This document shows, piece after piece, positions 1 through 64,000 of a stretch of DNA of 64,000 bases. The position numbers were made by a program, and so were the translations under genes. Source of the DNA: Pseudo-nitzschia pungens (Eukaryota; Bacillariophyta; Bacillariophyceae; Bacillariales; Bacillariaceae); NCBI GenBank assembly GCA_037355855.1, contig CM074760.1:1-64000 (forward strand), written 5' to 3'. Position 1 is the stretch's first letter. Every line of letters starts with the position of its first letter. The notes under the pieces were generated by a model. That model saw nothing but the letters and a program-made list of their open reading frames with translations. It searched no databases and was not told the origin of the DNA.

Positions 1-570
1 AACAACCCCAACCCCAACAACCCCAACAACCCCAACAACCCAACCCCAACAACAACACCCAACAACCCAACCCCAACCCCAACCCCAACAACCCCAACCC
101 CAACAACAACAACCCCAACCCCAACAACAACAACCCCAACCCCAACAACCCCAACAACCCCAACCCCAACAAACCCCAACCCCAACAACCCCAACCCCAA
201 CAACCCCAACAACCCCAACCCCAACAACCCCAACCCCAACCCCAACAACCCCAACCCCAACAACCCCAACCCCAACCCCAACAACCCCAACCCCAACCCC
301 AACAACCCCAACCCCAACAACCCCAACAACAACCCCAACAACCCCAACAAACCCCAAACCCCAACAACCCCAACCCCAACCCCAACAACCCCAACCCCAA
401 CAACCCCAACCCCAACAACCCCAACCCCAACAACCCCAACCCCAACCCCAACAACCCCAACCCCAACAACCCCAACCCCAACAAACCCTACCCCAAAAAC
501 CCTAACCCCAAAAACCCTAACCCCAAAAACCCTAACCCCAACAGCCCCAACAACCCTAACCCCAACAACA
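1..570. repeat. C-rich telomere-like array (CCCCAA / CCCCAACAA, with CCCTAA units)
   Basis: Almost pure tandem CCCCAA and CCCCAACAA units. From about 485 to 570 these grade into units containing AAACCCTAACCCC, that is CCCTAA, the C-strand of the common TTAGGG telomere repeat. The complementary strand is G-rich with closely spaced GGGG runs, so it could form G-quadruplexes. CCCTAA on the plus strand at the left edge is the orientation expected at a left chromosome end. It may be a degenerate telomere or subtelomere; an internal C-rich microsatellite is the alternative. Confidence 0.85.
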
Positions 571-582
571 AACCACAACATG

Positions 583-873
583 TGATAATGGGTGGGCGTT
601 GCCTCTAGAAATTATGGGCGTTGCGTCTAAAACTGATGCGCGTTGCCTCAAAAATTGATGGGCATTGCCTCTAAAAATGATGGGCGTTGCCTCTAAAAAT
701 GATGCACGTTGCCTCTAAAATTGATGGGCGTTGCCTCTAAAATTGATGGGCGTTGCCTCTTGAAATGATGATCTGCGCGTCAAAATGATGGGCGTTGCCT
801 CGAAAATTGATGGGCGTTGCCTCGAAAATTGATGGGCGTTGCCTCGAAAATTGATGGGCGTTGCCTCTAAAAA
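583..873. repeat. 22-bp minisatellite
   Basis: About a dozen copies of a 22-23 bp unit built on GATGGGCGTTGCCTC followed by TAAAA or GAAAA. Later copies (about 785-860) share GAAAATT and are nearly identical, so they were probably duplicated most recently. It directly follows the telomere-like array, as subtelomeric minisatellites often do. No coding potential seen. Confidence 0.9.
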
Positions 874-1224
874 TAATTGGCATCTATATACGGTACGGGA
901 CTGAAAAAATGAACCCAGCGGACAAGGCTTTGGTCAAATATTTGACCCCAAAAGGACCCGGCACGAAAAATTTTGACCCACGTCTAAAAATTAGTTATCA
1001 GACGTACTTGTAATCGTTCTTCGAATACTGCTACTATTCGTCGTTATGTTATCATTATGGATTTATTATTACGTGTACACCACCACAAGAAATACTAAGG
1101 TTAATGAGGAGTAGCTACTCCAGACAGCAGTAGTAGAAGTTAAAAATACTGCAGCAGGTAGGAGTAGTAGTACTACTAGTAGTACTAGTTGTAACACTAG
1201 TAGCACCAGCCCGAACGCGACCCA
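874..1224. other. Spacer with ACTAGT palindromic words
   Basis: No gene recognised. About 1125-1205 contains a run of self-complementary AGT/ACT trinucleotides. This is the 3' flank of the minus-strand gene that follows. Confidence 0.5.
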
Positions 1225-2333
1225 CTACGGAGTTGCTGGGGGGGTTGTGCTGGTTGAGGTTGAACTGCTGGAACTTGTTGCGGAGGTAGTAGGAGACTCA
1301 CTTGGTGCTGCTGATGGGGCTGGGGCGATAGGAGCAGCAGTGGGTACAACAGTGGGTCCAGAGGCAGACGGAACTTGGGACGGACGAGCGGACGGACTAA
1401 GGGACGGAGGAACGGACGGAATTGCGGATGGAGTTGCGGATGGGGCAACGGATGGAACAGCGGATGGAACAGCGGATGGAAAAGCGGAGACGGACGGAGC
1501 ATCGGATGGTGCAGTGGACGGCATTGCGGATGGAACAGCGGAGACGGACGGAGCATCGGATGGTGCAGTGGACGGCATTGCGGATGGTGAAACGGACTCT
1601 TCTTCGCTCGGCGGCGAAGATGGCGCTAGCGACAATGTCGGAGTCTCGGAGGGCTCATTAGACTCCGTGGGATTCTCGGAGGGCTCATTAGACTCCGTGG
1701 GATTCTCCGATGGTTCCTCGCTCTGGGTTGGATTCTCGCTGGGAAAGTCGGATGGAGAAGCACTGGGGAAAGCGGAAGGAGCTGCCGAGGGTGCTATGGA
1801 CTGGACTCAGAGACGGACCGAGAGACGGTTGCGGCGAGGGATCCACAATCATCATTGTTGGCGTTGGGCTGGGAATGGGTGTAACGGGTGCAATGGTGGG
1901 TGCGAATGGAGTGGGTCGAAAGGTCGGGAAGGGAGTGGGCTGATCGGTAGGGTCGGGGTGTGGGCATCGGGGTCGGTCGATCGGTAGGGTGAGCGGTTCT
2001 TGGCCTTGGGGGAGGGTACGGCTGTTGCGGGTGTGGCGGGTATGGGTTGTAAGGGTTGTGCGGATTGTATGGATTGTACGGATTGTACGGATTGTACGGG
2101 TTGGGCTGTTGGTGCTTGTTGTACTCGTTGTACGGATTGTAGCTGTGTCCGTCTAGTTTCCTGTCGGAGCCCTTACTAAATCCCAAGGCGGAGGTCGACG
2201 CCGATCTTCTGCGCAAATTGCGGCTCAGTTTCGATTCGGTTTCGAGCGCAGTGGTGAACGTGGGAACCGAATGAAAAGGGCCACCCGTGCAGAGTCCGAC
2301 GACGAGTAGGACAGAAGGATACAAAAACTTCAT
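1225..2333 (-). CDS. Secreted NPY-repeat and PSxxPS-rich protein, frame broken twice
   Basis: Start chosen at the ATG at 2333 because it begins a good signal peptide (MKFLYPSVLLVVGLCTGG). The first frame then has about 80 residues with NPY triplet repeats (residues 78-98) and a proline-rich tail. Near 1955-1958 (a CCCC run) the compositionally natural reading moves one base forward into a PT-rich stretch. Near 1797-1803 it moves one base forward again into a long PSxxPS tract that ends at 1225. Joined this way the protein would be secreted, Pro/Ser-rich and low in complexity, like many diatom wall or matrix proteins. I found no convincing intron at either shift. Either this is a young pseudogene or the assembly carries two one-base insertions. 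Its exact function is unknown. Confidence 0.55.
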
Positions 2334-2345
2334 TTCGACTGACTT

Positions 2346-2378
<33 letters not shown>

Positions 2379-4709
2379 GCGGCTGATGTGCGATTTGCAA
2401 GATGCGACTTGAGAATTGAGAATTGTGAATTGTGATTCGCGTTCTGTGATTTGCGGTCTTTGTTGTCGTTTGTGTCCGCAACAACGCATCCAATACTGAT
2501 GTGTCTGTATATGGCAGTTTTTGTTTGTCTCTATTCAATACCGCACAAGCAAGCGTTACCAGTAACTCTACTTCCCTCAAAACAACAAAAGAATTTTCGC
2601 ATGCCTGCAGAAAAAGAAACGGTTTGAAAACAGCTCACGAGACGCAACCTCTGTAGTATTTATTTATTCGTAAGATTTACTACTTAACACAATTTGATTG
2701 GAGTTGGAACCGACCGCAATTTGGTCTCCGTTTCGGCGGGACCGATAGCGACAAGACGAGCAAGACATCCTTTTGTGGGCGTTGGGAAAATCCCGAACGT
2801 TGCGGAGAGGCATCTGGTCCGTACCGATGCCGCGTGAACCGCATGATTTGTCGTGGAGTTTTTCCAACGGAACTACTCTATAACGGTTGGTGCTAGATGA
2901 GAAAAACAGAACATACTAGCAACTCATCCGCTGGAACGCACGCAACGCATAGTATTGTTATTAATTAGCATCGTTCCGCGATGTTACCGTAAGAGTATTG
3001 AATAGAAAGTTGAACACGAAATACAAACAAGTAATCTTAACTTACTCGTAACTTACTCGTAACTTACTCGTAACTTACTCGTAGGGTTGCTCGTACTTGT
3101 ACGAGGTCGAACGAACTTTGAAATCGAATTTTCGAGAAAATTGTGAGAGCTATCGCTACGAATGAGCGATAACACAACACATTTAGCTCGAGAAAAATCA
3201 TATGCCTAAAAATAAACATATAGAACCATCCTTCGCCAAATGCAACAAGGTCGGAGTTGTAAGGATAGATTATATTGGTACGGTATCATTCGTCCTAAGA
3301 TTACGAGTACGGTAATTAAGTTATGTTGTCAAACGAAGGGATCGTAGGTACGGTAATTACCGGTAGGAGTGTCGTTACTAGGAGTATCATGTAAACTTAG
3401 TACCACTCCGAAAGTACGTAGTACCACCGTACGAGCGCTTCGTACCTGTACTTCGTAACCTTACTTCTTACTACTGTTGCTGGCTTCGTATTATGATAAT
3501 AGTGCTTTGTAACCTTACTTATTATCTGTACCACTCGTACGGTAACCTTGCTTACCTGGTATTACAGTGTTGGGAAGAACAATATTTTTCCCGTGAGAGT
3601 ACAGTAAGGCTACGAGTACGAGTACAACTAATTAGTACGTTTTGGCGAGGAGTGATACTAAACCTTACCATTAGTACTAAGTTGTAACCTTTATTCTGTT
3701 ATTCGAACATTATTTCATGAGGGTTCCACAACTGTAACTTACTTTGTACTTAACAGCTATCAACTTGATGTCAAAGTATGCTGAGCAGTCAATGAATGAT
3801 AAAGTGAGGTTATGTATTTTAAGCAAGATTTATGGCACGGTCTTGGAATATCCAGCCCTATGCAATTCTATAGAATGGATCTATGACGGAACTCATGTTC
3901 CTTCTATCTTCAGGTACTGATGAGTATCGTTACAGATACTATATGTTTTTAGGTTATTTGTTGTGTACTGACGTGTCATTTCAAACCAAGATCGATAGAG
4001 TTAATTCCGACGAATTAATCTGAAGGTTGCTCTAGTAGGTCGTGTATTCTTCGTTTCTACTTGTAATATATAAGTCTGACGAGTTCATCGAAGTTCCCCC
4101 GCCTTTCCCTTTTGCTCGTACCCGGTACACACACTTTAACCAGAACAGAGGATATGAAGTACATGTATGACAGAGGGTTCTTCTCCTACCGGTAAGGTTA
4201 CTCGTACGTACGCACGGCAAATCGTAACTGTCCTCGTAGGTCTTACCGGTACCGGTGCAGGTGCTCGTGAGTTCTTGACAATGCACATGAAACAAGACTG
4301 CCAATACAGTAAGAAGTAAACCTTACGGTACGATATTACCTGTACAATTGAAGAAATTAAAAATACAAGCAATACGAAGTACGGTAAGATCTTACTACAG
4401 TAAATCTTATCCTTACGAGTAACTTATTGCTTGTAACGTCTTTTAATTAACTAATGTACAGTCTTCTAGTTTGTGCACCAAAAAATACAGAAATAATCAT
4501 CACAACAATCGAAGAGACATTCTGCCATAAAAACCCTTGTCAGTCACAGCTACCGGTACAACCAATTCCGGATTACGATTGCAAACTAACGGTACAAAGC
4601 AAATCTTACTTCGTGCCAACCTACACCTACCGAAATCAGTCACACATAATATCTTTGAAATATAATACTTCGTACTACGTAACATTCAGTCTGATTGAGC
4701 TTGCCTAAC
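2334..4709. other. Intergenic spacer rich in GTA/TAC words
   Basis: 2361-2376 and nearby is a CTGTTG microsatellite in the 5' leader of the upstream minus-strand gene. 3041-3085 has four 11-bp TAACTTACTCG repeats. The rest is interspersed TACCGGTA, GTACGAGTA and AAGGTTAC words. No gene recognised. Confidence 0.55.
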
Positions 4710-6334
4710 ATGGAGCGTCCTCTGACCAACATCGATGAAACCGACTACAACGATTGCGACGTTCTCTTCGGCAAGGGAGCCCACGGAAACCACCACGATG
4801 GCAACAAAAAATGGAAGAAGATAATCTCGGATCGCGTCGTAGAATACCAGACGGCATCCAACAACGACGAAAAGAAGGAAATCTGTGCGGAAATTGTTTC
4901 GCAATGGCGGACAAGGCGGAGGTCGCTTCCTGGATCGCAATAAGAACAACCCGGGCAAGTGGTACGATATCGGTGACAACTGTGCCGCCTGCAAAACGGC
5001 GCAGAGGTTTCGGGACCAAATCTCTCAGAACAAAAAGGCGAAAAAGGTGAGAGGGAATTGCTCGTATGGATTCGGTATCGGTACAGTGGAAAGTACGAAT
5101 GCGTGTGCGTGTGCGTGTGCTTGCCGAATGTTGTCTCGATCGATTGGACTCACCAGAAATCTTGTTTGTCTTTCTGCATCTTGGTTTTGGTTTGTGAATT
5201 GTCAATTGTCAATTGTCAATTGTTCCTGTTGCCTTTTGCCTTTTGCCTTTCGCGCAGAAGAAGGAGGAGGAGGAGGCCACGAAAAAGATTGTGCGAACCG
5301 GGGAAAGCAAGAAAACGAACGAAACGAAAAAAAGCCGACCAGCAAAACCAATGGAACGAAATCACACCTTAGGAACAACCCCTTTTGGTGACATTAACCC
5401 CGTCGATATAAGTATTTTTTTCCCCATGCCATTTGACACGCCATATGAAAAAACAGACGCGTCTGTCGTCACGGCATCCACCTCTCCTGAAACCCCCATG
5501 TCCTCTATGGGTTCGCTGCCCGAAATCACTCACCGAGATAACCAACGTCTGGAATTCTCGCCGATTGGGAATTATTCTTCGAAACTCAGAAAGCCCTGTC
5601 CCATCGAAAAAAGGTCAACGTCGAACCAGCACAACCACAATCCCAAGAGACCCTCGCTGAATCGGGACAACAGCGCGACGGCCAACCGCCTCAAGGAGCT
5701 GAACAATCTGGATGTTCCAACCAACTCTGACGGTCGCTCCACGTACTACGTAAACCTCGAACCCACTCCCATTCGGTACGACGAAAACTGCAACGACGAC
5801 AACAGCAAAGACAACGACAACGGCTACCACCGTCAGCCCTCGTTGGTAGCATGCGGTCGCCCAGCTCCTGTGACTCGCAAAACGACTGTGGATGAGGTCT
5901 GGGAGCAGACTGTCGCCGATCTCAACGATCCAGTCAATGCTGATCTTCAGGAATGGGCGACATCGACATCGACATCGACATCGACATCGACGTCACAATC
6001 CATGGCAACGAATCCTCCTCGCTCCTGCTCTCCGCTGCGAGTTCATCTGCATCTGCAACAACCACTCTCTGAATCCCGAATCGAACCGCTGCGTTGTGAT
6101 GGCAACAACATCATCCACAACAATAATAATCATAACCTTAACCGCCCAGAAACCGCACGTTCGGCTAGCACAAGATCTCTGTGCTTGGGAGATGTTGTCA
6201 TCAAGCCAACGCGACCGGACACTCTCAGGGAATGTGACCGCCAGACCACCGTCATGTCGGAACTCTACAAATCGTTGGATGAACTGACTCTGGAAGATTC
6301 CGTGGAAGGATTCCAACAGTGTTTTGGGATCTAA
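4710..6334 (+). CDS. DUF6824 domain protein, two exons, one-base frame break
   Basis: The ATG at 4710 opens a DUF6824 domain (a mainly stramenopile family of unknown function, often in putative regulatory proteins). Visible landmarks in order are DCDVLFGKG, the GNHHDGNKKW block, IVSQW, GGGRFLD and WYDIGD, then a basic KK-rich end. The domain is split across two frames: at about 4905-4915, between IVSQW and GQGGGRFLD, the reading must skip one base. A GT-AG intron runs 5047-5257 (GTGAGA donor, CGCGCAG acceptor, phase 0). Exon 2 (5258-6334) encodes a hydrophilic, Ser/Asn/Thr-rich tail with a short TSTSTS run and no recognised domain; the stop is TAA. The family call is strong. Whether the gene is functional depends on whether the extra base is real. 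Confidence 0.75.
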
Positions 6335-7499
6335 TGTGAGATGGAGTTAGCAGCAAGGTTCAAGTGTACGACAACGGGTTCTTTTCCGTCGTGACGTTGC
6401 TTGGCTTGGCTTGGCTTGGCTGGACTTGGCGTATTTTTAGTTTCATTTTTTCTTCGGCTCTCGAGATAGGCTATTGATTGTGACCGCTACAGTGCGATAT
6501 CGTCGTACCACACGGAGGTTCGAATATTGCCAAGAATATTCGTGCCGTTTTCCGATGAACGCCCTGTTCAATAACCATTCATTCATGTTCTATTACTACA
6601 CATTATTACATATATCATTCTTTCTACTCATCATAGCACATGCTTGCTTGCAATACTTTCATTAGTTCGGCTCGCAAACGCGACTCCGTAGTGGTCGAAG
6701 AATCTTGCCAGACACCGAATATAGCAGTCAACAATCACTTAGTTCGGTTTCGCGGAGGATTGAAACTTTCATTCATTGATTAAGGACGAAATGCGGAATT
6801 CGATATGCCGTTTGCAACCTGCAAAGTTTTCATGATAGGTGCAGTGCAAATAATGATTCCGTACATGCGAGTAAGGTACGTGTACCGGTAAGGTTTACTT
6901 CTACTTTTAAACTGTAGGGGAAATTATACCGTTTTTGGTCACCCATCCGACTGCCTCTGTGGGATTCTATCATTTTTTTTGTGATTGCATGAACGACAGT
7001 ACTAAGCCTATACTTATCAATAAGCATTTAGTCAAATCTACTTAACGGACGCGTTTCAAGCAGTTTTTATTATTAACAGACGCCGATAGCATAGATTATT
7101 AAGTAGATTTCAATTTCAAAAAATTGTCTCTAATCATGTTGTCTACCTGTAACCTTAATTAAGGCTTACGGTAAGGACCTTACCGGTACCGGTATCTCAA
7201 TAATTCGAACGCACAGTTTAGTCGATCTAGTCGTACATGGGTTAACTGGAACCCGACCGTTGCGGCCACATGTAAGGTTAAGTTACCGGTACAATGATCC
7301 CGGTCTTTCGGGAGAGTACGAGTAAGGTAATCAAGTGCACGATGCTCTAATCTCATGATTTTGCCACCACAAAATGTCCACTGACCAACCGGAAGGATCG
7401 TAAGTTACCCGTCCTACTTACGTCCGCTATTGCAGGTTTAAGTTTAAGGTGGAGACCCGGTTCTATGCCTTTGGCTTTGAATAGCAGGTGAATATCAAG
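6335..7499. other. Spacer, with one solitary unit of the 41-bp repeat
   Basis: A TTGGC microsatellite lies at about 6398-6425. A lone ATGATCCCGGTCTTTCGGGA unit sits at about 7291, 200 bp before the main array. Otherwise GTA/TAC-type spacer; no gene recognised. Confidence 0.55.
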
Positions 7500-8985
7500 A
7501 TTCATGATGATCCATGTCTTTCGGGAATGTTTGGAATCGAGTACACGATGATCCTGGTCTTTTGGGAGTGCAGAGAATGAACTGCACAATGATCCCGGTC
7601 TTTCGGGAATTTTTGGAACCAAATACACGATGATCCCCATCTATTGTGAGTGTGGGGACACAAATACACGCTGCTCCCGGTGTTTTGGGATCGTATACGA
7701 TGATCCTTGTCTTTCGGGAGTGCGGGGACACAAATACGCGATGATCCCGGTTTTTCGGGAGTGCATGAAACCAAAAACATGATGATCCCGGTTTTGGGGG
7801 ATGGTTGGAACAATTGCACGATGATTCCGGTCTATTCGGGAGGAACCTGAACCAAGTACATGATGTTCCCTGTCTTTGGGGCGTGCAGAGAAACAACGAC
7901 ACTTTGATTCCGGTCTTTAGGGCGTGTACGGAATCAACTACATGATGATCCCGGTCTTTAGGGAGTGTACGGAATCAACTACATGATGATCCCGGTCTTT
8001 TCGGGAGTGCACAGAATCAATAACACAATTATCCCGGTCTTTCGGAAGTGTAGGGAATCAAGTACACAATGATCCCGGTCTGTCGGGAGTGCACAGACTT
8101 AAGCGCACAATGATCCTGGTCTGTCGGGAGTGCAGCGAATGAACTATACAATGATCCCGGTCTTTCGGGAATGTTTGGAACCATATACACCATGATCCCG
8201 GGCTTTCAGGAATTTTTGGAACCATATACACAATGATCCCGGTCTCTTGGGACTGTTTTGAATCAAATACACGATGATCCGGGAATGTTTGGAACCAAGA
8301 ACATGATGAGTGCAGAGAATAAACTACATCCCGGTCTTTCTGGAATGTTTGGAACCAAGTACACGATGATCCCTATGTTTTGGAAATGAGCGCCGACAGG
8401 GAACCAAATACAGAATGATCCTGGTATTGCAGGAATGCAGGGAACCAAATACATGATGATCCCGGTCTTTCGTGAGTGTCGGCACACAAATACATGATGA
8501 TCCTGGTCTTTCGGGAATGCAGAGAAACAATGACACGATGATCCTGGTCCGTGCGAAAGGGAACCAAATACATGATGATCGCGGTCTTTAGGGAGTGTCG
8601 GTGCACAAATACACTATAATCTCGGTCTTTAGGGAATGTTCGGAACCAAATGCATGATGATCCCGGTCTTTAGGGAATGTATGGAACCAAATACATGATT
8701 GTCCCGGTCTTTTGGGCGTGCAGAGAAACAATGACACGATGATTCCCTATCTTTCAGGTATGCGCGAACACAAATACACGATGATCTTGGTCTTTCGGGC
8801 ATGCAGAGAAACAATGATATGATGATCCCGGTCTTTCGGGCGTTCAGTGAATCAAGTATATGATGATCGTGAATGCATCGAACCAAAAACATGATGATCC
8901 TATTCTTTCAGAAGTGCAGGGAAACAAATACATGATGATCCCTGTCTATAGGGAATGCAGAGAAACAAATACACAATGATCTCCA
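7500..8985. repeat. 41-bp tandem array with hairpin core
   Basis: About 35 copies of a unit of roughly 41 bp: GATGATCCCGGTCTTTCGGG, then AATGTTTGGAACCAAATACAC or AGTGCAGAGAAACAATGACAC. The core CCCG-GTCTTT-CGGG can pair as a 4-bp stem. Some variants keep pairing by matched changes, for example CCCT...AGGG at about 8940. The period is not a multiple of three and the open frames inside it rotate, so it is not treated as coding. Copies diverge by point changes and a few short deletions. It is not a CRISPR array because there are no unique spacers. Confidence 0.9.
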
Positions 8986-9077
8986 AATTAATTAAAAGAA
9001 GTACTAGTACTATGGTGACGAGTGGATTTGGTGGTGCTGGACTGCTGCTGCTGGTGTTGGTGGTCTTCTTCTTGTTG

Positions 9078-10992
9078 TTACGACGAGGAGGCACACTTCC
9101 CGAGTCCCACCATGGCACAAGTCTCCTGGCAATGGTCATAGACCCGCTCTTTCTTCCTGACCTTCTTGTTGCATTTTTTCTGGACCTTTTTGTAAATCTT
9201 CTTGTTTCCTGGTAACTTGTGGCTGCCCTTGGCAACCCAGCTGTCACACTTCTTTTTCTCATCTCCCTTGAAGGCAAAGCTCGGATCGTCTGCACACTCC
9301 TCAGTCGAGGAGCTACTGGTGCTCGACGTGTCCGACGGGGTTGGTTTGAGGGTGGGAGTGGTTGGACTGCGAGTGGGAGTGACTGGGCTTCGGGTGGGAG
9401 CAACGGGACTACGAGTGGGAGTGACCGGGCTTCGGGTGGGAGCAACGGGACTGCGAGTGGGAGTGAATGGGACTGAAAGTGGGAGGGCTTTGCTTGGGTT
9501 TGTCGTTCCAGATATCGACCATGGCGTGCTTTCTGTCGCTCGATCGAGACTTGAACTGGATGTAGATGTTGTAGCCCGAATTCTTGTAGTTGCCAATCAT
9601 CACCGTTTTCCCGAGCGGAATGTCGTACCGCTGGGAGTTTTGAGAATAACCATACGGACCACCTTCTTCCTTGGCATAGATGAGCATGGTGTCTGCGGCC
9701 TCAAGGGTTCCCGAGTTAGGTCCAGACTTGCGGTTGTATCCAAGGTAAAAGTCCAGCCCATTATTGTCTCCGTAGAGCTTGAGACGCAATGTGATAATCT
9801 CGCTTAGGGGCCCAAACTTGTAGTCTCCGACCCCAGTGAATACAAGGGATCTGCGGGTGCTGCCTGGAAGGGCTAGGGGATCCATCCAGCCAGCCTGTTT
9901 CTCGTACCATCGCAACTGGTAGTTGTGGGTGGCACTGAAACACATATCCGGACCGTCGTCTTGATAGTACGAATAGCCCATCATGGAGGATTTGTCTCCG
10001 TATCGGTCTTCGCCCTTACCGCTGTGCCCGAGTCCCATGTTGTGACCGACTTCGTGCATCTGCGCCGAAACAGTACCACACCAGTTATTGTTATAGAAAC
10101 TGTCCCAGCGATTGATATAGGCGTAGGCCACCCAATCACCCGAACCCCCAGGCAGACAAAACATGACCAGGTCGTACTTGTTAGATAGGCCGGTGCTGCC
10201 ACCGTGAATGGAATTTGCTTTGTACCTGGCCTCGCTTTCCATGGCGTCGTTGCCCGAGGTAGCCTTGGCGTTGATCTTGACGTCGACAATGCCCTTGTTC
10301 TCGATGATGTTCTGGTTCTTGGAACAGGCCGCGTATTGACTCTTCAGACTGCTCTGGTCGTCAAAGATGTCATCCTTCAACCGGGCGGCGCTTGGAGTGG
10401 GAGCCCAGTTGTTTCCGTCGATGACCCGGACCACCAGGACTCCGAGATTTCCCTTGGTCTTGGTGAGTCGGCGGCCGTGGGCTGGGTGCTGCTGCGCGTG
10501 GTGGCGGGGATGGGACTCATCGATTCTCCTGACCCTTGCGGCTTTGGGGTCCGGGATCACCATTGCCGTGCGCGAGATGTTTCCCTCGTTGGTGGACCGC
10601 TCGACAAAGGCGCCACTCTCCACGGTGAGAACGGCTTCTCCGGAAATAATTTTCTGGGAGTCAAAGAAGTCCTTGGGGATTCCCTCGATGTCCATGATAT
10701 CCTGGCCACCGAATTGTTCGGCTTGTTCCAATGTGAACTCGCAGGCCCACATGTCTTCTTCTCGGGTTTGGTCCTCGTATTCGACAACCTTCAGGTAGAG
10801 CGTGCACTCGGTATTTTCTTCCAGGAGGTGACGGTGATGCTGACGGCTTTGAGTAGTCGTAGTGCTACTAGTACTAGCAGTAGCAGCAGTAGCTGTAGTA
10901 GATGTTTCTGCAGCGAAGGCTTGTTGTTGTTGGTGGTGGTGAAATGGCATGGTAACGAGCCCAAAGAGGATGCTGAAACCAGTGAATCTCAT
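9078..10992 (-). CDS. Secreted M11 (gametolysin-type) zinc metallopeptidase, one-base frame break near the C-terminus
   Basis: ATG at 10992 with an N-terminal hydrophobic segment (signal peptide) followed by a Thr/Ser-rich stretch. A propeptide-like region leads to the catalytic domain. HEVGHNMGLGH at about residues 313-323 is the HExxHxxGxxH zinc site, and MMGYS at 337-341 is the Met-turn position. M11 enzymes cleave extracellular glycoproteins; gametolysin digests the Chlamydomonas wall. After residue ~510 the reading must skip one base at about 9468-9472 to continue into six or so PTRSPV repeats, then a Cys-rich, Lys-rich end (CADDP...KKCDSW...CQETCAMVGLGKC) resembling the small Cys modules found in secreted diatom proteins. 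Without the skip the protein ends at 9409. The catalytic part is intact. A degraded relative lies at 24903-25883. Confidence 0.85.
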
Positions 10993-12664
10993 GGTTTGTT
11001 GGTTGTGACAGAAATAAGTTTTTTTAAATGGAAGTATTTGTTGTTGGAATAGAGTTGATGCTGCTGGTTGCTGGTCGCTGGTTGCTGTTCGATTTTGTTT
11101 TGTGAAATTCGATTTTGTGAGAGGAGAAAATTCCTCGGAAAAAACTCACGAAACTTGTACCAAAAATTGCGAGCCGCAGCTACGAGTGGCAGTATTCTCC
11201 TACAAAACCTTACGAGTAACTTTAATTTACTTTTACTACAAGTAAGAACCTTATCTCATGGCTGGACTTCGTTAAATAAGAGAAGTTTCGTAAGATCTTA
11301 CTCGTACCCTTAAATCGAAGGTAGGTCGTAAAGTTCATACGGGTGCACGAACCTCGCTGTACAAGTAAGTTAAGTTACCTGGTAGCCGTAGCGGTACGAA
11401 TTGGTACGCTCTTGTCGGCTTCCGAGTTCTTACTTCGCATTAGTTTATGCCTTATTCTTGTTCTTGCTTCCGTACGAGTTGGGGTTCGGTTGCTTTTTTA
11501 ATTTTCAAACATCATGTACATATGCCTAAGGTATACTGCATAATGACTGTTACAAACTATTCTTGGCCTACAAATAAGCGACACATTGAGCATAATATTT
11601 TGAATCATCTTGCCTCTCTCACTTGCTGTGAACTTACCTTACGATGTTATTACTGTACTAGAATCGGTACCCCGAGTCAGTCGTACGAGTCAGTCGCTCC
11701 ATGTAATCTTACCGGTACACGTACACTAAGTTACCGGTAGGTCGTGCAGTAATATTGTACCAATACCATTACCTGTACCTGTAGTCGTGCTTGTACCCAG
11801 GTTCTTCTTGCATTTTCGTTCGAATCAATCGCGGGGTCTCAAAATTGGTTCGGTACCGTTACGTAACCTCACGGTACTCGTACCCTTGTACGAAGTACCG
11901 TAGTCATGAAGAATCAATCAATCATCATTGTTTGCAACGACATACAAGGTAACCTTAACTTACCGGTAATTACCGGTACGACAATGCAAGAATGCACACC
12001 CTCCTTCCCGTAGTACGGTCACGGTTAGTACCTGTACCGTAAGATCACTAATCTTACTATGAGTAAGGTTAGCTCGTGAAGCAAAATGGGCAACAATGTT
12101 CGGTACTAGTACGAAGCACGAAGTACATACGTTTGCTTCGTAGTACTGTACGGTACACGTAGCAGTGATGTCTTCTCGATTTTCTATCTTGTTTTTTTTA
12201 AAGTAAGGTTTTATCCTATCTTGTTCCAATCTTGCAACGGTTCGGTACCGTAGAGAGCCCATCATGGTCGACGAGGCATTCAAAAAAATGACTGGTCCGT
12301 GATCCACCGAGACCCTGGTGGAACCTACCGGTACCGTACAGTAAGATCTGAGAACAGAATGAAGGAATGTCGATCAAAAAATAATACTACGGTACCGGTA
12401 AGTTACTTCGTACGAAGTAATCTATCAATAATAAAAGACCAAGACCATCCATCAAAAAATTATCCATCATTCGTCGTCAATCAAAATCATGCCGTACCGG
12501 TATGTTTGGGTCCCCGCGCCAGTCGCAGCGAATAAGGTTACCAGTAAGGTTACCGTACGACCGACGAAAAACGACTCACTCAGCTGCGAAACTTGAAACT
12601 ACAAGTAAAAAGGCTACTATTGTTACTTACTACACTTGTTGTAGTACCAGGTATTTGAACCGTG
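10993..12664. other. Spacer, no gene seen
   Basis: Upstream region of the M11 gene. Dense GTAC, ACCGGT and AAGGTTA words with short, unconvincing open frames. No recognised gene, RNA or element. Confidence 0.5.
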
Positions 12665-14060
12665 TTGGTACGTTGTAGTCCCCTGTAGATCGACGCGTTG
12701 CTGCTGCTGTCCCCTGTATTATCGACTCATTGCTGCTGCCCCTGTATATCAATGCTTTGCTGCATGCTGTTCCCCCCCTGTACCGGTATTATATCGACAC
12801 GTTGCTGCTTACTGCTCCCTGTATTATAGACGGTTCAATGCTATTTGCTGCCTGCTGCTCCCCCCTGCTGTGTCGATTTTATCTTGGCTGCGCTAGGGTA
12901 TCTCTTTACAGTACATAATCCACGCGTCGAACCTAGCAAAACCCCCGTATGTACGTTGTTTGCTGTTTGCTGCTTTCTGTTCCCCCCTGTATATCGACGT
13001 TACGCCGCTGCGTGCTGTATCGATTTTATCTTTGCTGCTAGAGTATTGTTTCGCAGAACAAAAACAACGCGTCGTGCCTATCAAAACCCCTGTACGTTAT
13101 TCGCTGCTTGCTGCTGCTTGCTGTCCCCCCTTGTATTATCGACGCTATGCTGCCGTTTGTTGCTTGCTGTCCCCTGCTATTCGCTATTCGCTGCTCGCTG
13201 CTCGCTGCTCCCCTGCTTGCTGCTTGCTGCTTGCTCTCCCTGTTGTTTGACGCTCGCTGCTCGCTGCTCGCTGCTCGCTGCTCGCTGCTCCCCTGTATAT
13301 CGACGCTTGCTGCATATCAACGCGTTGCTGTTCGCTGTAGATCGGCGCGTTGCTATCAACGCGTTGTTGCTGCTGTCCCCTGTATTATCGACGCGTTGCT
13401 GCTTGTTGCTCCCCTGTATTATCGACGCATTGCTGCTGCTTGCTGCTTGCTGCTCTTTCCCCCCCTGCTGTATCGATTTTATCGAGGGTGCTGATGCTAG
13501 GGTATGATTTCGCAGTACATAATCCACGAGTCGAACGTACCGGTAGCAAAACCCCTGTACGTTATTAGCTGTTTGCTGCTGCTGTCCCCTGTATATCGAA
13601 GCTATAAATCGATAGCGATGCTAGGGTATGATTTCGCAGTACATAATCCACGCGTCGAACCTAGCAAAACCCCATACGTTTTTTGCTGCTCGCTGCTCGC
13701 TGCTTGCTGCTTGCTGCTCCCCCCCTGCTGTATTGATTTTATCGAAGGTGATGCTAGGGTATCTCTTCACAGTACATAATCCACGCGTCGAACCTAGCAA
13801 AACCCTGTATATTGTTGCTCGCTGTTTGCTGCTGCTGTCCCCTGTATATCGACGCGTTGCTGCTGCTCGCTGTTTGCTGCTGCCCCCCCCTGTATTATAT
13901 CGAAGCTTTGCTGCTTGCTGCTTGCTGCTGCTGTCCCCTGTATCTCGACGCGTTGCTCCCCACCCCCTGCTGTATCGATTTTATCCAAATGGCGATGCTA
14001 GGGTATTGTTTCGCAGTACAAAATCCACGCATCGGACCTAGCAAAACCACTCGCTGTTAG
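12665..14060. repeat. Composite satellite: TGCTGC blocks alternating with a conserved ~90-bp unit
   Basis: Six related copies (near 12.87, 13.02, 13.47, 13.61, 13.73 and 13.97 kb) of a unit that usually reads CGATTTTATC, then GATGCTAGGGTAT, then CAGTACATAATCCACGCG, then TCGAACCTAGCAAAACCCC. They are separated by variable TGCTGCTTGC and CCCCTGTATATCGACGCG blocks. On the minus strand each unit contains GTTCGACGC, which matches the Pol III B-box pattern GWTCRANNC; I saw no convincing A box. Long open frames here are Leu/Cys/Ala low-complexity artefacts. Confidence 0.8.
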
Positions 14061-14484
14061 CATTGCTCGCTATTTGCTGTTATCATCTCTCGCCGGTTGC
14101 TGCTTGCTGTTTGCAACTGTTTCGATCGAGCTAGTGTGATACGGTATGTTGGTGGTAACCTTAAGGGTTACCGTACGTGTTGTTATCGTGTTCTTTTTTG
14201 AATTATTATTTATTTATCATACCGTAAACTTTACGGTAAGGTTAAGGTTAACCTTACATGCAGTAATTATCGTGATAGAATTTTTGTGTCACGAAAAATA
14301 ATCTTAATCGTGGAAATCGTCTACGGTAAATTACCGGTTAGTGGCGGGGGAGAAAGAAACTGCTACGGTAAGGTTACTGTACACCCCCGATCCTGGGCAT
14401 AACCTTACTTTTCATTCTGAAGGTTTACCGGTACCGGTAAGTTACTTTCCAACCCGGTTAGATTGTTAATCTTTTTAGTCAAAT

Positions 14485-14625
14485 ATTACTCGTTTCCCAA
14501 AATTCTGGTTAGATTGTTAATCTCTTTAGTCAAATCTCGTGTTTCGCACTCAAAGAGTTGCGATTTCGTTGATCTTACCTTTCATATGCTGTACGATAAT
14601 CTTAGTTCTCAAAAGAAGAAATTAC
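14485..14625 (+). repeat. Dispersed repeat B, copy 1
   Basis: Shares about 140 bp with the reverse complement of 54166-54303. Common words include AAATTCTGGTTAGATTGTT, TTTTAGTCAAATCTCGTG, GTTGCGATTTCGTTGATC and GTTCTCAAAAGAAGAAATTAC. It abuts element A at 14652. Its class is unknown; no open frame is conserved. Confidence 0.75.
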
Positions 14626-14651
14626 TACCGGTACGTAGTAAGATTACTACG

Positions 14652-15300
14652 TATCCTATGGGATAAGATATCCCGGCGCCGTCTCGGGTGTACGTCAACT
14701 TCGGAGTGCACGTAATTACTCTGTGCTCACATTTGGCTATGCTAGGTCATACGCGGTATACAGTATGTCTACGCTGCAGTGATGGCGGATTGACTTAGCT
14801 CTAGGCGAATGTGTGGTGTAGTGGACGCGCGTGTGCCCGAGGTAGCTAGCTAGTCACTAACCCGAACCCTAATCAGGGTGGGATCCTTGTGTGATAGGGG
14901 TATGTAGGGTTAGTACAGTGCACAGAGAGTCCTTGCCGGGTGGGCGGGTGGGAAAGTTTTGTTGATCCGCTCCCACAGAGAACAGGACTCCTCATTGTGG
15001 TTGGCTTGGTGTTGGCCATGAGACAATGAGGTGAGCAGATGGGGAAGGCATCGTCCCCCACCTCTGTGCCCAGCAGCGGCAGTGTACCTCGTGGGGGCAC
15101 CCCATTGTGCCCGTCTACGGTGCGCGCGCTGTTGGCCCTCTTGTGGCACTTACCTACCTACCATTGGGACCTTCCTCACATACGTTGTAGTGCTTGTCAC
15201 GGCGCGTGCGGCAAGTTCACAGGCGCATGGAGGTGGAGGTGCGGGCGTGTCCCCACCCGCATCCTGCAGTTGCAGTGACCTGTGTCTTTCCCAACAAAAT
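14652..15300 (+). mobile_element. Dispersed element A (~0.65 kb), copy 1
   Basis: Homologous over most of its length to the reverse complement of 34354-34965. The 5' edge is TATCCTATGGGATA followed by a GTCTCGGGTGTACGTCAACTT block. The 3' edge is GACCTGTGTCTTTCCCAACA. Internal shared blocks include AAAACTTTGTTGATCCGC-like and AATGAGGTGAGCAG. It is GC-richer than the flanking DNA. No transposase or reverse transcriptase is visible, so it is presumably non-autonomous. I see no clear terminal inverted repeats; the TATCCNATAGGATA-like edge is itself nearly palindromic. Confidence 0.7.
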
Positions 15301-16610
15301 TACCGGTACATAAGGTAAACCTTACTTTGTTATTGACCAATACTGTACCGTATACGGTAGGATCATTGCTGATCATTGATCACGATAACAATTTTTTTAG
15401 TCAAACGAGTCTTGACTAGTAAAAAAGTATGTCCACGAACTGGGATAACCTTAGTACCGTAGGTCTAAAATTCACATGTTCACTTTTGAGTAAGACCTTA
15501 CGGTAAGGTTTATACTTCATTGAGTATTTGCAACAACAAGAGCACGACCTCTGAAGGAGTATATAAAACTATCTACTACCTACTAGTACTATGGAAAGAG
15601 GAGAGTAAGAGGAGCTTGCTTTCTAATGAGCCAGCATTAGTACTACTAGTACTACTTCTCGTTGCTTTTGGATTGATACTTTAAAAGTTGGGATTTTTCC
15701 AAAAACGAGGAGATGGTGGGATATATCGTCCCACATTTTGGGCACCGCCGCCACTAGACGATTGTAACAAGTCTTACTATTTCCGACCCAACCCAGTTCG
15801 GATCTGTTGTACGAAGTAAGTTACGGTAAGTTACTCGTAAGTTTACTTCTACCGTACGGTAATCTTACTGGTACCGGTACGGTAGTACGAAATAAATCGT
15901 AGTAATAATAAGGTTACTGCTACGGCCCAACGGATATCAGCGATTCCATGCTCGCGACGTCGATCACCATACCAGCACCAACGTACGTGTACTATTAGTA
16001 TTACTACTGCTACGAAGTAAGTTAAGGTTTTACTTCTATTAGTTTTGTAATTTTTTTTGTTCTCATCCTCATTCGTTCCTTTGCTCTCGTAAGCCTTGAC
16101 GGTAACTTACCGGTAAAGTGTTACTTGTACGAGTAAGTTAATCTTATTATGAGTATGAGCACATGTACCGGTAAGTTACTTCCAACTACGAAGTAAGACC
16201 TTTTAAAGTTTACTTGTATTAATACTGTAATATCATGATTGAAGTAAGATTACGAGTACCAGTAACCACCAGTAACCACCAGTACCAGTACCAGAAACAG
16301 CACACGGGTCAGATTTACGAGCAGAATAACTTAAGATTAAGGTCTTACCGTAAGATTACTTTTATTTTTTGTTCCGTGATGATTGATTGATTCATTCATT
16401 CATTCATTGATTATTCATAGCCTTCGCTATTCGCCATCGCTTCTACTTTTACTTTTACTACACGTGCGAGTAAGGTTTACTAAGGTACGAAGTAATCTTG
16501 ATAGATTATTCTATTCTCCACAACCCATACAACAACTACAACAACTACAACAACTACAACAACTACAACAACTACAACAACAACTACTACTATAACTACA
16601 ACAATCTACA
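15301..16610. other. Spacer upstream of the 1201-residue gene
   Basis: GTA/TAC-word spacer. Small pieces around 15392-15430 and 15738-15765 (GCCACTAGACGATTGT) recur near 54383-54450. 16525-16585 is an ACAACT microsatellite forming the leader of the next gene. No gene recognised. Confidence 0.5.
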
Positions 16611-17075
16611 ATGGTCTTTCGAAGCAACAAAAACAGGAGACACCGCTCTTGGGCCTCGCGCTCATCGTCGACGTCGACGTCAACGTCGATATACGCAGCC
16701 TTTGACGATTCTGGTTCCGATCGCGAGGATCTTCTCCAAGAGCAAGATCAGCAGCGACACCGACAGCGACACCAACACCAACATCGAAATCAGCACCAAC
16801 ACCAACACCAACACCAATATCAACCAATCCTCGACGATCGTCTCTCTCTGTCGTCTTCGTCTTCGTCTTCATCCTCTCCGTCGCTATCGATTGGATCTTC
16901 GATTCGTTCCCCCCCGGCGTCTCGCGACGACGACGAAAAGGAAAAGGAAAGGGAAAAGGAAGAGGAAGAGGAAAGCGAAAAGAAGAAGGAAAAATACAAG
17001 TACAAGCACAAGTACAACAAGTACGAGAGCAAACAGCACCACAAGGAAGACCCGCAGTGGGAAGAACTTGAAAAC

Positions 17076-17114
<39 letters not shown>

Positions 17115-18302
17115 GAAGAAGAACAGTTTCCGTTTCCATTTCGATTCCCAATGAATTCACTGGAGGACCGCGATGATGACAACAGCATCAATCATAACAA
17201 TCATAACAACAATCATAACAACACAAACAACACAAACAACAACATCAACAACATCAACAACAACAACATTAACAATCCCATCTCGACGCTCCGATTGGAA
17301 GAGACGATTGTCGTTCTGAGGAACCGGATCTGGCTGCTGGAAGCCGAACGCGATGCACTGCGGTCCGAACGGAGGAAGATGTTGCTGTCGTCGTCCAACG
17401 AAGCGACAATCGGTAACAACGGAGGCTGCAACAAATCCAACAGCAACACCAACACCAACACCAACAACAACTGCAAAAGCAACTGCAAAAGCAACTGCAA
17501 AACCAATAACAACAACAACAACAACAACAACAACACCAACACCAACAACAACAACAACAACAACAGCGGTGGTACGAAACGTGACAATATCGTACATGTC
17601 GTAGATGCTACGAGTACTTCTGATACTACTACTATTGCTGCTGCTGCAACTGCTGCTACTGCTACTGCTACTGCTACTGATATTGCTACGAATAGTGCCA
17701 CTGATATTTGGGATACTTCTGAGACTACAAGTACTAACCACAAATCTGTCGTGGTGGTCGAGGACCTCTACCGCGATCCCTTTGCGGTGCCCCTGGTCGG
17801 AGGAGTTCCCCGCTTATTGGGAGAAAATAACAACAGCAACAGCAACAGCAACAACAGCAACAGCAACAGCAACATTAACAACAGCAACAACAACTTCATC
17901 GGCATGGGGAGCGCCAAAGGAAAGAGAAACACATCCAGCCCTCCTTCTCCCCAAGCGATGGAAACAAAACCAAAAACAAAACCAAAAACGAAAACAGAAA
18001 CGGAAACAGAAACGGAAACGGAAACGGAAACAAAAGCGACAGCGATTGCCCGAGCGGCATCCCCCTGCCTGGACTCGGGGTATCACGCAACGCTTCTCCG
18101 CCGCCTCCGCATCGAACTGGAGCGCGAACGCCACCAAAACCAAACCCTTTCTAAGCAACTCGATCACACCCGGCAGCAGCTGCAACAGTTGCATTTAAAG
18201 ATGCAGATTCAGATGCAGATGCAGATGCAGATGCAACACGACAACAACCACAGCAACAGTAATTACAGAGACAACGAAAACGAAAACGACAACGACAACG
18301 AC

Positions 18303-18341
<39 letters not shown>

Positions 18342-19077
18342 AACGATTCTTACGTCGAGAGACTCGAAACATCGGCCTCCGAAGCGGTGCAAATGATCTC
18401 GGACCTTTCTTCCGAACTCGGGCTGGCCCTGGAGCGCGAGGAGGCGCTTCGCGAGCAGCTCGACGACTTGCTGCAAAACCGTTCGCAATCGAAAATCAAA
18501 CGGCAAGCGCAAGCGCAAACACAAACACAAACACAAGCGCAAGCGCAAACACAGCAAGCGCAAGCGCAAACGCAAACACAGACCAAAACCAGAGCGGCAC
18601 TGCCAACCACAACACAAATGGCAAACAAACTCCACCGCAACGACGATGCCAACACCAATGCCAACATCATCAATGCCAACATCATCAATGCCAACATCAT
18701 CAATGCCAAAAATCGAGACAGAGACATAAACAGAGACACGCAGGAATCGGATAGCGGCACAGGCTCCAGCTCAACCGCGGGATCGGGCGCATTCCGTGAT
18801 GGCGCCGGAGACCGCAGCCAGATCAACCCGTTCAATGAGTTCAACCAGATCAACCCGTTCAGCAAGTTCAACAAGTTCGACTTTGAACAGGAGAAGGAGA
18901 AGGAGCAAGAGCAAGACCGGAATGCCCACCGGTCCTCCGCCTTTCGTGTGTGGAAAAAGTGGCCACCACAACGACAATCAGCGCCATCAGCGCCATCATC
19001 GGTATCATTGGTATCAGCGCCATCATCAATATCTCGAACCCAATACGACACTTCCTCGTCGTCATTGCCGCCACCAC

Positions 19078-19129
<52 letters not shown>

Positions 19130-20216
19130 GTCATCTTCAAGGAACAGAACTAGTAGTTCCATAGCTTCCATAGCCAGTCGGTACGAAGCAAACTTGATGC
19201 GCGAGAAATCGGCATCCGCATCGGCATCCGCATCGGCATCCGCATCGGCATCCGAGTCCAGATTGTCCCAGCAACGAGATCGTGGTCGTCTGGGTATGGA
19301 TAGGAATAAGAATAGGAATAAGGACATGGATATGGATGTGGATGTGGATGTGGAAATGGGTCATCGTTCCCCACCTCCTGTTCCGAGAAAATCATCGCAA
19401 CTTCCATCGCAACTTCCATCGCAATTGCCATCCTCGTTGCCGCTCGCACGAGCTCTCCCGCCTCGGTCACCGGCCAAGTTTGCCCGGGAGGGAGCGAGAG
19501 AGTCGTCGGCGCAAAGTAAAATGCAATTGCAGTTGCAAAAGCAAGACCAAACGCAAGACCAAAAGCTCATGTCGGAGATGCAGATGCAGATGCAGATGCA
19601 GATGCAGATGGAGATTGTGCCCTTGCCTCCCGTGCAGGGGCCTCGGAACCATAGCGATGGCGACAATCGAGATGAGAATGGCGGCCACGACAGAAAGCAC
19701 AACAAAACCCACAATCCAAACTACAACTACAACTACAACAAAACCCACGATTCCCGTCCAAGCTTCGAAGCGCTGTGGAGCGAACCTTTTCGGTACGAGG
19801 ATTCCAACCACCACCAATCTCATTCACATTCACATTCACATCCAAATCCAAATCCAAATCCAAATCCACCGAGACCACCACCGAGAGAACACGAAGACCA
19901 GAGCTGCGACCAAGACCGAGATTTTCGCGAAGACCATCCCGAAGACCGTCGAAAAGGCAGAGATCAAGACCAAAGCGACGGCGACGATAACTATCGCGAA
20001 GACGACCGCGATTGCGTTCGTCACCGGCTATACTATCGCGACGCTAAGCGATTACCATCAATTGCGGTGGACGAAAGCGGTTTTGGTATCAGCATCAGCG
20101 ACAACGACAACGACAATGGCGATGACAATGGCGATGGCAATGACGATGGAATTGGAAATGGAATTGGAAATGGAAATGCTGTGCGCATGCTGGGGACCCA
20201 TCGGTTGGAGATTTGA
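16611..20216 (+). CDS. Large low-complexity protein with short coiled coils, unknown function
   Basis: A single open frame of 1201 residues from the ATG at 16611. Most of it is homopolymeric or dipeptide repeat: Asn tracts, QH and Q tracts, NEN/DND tracts, TETE, AQTQ, SASA, QMQM, HSHS, PNPN and Ser runs, each copying a microsatellite. Three segments have heptad-like, less biased sequence: about residues 226-260 (LEETIVVLRNRIWLLEAE), 490-540 (LLRRLRIELERERHQNQ) and 580-625 (VERLETSASEAVQMISD). These look like coiled coils. There is no signal peptide or catalytic domain. An uninterrupted frame through so many unstable repeats suggests selection for translation. I do not recognise the family; a scaffold or condensate-type protein is only a guess. 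Confidence 0.7.
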
Positions 20217-21979
20217 CGGTGACGGTGAAGGTCAAGGTGAAGGTGACGAAACATCGAATGCAATTCGACAGGAAGAAGAATAGACGCAACTCAACGAAAC
20301 AAAACACAACACAACACAACACAACACAAATCTACACAACACAGGAACCTACCAAGAATGCATGCAATTGCAATCAGTAGTAGTAAGCACAACTACTACT
20401 ACAACTACTACTACTACGACTACAACAACTACAACTGCGTGCTTACACACACGTACCGTAAATCTCACCGCATTGCTGTTCAATTGCAATTGCTGGTCAT
20501 TTTCAATTGCAATTGCTGGTCATTTGCAATTGAACAGCAACTGCCGTTCATTGCAATTGCTGTTGCCATTGCTGTTGCCGGTTGGAGTTGGAGTTGGAGT
20601 TGCGCTACCGGCCGGTAAGTTACAATTAAAAAAACTTTACCAAGAGTTGGAGGAAGAAGAACATTAATTAACCTTATGATATAACCAGAACAATAATTAT
20701 TTGTTCAGGTATGAGACCAGTAATTAATGTCAGACTTCAGCATGACCGCAAAATAAGCCTCTCCAGATACCGAACCGGTACTTGTACGGGAACCGTACAT
20801 TACCTAGTGAGGCTACGAGTGCAAATGGGAGCTATCTGCTCTTTCGAAAATCGGTTGTTTGGTTTTCAACACTTGTGATTCCTGTGAGGCCGTTGCATCC
20901 TTGTTTTTCATACTTAATCTTCAAATATTTGATGGAAATACAGTGAGTCTCAATTACTACGTATTCAGTAACACTCTTAAGTAACATACTTAACAAAGCA
21001 CAAATGGGAGCTATCTGCTCTTTCGAAAATCGGTGTTTGGTTTTCAACACTTGTGATTCCTGTGAGGCCGTTGCATCCTTGTTTTTTATACTTAATCTTC
21101 AAATATTTGATTTTTCTCACTTATGAAAAACATTTTCTTGAGCGAATGGCTTAACGCGCTCGTCCTTTCTTCTCTCCGACCGACGCAATCGACTTCGATC
21201 GATCCATGGGCCACCCATTGCGATTACGAACCGAATGAACTCGCAACAACGCATTGCGCAACCGCTTGTCGCCTTTCGTTCTCATTTTCTTTTTCGGCAA
21301 CATTTAAAAAAGGCCCCTCCTATTTCGCGATAGATTCTGAATCATTCGGATTCAATCTCAATCAATAGCATCCAAACCCTTCCATGTACGTACCGTTATA
21401 CTACGTTCTTCTTTCTGTTCTACACAGATGCAACCCCCCTTGCCCCGTCCCCATCGTTGGCACGTTTCCGTCGTCGACGCCTCTCCGTCGTCGACGCGTC
21501 TCTATCATCGAAACCGCACCCACCGTCGACGTCAGCCATCATTGCCCCGTACCCATCGTCGACACCTCTCCATCGTCCACGCGACACGGTAGGGTACGGG
21601 ACGGGACGGGACGGGACGGTGCAATGGTGTTCCTGTTCGGATCGCGTAGTACCAGTACCGTTCGGTACGGTATTAACCGGGTACTGTTCTTGGTGTTTTC
21701 TTCGTCTTGTGCGCGCTAATCGCTCAAAGGAGACTGCGCGACGGCGTCTCCGTTTGCGCAGTTGCGCTCGTGCAACAAGCGCGTGACGTTTCCATCGTCG
21801 ACAGGGTCCCGGACGCGAGTCGATCACCCACAGTGCTACACACAACCTTCCCCACGTATTCTCCTATTGCATCACAGTAATTCTTCTTCCTCAATACTTC
21901 TCTCATCATTTCATTCTGTGCAAATTCTTCCACTGTCCGTGTATATGCTGCAGAAAATATCAGAAATTTGACAATTGAA
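20217..21979. other. Spacer between the low-complexity gene and the BspA-like gene
   Basis: 20280-20345 has ACAAC repeats and 20385-20435 an ACT/ACA microsatellite. 20480-20590 repeats CAATTGCAATTGC palindromic words. 21430-21600 has imperfect repeats of CCATCGTCGAC-type units. A direct duplication (20821-21113) is listed separately. No gene recognised. Confidence 0.5.
20821..21113. repeat. Direct duplication, ~115-bp units ~179 bp apart
   Basis: 20821-20935 and 21000-21113 are almost identical (CAAATGGGAGCTATCTGC ... CTTAATCTTCAAATATTTG). They differ by a one-base indel and a few substitutions. The DNA between them is not repeated again within the window. Confidence 0.9.
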
Positions 21980-24520
21980 ATGCGTTTCGAGACTTCTGCC
22001 CTGACAGCTACTTTGGCACTTGCTTCTGCCAACATAATGGAAGAAGAAATCGGCAATTCTATTGGATCTGCGAGTCACCTGTTCCATCATGAAGTGGCTT
22101 CGGAAGAGCTTCTGAGTGAAGAACAGGTGGAGTTTGCTTTCCAGCCTTCCAAAACAGTTTTGGAGAATACTCCTTTGACTTCAACGAGTGAGCTCGGTGC
22201 AAGTGTGAACGGGATGGAATCAACTGGAACTGTAGACACTGGCCTCTTGATGACAACTAACCTGATCCCCGAGGATGATGCAGGAGGAGCTGCAGAAAGT
22301 CCACTGGAAGAAGATGAGATGTTTGGGCGTGAGCTTGAAACTCTTCCAGATTTTTGCCAAGAATTCTGTGACCAATTTCATGAAGTCAGTTATGACAGCA
22401 GATACCTACTCTATAATGCAGTCTTCTATTGTTATAGCGTTTCCCCGGATCCGACGAATTGCCTCCACCCTAATGTTCCGATGACTTGTTGGAACGTTCA
22501 GAAGGTTGCTAACATGTCTAAACTGTTCAATTCTATGGTGGATTTCAATGATGCACTTGATTGTTGGGATGTGTCGCATGTAACTTCAATGGACCATATG
22601 TTTTACAGCAATTATCAGTTCAATCAAGATCTCAGCGCCTGGAATGTTTCTAATGTGACTTCAATGGAATACATGTTTTCCAAAGCGCACAAATTCAACT
22701 CTGATGTCCGTGAATGGGATGTTTCGAAAGTTACCTCAACTCAATATATGTTTCGCAACGCAACAACGTTCAATCAATGCTTGGGAACATGGCCCCTGAA
22801 GGCATCTAGCCTGCAATACAAATTCTATATGTTCGCAGGGTCTGGGTGCCCTTCCCAGTATGTTTATAATGCAACTACATGGTGCCAGGATGCATTTGAT
22901 GGGTGTTATAACACTCTTCCAAAGTCCTTCAGTAAACACCAGATTGTGCGTGCCACAAACAATGATGGTAAATTTGCGGAAGTCACGACTTTGAAACCGT
23001 TTGGGTTCGAAACCTTTTTCGAAGCAAGCGACGAGAACAACATCGTTCTTGAAATATTTGTAAATGTACCAACTGGCAGTCCCTGCACTGCTGGCGTGCC
23101 CCTTGACAAAAGTAAATACAACGGCAGTAAGACCAAGATGGAGTCTACAGCGAACGAAACAACCATCTGTGAGTTGATTCTATTTCCCATGATCGTTATT
23201 TTCCAACTTGCTCTCTCTTTGTGGATGCTCACCCTGAGATTTTCTTTTCTGCTTGATTGAAACAAGCAGATAAAGCAGAATTTGTTATCGAGGATGTACT
23301 TACCATCCAAGGTTACGATGCAAAGAATAGCACTGTTACTCTCTGTAAGATTGAAACCTTGGCAAACGCAGATTTTGGGTCATGCTGTGAAAACTGTTAC
23401 AATTACTCATCCTCAAAATTCCATGTGTTTCTTTCACTCAATTATAATTGCAGGTGCCAGAGCTGCCAAAAAAGTGAATTTTGACACGTCCACAGATGAA
23501 GCTGAGTATGTTTCAGTTGTTGACACTGTGATCAAGGCAACGATAGATTGGGGTGGAGAATTTGGTGGAGGTGAATACGGAGATTTTATCCAAGCCGTGA
23601 ACATTGATAAAGTTGAAGAAAAAACCTACGAAGAATCTGTCAGTGCTAAAATTGCAGTCTCCGTTATGTTGTGCGCTCCTTTCAGAACCGCTGACTCAAC
23701 CTACAAAATGGGGGAGGAATTCGGTCTCTGTGTTCGTCCTACTCAAGAATTCATTGATGAGGGCTACCGTGTCACAGGTTTCAAGAGCGTTGTGTGCTCC
23801 AATGCCGATGAAAGTCGAATATTGATTGAACAGTCAGTGGTTAAAGAAACCGCGCTGACCCGGGTGATTGATGGTTCGGTTGCCTTTGATACGAATGGAG
23901 ATCTTGTCGGTCGTACTGCTGCGGGCTTTGTGAGCCTCATCACAGCGGGTTTCGTTGCAAATGGTAGAAGCAAATTTACCTGCACTGGGAAGGTATCCTT
24001 GGCTACGAGTACAACCCCTACACCTTTCGCAACCCTACCCCCTACAACAGGGGTCCCGTTGGGATCAAATCCCCCGACGGTATCAGAGATACCATCAGAG
24101 ATACCAACAGCGTCACCAGAACCAACAGCCGGGGTATACCCTACAGTAGCCCCTACAAGAACCCCTACAAGAACCCCTACAGAAATACCAACAGCGTCAC
24201 AAAAACCAACAGCCGGGGTATACCCTACAGTAGCCCCTACAAGATTCCCTACAAGAACCCCTACAAGATTCCCTACAAGAACCCCTACAAGATTCCCTAC
24301 AAGAACCCCTACAAACCACCCTACCAGTTCCGGTACTCCGCCCGATCGAGCGAGGTTCCTCAGTCCCCTCCGAGAAGACAGCGAAATCAGTCCTAGCCTC
24401 AGTTCCTTTTCCTTCACCATTGGTGTAGACACCGTAGACAACGTCTCTTTGAGTGCAAGTGCAGCCATAGTTGGCTGTGTGGGTGCTTTGTTGCTTCCAA
24501 TTCTTGTGACAATGATGTGA
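21980..24520 (+). CDS. BspA-like (DUF285) surface protein with PT-repeat stalk
   Basis: Three exons: 21980-23168, 23267-23344 and 23454-24520, giving 777 residues. Both introns (98 and 109 nt) have GTGAGT/GTAAGA donors and start after the first base of a codon. Residues 1-18 are a weak signal-peptide candidate. Residues ~168-290 hold four to five BspA/DUF285 repeats of about 25 residues (pattern W-N/D-VSxVTSMxxMF then FNxDL), a family common on bacterial and protist surfaces. A middle region of unknown fold follows. Then come PTRTPTRFPTRTPT-type repeats, and a hydrophobic C-terminus (AAIVGCVGALLLPILVTMM) that could be a membrane anchor or GPI signal. Likely extracellular and surface-tethered; the ligand is unknown. 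Confidence 0.85.
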
Positions 24521-24902
24521 GGAATGATGTCCACACTGGCAAAACAAAGCCTGAAATGAAAACAGTGATCTTTCCGTTACCATGAGGGGATCTTTTTTTC
24601 TTATTTATTACTACTACGTATTATTTGTCAAGCATTTATAAAGAATATGTAAATCGCAATGATAGTTTTGGATCTTATCGTCGAAAATACGAAGTAGTTA
24701 TTTTGCTCATGGATGAAGTGGTGTTGCTCTGAACGCCATCACAGGTACGGTACATAAATCTTACCGTACCATTATCACAGTTACCCAGTTGCAATTGATG
24801 TACTAGTACTTATTAGAACTGTGACCTACGACCTGCGCAATGAACCAACAACGAAGATTGACCTGATTTCCCACCGGTGCTGCTGTAAGATTACCGTATC
24901 CG
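24521..24902. other. Short spacer, no gene seen
   Basis: Spacer between the 3' end of the BspA-like gene and the tail of the M11 pseudogene. It contains GTACGGTACAT and ACCGTACC words only. Confidence 0.5.
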
Positions 24903-25883
24903 TACCGTACGGACCACCGTCTTCTTTGAGGATGATCACGAACTCACCGTTTCCCGCCTCCGATGTTGTTCCCAGATGCGCGGTCGTATCCGAGGTAGTA
25001 GTCCCACGCGTTGTGCGAGCTTTCGTAGAAGTCGAGGCGCAGGACGACGATTTGTTCCCCGTTATTGGAGGAGGATCGACTTTGGTAGTCGCCGAGTCCG
25101 TTCAGGACAAAGGTTGGGGGATTGGTCAATTCCATGGGTTTGATGGACTCTTGTTGCAGCTCGTACCATCCCAGCTGGTAGTTGTTGGCAGAGCATTGAA
25201 ACGCTGAACCGGACCATCGTCGTTCAAATAGCCAGCACTGCCCATCATCGTGGTGGAATCGCCGTACCGTACGAGTATGCCTCCCCATTCATTCCGCTGT
25301 GTCCCAATCCGAGTTTGTGACCGACTTGGTGCATTTGAAATTGCGGATCCTGGCGGAAAGGACTGTTGTAGTAGCTGTCTCGGCTATTGACAGAAGCATA
25401 GGCGCCGAATCCCAGATCGGGAGGCGTGTAGAACATGACGAGGTCGCAGTTTGCTCCGAACCCACCCGAGCCGCGATACCATCATAATTTACCATTATAC
25501 CATGATTCCGATTGTTCGATTGTTCGATTGTTCGATTGTCCGATTGTCCGATTGTCCGATTGTCCGATTGTCGCACCTTCGCACCTTCGCACCTTCGAAT
25601 GCGTAATAGTAAGAGTAATAGTAATAGTAATAATAATAATCGGAGGTAATTACTCGCAAGGTTTATCCATGTTCACTCTATCAATATTCACGCGAATATG
25701 CGAACATCCACGATGCCCTCCTCTTTCCTCTTCGATGGTCGATCGATTCTTGCAGCAGGCTGCAAACTGTGTCTTCATGTTGAATGAATCGGTAAAGATA
25801 GAGATAAAGATGTCTTTCCTCGGGTGTGAAGCACTCGCCGGTTGTTTGTCGTTGCCGTTGCAGTTGACATCAATGACACGCAC
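24903..25883 (-). pseudogene. Decayed M11 metallopeptidase copy
   Basis: Reading leftwards from 25883, a VRVID...FNMKTQFAACCKN segment matches the intact M11 protein at 9078-10992. It is followed by an inserted 8-bp minisatellite (25510-25600). The catalytic stretch then resumes at about 25480 (NCDLVMFYTPPDLGFGAYA). The zinc site reads HQVGHKLGLGH, so the catalytic Glu is Gln. Frame changes follow near 25265 and near 25200, with MMGSAGYLNDDGP and NNYQLGWYELQ still recognisable. The last recognisable piece is LKEDGGPYG near 24905. Frame breaks, a lost catalytic residue and a repeat insertion make this a clear pseudogene. Confidence 0.85.
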
Positions 25884-26375
25884 TAAACCTTACCAGCGTT
25901 CCGAGAGTAATCTTGCGTTTAGAAAGATTGCGATGTCTGCGATGTCTGCGATGTCTGCGATGTCGCCGTTGTGCCGTTGTGCCGTTGTGCCGTTGTCGTT
26001 TGTGGTGGCGATGGTCGTCTACGGACAAGGGTTCAAGGGTTCAAGGATTCAAGGGTTCAAGGATTCAGGGGTTCAAGGGTTCGATATCGATCTCGATCTC
26101 GATCTCGATCGACACTTCGGATGGAATCACGCTTCTGGAACGGAGGTTTGAGGTTAGAGGTTAGAGGTTCGTGGTTCGTGGTTCGTGGTTGGTTCTACAA
26201 TACAATTGCACCGTCCTTGAGTGTCTCAGAATGGTTTCCTGGTTTCCCCCGAAACCGCCCACCGGGAGTCGAAAAATTCCTTTGACCCGCCCTCGATTGG
26301 CATTGTGGCTTGTGGCTTGTGGCTTGTGGCTTGTGGCTTGTGGCTTGTGGCTTGTGGCTTGTGGCTTGACCACCG
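25507..26375. repeat. Cluster of unrelated short minisatellites
   Basis: In order: GATTGTTC/GATTGTCC 8-mers (25510-25572), CGCACCTT 8-mers (25573-25600), GCGATGTCT 9-mers (25930-25965), GTTGTGCC 8-mers (25968-25998), a GTTCAAGGGTTCAAGGATTC family (26028-26082), TCGATC 6-mers (26084-26110), short GAGGTTA/GTTCGTG runs (26146-26190) and GTGGCTT 7-mers (26304-26368). At least six arrays of different period lie within 0.9 kb, one of them inside the M11 pseudogene. Confidence 0.85.
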
Positions 26376-26468
26376 AATGTCTTGACTTGATCCCTTTCTC
26401 GTAAGTTACTCGAAGTTGTTACTCGTAAGGCTTACTCGTCACAAGGACGAGGTACCGGTAAGATCTTA

Positions 26469-27067
26469 CTACGGAATTCCTATCAGCTGATCCCCTCCAC
26501 GACTTTGATGTCCTTTACTCGGGAGTTTACCGGTACGGTAGGGCATTTTTTGACCTTCGTCTCTGTTGGTACGGTACGGTACGGTACATTTTTCTACTGG
26601 GGTCTACTACACGACTCCTCGGTCCTTTCCCAGAAAGAAATTCTGTTACTAATTTTCTGCACAAATTCATGTACAAATTAGGCTTCTTCTCAACTCCTCC
26701 TGACCATGGTGATTGAATTGGAAGGAGTTGCAATAGACTTCAAGCCATACCACCTATGTCCATCCAACCCTTGTGCCCAGAGTTGGTTTATCTGGTGGTG
26801 TTATCAAGTCAAGATTGGTTGAGTACGGTAGGAGCCAAAATGTAATTTTGAACAATATCATGATGTAGAATTACTAGTACTACTACTACTAGTAGTAGTA
26901 CTAGTACTAGTACTGGAGAGATTTCTCAACGAGTTGCCTGGGAGCTGCTCTGTAGAGCCGTGTAGAAAAATCTACCACCAGACGAAGGTCAAAATGCCCT
27001 AAACTCACGAGGAGTAAAGAAGGAGATTAAAAATGATGGGGGGGATCAGCTGATAGGAATTCCGTAG
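26469..27067. mobile_element. MITE, family C, 599 bp, perfect terminal inverted repeats
   Basis: The left end CTACGGAATTCCTATCAGCT... and the right end are exact inverted copies over about 26 bp, running on into CCCC/GGGG. The flanking dinucleotide is TA on both sides, as expected of a Tc1/mariner-type TA target duplication. No transposase is inside. The interior contains GTAC and ACTAGT runs. Relatives at 37316-37567 and 59760-59850 share the TIR. Confidence 0.85.
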
Positions 27068-28329
27068 TAACAAGCATAAGAACTGGTGGTACCGTAGTAG
27101 TAGTACTAGTGCTACTAGTACTATCATTCTTTTCATTCCAAAACTTGGAATGAATTACGTATGATTCTGAATCACTCGTAAGATTACTTCTTGTACTGGT
27201 ATGGGAAATGCGATAATTTCTCTCTTTCCTCTGCCTTTCTTAGTCGTTTTCAGCTTTTTCCTTGTTGTGCTGGCTATCAAGATCAGTATCCTGCTGGAGA
27301 CAGCTTCCAAAGCTTCTTTTTGTGGGTGAACCTCCTCTTTGTGAATGATAGTTCCGATTCAGCTTCTTACTGCGTAATACCGGCAGTTCTTGCTCGGGAT
27401 GCAACGTCACCCCACTTTGGCTGGAAGCAGCATCAACTAACGCAAGTCATTTGTAGATACTACATAGCAGACTTGGGTCGTCATGATGGATGGATCGACG
27501 GATGGATCGATGTGTGGATGCCATCCTCCATCAATAGGAGTAGTACTACTAGTACTACTACTAGTACTATTATTGATGTGACCCCCATCAGAATCGAATC
27601 TCGCGACCCTTGTCATAATGTGAAGAGGGGAGCTATTGTTTGTCAAATGCGCTGCCGATTCCTCCACGCAGAAGTTAAACTAGAATGGATTCGACTTTCA
27701 ATAGTAGATTGTCTATCGTACTATAGTACTACTAGTACTACTAGTACTACTAGTATGCAAGGTGCAGTATCGATTTGCATAATCATTTTGCAGTTTGCGC
27801 AACAATGCTGCTCTCTTTTTCGGATAGACAATGGAATTCCTGAATCAATACACTGCCCAATCCTAAACCATCACCATGTTCCGACTGCGACTTTGAATGT
27901 AACTGCGACGTTTTTGGTATCGGATTGCTTGGAGGGCTCTGAAAGATCGTGTAGATTTATACTGAGGTTTGAGTTTCTCAATCGTTTAATTACCGGCACG
28001 TAGTACGTTGTTAATCCTGAATCCAAACTAGATTACTGAGATGATCATTCATTCCGTTGTTTATTTGATCATTTCTTCTCTTGCGTGCCGTGTTATTCAC
28101 TTGATTCTCTTTGTTGCTGATTCACTTTTAATGCTCTTTCTTTGACGATGATGACTCATTGGTCTTTCTCTATTTGCAGCAATGTCTCTAGTCCCGATCA
28201 TCCTTACTAGTATTCCTGGTTCATATTCAATCAATAGTCTTATTCAATAGTCTTACGAAGCCTATCATACGTGCATATGTCACATCTGAACATCACGTCC
28301 AAACACGGATACCGTACGGGAAATTTCAG
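27068..28329. other. Spacer with coding-like and tRNA-like traces
   Basis: A 270-codon stop-free stretch (27191-28003, plus) exists but lacks an ATG and crosses ACTAGT trinucleotide runs, so I do not call it a gene. A GGATGGATCGAC microsatellite lies at 27485-27515. A minus-strand tRNA-like sequence is listed separately. Confidence 0.45.
27588..27672 (-). other. tRNA-like / Pol III promoter-like sequence
   Basis: On the minus strand, TGGAGGAATCGG resembles an A box. About 60 nt later ATTCGATTC resembles a B box (GWTCRANNC, one mismatch). I could not fold a convincing cloverleaf, so this may be a decayed tRNA or the head of a SINE. Confidence 0.25.
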
Positions 28330-28700
28330 TTCCAAATGATGCTGTTCCATTCCCATTCTGGCTTGTCACCAAGACTTCCGGGTTGTATGCCATCAACCTT
28401 ATGCCGCACGGTAACTGTGACAATGGAGCCTCTACGATGAACACCAACACTAAGTTCACCACCATTCTGGCGGGCCAGGAGACGGAGGTGCCCCAGGTTC
28501 AGCTGGGCACCGACGTCGGTTTGGAGGATGTTGCGTTTCAAATCAAGCGACGAAGCGGTGAGCTCATACCCCGTGCTCGGGCTGCCTCCATGTGTTCCAG
28601 TTCCCCGGCAACTCGATCGTTGCTGCTGATTTTGCTACTTTTGCGCAAAGTTCCGAATAGGAAAAGTCCCCGTCGCCCACCACAACGGACAAACTGAATT
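28330..28700 (+). pseudogene. Unassigned coding-like fragment
   Basis: After a possible splice acceptor (AATTTCAG, ending 28329) an open frame reads VPNDAVPFPFWLVTKTSG and continues about 80 residues with ordinary composition (MPHGNCDNGAS, ILAGQETEVPQVQLG). Near 28590 a second frame looks better (FQFPGNSIVAADFATFAQ) and ends at a stop by about 28660. No start or upstream exon is found. It looks like the remains of, or one exon from, a gene I do not recognise. Confidence 0.3.
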
Positions 28701-30660
28701 TTCGCGAACGATAAACGAAGATTGCGATTGCGCTTCAAGATTTGATTGATTCTTTGCTGGTTACAAAATACCCTCCATCCACATACGTACGAGTAAGAGT
28801 AAGAGTAATACCTGATGCTGGTGGACGCATCGTGCCCGAGAAAAACGACTGACGACAGGTATTAAACCCGAAACAGCGGCTGACCTACGGTAATGGTACC
28901 GGTACGATGTTGTGTTGTTATTCTTATTACGAAGTAGTATTTTTTCAAAAAGCCGCGTACAAGTAACGTCACTACTTCTAAGCAATCTTACGGTAGGATT
29001 CTCGAGATTCAAAGAATAATGATAATGCCATCAACAAAAATGTTAACTCGAAAATATGGATGTGTACGGTGTTGTACTGGTACGAGTACGAAACTTACAC
29101 ACCGGTAAACTTACTCGTACCGGTACATACTGAGAAAGTTTGGAATGTTGGCAACAATGATACTACGTAGTAAGCTTACTACGTCAGGTCTTACTACGTA
29201 CCCCCTATTTGAAAATCAAGATTGGACTGGAAAAATGAGGGAATGGTCTGATCGATAAATATTTATAAATATTTATGTATCTATGCTCGAATATTTTTTT
29301 TAATATTAAAAATAGAATGTGAAGTGCCAGGAGAGTTCTTTCGACTGGTGCCTTATTGCATCACGAACACATAATCTGGTGCGAACGATCTCATACAACA
29401 TCCAAATCGTGTCATACCATGAAACATACCTACAAAGAAATGCTGTATCCACACTCAACACGTTGTACGGTATCCACACGCTGTATCCACAAGCCGGGAC
29501 CGACAGCTCGTCGGTGACAAGATTCCATGGTGGTGGAATATGGAAGAACCCTCACAGCAAAAGAACAACAGCAAGAATATCACCACCAATGACGTACTAG
29601 TAGTACTACTGCTGATATTGCTTCTTCCGTAGTATTAGTACTACTAAAAAGTACAGGAGGAGTGCTGGTGATACTACTGTGATGCTCAATTAGTAGTAGT
29701 ACTACTACTAGTACTGTTGGGGTTGAACTATTACTACTACTAGTAGTAGTACTAGTAGTAGTAGTACTGGCGCTAGTATTTGTTTATTATTTCTTAAATG
29801 AGATTAGGCGTCATTATAATAAAATGATGCGTCATTTTACTCCCTCAGCAGGTGTTTGATCAGTATTACTAGGACTCCATAATCGCCCTGGGGAAAAGCA
29901 TTGCCATAGATTTTTTCTTTTGCTTCTTGTTTTGGCCACCAAGTAATGCACTGTAACGTGCTACGATCACTACTAGTACTAGTAGTAGTAGTAGTAGTAG
30001 TAACAATTCTTGTAGGAAGACTACTAGAGTGCCATCATGATCCATCATGGACTGTGATTTTCAGAAGAAAGTCTCAGTACTAGCAGTAGTACTACTACTA
30101 GTACTAGTGTATATTAGGCCTAATACTACTAGTAGTAGTAGTACTACTACTAGTACCCCACATTGAAACAAGAATTTCCCACCCATTGGTAAATTTAGAA
30201 TCTTGGCACAGGAGACGAGGAACTACTCCACAAGAATGCATGATGAATAGTAAGGATACTACTAATGCAGTATTTAAGAACATAAGTAATGGTGATGGGG
30301 AGGGCTGTAAGAACAATCAAGAAGCACTGCTGGTGATGTTTTTGCTACTACCAGAGCAGTAATGGTACTAGCTCGTGCATGTCACCATTTGTCAAAATTA
30401 GTACACCAGCACCACATTATTTTATCGAAAAATATACTAGTACTACGAGTAGTACTAGTAGTAGTAATGATAACAACAGGAGATCATCCTTAAACCATCA
30501 TGGATGATGATGTTGCCGACCAAGAAGAAACCATAACGCAAAATTATTCCGTTGTGACGGCCAAACGAACTAGTAGTATTATCAACGCCGGTTGGTGAAG
30601 ACATGTCGTCGTTTCTCATTACTAGTAGTAGTAGTACATATTGTTATTATTAGTAGTAGT
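28701..30660. other. Spacer dominated by ACTAGT/AGTACT trinucleotide runs
   Basis: Self-complementary AGT/ACT runs at about 29590-29660, 29690-29770, 29965-30005, 30075-30155 and 30430-30470. No gene recognised between them. Confidence 0.5.
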
Positions 30661-30944
30661 AGTAGATCGAAAAATAATTCTGTTAGGTGGCTGACACAGC
30701 TTGCGAAGCAAAACATCGTGCAAAAATGAAACGCCGTCGAAAGTTTGCAAGAGATCAGCAGGCGGACGCTCTGTCTTTGAGATACAGGTGCTAGTGAGCG
30801 AGATCTGAATACGACGTGTATCCAAGACGTGACCATTCGAAGTATACACCAATTCGACACCGGGATCAACTTTTGGATTTTATACTGATCAATGTCGTCA
30901 CCGCCTTTTTGCTCAATCTTTTTTAATGTCGAGAGACGAATCAT
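30661..30944 (-). pseudogene. Unassigned coding fragment with one-base deletion
   Basis: From the ATG at 30944 a frame reads about 26 residues (LKKIEQKGGDDIDQYKIQ). At an A run near 30870 the better reading drops back one base and continues VDPGVELVYTSNGHVLD through LLQTFDGVSFLHDVLLRK to about 30665, where it runs into AGT repeats. Composition is normal for protein, but I do not recognise a family. Loss of one A from the run would explain the break. Confidence 0.35.
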
Positions 30945-32166
30945 TAGAAGGTACTACTAGTAGCTACAAGAAGTAGGACCTGGTGTATTACTGAACCTGT
31001 ACTCCTTTGTACGAAGTAACAAGAAAGAATAACACAAAGTAACAAGAAGGATACTAGTAGTACTACAAATAGTAGTAGTAGTACTAGTACTCAAACGAAG
31101 AATACACCCCACCTACGGTAGTACGATAATTCAATCCACCGTGGTGCGCTCTGTATTCCTACCAAATTCACTCCTGCTGGTGCTGGTGGTGGTGGTGGTG
31201 GTGGTGGTGGTAACCCAAAACATCCGTTTCGTATACTACTACTATGCATCCATGATGGTGGTGCTGGACATACTACTACTACTCGTACTACTAGTTCTAC
31301 TACTAGAACTACTAGTATGCCTGGGGTGTTTCTGGTTGGAGGAATTCATTCTGCAGCATTCTTTATTGGTAATTCTTCATTTATTGATTTATATACCCGT
31401 TCATTTCTTTTCGTTTCGTTGTCTTTGTTTGTCTCGTCCCCGATCCAATCGTCGTCTAGTACACCTGTAGCCTAGGCTTGTGTTGGGGTTTAGCGTGATT
31501 GTTAGCGTTGTAATTTGATTGACACAAAAACACCATTTGGAATGTTACGTAATGTGCCGTAGTAACATGGCGTACCGCAACGTAAAGTGACGAATGCGAG
31601 TCGAGTCGACTCAAATCTAGGCCAGTCGAGTCGAGTCCACCTATCCAAAGCAAGCAAGCGAGCAGAGTTTGCCGATGCAGTGGTCGTATCGTGGGCTTGT
31701 TCGCTACGGCGTTCAACAATGGATCAGGCGCTGACTTTCGCGTTTACACGCACGACAGCAGAGGCACAAGCGCAGGGGTAACCAGGCTTCCGGGGGTAAG
31801 GTTGGATGTGATGCGTACGCAGAAGTTGTGCGGTTTGATAACAGGTTGAGGTTTTTAAGTACGTTATTGTAGTTCGTAGTTTGTTGCACGGTTTGGATCT
31901 ATGGGTTCAACTTGTTGCGCGAAAACCACCCTTCCCGATCGGAGACAGTCTTTCGGGTTGTGTGTCTGAAGAACAGTTTCTGTTTTGTCTGTATGCCTTT
32001 ATGTACGTGGAACTTTCTCTCTCTCTCTGTGTGTGTGTGTGTGTGTCCGTCTGTATTATGTAGAAATGCAGATGAGAGAATGAGTCCTTCACTCGTCTCA
32101 CTTGTGTTGCTTGTTTATTAGCTGATGGATGGAAGAAAGGATTCCTTCCGTCATTCCTCCGTTCCG
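30945..32166. other. Spacer, no gene seen
   Basis: AGT/ACT runs at 31050-31095 and 31270-31320. A GGTGGT run lies at 31180-31212. TCGAGTCGAC words occur at about 31600-31640 and a CT/GT dinucleotide run at 32015-32048. No gene recognised. Confidence 0.5.
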
Positions 32167-33000
32167 TTATGTTTCCATCAGGGAATTGTTGTACTCGAGA
32201 AAGGCTTGCTGGTCTGTCTTCTTCTTTTTGGTTGGTTTCGAGTGCTGGGAGTGAGAATGAGAACGAGAATGGTGCTTGGTGAGCATCGTGTGGGTGTGGT
32301 GGTAGTGATTGTGGTGAGCAGGATCATCCTTGTGTCCCTGTCCTTGCCCGTGGCTGCTCTTGCGGCGGCTGCGGGAGGCCACAGCCGGCTCGTGTTCCGG
32401 CATCTTGGTCCAGCGCTCGTAGAAACTTCCCGATGATTCGTGAACCACGGCTCCCCCCCGGAGCTGCATTAGCGCGGCGTTTGCGTTTGCATTTGGATTG
32501 ACATTCGGATTGACATTGGCAGCATTCGAATTGGAGTAGAACAGGTTACCCTCGTCGTCAACGCAGAGTCCTCCCGCTGCCCCACCGCGGAGCTGGTCGG
32601 CCGGTGCAATCGTGGAAGGCGCCTGTCGTGGTCGTGGTCGTCGTTGTTTCTGCTGTTTCTGTAAGATCGTGCTCGAGTGGGGAGAATAGAGGTTCCCCTC
32701 GCTGTCTACGCAGAGATCTCCACCCCGGAGTGAAATGGCGATCGACAAGAGATTGTCGAGGAGGCGTCCCTGTCCCTGTTCTCCGAGCTGTTGTTGTTGT
32801 TGTTGTTGCTGCTGCTGTGCCGCAACAAGGGTGGGGGTAGACGAAGGTGAGTATAGATTGCCGTCTGGATCGACCAGCAACCCCAACCTGGGTGGAGGTG
32901 GAGCATCGCGGTGGGTGAGAGCCAGAGCGAATGGCTTGGTGTTCGATGCCGAGATTGCGGCTATCGCCAGTGCAGTGGCGGATGCTCCAAGGAACTTCAT
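32167..33000 (-). CDS. Secreted protein with repeated LRGG and LCVDxEGNLYS motifs, His-rich tail
   Basis: 277 residues from the ATG at 33000. Residues 1-28 form a signal peptide (MKFLGASATALAIAAISAS). A motif of the form (L)VDxxGNLYS occurs three times (about residues 42-51, 96-105 and 146-155). LRGG occurs three times (91, 137, 180), just before two of those motifs and before a third, degenerate copy (ESSGSFYERW). A Q run (62-71) and NPNVN repeats separate them. The last 70 residues are His/Ser/Lys-rich (HHNHYHHTHT). No known domain recognised. Three near-equal repeats suggest a short protein built by internal duplication, perhaps cut at LRGG, though that is inference. Likely extracellular. 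Confidence 0.7.
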   Translation of the reverse strand: MKFLGASATALAIAAISASNTKPFALALTHRDAPPPPRLGLLVDPDGNLYSPSSTPTLVAAQQQQQQQQQQLGEQGQGRLLDNLLSIAISLRGGDLCVDSEGNLYSPHSSTILQKQQKQRRPRPRQAPSTIAPADQLRGGAAGGLCVDDEGNLFYSNSNAANVNPNVNPNANANAALMQLRGGAVVHESSGSFYERWTKMPEHEPAVASRSRRKSSHGQGQGHKDDPAHHNHYHHTHTMLTKHHSRSHSHSQHSKPTKKKKTDQQAFLEYNNSLMET

Positions 33001-34353
33001 GATTAATTTGTTTCTATATATATATATATCTGTATATCGTTAAAAATATGTTGATCTGTGGTTTGGAAACGAAGTGGCTCGTTTGAGTAATTTGGTCTTG
33101 GGTTTGCGTTCAAAGCATAACGAAGGAAAATTGTTTGCTACGCTTCTTCCCGTTGTAGTGTTTCGAATGGAATGAATCCCATCCCATTCCATTCCATTCC
33201 ATTCCATTCCATTCCAAACCAATCGCATCCAAAAACTTACACAAGTTGCCAAACAAAGACTGGTGATCGTTTCGTACGGTATGTGTGAATGGAACCGGGA
33301 TTGCTCGAAACGGTGACCGATGCCGATAGGATGTACGATATGCAACAAGGGATGTTAGCTAATGCTTTTTGTTCCGTGGGAAGAAAAACTGATGCTTATT
33401 TTCGTAGAATTTGCGTTTTGTGTGTGAATGGAGAGGTCCCTTTTTTTCTTCTGGAGGGGTGGGAAAAAAATCGGTCCATTTTTATCACGGCGTTATCGCG
33501 AGAAGAAATCACACCATGGTCCCACGGGATATCCTACGAAAAGTTACCTACCGTTCACGTCGCAACTGTATTACTTCTATTACGGTATTAAACCTTACCG
33601 TATTACTGGTAATCTCTTATTATTCTTCTTCTTCTTCGATAATTGATGATTCATTCTTCGAATAGAGATGAGTGAAACGGCAATCAAAGAATGCAAAGAA
33701 TGCAATGGAGAGTAAGACTTAGGTGACGGATCCGTACAAAACTTACGTAATATGACTCACTCAAACAACTCCGAACCGTTGTCGCCGAACAACATTGTAG
33801 TCAACGTACAGTGTTCTACGACACGATTTTTAATAGTTTTTAGTACGGGAGACACGGGCTTGCTTGGGTGTGTGATGGGATGCATGATTAATTTATTGGT
33901 GATTTTGATTTTGATTGACGATTGATTTCATTCAAAAACGAGAATCATTCATCCAACGATCGCTGGAATTCGAAACCCATGACCATTACTTAAGGGAATA
34001 GTTGTCTCAGTGTGACACACAACCTCTCAGTTAGGTTCGCCGTTCCGACGCTGACATGCGGGAATGAACAAATCCTCCAATCGAAATCCATTTCGAAACC
34101 ACCATCTCAGAATCCGGAATTCGGCATCATCTAGATAGAAAAAATGATGTGCGACGTCATTCACAAGATGGAATGATTAAAATAAGGTTACTACGAAGTA
34201 AAATTAAGATTACAGTACCGTACGAGAACATTCGTTCTACTAATAAGTACGAAGTACGTAGTAACTTACATCGTACTATTCCGTTACCACTTCCCGTACG
34301 AGTAAGGTTTACCGGTACGAATAAAATTACTTGTACCTAGTGTGATATTTTTT
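33001..34353. other. Spacer, no gene seen
   Basis: An ATTCC pentamer run lies at 33178-33218. A 100-codon frame (33289-33591) has no family signal and is not called. A tRNA-like stretch is listed separately. Confidence 0.45.
33962..34060 (-). other. tRNA-like / Pol III promoter-like sequence
   Basis: The minus strand reads ACCTAACTGAGAGGT, a possible D arm with a 4-bp stem and an A-box-like core. GTTGT...ACAAC then pair across a 13-nt loop, followed by GGTTTCGAATTCC, a B-box-like T arm. The acceptor stem pairs poorly. It may be a decayed tRNA, possibly with an intron. Confidence 0.3.
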
Positions 34354-34965
34354 GGATTCTGTTGGGCAAGACACAGGTCACCGCAACTGCAGGATGCGGA
34401 TGGGGACACGCCCGCACCTCCACCTCCACCTCCATGCGCCTGTGAACTTGCCGCACGCCCCGTGACAAGCACTATGACATATGTGAGGAAGGTCCCAATG
34501 GTAGGTAGGTAAGTGCCACAAGAGGGTCGACAGCGTGCGCACCGATGCCTTCCCCACCTGCTCACCTCATTGTCTCTTGGCCAACACCAAGCCGACGACA
34601 ATGAGGAGTGCTGTTTCCTGTGGGAGCGGATCAACAAAACTTTATCTCTCTCCCCAGCCACACACCTCCACACACACCCTCAATGATGACGTCCCACTGC
34701 CGACGCCATTACTACTACGCCACTTCCCGACACCGCCCCGTTCGCGTCCACTCGCTGGCTACCCCAGCACGCTGGCTACCCCAGCTCCCCGATCCTGCTG
34801 ATCAATCACTTACCGACCATCACGCGTCCACCCCCTGGCTACCCCAGCACGCTGTTCAACTCAGCTATCCCAATCCTGTCGATCATCCCCATCCGGATCC
34901 CGTCGCCGACAACACGCGAAGTTGACGTACACCCGAGACGGTGCTGGGGTATCCCATAGGATACG
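34354..34965 (-). mobile_element. Dispersed element A, copy 2 (inverted relative to copy 1)
   Basis: Reverse-complement homologue of 14652-15300. Both ends match (TGTTGGGCAAGACACAGGTC here; GACCTGTGTCTTTCCCAACA there), as do GTGCCACAAGAGGG, ATTGTCTC and the GTTGACGTACACCCGAGACG block. The middle is diverged: 34650-34900 has CTGGCTACCCCAGC repeats not seen in copy 1. No protein is encoded. Confidence 0.7.
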
Positions 34966-37315
34966 AACAAAAAATTAAAAAAAAGAATAGTAAGAAGTCG
35001 TAAGGTTACGTGTACCGATACGTATTACAGTAGTTTTTCTGAAATTCTGAAGGGGATGGATATGGGTACCCGTGAAAAACTATAATGAATCACGTTTACC
35101 ATAATGAATCATGTCGAGTGACAGCATCTTTGCTTTTTGGAATATCTCCTTGCATACACCACCTCTGTTCAAAGTAAAGACATCCTCTGTTAGCTAACAC
35201 TCTACTCTACAATGCTCTATATTTACTTTTAAACAACTTCGCTTCCTCTTCCCTTAGTAAGCTCTCGAATACAGAAATTGGGCCGAAAATTGTGTGTTTT
35301 CGAGTGACAGCAACGAGCCGGCATAGTTTTTCGGCTTGCGCACACATTGCACACGGTAATTACACCCCTTCCGTTCCCGGTCTTTCGGGAATGCAGGGAA
35401 CGAACATGATAATATTATTATTATGATTTATACCGTATGGTACATACATACAAAGAACAACAATTTTCAGACGTCAAGATGCTGTCACTCGATTGTATGG
35501 TCACATGTAGAAAATGTACCAGTGTCTACATTTACCATAATGGATCCATTTTTGGCAATTTTTCGAAAAAACCACTAACTACAGGGGGCCAAAGCTATGG
35601 ATGTAAGTCACTGATTTCAACAGGAGTTGTTGCAAACAGTCGGTTTATAGTGTTTACGAATAGGTTGTAACTTTCGTTGAGGAGGTTTCCGTTACTGGGA
35701 GGAGGTATTTGGTCAGATAGTGAGGCAACAATCTGTCACTCCGACGTGATTCATTTTAGTTTTTCACGGGTACCGGTACCTCAGGAAACTCTTATTGGGT
35801 AATGGTAAGATCTTACTTCTAGTACCTTACCTTACTTTCACCAACGGTGCAAAACACCGAAAACACAAAAAATGACGTCGTTTGTGACAACTCGTGTCCT
35901 AAATGGACGGAGATGAACAGAATTTTAGAATCCGGAATCCGTCCGTTTGTGAGAATGAATCCCTAGCAACTAGTGAATAACCTCACTCTTACTATTGTAA
36001 TACATGCGTTAATCACGTCAATAGGAGCACAACAGCATTTCGCAGGTTATGAGCATCATCCCAACTACCAAGCTCATCACCACAACAGGTAGATAAACAA
36101 AGCATTAACAGCAGACTGATTTACTGCACCATATTCGATCGCTGGAGCTTCACACACGTAACCTTACTCTTATTGTAATACATGCGTTAATCACGTCAAT
36201 AGGAGCACAACAGCATTTCGCACCGTTAGCTCACTGCTCCTGCTGCGGATAGCGATTACAGGATCGTACGACGACGACGATGACAATCACGACGACACAG
36301 GTTAAAAGCCTGCGTAGAATGGTCGAGAAACATTCCGAGTGCAATCATACTACTAATACCATCCTCGCGTTGTATCACACTTCTAGTACTACTACTACAC
36401 TAGTAGTACTACTAGTAGTACAACTAGTACTAATAGTAACCTTACTAGTCAAGATCACAATAAGAATGATATTAGTATCGTGATCCTGATGATGAGATGT
36501 TCTTCTGCTGATGAACATCACTACTAGTACTACTACTAGTACTACTACTAATAATATCCTCATCATTCATTGTTGATCGATCGATCAAACTTTCTTCTTC
36601 GAACAAAAAGGTAAGCTTACAGGGGGAACATGGTTGATTTTCAGTTTTTGGAGGAATTCTGAAATTCCCGGTCCTCCCCCCCCTCGCTAAAAATAATTTC
36701 CCGGAGGACCCAGACTGGTATCGTCTGGTGTCGTCTGGTGTCGTCTGGTGTCGTCAGGTGTCGTCTGGTGTCATGACGAACAGGGACAGACGAACCAGTA
36801 CTACCAGTACTTGTACGTACCGTTTGTACTACGTAGAGAACAATAGATTCTTCAGTCGTCCTGCCATGAAGCAGCACCATCAGCACCACCATCGGCAGCA
36901 CCATCAGCAGCACCAGCACCAGGAGCACTCCAAGAAAAGATGAAGACGAACAAGCAAGAACAAGAAGCAACACGAAGGAAGAGTAGGGGAAACGCCACCA
37001 CCACCACTGAGTTCCGTGTGGATTGTGCTTTGACGGTTATCGGATGGCGGACGAATATCTTCGACGAATCTTGTGTCTCTCGACGGATAGCAAGGCCCGG
37101 GGCCTACTACCGTACTAGTAGCAAACGACCAAAAAGAACTAAACTAGTAGTAAACCTTAGTCTTCAACGATCACCAACAGCAAGCACAGCAGGCCCGCCA
37201 TCGAAAAATTCAACGATGGTAAGAAAAAATACTTGTTCGGGCACTGAAATAAACGTCCCCAACAACGTTGTCGTCAGTCCGTCAGTGACATTCTAATTAA
37301 TCTTATCCCTTTGTA
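34966..37315. other. Spacer, no gene seen
   Basis: A lone unit of the 41-bp repeat (TTCCCGGTCTTTCGGGAATG) lies at about 35374. 36715-36770 has TCGTCTGGTG 10-mers. AGT/ACT runs occur at 36382-36430 and 36520-36552, and CAGCACCA repeats at 36870-36925. No gene recognised. Confidence 0.5.
35984..36225. repeat. Direct duplication, ~60-bp units ~178 bp apart
   Basis: TATTGTAATACATGCGTTAA followed by TCACGTCAATAGGAGCAC and CAACAGCATTTCGCA occurs at about 35993-36044 and again at 36171-36222. The spacing is nearly the same as in the unrelated duplication at 20821-21113. Confidence 0.85.
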
Positions 37316-37567
37316 CTACAAAATTCCTATCAGCTGTCCCCCGGTTCTACATCCCCAAGTATTATCAGCACGTTTTGAACCAGAACCATGATTCGATTCG
37401 CAACTTGGCTTGGCAACAATACGGTAATTACGTGTACTACAAAGTTCCTATCAGCTGTCCCCCGGTTCTACATCCTCAACTACTAATTTCTACGGAAACC
37501 GGGGGACAGCTGATCGGAACTTTGTAGTACACGTAATTACCGGGTGACAGCTGATAGGAATTCCGTA
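37316..37567. mobile_element. Family C MITE with a second, foldback copy nested inside
   Basis: Outer copy: left end CTACAAAATTCCTATCAGCT at 37316, right end at 37567 (reverse complement CTACGGAATTCCTATCAGCT), flanked by TA on both sides. Inside lies a second copy (37438-37527) that forms a 46-bp inverted repeat (37422-37467 against 37497-37542) with one mismatch and a 29-nt loop. The arms extend beyond the TIR into CGGTAATTACGTGTA, so flanking DNA is part of the palindrome. Confidence 0.8.
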
Positions 37568-38195
37568 GTAAATAATAAATAATATTCGTCGGGAATGAAT
37601 ATTCCTCACGAACCAAGACTTCCACCTATAAGTAAAAATATCTTTCCAGAATATCAATGATCAGTAGGTAGAGCCCTATTGTCTCCACGAAATATCCCCT
37701 CAAAATGATACTACGTATTTCCCAAATGCTCTGCCTGCCTTCGACAAAAGTGACCTTTCGCAAGCCACACAAACCCACACCTAATGCCAATATCTCAAGT
37801 ACAATGAATTTTTGTTTCCGTTCAGTGTTCATTATTAACCTCACAACATCGATACACCGTCGTTAGTGTTCGGTCGAAAACACGTGCCTTAAAACTGCAT
37901 AGAAACAAATAAGAACAAAATCCTCGCGATTGTGCAGTTGTGACCGGACTCTCAAAGAGGCTCTCACAAAGAAAAAAGTTGAGATTATTCGCAACCAGCA
38001 ACCAGCAAACAGCAGACACGTTGTCCTGAGCGGAAACCAGGGCAACAACAAGACGGGCACAGCGATCCATCCCAAGCAAAATAAATCTACTAGAATCAAT
38101 CCATCTAGTGCATCGGTACAAAACAGGATCGCACGCACCTTTAGGTCCGAGTGGCAAATCTGCCGATCAACAAACATCATTAGCCGGTTTCTACC
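37568..38195. other. Spacer / presumed 5' region of the first tandem paralogue
   Basis: No gene recognised. The last ~100 bases before the ATG at 38196 lack the GTA/TAC words and are probably leader. Confidence 0.4.
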
Positions 38196-41100
38196 ATGGC
38201 ATTCCAGGCCCGTAATCCCATTACCAAAAGACGGGGAAGCAAGGCCTCTTCCCAATCGGTCTTTTCGACTTTCCTGAAGGTCGCGTATGCTACGACTCTG
38301 CTAGGAAGTGCTCTGGCGAACGCTTCGGAAAGCACTTCTTGGTTTGGGAGTTCCGAATCTAACAGCAATAGCAACAGCAACGGCAACAGCAACGGCAACA
38401 ACAACGGCAACGGAAATAACATCCACGCCATCCGTGCAAACGAGGTACGACGAGTCACGAGCCACGCGAACGCAAAGCCAAGCCACGCAAAACAAACCAA
38501 AACAAACAAGCAAGCGAGCATGCACCGTAATTTTGAATGCGAATGGCCTGACGTGGCGTTGCTTTGCTCTGCTCGAATTGTATGTTTCTCTTGTCGAGTG
38601 AGGCTCACCTGCACTGCGCGTACTTTTTTCTATTTGTGTTTGCTTTTGTGTTTACTTCTGTGTTGTCTGCGTTTGTGTTGTCATTTCAAGCTCGTGGAGG
38701 CTGAGAATGATCCTATCCCAATGACCTCCATGACGCTGGATAGTTACAGACCTCTCACGACCGATGTCACTGAGAAACAAATAGTTGTAGATGGTTGGAA
38801 TTATGTTGACTTGAACGATCACGATGACGATGACGATGGCGAAGACGACGACGATAACTATTACGATGACGATGACGACGACGATTATGATGATGATGAT
38901 GATGACGAAGACGAAGACGATCACTATCACGATGACGATGACGTCGAAGAGGACGATGATGACTACGAGAATGACAGGGATGATGAGGAGAAAGAGACCA
39001 ACTCCGTTGAATTAGAGCTGGAGCGAGAGCTTGGCAAGAAGAAAAATGTCAGTCGGCCTCGAACGAAACCCAAAAACAAGAAGCGGAACAAGTCTCCCCA
39101 AACCTCCGTCAACAAAAAGAAATCCAGAAGTAAGAAGAAAAAGAGGAATGCAGATGATATAGTCACCTTTCCCGAATATATCCAGGTGACCATTCCTTAT
39201 GACGCTCCCATTGAGGATTTCACGTGCAACGGATTGTTTGTCGGAACGCTGCCAGAAGATTTAGCTAACAATTTCAACATGCCCGTCAATCCTGAATCCG
39301 ACGACTACATTTTTGCCATTAGCAACATTTTCAAGACCGGCGAGAGGCTCCAAAATCTTCGCGACTGCGTCAGCGAGGACATCCTCCCCCAGCTGACCCA
39401 GGTCAAGCAGCGCAACAAAAAGGGCAACACCAAGAAGAAGAATTCCCGCAATAAGAAGAAACCAAAACCAAAACCAAAGAAGAGGAATTCAAAGAATCGA
39501 AATTTGCTCCCTGGTTCCGTGTCCGAAGAACATCCCTTTGCCACCGGAGTAGAAATCTTCTCGGATGGAAACAGGAGTTTGAACGCATCTCTTGGTGATG
39601 ATAATGATCACGACAGCAATGGCGAACATGGCATGGAAGAGGAATGGGATGTTGACGATGAAAATGAAGACTACGACGAAGACTACGACGAAGACTACGA
39701 TGAAGAATATGATGAAGAATACGATGAAGATGAAGACCCTGTTTTCGAAATGGCCCGACGTCGTTTGGACTTTGACGACTCCATCTTTCCCATATGGCTT
39801 CTAGATGCTGCGCAGCAAGAACTAGTGAGTATTGTTTGTGCTGATTTTACGTTCCAACCCTTCTGGTCGCTTTGTTTTGCTTTGTTTCTTTCTTTTTGTT
39901 TCATCGTGCATCGTGCATCGTGCATCATGCTTTATGGATGCTCGTTCCTCGACAAGTGATGTCATTTATCGCCCTGCTGGGGTTCCCACCCTTGTTTCCT
40001 CCTCAATCGGTTCATTTGTGTTTTCCCTTTGTTGCTTGAACGATGTTCTACTCCATTCTACTCCATTCATTACAATTCAATTCGATTCAATTCGATTCAA
40101 TTCAATTCGTAACATTCAATATTCTAATCTTTGATAGCTCAATGCATGTTTCAATGAGGAGGTGCAGGTCGACCTTGGCATTCTCAACTTCTTGGATAAT
40201 AGCATCTGTCGGCAAGCACCATTCACTGATCCCGATCCGACACCTGAACCGACCGTCCGGAACAAAGAGGTCAGCCCACCAACTCCCTCCCCGATCCGGC
40301 CCACACCAAATCCCACAATGGCACCGAACCCGGCACCGAACCCGGTGCCCGCACCTCCACCTGGCGGAAAGGGAACCAAGGGCAAGGGTTTCAAGGGTAG
40401 CAAGAGCAATGGAGGCAGCGGCAGCGACAACGACAACGACAATGATACGGGAGGCAAGGGATACAAGGCATACAAAGGAGCCAAGGGCAAGGGAAGCTAC
40501 GGTTACTACGGTTACTACGACATGACGGAGCAGAAAGACCAAGCCAAAACCAACCCCAACCCCAACCCCAAGAACAAAAACAAGAACAAAAACAGGACCA
40601 AAAACAAGAAGAAGAAGAAGAAACTGCAACTGGCGGCCGCTCCAATTGATGCCGACTACTTGATTTGCGTAAGCATGATTTCAATGTGACGATGGTGTAG
40701 AGGACTTTCAATTGATTCTGTTTTGTATCGTCGATGTCTCATTCGTACTTGGATTTGCCTCGTCATGCTTGTTTCCTCTCTTTTGTTGATGCTGCTGTTG
40801 CTGTTGCTGTTGCTGTTGTTGCTGCTGCTGCCGTGCCATCCTTTTATGTTTCCTACCGTCGGTGCATCCACGAACAACAACACGGATTTATTCATTGACA
40901 AATAATATCAAACCTACTCAATGTCCCTATCTCACAGCAAACCTACCGGCTGGAATGCACCGTTCGAGCAAGCATTCCCCCAACGACGTCTCCTTCCGAG
41001 TTTCCCTCCGAGTTTCCCTCCTTGGTTCCCTCCGTGGTTCCCTCCGACTTTCCCTCCGTGGTCCCAACGGCGTTGCCCTCGCAAATTCCATCGAGCTTAC

Positions 41101-42632
41101 CCTCCTCGATGCCCTCGGCGCCCCCCAGCATAGCCGATACCGATCAGCCCTCCGTTCTTCCGTCCACCACGCCGTCTGTGATTCCTTCTAGCACGCCGTC
41201 GAGCTTGCCCTCCTCGGTGCCTTCGAGCATACCCGAAACCGGTGTGCCCTCCGTTCGTCCATCCGTTTCTCCCACCCCTGCTCCGTCGTGTCCACCCACC
41301 ACCAGTCCGTCCGACGATCCTACCGCGGGCCCAACCGGCAATCCTACCCCGGGCCCAACCGGCAAGGGCAAGGGCAAGGGATCCAAGAAGAGTGACAAGA
41401 GCAAGGGCAAGGGATCCAAGGGCTGCAAGGATAGCAAGGACAGCAAGAGCTCCGGAAAAGGAAAGGACGAGAAGGGAAGCAAGAGCAATGGAAAGAGCGA
41501 AAGCCAAGGAGACAAGAGCAGCAAGAGTGACAAGAGCGAAAAAAGCAAAGGAAAGGGCAAAGGAAAGAGCGACAAGGGAAGCAAGAGCAGCAAGAGCAGC
41601 AACGGGAAGGATGACACCGGAACTGACAATGATGACAACAACAACAACAACGATGGCGATGGCGATGGCGATGACGATGATGACAACAGCAAGGGAAGTA
41701 GCAAGGGAAGCAGCAAGGGAAGCAAGGGCAGCAAGTCCGCGAAACCCAAGAAGACGGGTGGGAAGGGAACGGAAATCCCGACGCTATCCCCCGCTCCGTC
41801 GGGATCTCCCGCTCCGTCGAAACTCTCTGGACCCACCCTTGCCCCCGGCGAAACTACGAACACAGACGGCGATGGAACCGAAATCCGAAACGACGATGCA
41901 TACGCAGACTTGTTGGACCCCTTCGACGATCAAAATAGAACCTTGATCGAGTCTGATGAGGAGGAAGAGGATCACAATGAGGACTATGCCGAGGACTACT
42001 ATGCCGAGGACTATGAGGATGAATACGAGGACGAAAGCATTGGCGAGGGTAGAGCTCTCGGGGAAGACGACGAAGAAGACGAAGAAGACGAAGACGACGA
42101 AGACGACGAAGATTGCGGATTCGGAATAGAAGCCGAATCCGACAGCACTGTCGAAACCGAAGTGGAAACCGAAAGCGACGAAGACAGCGACGAAGCTAAC
42201 CTACAGCAGATCAGAACCAATGGCCAAACGGCAAGAGTTCGCGGAAAGCGCAACAACAACAACGGGAAGCGCAACGGGAAGCGCAACGGGAAGCGCAACG
42301 GGAAGCGCAACGGAAAGCGCAACGGAAAGCGCAATCCAACGCTCACTCAGAAGCGCAATCCGAAGAATCGCAAGCCAAAGCGCAATCCAAGGAATCGCAA
42401 CCCGAGGCGCAATGGCAACATCGATTCGCAGGCACAATCCAGACGAACAAGCGAAGTCGTTGACGAGCAGAACGAGCAGAACGAGCACGACGCACGACCA
42501 CCACCGCGGGGAAGCAACAGCAACAGCATGAGCGATCCTTCCTCCTTCTCTTCCGCTTCCCATGGCACCATGGAATCTGTCTCCTCCTTTGTTTCCATGG
42601 TGCGACACAGGATGGAACAGCAAAATTACTAA
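38196..42632 (+). CDS. Secreted polyampholyte protein, tandem paralogue 1 (candidate wall/silica-associated)
   Basis: Four exons: 38196-38444, 38691-39824, 40138-40668 and 40938-42632, all phase 0, giving 1202 residues. The start is set by a signal-peptide-like N-terminus (FLKVAYATTLLGSALANASE). Exon 2 has an Asp/Glu tract, a Lys/Arg tract, a conserved module (FTCNGLFVGTLPEDLANNF ... ESDDYIFAISNIFKTGERL), another basic tract and another acidic tract. Exon 3 begins LNACFNEEVQVDLGILNF and continues with PT repeats, KGKGFKGSK and NPNP/KNKN repeats, ending DADYLIC. Exon 4 begins QTYRLEC, then PSxxPS repeats, KGKGSK/SKSSK blocks, DNNN/DGDG, acidic tracts, GKRN repeats and the end motif ESVSSFVSMVR. 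RxL tripeptides (RNL, RRL, RAL) flank the blocks, as at cleavage sites in diatom silica proteins. The wall role is inferred from composition. Exon boundaries are supported by the paralogue at 46399-49905. Confidence 0.8.
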
Positions 42633-44291
42633 CAATGTTCGGTCGAATTGAAGAATCTCATCCTAAAACGGCAACAACGCACCAGCAGGTAAATTCTTAC
42701 AACAAGAACAACGAAGACGACTGACTCTATGTGATTATTCGTTATTATTAGTAGTACTAGAATTCTAACCATCATCCTCCTACTACTAGTATTGTTCCAG
42801 AAACCTCACCAAACCACCACCAGCATTCCGGCTGTCGGAGAAAGAAGAAGAAGAACCAGTCAAGAACAAGGCACACCACCTTTTTGTGATACTACTACTA
42901 CTACTAGTAGTACTAGTACTAGTACTAGTACTAGTAGTATTGTTGAGTATATGGGACAACCCACCACCTGCTGTTTAGTCCCTCCTTCATCGTTTTCTGT
43001 GTTGTAAATTGAAAATTGCAAACAATCATGTCTAAAAATCAATTACATACTACTAATCTTACTGCACTTACTACTAGTACACGTAAGAAGAAGTCTTACC
43101 ATTCCTCCTCACTACTACTAGTAGTAGTAGTAGTATTACTGAGTACTGACAGAAACCTTTACACGATTACTAGTACCATACTCAATACTATTACGAAGTA
43201 CTACTAGACTACTAGTAGTACTACTCTAGTAGTAGTAGTACTACCAATACTAGCTCAGTATTGTTTCATTTTTTGTTGCAACGCCCGAAGCAACTTTCAT
43301 TGTTGCAGCAGTAACCTAACGAGTACCGGTAAGATTCTGGTTGTAACCTCATTCCCTATTGAGTAATCTTACTACGAATTATTGATTATTGTGGCCACAT
43401 CGGACATCATACTACAGGTCGACGAGCCCCCCTGTGACCTGCGCGCGCTTGTTCGTCCATGGCAAGATTTACCTTACAGTCATGCATTGTCTTGGCATAG
43501 TAAGGCTTACGAGTAAGGTTACGGCAAGGTTAAGTCAACTTACTTTGCCATACGACAGGTGCGGTAAACCTTAAGTCTTACCGTAGTAAGCTCTACGCAC
43601 AATCGGGAAATGATCGACCAATTGATTGAAATCACTCATCAAAAGTAAGATCTTAAAATTAAGTTAGTGTAAGGTTTACCTATCTGTAACCTTACCGGTA
43701 CAGGTAAACATAAACCTATTCATGTTGTAAGGTTACGGTAGTATTCATTTATTCATTAACCTTATTCATACTACACGTAGTAAGATTACCGGTACACGGT
43801 AATTGCTATCTACGGTAAGGTAATCTAGCAAGCATCCCGTTATCGATCGATTGATTCGTCGACTGCGGTGTCCCTTGTTCTAAGACCTTGCCTGTACCCA
43901 GAAACGAATTGAATTGCCAAGCCACCGGAACAACTCACAACATCAAAGATGCGATACAAAACGGAAAAACATCGATCCCCCACGAGACCCGGGTGGCAAC
44001 TGGCAAGTGACAGGTGAGCTACCGGTAGAGAATGATACGAAGTATCCAACAACAGAGAAGAAGCACATTGCGAATGAGAAGTCTAGACAGAACGAAAGAA
44101 ACCCGTTGTTTTTGCTAGCAAGAGAGAACTCATCACAAGACTAACTAATCTACTAGGGGATCTACTTGTAGCACTGAGCAGGGGAAAACACTCAACGAAG
44201 GACTTTGACACACAATAAAACAACAAATCAGCGGCACCATGCCACAAACTTGCTTCGACGTATGAGTATCAATATGAGTATCAAAAACACT
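42633..44291. other. Spacer between the paralogues, no gene seen
   Basis: ACTAGT/AGTACT runs at 42895-42945, 43110-43135 and 43205-43255. Dense AAGGTTAC and ACCGGTA words from 43300 on. No gene recognised. Confidence 0.5.
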
Positions 44292-44353
44292 TTAACTCAC
44301 ACTCAATCGGACGCCAGAAGCCCCTCCAAGAGCCGCACCATACACGCATCTAA

Positions 44354-44390
<37 letters not shown>

Positions 44391-45064
44391 ACTGGCCTGC
44401 TGCTGATTACGGTTACGGACTAGTAGTAGTAGTAGTTCTAGCGCTTCACGAGTCATTTGTTCAGCCGCATCATGCCACACAGCATCGCGTTTTAGGGGCA
44501 TGCAGTATGTTACCCAACATGATACCACTTCGAGATTGCGACTAGCCACAGCCAGTTTCGATACCGGTACACAACCCTGGTTGTCCGATTTTGTTTGCAA
44601 CGGAACCTTGCATTCGTCTGCGAGGTATGCAATCGCTGCTTTATTGGGCAGTTCATGACGTCCTGCCGCAGCATAGCGCAGTGCATTCTTTAATATAGCG
44701 TCATTTTCGGTCACGTCATCTGCCTTCCTTTCGCTGACCAACCATTTCACAACATTTAGTAAATGCCCCCGTGAAGCAGCATGGTGATGCAACGCATTCG
44801 GCATTTCTGTACCACGAAAAAAGTTGCGTGTTGTACTGCGCGCCATTTCGTTCACGAAATGCTGTAGTAATTCCAACTGCCCCTTGACAGCACCGTAGCT
44901 TACAGGGGTATGTTGTACGGTAAGGTCTTACCCCCACTAGAAGTTTCAAAAGACTGATGCAATGCATTATTGTTTTGTACAATAATGTCTTTTATAGTCT
45001 CCCAATACTCTTCATATACATCTTCATCGTCTCCATCTTCCTCCGGTTTATCTACAACCTTCAT
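44292..45064 (-). pseudogene. Ankyrin-repeat-like gene, frame-broken
   Basis: From the ATG at 45064 an acidic N-terminus (KPEEDGDDEDVYEEYWETI) leads to NNNALHQSFETSSGGKT. Near 44905-44915 the reading must change frame (equivalent to one lost base) to reach TPVSYGAVKGQLELLQHF and ALHHHAASRGHLLNVVKWLV, which look like ankyrin repeats. A DNDN run (about 44345-44400) copies a GTTGTC microsatellite just before the stop at 44292. It lies antisense between the two paralogues and seems unrelated to them. A tiny intron is possible but would be only about 35 nt. Confidence 0.5.
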
Positions 45065-46398
45065 AAATCTTGCGCCCACGCAACCACCTCGTCGGTAAGG
45101 TTACGCTCTACGTTCATCGCCGCCCTTTTGCTTCTAATGGCACGGCAAGCACCTCGTGTTATACTGTTGCCTCGTCTCGTCTCGTCTCGTCTCGTCTCGT
45201 CTCGTCTCGTCTCGTCTCGTCTCGTCTCCTCTCGCATATTATCGCAACGGTTGGTTTCCGTATTCAATTGAATGTATGGATCGCCACCATGGCGGCACTC
45301 ACGGACGAGAGTTCCTTCGATCTCAGAATAATACGAAGTACGTAGTAATTACATAACCTTACCGCTGCATGCTCGAATAGAGTTGAGAACACTTAGTACT
45401 ACCAAATTTTAAGATCCTACAATATCTTTTAGTATTACTGTAGGTCCTAATACATAAGTACGATACATAAGTACCTAGGAACTTTAGCAAAAAAATACTA
45501 ACCCCCTTTCAACGTGAAAATGCGGATCAACTCGTCAATAATTGAAAATAATTGCAATGAAAACTATCATTGACGATTGACAAATTGTTGTGACAAACAA
45601 TTTAACGCCAATTTACCTTCGAACTCGACGTGAGTCACATACAATGACCAAAATTGGACCTCAACGTTTGCACAACGTGCGTCAAAGATCGTTGGAAAAC
45701 TCGTTGACAATTGTCGGGAATAAATATTTCAATTATTTTCTTTCATTTCGCCATTCAAGCCGGGCGACGGAACGTTCTTTTGTCAAACAACGATTCCGAG
45801 CCTATTTCATTTGTATCATCCTCGAATATCAATTTTCGAAAACGAAGAGATCCACATACCCCGAACACTGCCGTTTGCGCCTCACAATATCATCAAAAAA
45901 CGACATTGAATCTTGCAATAGATTCACCCGACGAAAACGAGTTCCGCGGGCATCGCAAGCAGCACCACAAAGAACAAGGCAAAAATGGCGAGCAGGATTG
46001 ACCATCTTTCTGTGCTTTGCAGTTCTGTGCTTTGCGGTTCGTGGGCGTCGTGTTCGGTCGAAACTGCAACAAACGTCAATGGTAACTTATTCTTTTGGCT
46101 GCGTTTCGAACACTTACGTGTACTGCGCCAAATATGCTGGGGATCGAAGCATCTCGCCAACAGAGAATGTCTTCCAAAAAAGTCTCATAAATTTTTGTCT
46201 GGGAGAAAGACTCAAACAAAAATATCACCAACGTTGTCACTGCGAAATATCTTTCGCACAACTATCCGGTCGAACAGAAAGTCAACTCTCTACGTGGGGT
46301 TTTGGCAACGCTTCCGGATAAGCACGCAATCAAGCACGCAATCAAGCACGCTCTGTGATTGATTCACCAACACTCAGTGGACAGAAGAATCATCGACC
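45065..46398. other. Spacer with CTCGT pentamer array; 5' region of paralogue 2
   Basis: 45172-45232 is a pure CTCGT microsatellite, and the same pentamer recurs at about 57520-57548. Around 45775-46001 one plus-strand frame (SNNDSEPISFVSSSNINF ... ENEFRGHRKQHHKEQGK) has protein-like composition but no recognised family and an unclear start. It may be an orphan exon. Confidence 0.4.
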
Positions 46399-47106
46399 AT
46401 GGTCTTCAAAGCTCAAAAGGAGAACGTGTCTCGCACGTCCTTTCCTGGCTTCTTGACGGTCACTCTCACCCTGACTCTGCTGGGAGGTGCCCTTGTAAAG
46501 GCTTCCGAGAGCGATTCCTGGTTCGGTAACACCAACAATGTAGCTGGTGAAGCAAACGAGGTACGGCGACCAACGACCAACGACCAGTAGTTCTGTTTTG
46601 CTCTGCATTGCTTTGCTTTGCATTTGCTTTGCATTGCTGTTTGCTGTGTTTGCTTTGTTCTGCTTTGTTCTGCTTTGCATTGCATTCGATTCAATCCCTT
46701 GCAGTGCTTGTCACTCACTCACAAGAGTATTGCATCTCCTGTTTTTTGTTTCGCTGGCATTCTCATTCTCATTCTCATTCTCAACCTCAACCTCAACCTC
46801 AACCTTATTCTCGCGAACAACAACGGCATTCGCGATTCTCTTCCCAACTCGTGATCTGGCAGAACACTCCCATTCCCCCCGTGGCCTCGTTGACCCTAAC
46901 TGTCAATGGGAAATCCATGCTGGATGCCGAGGAGAAACAACTAGTCGTTCCCGGATGGAACGACGCCACCTGGAACAATGACATCGACTCAAACGATGAA
47001 GACGAAGACGACGAAGACGACGACTACGATGAAGAGGATGATGATGAATATGAAGATGAAGACGAAGATGACGAAGATGAAGATGAAGACGAAGATGAAG
47101 ATGAAG

Positions 47107-47137
<31 letters not shown>

Positions 47138-49905
47138 GGACTCCGAAGACGACCATGACCAGGAAGTAGCGATGGCTCGAGAACTCGGTTCGCAGGGCAA
47201 GAAGAAGAAGAAGAAACCCAACAAAAAAGTCCAAAACAAGAAACCACCAAAGAAACCCTCCAAGGATAAGACCAAGAAGAAGGACGCACAGGAGGAAACA
47301 CGTGTTCGTAACAAGGAAGACGTTTGGCCCGGTTATGGCAAACTTACATTGCCGGTGCTTTTCACCGATGACGGAATCATAGATACGCTGTTAACTCCCT
47401 TTGTTTGTAATGGATTGTATTTGGATGAGTTAAGCGAGTTGGATGCTCAGGAAGTGGGTCTCCCCCCTAATCCTACCCTCGACGACTACGCCCTCGTATT
47501 CAATACTATCTTTCAAACTCAGGACCGAATTACCACTATGCGCCAGGAGATCGTTGATACTGTTTTACCAGTGATTTTCTCTCAAGGCAAGAAGAAGAAG
47601 AACACCACCAACAAGAAGAAAAACAACAAGAAAACCGACTCAAAGAAGCGACAGTTGATGTCCGGTGCTCTTCCCACTGGAACAGAGACATTCTCTGACG
47701 AAATCATCGCTCACGAAGTTCTAAGCGACGAGGATGATGAATCCGAAAACGAGGCACAAGCAGATAGCATTGACGACATCTACGATAATGATGAAGACGA
47801 AGACGATGACGAAGACGATGACGATGACGATGACGACGATGGGGAGATCATGGAATCGATCAGTCGTATGATGGCGAAAAGAAAGAAAAAGAATTTTATC
47901 GACTACCCACCCTTTCCACCCTTTCCCGAAGTGAAACTGAATTCTATTGCGCGAAAGAATGTGAGTTACCTGGCAATATTCTTCAGTCGTTTTGGCTGAT
48001 TTGTTTCTTGTTGTGAAGTTCACTGACATGTACTTCTATGATTTCGTTTCGATGCCTCACTCACCACCCTTTTTCTGATGTGTGTTCTGCCTGTGTCAAT
48101 GAACCTGTTTCTTTCCAATTCAATATCCATCGCGACGAAAGCTCGCCACGGCCTTCAACGGTATTCTCGGTATCGATATTTCCAAAGGTCGATCTGTACA
48201 AGGTGGAATTTGTTTGCCTCCTCCGACCACAACCGCACCGACAGAAGATCCGACTTCGAGACCGACTAAATCTCCGAGTAATCCTCCAACTACTAATGCT
48301 CCGACCCCATCGAAAGGAGAAGACGGAAAGGGAAAAGGAACGAAAGGAAAAGGAACCAAAGGAAAAGGAACCAAAGGAAAAGATAGCAAAGATGGCAGCA
48401 AAGATGGCAAAGGAAGCAAAGGAAGCAAAGGAAGCAAGGCTTACAGCTATTACGGCAAAGGAGCCGCCAATGGTGAAACTACCGATAGTTTGGACTTCGG
48501 ATCGGAGGATGGTATTGCGGAAGCCAAGAAGAACAAGAACAAGAAAAAGAACAATGCGCTTGCAAACGCGGCCGTTCTTGATGCCGATCTTTTGATTTGT
48601 GTAAGTGCGGAGATTGCGATTGCGTTGAGTCCGTAGAATTTACGATAATTTTGTGATCATCCTTTCGGAATTTTCGTCGAAACGATGGGCATTGCGTGGC
48701 CCTATTCTCTGGTGTGTTGTCGGTTCCTTTGTTGCCACAATTGTGGTGCTTGGTGTAAAACTCACGGATCTGCACCCCCTTTCTCTTTACAGCAAACTTA
48801 CAGGTTGAAATGTCTGCCAACGGCAACACAACCACCTACACCCACTCCGTCCGACGCTCCCACACCCTCTCCGTCCGACCCTCCGACACCCTCTCCGTCC
48901 GACCCTCCGACACCCTCTCCGTCCGACGCTCCGACACCCTCTCCGTCCGACCCTCCCACACCCTCTCCGTCCGACCCTCCCACACCCTCTCCGTCCGACC
49001 CTCCCACACCCTCTCCGTCCGACCCTCCCACACCCTCTCCGTCCGACCCTCCGACCCTCTCTCCATCCAACCCTCCATCCAACCCTGATAGGGTCACAGA
49101 CCCTCCCGAAACACCACCCCCTACAATTAGGCCTACACCTGCACCCTCTAAAGGCAAAGGCAGCAAGAGCAAGGGCAAGGACACCACAAACAAGGGAACA
49201 AAGGGTAAGGACACCAAGGGTAGCAAGAGCCAGGGCAAGGATACCAAGGGTAGCAAGAGCCAGGGCAAGGACACCACCGGCGACAAGGGTAAGGACACAA
49301 AGGGTAGCAAGAGCCAGGGCAAGGACTCCAAGGGCTCCAAGAGCAAGGGCAAGGACAGCACCACGAACGGCGACGATGACGACGATGACGACGACGATGA
49401 TGGCACCACCAAGGGCAGCAACAAGGGAAGCAAGGGCAACAAATCTGCCGTCCGAAAGAACCCGAGCAAGGGGTCGGGCGCTCCATCTGTTGCTCCGGGT
49501 CCGACGGTATCTCCCGCTCCAACCGGATCTCCCGCTCCAACCGAAGCAACGACTCTGACTACAACATCCGTCGGCCCCACTACTCTTGCCGACGAGACTG
49601 ATGACGAGACCGACGACGAGACCGACGACGAGACTGATGACGAGACTGATGATGAGACCGACGACGGCGAGCTCACCACTTTCCGTCGCCAATTGGCAAG
49701 AGTTCAGGGCAAGCGCAATGGCAAGCGCAACGGCAAGCGCAGCAGCGGCCCGCGCAAGCGTCGGGAAGAAACCGAGCAAGAAGGCGGTTCCCACATTTCT
49801 TCCGCAACCTCTAACACTCTCGAATCTGTTTCTTCCTTTGTGTCCATGGTGCGTGAGACAATGGAAGAAAAGCACCAGAGGTCCAAAAAGAAGAGCAGAA
49901 ACTAG
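46399..49905 (+). CDS. Secreted polyampholyte protein, tandem paralogue 2
   Basis: Four exons: 46399-46560, 46863-47960, 48142-48600 and 48793-49905, all phase 0, giving 943 residues. The exon plan matches 38196-42632. The N-terminus is VTLTLTLLGGALVKASESD; paralogue 1 also has LLGxAL and ASESxSWFG. Exon 2 has a long D/E tract, KKKKKPNKK, the conserved module (PFVCNGLYLDELSELDAQE ... TLDDYALVFNTIFQTQDRI), RQLMSG and a second acidic tract. Exon 3 starts LATAFNGILGIDISKGRS and ends DADLLIC after KGKGTKGKG repeats. Exon 4 starts QTYRLKC, then PSDPPTPSPSDPPTPSPSD repeats, KGKDTKGSKSQ blocks, ETDDETDDE, GKRNGKR and ESVSSFVSMVR near the C-terminus. Likely secretory; the wall or silica role is inference. 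Confidence 0.8.
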
Positions 49906-51502
49906 GAAGCCGATTCGAACCGTGAAGTACGGTACTACAGAGCGGGAGAAATCGATAAAAACACCATCAATACCATAGTAATAGCAACCCGAAGAAAGGT
50001 TGTTGCTACCGTGTGTGGTTCTTATTTCTGTTGGCTACTACATCATGGATCGTGACGATTGCTTTTCCGGTATGATCGTTCCCATCGACAAATAGGGGTA
50101 GGTGGAGTCCATGTATAAGCAAAGAGAAAGAGGAACGCTACCTTTTGTTTGTTTCGTTGTTTGTATTGTTTTTATGTTCGTACTTTGGTACGTGTACCCT
50201 GAACTATCGATATAACTATTACAAGTAAAAAATATGATATTTTGAGCAGCTTTTGTTCTATAACATTTTGCAAACCAAACTCCTGCTACGAGTAAGGTTT
50301 AGTCTTACTCGTAGTATTACCGTATCAATCAATATAACTAGTACTACGTACATTACTAAGTGTTCCAACAGGTGACTTTGAGTATCATGAAGTAACTACT
50401 TCGGAAGGTTACTTCGTATCAAAAATAATGTGCACTGAGCACCCACGATACTGAATACGGTACAACTTGTTCGTTCTAACCCGTGCGTACATTTGAAAAA
50501 TTTCTTCCTGGAAATTCAAAATCGTACGAAAAGTTATCTGTGCTATGACGGAAGCTATAACCTCAAACCTTTCTAAAAACATACAAGTACGTGTAATTTT
50601 GCTTCGTGCCTCGTAGAATGGAACAATGGAGAAGAACAGATAGCCTCGCTTTGTGCGAGTACGGTACATGCTGGTAAGTATCGTCGACTCTACGGTATCA
50701 TCAACTATCATCAACTATGATCAATGCCGTAGTTGTACCAGTACGGGTACCGGGAAACTTACCCGGTACCCTTGCTGGACACAGTTTTTCCCAAGTTGCT
50801 TCACATTCGAACATTCTAGGAATACTGCGCTACAGTAGTAAGGCTTACGTAACGTATCACCTGTTTTGCTTGCAACCGGAGAACAATACAGTGCCTTAAA
50901 CATTACGAGGCACCACCACTGCATGATATATTATTGTTACAACTGATGTTGTTGTTTTGCCTACAGATCGTATTGTTACTTCGTATTACGTAGTACTTCG
51001 TACTATTTTATTACACTCTAAATTCAAAACTGTTTTGGGATTTAACCCTTGTTGTTCTTGTCCCCCCCGTTTACTATTGTCACTACTATTTGTAGATGAT
51101 TGAGATCGATTCATGAATGATGATCCATGATTGAGTCATTCTTCACGATTCATTCGGTTCCTCCCGAGATTCCCGATTGATTGGATGCACCGGATGGATG
51201 GTAGGGATCCAGGCACCAAAACCAACACAATTATTGGATTGGAATAGCAGGAATGGTTGTAGTCGTATTCCATTCATTCATTTATCCATCCGACTGTTTG
51301 TTCGCCGCTTCGACCGTGATCAGTGCATTGCAGCGGAGTGCATAGCAGCGTCCATGACACCATTCCTCCTTCGAGTAGCATTCGTTTCGGACTGCCGTGG
51401 TGTTAGTGGATTTTGTGGGCTGCGTACAAAGTAGGCAGTGCGGGATCTCATTGCATTGCATCGTATCGCATTGTATAGATTTGTATTGAGGTGTCTGTGC
51501 AT
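49906..51502. other. Spacer, no gene seen
   Basis: GTA/TAC-word spacer. Around 51110-51170 there are ATTGA/ATTCATT words. No gene recognised. Confidence 0.5.
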
Positions 51503-52168
51503 TCACGCTGCCTGCGGGCGTTGTTCCCGCGTGGTGGAAGAGCGAGAGCGGCTCTTGCGGGATTTCTTGATGGTTTTCTTGGAACCGCGATGGTTGGGAT
51601 TGCTGCCGCCCTTGGATCTCTTGATGCTCGGATCGGTTGCAGTTGCGGTTGCTCTTGCCCCGGGTGACGGGCGCTGTGGTGCTTTGGTTCCGGCGTTTGC
51701 GTCTGCATTGGCATTGGCGTTAGAATTGACACTGCCCGGAGTCGCTGTCGCCAGGGGCAGAAGTGGCAGCAGCTGCGGTGATCGTGGGTGGTGGTGGAGT
51801 CCGGCCTTGGCTCTGGCGGGTTTGGCGTTGTTTGGTGCTTTGTTTTCTTTTTCGTTGCTGGTTTGTTCTTCGTAAAAGGCTTCGAACAGGGTCTCCAGCA
51901 TTTCGCCGTATCGAGAGCGTTCCAGGAGTTGTTCCGGATCGTACTGCTGCTGCTGCTGTTCCTTTTGCAGCTGTTCTCGTACGTGTTGCGTTGTTTGCCT
52001 GCGTTTTGGAGGCCGCGGTCGCCTTTGGCAGTGGGGTTGGCAATCCTTTTTCTGGCTGGTGTACTGGATGCGGGCATCCGCCATCGAGGATACTAGTAGT
52101 ATCCACAGCATGAGGACCAGGCAGAAGGGCAGGGACAGCGTTGTTCGGTATACAAGGCAGGAATTCAT
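51503..52168 (-). CDS. Small secreted basic protein, unknown family
   Basis: 221 residues from the ATG at 52168. Residues ~8-32 are a strong signal peptide (LSLPFCLVLMLWILLVSSMA). The mature start has CQPHCQ and a basic segment, then a Gln/Glu-rich helix-like part (VREQLQKEQQQQQYDPEQ, LLERSRYGEMLETLFEAF). A NANANADANA run follows, and a Lys/Arg/Ser-rich tail (KKTIKKSRKSRSRSSTTR). The tail composition recalls the basic blocks of the paralogues at 38196-49905, but no alignable homology is visible. Probably secreted; function unknown. Confidence 0.7.
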   Translation of the reverse strand: MNSCLVYRTTLSLPFCLVLMLWILLVSSMADARIQYTSQKKDCQPHCQRRPRPPKRRQTTQHVREQLQKEQQQQQYDPEQLLERSRYGEMLETLFEAFYEEQTSNEKENKAPNNAKPARAKAGLHHHPRSPQLLPLLPLATATPGSVNSNANANADANAGTKAPQRPSPGARATATATDPSIKRSKGGSNPNHRGSKKTIKKSRKSRSRSSTTREQRPQAA

Positions 52169-55100
52169 GGTTGGCTGTATTGGAATCGAGATGGGTTCGG
52201 AGGGCTACGAGACTTCTAAGAAATTGTGAGCTTTTGTGTTGTCTTGTGTTGTCTTGTGTATGTGGTTTAGTGATTGATTTGTAATGAGCTGCAATGGAAC
52301 ACAAGTTAATCGTAATTTTGAGACCGGTATTGGAAACGATGAAAATATGAGTGAATGCGCAAAGGCAGGTGTAATATGTATCTTGTATTTTGTGTTCTGA
52401 ATTTTGTGGAGTGCTGGTGTACGGTGATGTGTTGTGATCTCCGGAATTTATCTGTATCCCCTACCGAGTTGTTGAGTCATACCGGTATGTTGTGAAGTGT
52501 TTCGGGTGTTTCGGTACAGAGTGTGCAACCAATGGGAAGAACGCTCGAGCTTTGTTCGCTCGAAGACATTTTGGTACTGTGAAACAAATTATGACACCGT
52601 TTTCATTCAGACGCAAAGTTGCCCTTCTACGAGCGAAAAACCCCGAAAGGCACTTTCCACATTTTTTAATGGTCCCGCTCCGTCCTCAACCGGACTATTC
52701 AATACCGGATTCCCAGTTAAAACGCGACCAAGAAGTATCATATTTTTCTATAGAACCAACCAATGAATCATGAGCAATTGAATTTTTTTCATCAAAAGAT
52801 AAGGAAACCGCGATTTCGTAGAATAGTATGACGTTTGAAACAAAATGAGAAGGGGCACTAAATTCATTGAGTAGGATTTAAGTTCTTGGTACCGTATCGC
52901 GTGCGTTTGTACCACCCAAACCCGGAATTTAGAAAGCGATTGAGACACGTATCGGCACTTCATCAAGTTCTCCCTGGACAGAAGATACCAGTACCGTAAA
53001 AGCTGCATGAATCAAACAATTATAGTTGTTCATACAAAAAACGAAGTAAAAAAACTAAAAAGCTAGAATGAGTGATAATCACATTGTTCCTAAGAATGTT
53101 TGCACGTCTGCAGCCAGTATTGTTGTGAGGACTGCTACCATAATTGTACCTGTTCAGCGGGTATTGTAATCGTGATTGAAGAAGAACAAGCTGCTTCGTG
53201 ATTGGCCACGTTCTGTGAATGGACACGTGCGACGAGCTTTAACCGGCACTACGGATGTTAGGACTAAATACATCTGGGAAGCTTTCTTGTAAGCGGTCGT
53301 CTTCGTTCTTCTCCATACACAAAAATTAATTAATAACTTACCACACGTAATGCAAGTAAGGTGACGAGTAACCTTACTCGTCCCGGTAAACGCATTACTA
53401 ATGTTCTCTGATAATAATATCGCTGACATTGTTGCATCATAACCTTACTATTACTACCGTATTATTTTTCTTCTTCTAGGATCAGAGTAGTATGGTACGA
53501 ATCTATCCGACCGATTCTATCATCTCATCTCTCAATAATGTCAACGAAAAACTTTCTTTTTCCGCGTCCGGTGTTTCGGAAAAAAGAACCACCGCATCCC
53601 CGAAGTTACTACTATTCGAATACGGTAGTAGAAAACACCGACGTACCGTCGTACCACCACCAGCAAAGCCCCACCACCACCACCATGCAACCTCGAAAGT
53701 CGTCTGCTCTCTGCTGAACATCCCATGCGAGTTGTTGTTGTTGAACCGAACCAACGGATGAAGGGATGATGATGATGATGAATAAGGGATGCATCACCAC
53801 GACCCTTTGCTGGTTTGTAACAATCAACAATCAACAATCATGCCTCCATGCATCATATTGCCAGCAGCTTGTTCTTCTTCTTGTAGCGCTTCTTGTCCTT
53901 TTTGGAAAAATCCTAGTAACTTCTAAAGTATTAACCCAATAGCAACAATGAATGGCTCATTAGAAAGCTGTCACTCTCCTCTTCCCATAGGTATATGGTT
54001 TTATATACTTTAGAGCTGGTCTTGTTGTTGTAAATACTCAATGAAGTATACTCAAGGGAACACTTGAATTTTAGAGGTACCTTCGATTTTGGGCATCCTT
54101 TTCTACTACTAGTACCGGTAAGGTAGAGACTCATTGGACTAAAAAAATTGTTATGGCGATCAGTACGTAATTTCTTCTTTTGAGAACTATGGTACATATG
54201 AAAGGTAAGATCAACGAAATCGCAACTCCTTGAGCGAAGCACGCGAAGCACGAGATTTGACTAAAAAGATAAACAATCTAACCAGAATTTCGGGAAATGA
54301 GTAATATTATTATTATTATTTGTATTACGAAAAATTTGACTAAAAAGATAAAAAATCTAACTTGAATCGAAACAACTAATTGTTTAGTCGAATGAGTCTT
54401 TACTAGTAAGAAAGGACGCCACCGCCGGCACTAGACGATAGTGGGGGCTTCTTGCTGCGACGACTAGGTCATGCGCACGAAGTAGTAGCACGGGAATGAA
54501 GAATCAAACATCTCATCAAAAAATAAATCGCCGATCAAAATCGTCTTACCGGTAAGTCTTACTTTTCATCCCCCTCGTTGTTTCTGTTGTTGGTGGCATC
54601 CTGCTGGTGGCGATGCTGGTTGGTGGTGGTGGTGGTGACATTGTGATATCTATCTGGCACCTGCATTTGTTGGCAATCGCGGGACGGCTCGTGGAGTCGT
54701 GGCTGGTTCGGTCGTGAAACAATCGGCGGGCGCAATGCTATGAGGCATCGTCACAAGTGCGCATTGAAATCATAAGCATATGAAAGAGTGATGAATACCC
54801 AGACACCCGACTCACTCGGGTGGGTGCAATTTTTTGGACCGTTAGCGAGATTGGCGATATAGTGTTATGTGTACGAGCGCGCACTGGTGACACCCCCTCG
54901 GAGTGTACAGAGAGACGAATGGGAAGAAGGAATGAATGAAAATCGCCTGAACCAATCCCAACAAAAAATACTCACAAATGAGTTCGGTAAGTTACGGTAA
55001 GATTACTTGTACATCGTAGGGTACGAAAGATTACCGGTACGTAAGGACCCAATATTCCGGTCGTACTAAACTTGTATGATGTGTTACGTACCATGTGCGG

Positions 55101-55938
55101 TAAGGTTACTCATACTTCTAGGAGGAAACCCGCGGTACGTACCGTACGTACTCCAACTATTTGTACAAGCACGTACAAGTATCGTATGCCAATGATTGTT
55201 TTTAAGCCTTCATCCGATGCGCATGGCATCATCGCGTACATACGATACAATTATGTTTCGGTGTTGGATAGCGCGCTTTTTTTTTGGGTAAGTTTTACGA
55301 GTACATACAAAACCTCACATCTCCAAAAAACAAAATGCGAGTATCTTAGATGCATGTAATCTTACCGTAATTTTTTATCCTATGCGTACATGACCCGTAC
55401 AAATTCTATCTACTTAGACATTATGTCCAACGCACGACACGTTGGATACGGTGCACAGAACGCATCCGAAGCATCCCCATCGCCGCCAACGAGCCCACCG
55501 ATTTCCGAGTGTGTTGTGTGTTGTGCTATATACACTGGGATCATACCGGTACGGATCTCGTGACAACCCAACGCAACCGGTGGTCCTTCCTTAGCGCTGC
55601 TAGAAGCAGCACAGCTCCAGTTTGGTGGGTAAGTGCAGCAGTGTGCCCTTGCTTGTGTTGCAATAAATGCACAGAATTCTGTCACAGCAGACTTTATGCC
55701 ACGCGTACTATCTCACACATTTTGACAACATTACTGTTATCTCACATCTTATCTCATCAGTATTATCTCACATCCGGAGCATTCCCGCTGTCCACGGAGT
55801 CGATCGACGTCCAATCGAAATCGCCCAACAAGCACAACACAGCGCAGCCTAGCGTAGTTCAAACACCACACCACACAACACAACACCTCACAGTCCTTGC
55901 ACGCATTCGCATTCACATTCACATTCACACACGAAGCA
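52169..55938. other. Long spacer, no gene seen
   Basis: Mostly GTA/TAC-word spacer. 53668-53690 has CCACCA and 53765-53782 GATGAT runs. Dispersed repeat B copy 2 is listed separately. About 54400-54450 shares short pieces with 15392-15765. 55908-55932 is a CATTCA microsatellite in the leader of the next gene. Short open frames such as 52492-52773 have no family signal. Confidence 0.5.
54166..54303 (-). repeat. Dispersed repeat B, copy 2 (inverted)
   Basis: Reverse complement of 14485-14625, with GTAATTTCTTCTTTTGAGAA, GATCAACGAAATCGCAAC, GATTTGACTAAAAAGATAAA and CTAACCAGAATTTCGGG. It carries a short local duplication, GCGAAGCACGCGAAGCACG, absent from copy 1. Confidence 0.75.
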
Positions 55939-56826
55939 ATGTCGCCTCCTCCTCCTCCACCTCCTCCTCCGCCGCCACCCGCCAGCGACGAGACGTCCCC
56001 CCACGGGCAACTCTTGACCGCCTACGCGGCACTAAAGGCCGAGAGCGAAGAGCTCTCGGCAAAGACCGCTCTCCAGGAGACCGACCTGGTCACGCTCCGT
56101 TCCGCCTTGGATGAAGCCACCCAGAAACTCGCCCAGGAAACGGAGCGGGCCGACGAGCTGGAGGCCCGCCTGTCCCTGAAGACGGCCTCGGTCGATTGTC
56201 AGCTCGCCGAGAACGAGGCCACGGTCCACCACGAGCTGGCGGACGCCTGGGAAAAGAACGCCGACCTGGAAACGAGATGTGCGTCCCTCGAGCTGAGCCT
56301 TGCTGCCGAGACCCGGGAAAAAGAGGCCCTCCTGCAGCGAACTGCGGCGCTGGCTCGCCGGGATCAGCTGCAAAAGGCGGCGCTGGCCACCTCGGACAAG
56401 GAAATACTAGATCTGACGGGGAACCTCGAGCGGATGCAGGAGCGCTTTTCGGAGCTGGCACTGCGGGCAACGAGCTCTCTGGGCGGTGAGGTGTCCGAAG
56501 ACGGCAACGACGAAGGATCGCCGAATCCGGTCGATTCCGCGTCGACCGAGGAGGATCCGCGCATCAAGCAGCTAGAGGCACTCGTGGACGAGCTGCAGAC
56601 GGACCACCAGACCATGAAGACTCGGTTTGTCCGAACGCTCGAAAAGCACCAAAATCAGTGGAGGAAGGAGCGAAAATCTCTCGAGGATCAAATCTCGGAG
56701 CTCGTGGCAGAGAAAGACGCGATCGAGAAGGAGGTGGCGGAGATTGCCGACCTGCTGGAAAGGGACCACCGCGAGCGGTGTGAGAATACGCAGATTGCGA
56801 ATCCGGCCCCTTTAGTCGCTGAGTAA
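55939..56826 (+). CDS. Coiled-coil protein with N-terminal polyproline
   Basis: 295 residues. The ATG at 55939 is the first Met in frame and follows a CATTCA-repeat leader. MS is followed by about 12 prolines, then near-continuous heptad-rich helix: about residues 25-170 (LKAESEELSAKTALQETDL, LAQETERADELEARLSLK) and 215-285 (IKQLEALVDELQTDHQTMK, RKERKSLEDQISELVAEKD). A short acidic linker (SEDGNDEGSPN) separates them. GC content and codon use are clearly higher than in the flanking spacer. It resembles generic cytoskeletal or scaffold coiled coils, but no specific family is recognised. No signal peptide or membrane segment. Confidence 0.8.
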   Translation: MSPPPPPPPPPPPPASDETSPHGQLLTAYAALKAESEELSAKTALQETDLVTLRSALDEATQKLAQETERADELEARLSLKTASVDCQLAENEATVHHELADAWEKNADLETRCASLELSLAAETREKEALLQRTAALARRDQLQKAALATSDKEILDLTGNLERMQERFSELALRATSSLGGEVSEDGNDEGSPNPVDSASTEEDPRIKQLEALVDELQTDHQTMKTRFVRTLEKHQNQWRKERKSLEDQISELVAEKDAIEKEVAEIADLLERDHRERCENTQIANPAPLVAE

Positions 56827-57659
56827 GCGAAAACACTCCGCGCAATGTAATCCGCACATCACCAACAAAGGTTCGTTCGTTGCGTTTCGCTGACACGAGT
56901 TCTGATGAGTTGAGTCGACAGAGATTCAGATGAGTTGACCTGAATCGTGACAAGTCGACTAGAGTTTTGATGAGTTGCGTTTCTTCGATCGCCTTCTCCA
57001 TGCCGTTGACGGCAAGGCGTTGCACGATCGTGCCCCGTCTCGCCAGCGAGGTGCGGCTTGGTCTGAAGTGACGTGACGTGACGTGACGATTGGAACCGAC
57101 AGGCCATGCGGGATTTTCCGCACATTCAGTTCTACTGCCACCCCAGACCATGGCTAGCAGTGAACGGGACGAGTCGATTGGATTCGTTTTCGTAGCTTGT
57201 AGCTTGCTATTCCTTCCTTTTCTTTATGTATATACTATTACTTAAAATTTACATACTTTTACGTGTATATTTGAAAACGCCTAAGCACTTTTTTTTCACA
57301 CCTTCAAACTGCTTTGGACGCTTTTTATATTGGTCATTGCTCGCTTTTACGATGGTCGGTTCTCCAAACCCATCGCAGTCAGAATCAAATCGAACTGTTT
57401 GTGAATGCGTTCTCGACCAGGAACGCAATGTGCTTCGGTGAGTTGTCTACAACCAATATCAGGTTCTCAGCGGTACCCTACGAAGTGGGATCGATGCCGC
57501 AAGTCGGCTATTTCGTCTCTCGTCTCGTCTCGTCTCGTCTCGTCTCTTCTCGTCTTTTCCATTCCATTGAACTGCATTGGATTGTGTCATTCAAGCGAGT
57601 TTTGTCGCTTGTTCATTCACTATTTCCAGCCGCCGTGTTCCAACATATTGGCACCGAGA
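56827..57659. other. Spacer, no gene seen
   Basis: ACGTG repeats at 57070-57088 and a CTCGT pentamer run at 57520-57548. About 56890-56980 is rich in GATGAGTTGA-type words. No gene recognised. Confidence 0.45.
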
Positions 57660-58640
57660 ATGTCGTCATTAGAACGCGCAAAGCATTTTATTTCTTGGGG
57701 TTGGGACATAAAACAGGACAGAGAAGTGGTCTTGACCGCAGTTGAGAGAAGCGAGGCTGAAGAGTATGTCTTGCGATATGCATCCGAAGAGTTTCAAAAC
57801 GAAAGAGAACTACTAGTAAAGGCTGTGGTCAATAGACTTGGATTTTTCTTTGAATATGCATCCGAAGAGCTGCAGAGCGACAAAGAAATAGTCTTAGTAC
57901 AATCCGACAGAGACGTTGTCACGGCTGCGGTGAAAAGTGATGGAAGGGCCCTGCGCTTTGCATCCGAAGAATTGAAATATGACAAAGACGTTGTTATGAC
58001 AGCGGTGTATAGTCATGGATCTGCCTAGTAATGTGCATCCGAAAAGTTGGGAAACAAAAACGACATTGTAATGGCCGCGGTGAATAGTAATGCAACGGCC
58101 TTGCAATCTGCATCCGAACAGTTGTGAAAGGACAAAGATTTCGTCTTCGATGCAGCGAAGTTTAACACAGAAGTATTTTTCTATGCATCCCAATTCTTGG
58201 GAGTCGCGTTGGGATTCACCCAATGGGAGGTGGCGGTAGTGAACAGAAAAGGTGCCATGATTTTCTGGAAATCTGATCCACGGTCTCTGACAATTTTGCC
58301 AAAGAGTCGAGGGGAGACAGAAAAGTGGTCTTGGCTGCAGCGAAGCGAGATGGACGGACCTTGTACTACGCATCCGACGAGTTGAAAGCCGACAGCAAAT
58401 TGGCGATCGCTGCTGTCAGAACTTTGGATATGCCTTGAAACACGCATCGGGTGAGTGGAAAAACGACAAATTACTTGGTGACAGCTGCAGGGAAGGGTGA
58501 TGGACAGGCCTTGTACTATGCGTCCAACTTGTTGACAAACGTCACAGACGAGGTCTTGACTGCTGTCAAAAACTATGGAAGCAACGGCGATATTATTCTT
58601 GCAGCTCTATTGAAGAATCCAAAGGCCATAGAATCTGCAT
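57660..58640 (+). pseudogene. Decayed DUF4116 repeat gene
   Basis: From the ATG at 57660 the frame gives four to five DUF4116 repeats (DREVVLTAVERSEAEEYVLR, LRFASEELKYDKDVV) and stops at 58026. Beyond the stop, repeats continue in mixed frames with further stops: NDIVMAAVNSNATALQSASE at about 58055, a disrupted stretch to about 58440, then DGQALYYASNLLTNVTDEVL and a last partial repeat near 58630. Early stops and frame changes point to decay. A truncated 122-residue product is still possible. An intact family member lies at 60800-62188. Confidence 0.75.
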
Positions 58641-60799
58641 CACAATCATCCATTGTTGCTCTGTCAAAACACTGCGTCTGTCCCTGTCGTCGATCCAAGA
58701 TACCGATACGGATACGGATACCGATACCGATTATGATACCGATGTTGCAATGGATAACCAATAGATACATATCGTTGGCCACAGTCCTGTCCTCCGCAAG
58801 GATCATCCTTTTTGTCAAGTCAGAGTGCTGTATGCACTGTACGGTGTTGGTACTGCATCTGGTATGGATACCGTACGAACCTGCTTCCAGCTTGCAGGCG
58901 TGAGTGCTGAAGGTATCCTTATGATACCGGTACTGGAATCAACAATCAACCGGGTGGTGGTACTTGCTGAACTATTAGAGCCCACCTGTTGCTGATGCGC
59001 GCTTTGTTCTTCTGTTTTGAAAGTAGTTTTTGTTGTCCTCAGTTGCTCTATTGTCGTCACTCGGTCCTCTCGTTACAAGTATCGAGGCCTTACGGTATGG
59101 TATCTGCCAAAGCAAAAGCCCGAATCATTCGTTCGCAAATTGCAGGGGCCATCCGCAATAGTATCTTTTTATGATGAAGAGTTTGGGGGTGGTCGGTGCT
59201 CCGTGATCTGTCTCAAGAGTAAGGTTACGAGTACCAGGTAATCTGAAGGTTACAGAACTTTCTCGTAATCTTACTCGTAATTACCTAGTACGTACTAGGA
59301 GTCCGCAAATCTGTGAATCTGCAAATCTACGTACTAGTACTAGAACGTGTGCCCATACGCTACGTACGTAGTCGAAGCAGATACCTCTCCAACATTGAAC
59401 ATTGGTCCTGATAATGGGTCGTGCCCCTTCAATACTCGTACCGGGATCGAAAAGTCGTTTATAATGTGCGGCACTGTCAGAGTAATCTTACGGTAAATTA
59501 CGTAACCTTACTGTCTCCTCGACTTAGCGCTAGGTAAAATAATTGCAGTATTACCGTAGGATGTAATCTTAGGGGTACAAGTAATTCACTAGCGCATTTT
59601 GGATTTGGTGTCAAGCAAACTATGACACCTGGAAAGAAAGGTTGAGCATCACACGAATGGAAGGTGTTCTGATTGGACGATATCAGTACGGTAGATTTGT
59701 TCTCGTTTTTGACAAACTACCTGAAGAAACGACCGAAGTTGAAGTTGTTTCGACCCAAACTACAGAATTCTTATCAGCTGTCCCCGGGATTCAGTAGAAA
59801 TTAGTAGTCGGGGACGTAGAACCCGGGGACTGCTAATAAGAATTTTGTAGTACTTACCGGTAGACTAGATAGTTTCGTGAAAATGATTCAATAGCCCGAA
59901 ATAATTCCAATTATTTTAATTGAGAAAATTGTGGATAATGAGAAATCATTTTAAAAACAATAAGTAAATTACGTGTAATTATTTCGCAAACATTTCTGAC
60001 GATTAGCAGAAAAATATGCGGTAATTAGTGAGCAGCATATCAGAAGAAAAAGATCAGAGTCAGAGTGTCTAGATACTACGTATAATGGATACGAGTAGGC
60101 CAGCGAACAAAACGTGGTGTCACACAACTTCCTATCTCGCAAATAATGTGATACAGAAGAAACAGTATCGAAATAGACGTGTCTTGAGGGATCGAAAATG
60201 TTCTCAGAAAAAATGACGTTGATTTTAAAAAGCTCTTCCGTGAAAACCGCCAACTCCGACCACTCCTAGGGATCATACGTCCGAACTTCTGTGTTGCTAA
60301 ACGTTAAGGTTACTTGTACCCGCACGAAGGAGTGAGATGGGTTTTCTTGGATGTGCAACTCCGCCGTGTTTAGGAATGGAGCTCCCGCATCTCACATCAA
60401 CCAGCGTCAACTCGCGAAGCCGAAGAATTTTTAATTTTTAAAAAATGACACAAGAACTTGCACAAGCAATTTTCCAAAAGTTCTGTTCCGATCACCTTCA
60501 CCGCACAAACAAAAAAAAATAAGAATCACAAGTGAAGACAGAAAAACATCACTGTTACCTACTCGTACGGTACAGGTAATCTCATCTTTTTCTTTTTCAA
60601 CTCCACTTCAACCCGGAACAAAGATTGAATTGATTGCTATCGGTAGGGTAACCTTACCCCAACACTTTATCTCAATCAATATTGCATATCTTTTTTCGAT
60701 ACCCACACAACGTATCCTCTTTCTTGCTGTCCATTCAAGTAAGACCTTACTCGACTCTCATTTCAGTTGCCTACCGACAAGTTTTGATTCCAAAATACA
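58641..60799. other. Spacer with a short MITE
   Basis: 58695-58745 has a GATACCGATACGGATACGG microsatellite. A family C MITE is at 59760-59850. Otherwise no gene recognised. Confidence 0.5.
59760..59850. mobile_element. Family C MITE, 91-bp short form
   Basis: The left end CTACAGAATTCTTATCAGCT and the right end (reverse complement CTACAAAATTCTTATTAGC) frame a 91-bp near-hairpin with inner CCCCGGG and CCCGGGG blocks. The right flank is TA; the left flank is AA rather than TA. Confidence 0.75.
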
Positions 60800-62188
60800 A
60801 TGGCAATCATCCATACAACCGCTCGCGCCAAGCCATCCACCATGCTGGACGCCAGCCTGCGAAGACACCACGAACACGAACCAAGCATCATCAGAACGGC
60901 GGAGGAAGCCATGGCCGCTGTCACGAAGGACGGCCTGTCACTCCGATGGGCTGCCGATGAACTCCGAAACGATGAGCGTGTAGTGATGGTCGCTGTCGCG
61001 CAGAACGGTCACGCCCTTCAGTATACCTCGGAGAAGCTCAAGAACCACGAGAAGGTGGTGACGATCGCGGCACAACAGAACGGCCACGCCCTGAAACACG
61101 CCTCCTTCCGAATGAAGAACAACAAGACGATCGTCCTGAACACCGTGACGAAGTTTGGCTACGCCCTCCAGCACGCCTCCGATGCATTGAAGAACGACCA
61201 CCAAGTCGTCCTGGCCGCTGTCGAGCAGCACGCCCTCCTGGCTCTGGGATACGCCTCGGAGAAATTGCGGAACGATCGCACAATTGCCATGGCCGCGGTG
61301 ACGAGGCACAGCCTGGCCCTGAAATTCGTGTCGCGCGAGTTGAGGAACGACCTCCTGATCGCCACCGCCGCTGTGACCCGGGACAGTCTGGCGCTGCAGT
61401 TCGTGTCACCTTCCCTGAAAAAGAACCGGGGTGTCGTCACGGCGGCGGTCCGACAGCACGGCCAGGCCCTGCAGCTTGTGTCGGGCGAGATGAAGAACGA
61501 TCGCCGGGTGGTCCTGGCTGCCGTCCGACACTACGGCCGAGCACTGCAATTCGCAGCCCTCCCCATGAGGAACGACCCCGAAATCGTCAAAGAAGCCGTC
61601 CGACAGAATGGTGATGCGCTGTGGCACGCGTCCCACGAAATGAAGAGCAACAAGGAGGTGGCGCTCGCCGCGGTTCGACAAAAAGGAGCGGCGTTGAGAT
61701 ACGTGTCGGAGGAATTGAGGAACGACCCCGAAGTGGTGGCAACCGCCGTGGCGCGGAACGGCCACGCCCTGCTCTATGCGTCGGACGAGCTGCGGAACCA
61801 CACAGAGGTAGTCGCGTTGGCGGTGCAACAAAACGCACTGGCGCTGGAATTTGCCTCGGAACAACTGCGGGACAACCCAGAAATAGTCATGACGGCGGTG
61901 AAAGTCAACGCCATGGCGCTGGAGTTTGCCTCCGAAAACTGCCGGAAGGACAGAGAGATCGTCTTAGAAGCCGTCAATCGGAACGGAATGGCCCTGAAAC
62001 ACGCTTCCGAGATAATCAAGGACATGGACTTTGGCGTAAGCTCAGTTGCACTCAAACAGAACCCGAACGCCTGCAGGTATCTATCTCGTGACTGGATCGT
62101 CGAGGCCATCACGCTGACTCCTCTTGCTACGAAAGACCACCAACACCAACAGAAACACCACCAACACCAGAGACGGGCGTTGATTTAG
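60800..62188 (+). CDS. DUF4116 repeat protein
   Basis: 462 residues, single exon, ATG at 60800. After a short hydrophilic N-terminus there are about 15 back-to-back DUF4116 repeats of 23-24 residues. The pattern is VVxAAVxQNGxALxxASxELRND, each probably a helix pair; examples are VMVAVAQNGHALQYTSEKLK and VATAVARNGHALLYASDELR. DUF4116 is a repeat family of unknown function, abundant in diatoms and some other protists, probably a solenoid for protein binding. The fifth repeat carries one extra residue. The C-terminus is Gln/His-rich (HQHQQKHHQHQRR). GC content is well above the spacer. No signal peptide, so probably cytosolic. A decayed relative is at 57660-58640. Confidence 0.85.
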   Translation: MAIIHTTARAKPSTMLDASLRRHHEHEPSIIRTAEEAMAAVTKDGLSLRWAADELRNDERVVMVAVAQNGHALQYTSEKLKNHEKVVTIAAQQNGHALKHASFRMKNNKTIVLNTVTKFGYALQHASDALKNDHQVVLAAVEQHALLALGYASEKLRNDRTIAMAAVTRHSLALKFVSRELRNDLLIATAAVTRDSLALQFVSPSLKKNRGVVTAAVRQHGQALQLVSGEMKNDRRVVLAAVRHYGRALQFAALPMRNDPEIVKEAVRQNGDALWHASHEMKSNKEVALAAVRQKGAALRYVSEELRNDPEVVATAVARNGHALLYASDELRNHTEVVALAVQQNALALEFASEQLRDNPEIVMTAVKVNAMALEFASENCRKDREIVLEAVNRNGMALKHASEIIKDMDFGVSSVALKQNPNACRYLSRDWIVEAITLTPLATKDHQHQQKHHQHQRRALI

Positions 62189-64000
62189 AACGGAATTGTA
62201 CGGCACGTTTTGCCAATTCGTGCCATTCCACGCCTCGACACTAATCGCTGTCGTTATCGATCGCATGGGTCGATAGTTCCGTTCGTTTGTTGCTGTTGTT
62301 GTTGCTGCCTGCAAACAACGCCGGGAATGGACTGACGGTCAGACCACCTACTGCTCGGATGGCATGCACCCTGATTTCCCACGGATGCGTTATGGTGCTG
62401 GGACGGAAGTCGAGGACCTCAAAACCCGAGGAGTTCGACTCTGTGCACTTCTAACAATACATTTTTGAAACCACATTGCACACCACATCGTGCTAAAGTA
62501 AAGAATAGTAGTAATTTTCTACTTTTAAACCAATAAGCACCAGAAAGAATGATACGAGTTACAGCAGCATGTAGCTCTGGGACAGATCCCTCCTACACGA
62601 CTGGTACACAGCACCCTCTCCACCAAGAACATCATCCCCATACTACTACTCCTGTAACAACATACTACTAGCTCTGGTGGATTTATCTCACACATCAGCC
62701 GAGGACAAGAACAAGTTCTAGGCAGTGGTGCACCATCATGCAGGACATTTGCTTCTTACTTTTTTGGGCATGGTCATGACGTAAACAGCGCTGGTGCTGG
62801 TGAAGATCACAAGTCCAATACGAAGTGGAAGTGAGTTCAATGTATCGCACAAAGAACGCAACAGATAAGAATCATACTGGTACCTGTAGGACTGCTACTA
62901 GTACAGTATACAACTTTTTGTTCTCTACATCAATTTTCCCAGCTTGTTACCACTAACATGTTGCTATGTTTGGCAACCAACCAGTCTATTCATTGTACTA
63001 CCAATTATCTAGTACAGTGCAAGAAATAATAATAGTAAATACTGTTGATACGTACTACTAGTAGCAGTAGTGTTCTGCTTGCTGCAGAGAGGATGGTAAT
63101 TAGTAAGGATACCTGTAGTGAGGAGTTACGAGCTTCTTGTACTGCTGCTGCTACTGCTACTACTAGTACTAGTATGATTGACGGAACGACTACTACTACT
63201 AGTAGCAGTAATAGTAGCAGTAAGGTTTACTAGGAAATCGTGCACCGTGCTCATGCTGGATGGAAATTGATTGATTGAAATAAAAAATATAATACGAAGC
63301 CTTTTTGTACGTAGTAATAAAAGTATTGATGTTCTTGTTGCAAAGACATGAGGTATGAGGTCTTATTTCATTGTTGCGAAGCACAGTTTCTTACTACGGT
63401 AAAACCTTAGTGGTAATCGTATTATTTTTTGATTGATGGGTCATCATCAGAGTTCGGAAACTTACATCAGTCAATTCTCTTGGGTGGTTGGATCGGTATT
63501 ACCGCACGGTACAATCGCCGGGTGTGCAGAGGACCAAACCGAACTTTCGAGCTTTGGTACAGGTACCGGAAACGGAATAAGTCGTTCGTTCGTTCGATAA
63601 GTTACGGAAGCTCGGAACGGTGCTTCCATGTGGTTCTTTCGAACTTTCTCCTACCGGTACACGTAATTACCGCATGTTCGACACTCCTTCGGATGGGACG
63701 TGTCAACATTCAACATCTCCGTCGCCTTCGATGTTCTTGCGAGAGCTCGAATACGGTACTTACTCCTGCTGTAGCCAATCAGATCGAACCACCGTTGAAA
63801 TTGCATCTGGTGTCATTGGGCCAACAAGTGGTCGGACACGACAGACACAGTCACAGACACACGGAGACACTTACTTCGACTCTCACAGAAAAAAAACAGA
63901 CGCACAAAGTTCCCCACCCGCCTGTCTGTCTGCTCCGAACAACACGAGTTTCGACAAATTCCTGCCTTACCGTACACTACGAGTAACATTACCGGTACGT
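62189..64000. other. Spacer to window end, no gene seen
   Basis: ACTAGT/AGTACT runs at 63050-63068 and 63155-63215. A GTTGTTGTTG run lies at 62287-62305. No gene, RNA or element recognised. Confidence 0.45.

Follow-up and report, generated by a model that had tools for sequence, protein, structure and literature searches.

On the evidence of their sequences, genes A and B of the diatom Pseudo-nitzschia pungens are members of a five-member family in which acidic and lysine-rich stretches alternate around a small cysteine-containing core. The family members are probably secreted, judging from hydropathy, and sequence comparison leads us to place A and B in a new family that belongs to the silaffin-like class. 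What is new here is the placement of RXL tripeptides at charge junctions, together with the pattern of cysteines. Both genes lie in the window, by which we mean the whole stretch of 64,000 nucleotides that was analysed. The genome yielded 11 matches to the silicon transporter family PF03842, which indicates that the host is a diatom.

Models of A and B were built by hand from canonical splice sites and homology (Table 1). Gene A encodes 1197 amino acids and gene B 943, neither with an internal stop, and the three introns of each gene are all GT..AG and all in phase 0. An alternative acceptor at 38691 would add five residues in frame to exon 2 of gene A. A sequence-only reading of this DNA had proposed that the two genes share four exons with common intron positions and phases, an exon-edge sequence, an order of blocks, and a C-terminal end. 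Each of these was recovered in both genes, the edge as DAD(Y/L)LIC followed by QTYRL(E/K)C and the end as ESVSSFVSMVR. The same reading had described a small CNGL module; the motif was found, but the conserved module is larger than CNGL, at about 70-80 amino acids.

Table 1. Features of genes A and B, with positions counted from the first nucleotide of the window.
Feature	Position	Strand	Description
Gene A exon 1	38196..38444	+	basic N-region followed by a hydrophobic stretch (about residues 22-43) and ASESTSWFG; maximum 12-aa hydropathy 1.43, lowest of five
Gene A exon 2	38706..39824	+	acidic block, REL, Lys block, CxGL module, Lys block, RNL, acidic block, RRL
Gene A RXL site 1 (REL)	39024..39032	+	junction from acidic to basic; net charge -17 in the preceding 30 aa and +14 in the following 30 aa (before/after values below likewise)
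Gene A CxGL module, 81 aa	39168..39410	+	
Gene A RXL site 2 (RNL)	39498..39506	+	basic-to-acidic junction, +16/-3; R348 and L350 invariant in 5/5
Gene A RXL site 3 (RRL)	39759..39767	+	after second acidic block, -18/-7
Gene A exon 3	40138..40668	+	LNACF..VDL..SIC, PT-rich, KGKG, Tyr-rich patch, final DADYLIC
Gene A exon 4	40938..42632	+	QTYRLEC, PS repeats, KGSK/SDK lysine block, Asp runs, acidic block, GKRN block, terminal ESVSSFVSMVR
Gene B exon 1	46399..46560	+	signal-peptide-like, ASESDSWFG
Gene B exon 2	46863..47960	+	acidic block, REL, Lys block, CNGL module, Lys block, RQL, acidic block
Gene B RXL site 1 (REL)	47178..47186	+	-21/+14
Gene B CxGL module, 91-aa query	47313..47585	+	
Gene B RXL site 2 (RQL)	47649..47657	+	+10/-10
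Gene B exon 3	48142..48600	+	LATAF..IDI..GIC, PT, KGKGTKGKG, final DADLLIC
Gene B exon 4	48793..49905	+	QTYRLKC, PTPSPSD repeats, lysine block, Asp run, RRQL, GKRN, terminal ESVSSFVSMVR

Module queries against the six-frame translation of 66.9 Mb identified five loci in all: A, B, and one on each of three other contigs (C5, C1, and C9). The A module retrieved the B module at E = 5e-8 and those of C9, C1, and C5 at 9e-13, 1e-10, and 7e-8, respectively; four module queries, none from C5, returned no sixth locus in this translation. Because the A module finds B and three further loci with one exon plan, the similarity of A and B is not due to chance. C5, C1, and C9 show the architecture of A and B, with the same exon plan in all five members and phase-0 introns in 15 of 15 cases across the hand-built models. 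The order of blocks between anchors is likewise the same in all five from the first acidic block through the end of the second. Beyond RXL site 3 the members differ, A and C9 continuing with an acidic piece but B, C5, and C1 with a basic one. An ESVSSF end was present in A, B, and C9 (in C9 as DSLSTFISM), while C5 lacks the C-terminal acidic, GKRN, and ESVSSF part and the C1 frame stops inside a repeat in which the frame may change. A C-terminal query matched A and B alone and did not retrieve C9, and a 75-aa query from exon 3 of A matched no locus besides A itself.

Module identities (A-C9 38%, A-C1 37%, A-B 35%, B-C5 39%, C5-C1 43%) separate the members poorly. At the DNA level, B is nearest to C5, and synonymous sites are unsaturated between these two (dS 0.5-1.3) and saturated between A and B in exons 1-3 and the module. 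These observations rule out a recent tandem duplication of A and B. The two genes had been described as tandem paralogues, and the shared module and exon plan bear out the paralogy; the tandem arrangement is loose, with an ankyrin-repeat ORF between A and B on the opposite strand. For every one of the 10 module pairs and the 30 exon-pair comparisons, pN was lower than pS. Such constraint bears on the possibility that the frames are decaying or repeat-driven artefacts without protein function, as might be suspected from the large share of simple repeats, the end of the C1 frame, and the missing C-terminal part of C5. However, all five copies retain the four exons together with their splice sites, the invariant residues are preserved, and pN stays below pS; we regard an artefact as scarcely credible.

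The five proteins were screened for silaffin-like hallmarks using criteria given in the available parts of two papers (PMC5501833, PMC3478156). An N-terminal hydrophobic segment encoded by its own exon was present in all five (hydropathy, -3/-1 rule), being strong in C5, C9, and C1, moderate in B, and weak in A (1.43). Outside the first 60 residues the 19-aa hydropathy peaks at 1.16, and no transmembrane segment was detected by hydropathy beyond residue 60 in any of the five. Pentalysine clusters (five non-consecutive lysines in 12-14 aa) were found in every protein, with 3-9 each under a lenient definition and 4-10 when no two lysines touch, and the stricter every-third-residue pattern K..K..K..K..K was confined to A, B, and C5. 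K[SG][SG]K occurred 4-9 times per protein, and repeats spaced by 1-6 residues, as the rule was coded here, were seen in all but A. All five also contain PT/PS repeats, an RXL tripeptide at which cleavage would be predicted, and 100-aa windows that reach 18% Ser together with 10% Lys. B has 6 such windows and each of the others between 41 and 151; over the whole protein length, no member reached both thresholds. In the two acidic blocks of exon 2, which do not consist of repeat units, Asp/Glu make up 32-74% of the residues and Pro+Ser+Thr 3-15%. The maximum of Tyr/Trp per 20 aa of exon 3 was 10 in C9, 7 in A, and 3-4 in the others, with no repeated alternation. The earlier assignment of A and B to a silica-protein-like class is partly supported, in that most of the published hallmarks are present (lysine clusters, RXL, PT/PS, Ser/Lys windows, and the N-terminal segment); these are compatible with a putative role in silica.

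The PT/PS repeats could also belong to a protein that is secreted but takes part in mucilage, adhesive trails, or an organic coat of the cell surface instead of silica. In that case the repeats would serve as mucin-like spacers bearing glycans, and the charged blocks would form a gel together with calcium and polysaccharide. The length of the repeats (266 xP[TS]x tetrapeptides in C1) is in keeping with this, as are the surface-type proteins (DUF285, gametolysin) encoded by nearby genes of the window. However, the GDPH tetrapeptide, an adhesion label, was found in none of the five proteins, and exons 2-4 of A and B contain no Pfam domain above cut-off. We therefore consider a mucilage or coat component unlikely, albeit a serious candidate. 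A further point against it is that the available part of one paper describes PT repeats in silaffin-like proteins of Thalassiosira pseudonana as well, alongside lysine clusters and RXL sites (PMC5501833).

Four cysteines are invariant in all five proteins, and B has no others. An extra pair, in the module and at the start of exon 3, is present in A and C9 and absent from both places in B, C5, and C1, and may reflect one evolutionary event. Cysteine totals are odd in A (9), C9 (9), and C1 (7), so at least one cysteine in each must be unpaired within a chain. We read the family as a small, putatively disulphide-bonded core that is split by charged inserts and made as a precursor. The four conserved cysteines would fit an oxidising compartment. 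This argues against an intracellular nuclear or nucleolar acidic/basic protein (of YL1- or Nop14-type low complexity) with an incidental N-terminal hydrophobic stretch, as might be proposed from the numerous basic clusters and from weak Pfam matches involving YL1, Cwf15, and Nop14. Those matches are all under curated cut-offs and confined to charged blocks, and do not identify a nuclear protein; moreover, all five paralogues retain the hydrophobic segment in a separate exon, if weakly in A. A nuclear protein is accordingly improbable.

Silaffins, cingulins, frustulins, and silacidins are proposed to be processed at RXL, according to the available parts of three papers (PMC4557024, PMC5647440, PMC5501833). 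In the family described here, this tripeptide occurs at three internal charge junctions: site 1 in four of five proteins (REF in C1), site 2 in all five, and site 3 in four (RMM in B), where correspondence is by position and not by alignment column. The charge step across RXL averaged 15.8 (25 of 26 triplets); the corresponding means were 7.3 for randomly drawn places and 10.2 for randomly drawn arginines, and 0 of 5000 draws were as high, although the 25 triplets are not independent because the sites are homologous. Counting steps of at least 12, the comparison with random arginines gave P = 0.03, and 10 of the 25 triplets lie at no such step. Exons 1-3 contain 35 strong charge steps, of which 11 have an RXL within 10 residues and 24 have none (background, 8-18% of positions per protein). 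RXL counts were weakly above local shuffles (P 0.01 to 0.28).

No relative was identified in Pfam, NCBIfam, or PDB, and the claim that A and B carry a conserved module of their own is supported. Residues 234-330 of A, compared with a protein collection that includes diatoms under a requirement for shared 5-residue words and restricted length, returned 19 candidates, none with E ≤ 1. Likewise, a masked (low-complexity) exon-2 alignment of the five members had 7999 candidates scored in this collection and none at E ≤ 1. As a control, a silicon transporter of the same genome matched at least 1222 proteins at E ≤ 1e-10 among 8000 scored (best listed, 96% identity), and the 120 matches listed include MMETSP, EukProt, Nitzschia, and Pseudo-nitzschia entries, indicating that diatoms are present in the collection. 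Given the word and length requirements, and because the family itself was not returned, the lack of protein matches is weak evidence, and relatives in other diatoms may fall below word-match sensitivity. Viral contigs gave 162 pattern matches, none confirmed, and likeness of the module to XIAP/BIR was rejected at E 0.4 to 1.8 over only about 20 residues. The family was not met in literature searches, which covered open papers and used terms other than the motif itself. The proposal of a possibly undescribed family thus holds within these databases, the protein collection, and the literature searched, at the low sensitivity of the protein search.

We lean, by a little over even confidence, toward A and B being silaffin-like precursors that would enter the secretory route, be cut at RXL, and contribute a disulphide core and a charge-paired, silica-shaping phase. 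Specifically, A and B of this raphid pennate diatom would encode soluble precursors that probably reach the silica deposition vesicle or the cell wall by way of the secretory pathway. The small cysteine core would comprise three pieces, namely the CxGL module (exon 2), LxxxF..DL..SIC (start of exon 3), and LIC-QTYRLxC (exon 3/4 joint), kept apart by long charged inserts that are predicted to be disordered. Since RXL lies at three junctions of acidic and lysine-rich sequence, a diatom RXL protease would excise peptides of acidic sequence; what stays behind would be a cationic piece with the CxGL module between lysine clusters, and disulphides would tie the core pieces after cutting. The lysine/KGSK blocks, once modified, could then pair by charge with the acidic blocks, giving a phase able to bind and shape silica. 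A more speculative extension, which we hold with little confidence, is a single-gene silica-patterning kit, where RXL cuts release an acidic pool and a cationic binder in fixed ratio, the core, interrupted by inserts of opposite charge, is held by disulphides as in insulin, and the inserts drift freely but the core, the cut sites, and the order of charges stay conserved.

Silica-forming diatom proteins are commonly alike in composition with little shared sequence, which makes families difficult to trace or compare. If the above is true, a fixed core, introns, and RXL sites around charged inserts that drift freely would make it possible to search by homology, to compare paralogues, and to make clean mutants of cut sites, cysteines, or single inserts, and the family would test whether one-chain synthesis sets the dose of acidic and basic wall peptides.

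Comparison with known systems draws on the available parts of the papers cited. Silacidins have acidic stretches adjoining RXL in the precursor (PMC4557024), as here, but the acidic blocks of the A/B family are Ser-poor and not repeated units, which excludes membership. Cingulins resemble the family in having lysine-rich stretches near Tyr-rich sequence, of which A and C9 show a clear patch (PMC4557024, PMC9650480), and were rejected because the family has a single Tyr patch without repetitive KXXK/Tyr-Trp alternation. SAPs, SiMat7-like proteins, and silicanin share a signal-like N-terminus and RXL (PMC5647440, PMC5501833, PMC5525289), whereas the A/B family has no transmembrane segment by hydropathy and, by description, a different conserved domain; membership in the SAPs was rejected. 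Silaffin Sil1p of Cylindrotheca fusiformis is likewise a precursor with an acidic N-terminal and a basic part, and its mature peptides are described as being without RRIL/RRNL-type sequences (PMC4557024); compared by description only, the A/B family differs in having a conserved cysteine core and no tandem units of the R1-R7 type. The silaffin-like/KXXK proteins of T. pseudonana share with it a signal-like N-terminus, lysine clusters, KXXK-type motifs, RXL, PT repeats, and Ser/Lys-rich windows (PMC5501833, PMC3478156). In contrast to these, the members of the A/B family are mutually homologous, with a common CxGL module, four cysteines, and exon plan, and carry in addition long Asp/Glu blocks of opposite charge.

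The sequence-only reading had described two plus-strand window genes, A and B, as four-exon paralogues, and this observation held: a module search together with a shared exon plan now extends the family to five genes. A six-frame search of the whole 66.9 Mb genome (28 contigs) was conducted with the CxGL modules (conserved exon-2 segments of ~70-80 aa; CNGL in B) of A, B, C9, and C1 as queries, where C5, C1, and C9 denote the members on the contigs so named. Five loci were identified (A, B, C5, C1, and C9) and this search detected no sixth. With A or C1 as the query, all five were recovered at E ≤ 1e-3; the C9 query recovered all five at E ≤ 1 (weakest E of 0.06), and the B query recovered four at E ≤ 1e-3, missing C9. 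Models for A and B were built by hand with canonical splice sites consistent with the paralogues; every intron is GT..AG and no internal stops are present, and across the five members 15 of 15 introns are phase 0. Use of an alternative acceptor at 38691 would lengthen the A protein by five residues without a frame change, whereas the acceptor in the model is homologous to that of B. The 3.8 kb gap between A and B contains an ankyrin-repeat ORF on the opposite strand.

Family members and other features of the window, the paralogue surroundings (stretches L019 and L020), and the genome (G000; the window is bases 1-64000 of contig C3)
Feature	Location	Strand	Description
Gene A	window exons 38196-38444, 38706-39824, 40138-40668, 40938-42632	+	1197 aa; hand-built model
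Gene B	window exons 46399-46560, 46863-47960, 48142-48600, 48793-49905	+	943 aa; hand-built model
C5 paralogue	C5 188252-191278	-	792 aa; module search, fits four-exon plan
C1 paralogue	C1 5402394-5410454	-	2395 aa; module search, fits four-exon plan
C9 paralogue	C9 3954732-3958930	+	1160 aa; module search, fits four-exon plan
41-base tandem repeat	window 7494-8868		~33 diverged copies
Array related to 41-base repeat	L020:11-1475		2.3-3.7 kb upstream of C9 paralogue
Peptidase M11	window 9409-11145	-	gametolysin-type; hydrophobic N-terminal stretch by eye
Surface-type protein	window 21881-24520		DUF285, then frame with PT repeats and hydrophobic C-terminal end
Small basic protein	window 51503-52204	-	1.6 kb past gene B; N-terminus hydrophobic by eye; no Pfam match
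DUF4116 protein	window 60788-62188		12 DUF4116 repeats
Retroelement-like frame	G000:C1:5412109-5413500 (L019)	-	resembles RNase H/integrase polyprotein fragment by eye; ~1.7 kb upstream of C1 paralogue
Silicon transporter frame	G000:C3:7803825-7808126		one 1696-aa open frame; four transporter matches, ~three domains in a row

Among the neighboring features, the 41-base repeat is a dispersed minisatellite, since a related array also lies near the C9 paralogue, and the peptidase M11 gene probably encodes a secreted metalloprotease.

The last exon of C1 (exon 4; stretches L021/L019) consists of a 5.1 kb frame of PS repeats; this frame stops within the repeat, while the repeat continues in other frames. 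The end of the C1 protein is uncertain, with the frame apparently changing within the repeat; assembly, length variation, or decay are possible causes. The C5 protein terminates ahead of the acidic, GKRN, and ESVSSF parts that end A and B, and when the C5 and C1 stretches were scanned for the motif in their three forward frames, no ESVSSF-type end was detected.

Segment compositions measured between anchors picked by eye reveal a shared order in all five members: an acidic block (32-74% Asp/Glu), RE(L/F)G, a Lys/Arg block, the CxGL module, a second Lys/Arg block (37-56% Lys/Arg), RxL, a short piece without Lys/Arg, and an acidic block (52-65%), with the two module-flanking segments of B merged, the pattern having missed its module start. 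In the exon-2 alignment 30 of 476 columns are invariant, including the R, E, and G of RE.G and the R and L of the later RxL (RXL sites 1 and 2, tripeptides at charge junctions); in exon 3, 20 of 233 are invariant.

Four cysteines are invariant among the five members (CxGL, (S/G)IC, (L/F)IC, and YRxxC), and these are the only cysteines in B. A and C9 have in common the motif ARR(R)LxFDDSIF as well as a pair of additional cysteines, one within the module and the other where exon 3 begins (304 and 460 in A; 251 and 402 in C9), that are found in neither B, C5, nor C1; A and C9 also have three further cysteines each elsewhere. This pattern suggests that the module and the beginning of exon 3 may be adjacent in a single fold from which the charged inserts loop out, but it likely reflects one evolutionary event and is therefore not proof. 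Totals are odd in A (9), C9 (9), and C1 (7), and thus some cysteine is necessarily unpaired within one chain.

Module identities between members range from 26 to 43% (C5-C1 43, B-C5 39, A-C9 38, A-C1 37, A-B 35), and the B module scored higher against C1 than against C5; module identity by itself does not settle the tree. Over exons 1 and 2 the closest pair is B-C5 (34 of 54 and 173 of 340 residues identical), with DNA similarity in exons, one intron, and 44 bases upstream. A recent tandem duplication of A and B was rejected because their synonymous sites are saturated in exons 1-3 and the module, indicating that they are old neighbors. Each of the 10 module pairs had pN below pS, as did 30 of 30 exon-pair comparisons, which covered exons 1-3 with their low-complexity blocks. 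The B-C5 pair gave dN/dS values of ~0.44, 0.32, and 0.51 for exons 1, 2, and 3, respectively, and 0.48 for the module, and for the C5-C1 module the value was 0.70; many of the other pairs are saturated. The family protein is constrained yet fast-evolving.

The suggestion that the paralogues carry their own conserved modules is upheld, and the module has no relative in Pfam, NCBIfam, or PDB. None of the five modules matched Pfam, exons 2-4 of A and B yielded only sub-cut-off Pfam matches on charged or Pro-rich stretches, NCBIfam yielded no relative, and PDB matches were at chance level. Word-match searches of limited sensitivity detected no relative in a large protein collection that includes diatoms. 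As a control, a silicon transporter query from the same genome showed that diatom proteins are present in the collection; among the 120 relatives listed for one transporter were proteins from Pseudo-nitzschia heimii (83%) and Nitzschia inconspicua (≤75%). The silicon transporter family PF03842 matched 11 places in the genome, four spanning most of the model, which marks the genome as that of a diatom, and the 1696-aa frame is possibly a transporter polyprotein. Given the transporter relatives named above, the host is likely a member of the Bacillariaceae, raphid pennate diatoms.

In the literature, RXL is the motif at which silaffins, frustulins, cingulins, and silacidins are proposed to be processed, by a protease that is not known (PMC4557024, PMC5647440, PMC5501833, PMC5525289). 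The five proteins contain 26 RXL triplets. Site 1 is REL in four of five members (REF in C1), site 2 occurs in all five, and site 3, matched by position and not by alignment column, occurs in four (RMM in B); the segment that follows site 3 is acidic in A and C9, whereas B, C5, and C1 have a basic one. Within exons 1-3, RXL counts are only weakly above local shuffles (P of 0.01 in A, 0.05 in C5, 0.05 in C9, 0.10 in B, and 0.28 in C1). Charge steps, defined as the absolute net-charge change between 30 residues either side, were calculated for 25 triplets (one near the C1 N-terminus was dropped). At RXL the mean was 15.8, a value reached by 0 of 5000 draws from each of three backgrounds: random places (mean 7.3), random arginines (10.2), and leucine-chosen places (8.8). 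Of the triplets, 15 of 25 had steps of at least 12 (P of 0.03 versus random arginines), although these tests involve non-independent events because the sites are homologous between proteins. Conversely, an RXL lies within 10 residues of only 11 of 35 strong steps in exons 1-3 (A 3/8, B 2/6, C5 2/7, C9 3/7, C1 1/7), against a background of 8-18% of positions. RXL thus prefers charge steps, yet most steps have none, for instance where the first acidic block begins and at either edge of the module.

Silica-class criteria were taken from excerpts of PMC5501833 and PMC3478156. An RXL tripeptide and a 100-aa window with at least 18% Ser and at least 10% Lys are present in all five members; no whole protein reaches both percentages. 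K[SG][SG]K occurs in all five, with the spacing rule satisfied in four (not A), and pentalysine clusters also occur in all five. PT/PS tetrapeptides number 35-266 per protein. The N-terminal hydropathy maximum (12 residues) is 2.77 in C1, 2.64 in C9, 2.55 in C5, 1.90 in B, and 1.43 in A, and hydropathy indicates no second membrane-like stretch in the five proteins. Because lysine clusters arise easily in lysine-rich blocks, these results show a likeness to the class and do not prove a function. A silica role, cutting, and disulphides are putative for these proteins. Charge steps without RXL and odd cysteine totals slightly lower our confidence in a silaffin-like precursor and in the more novel, less likely case of a single-gene kit for silica patterning, and slightly raise it in two rival readings. 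The most likely reading, which we favor by a little over doubt, is that the family comprises silaffin-like precursors with a cysteine core of their own and RXL sites at some charge junctions.
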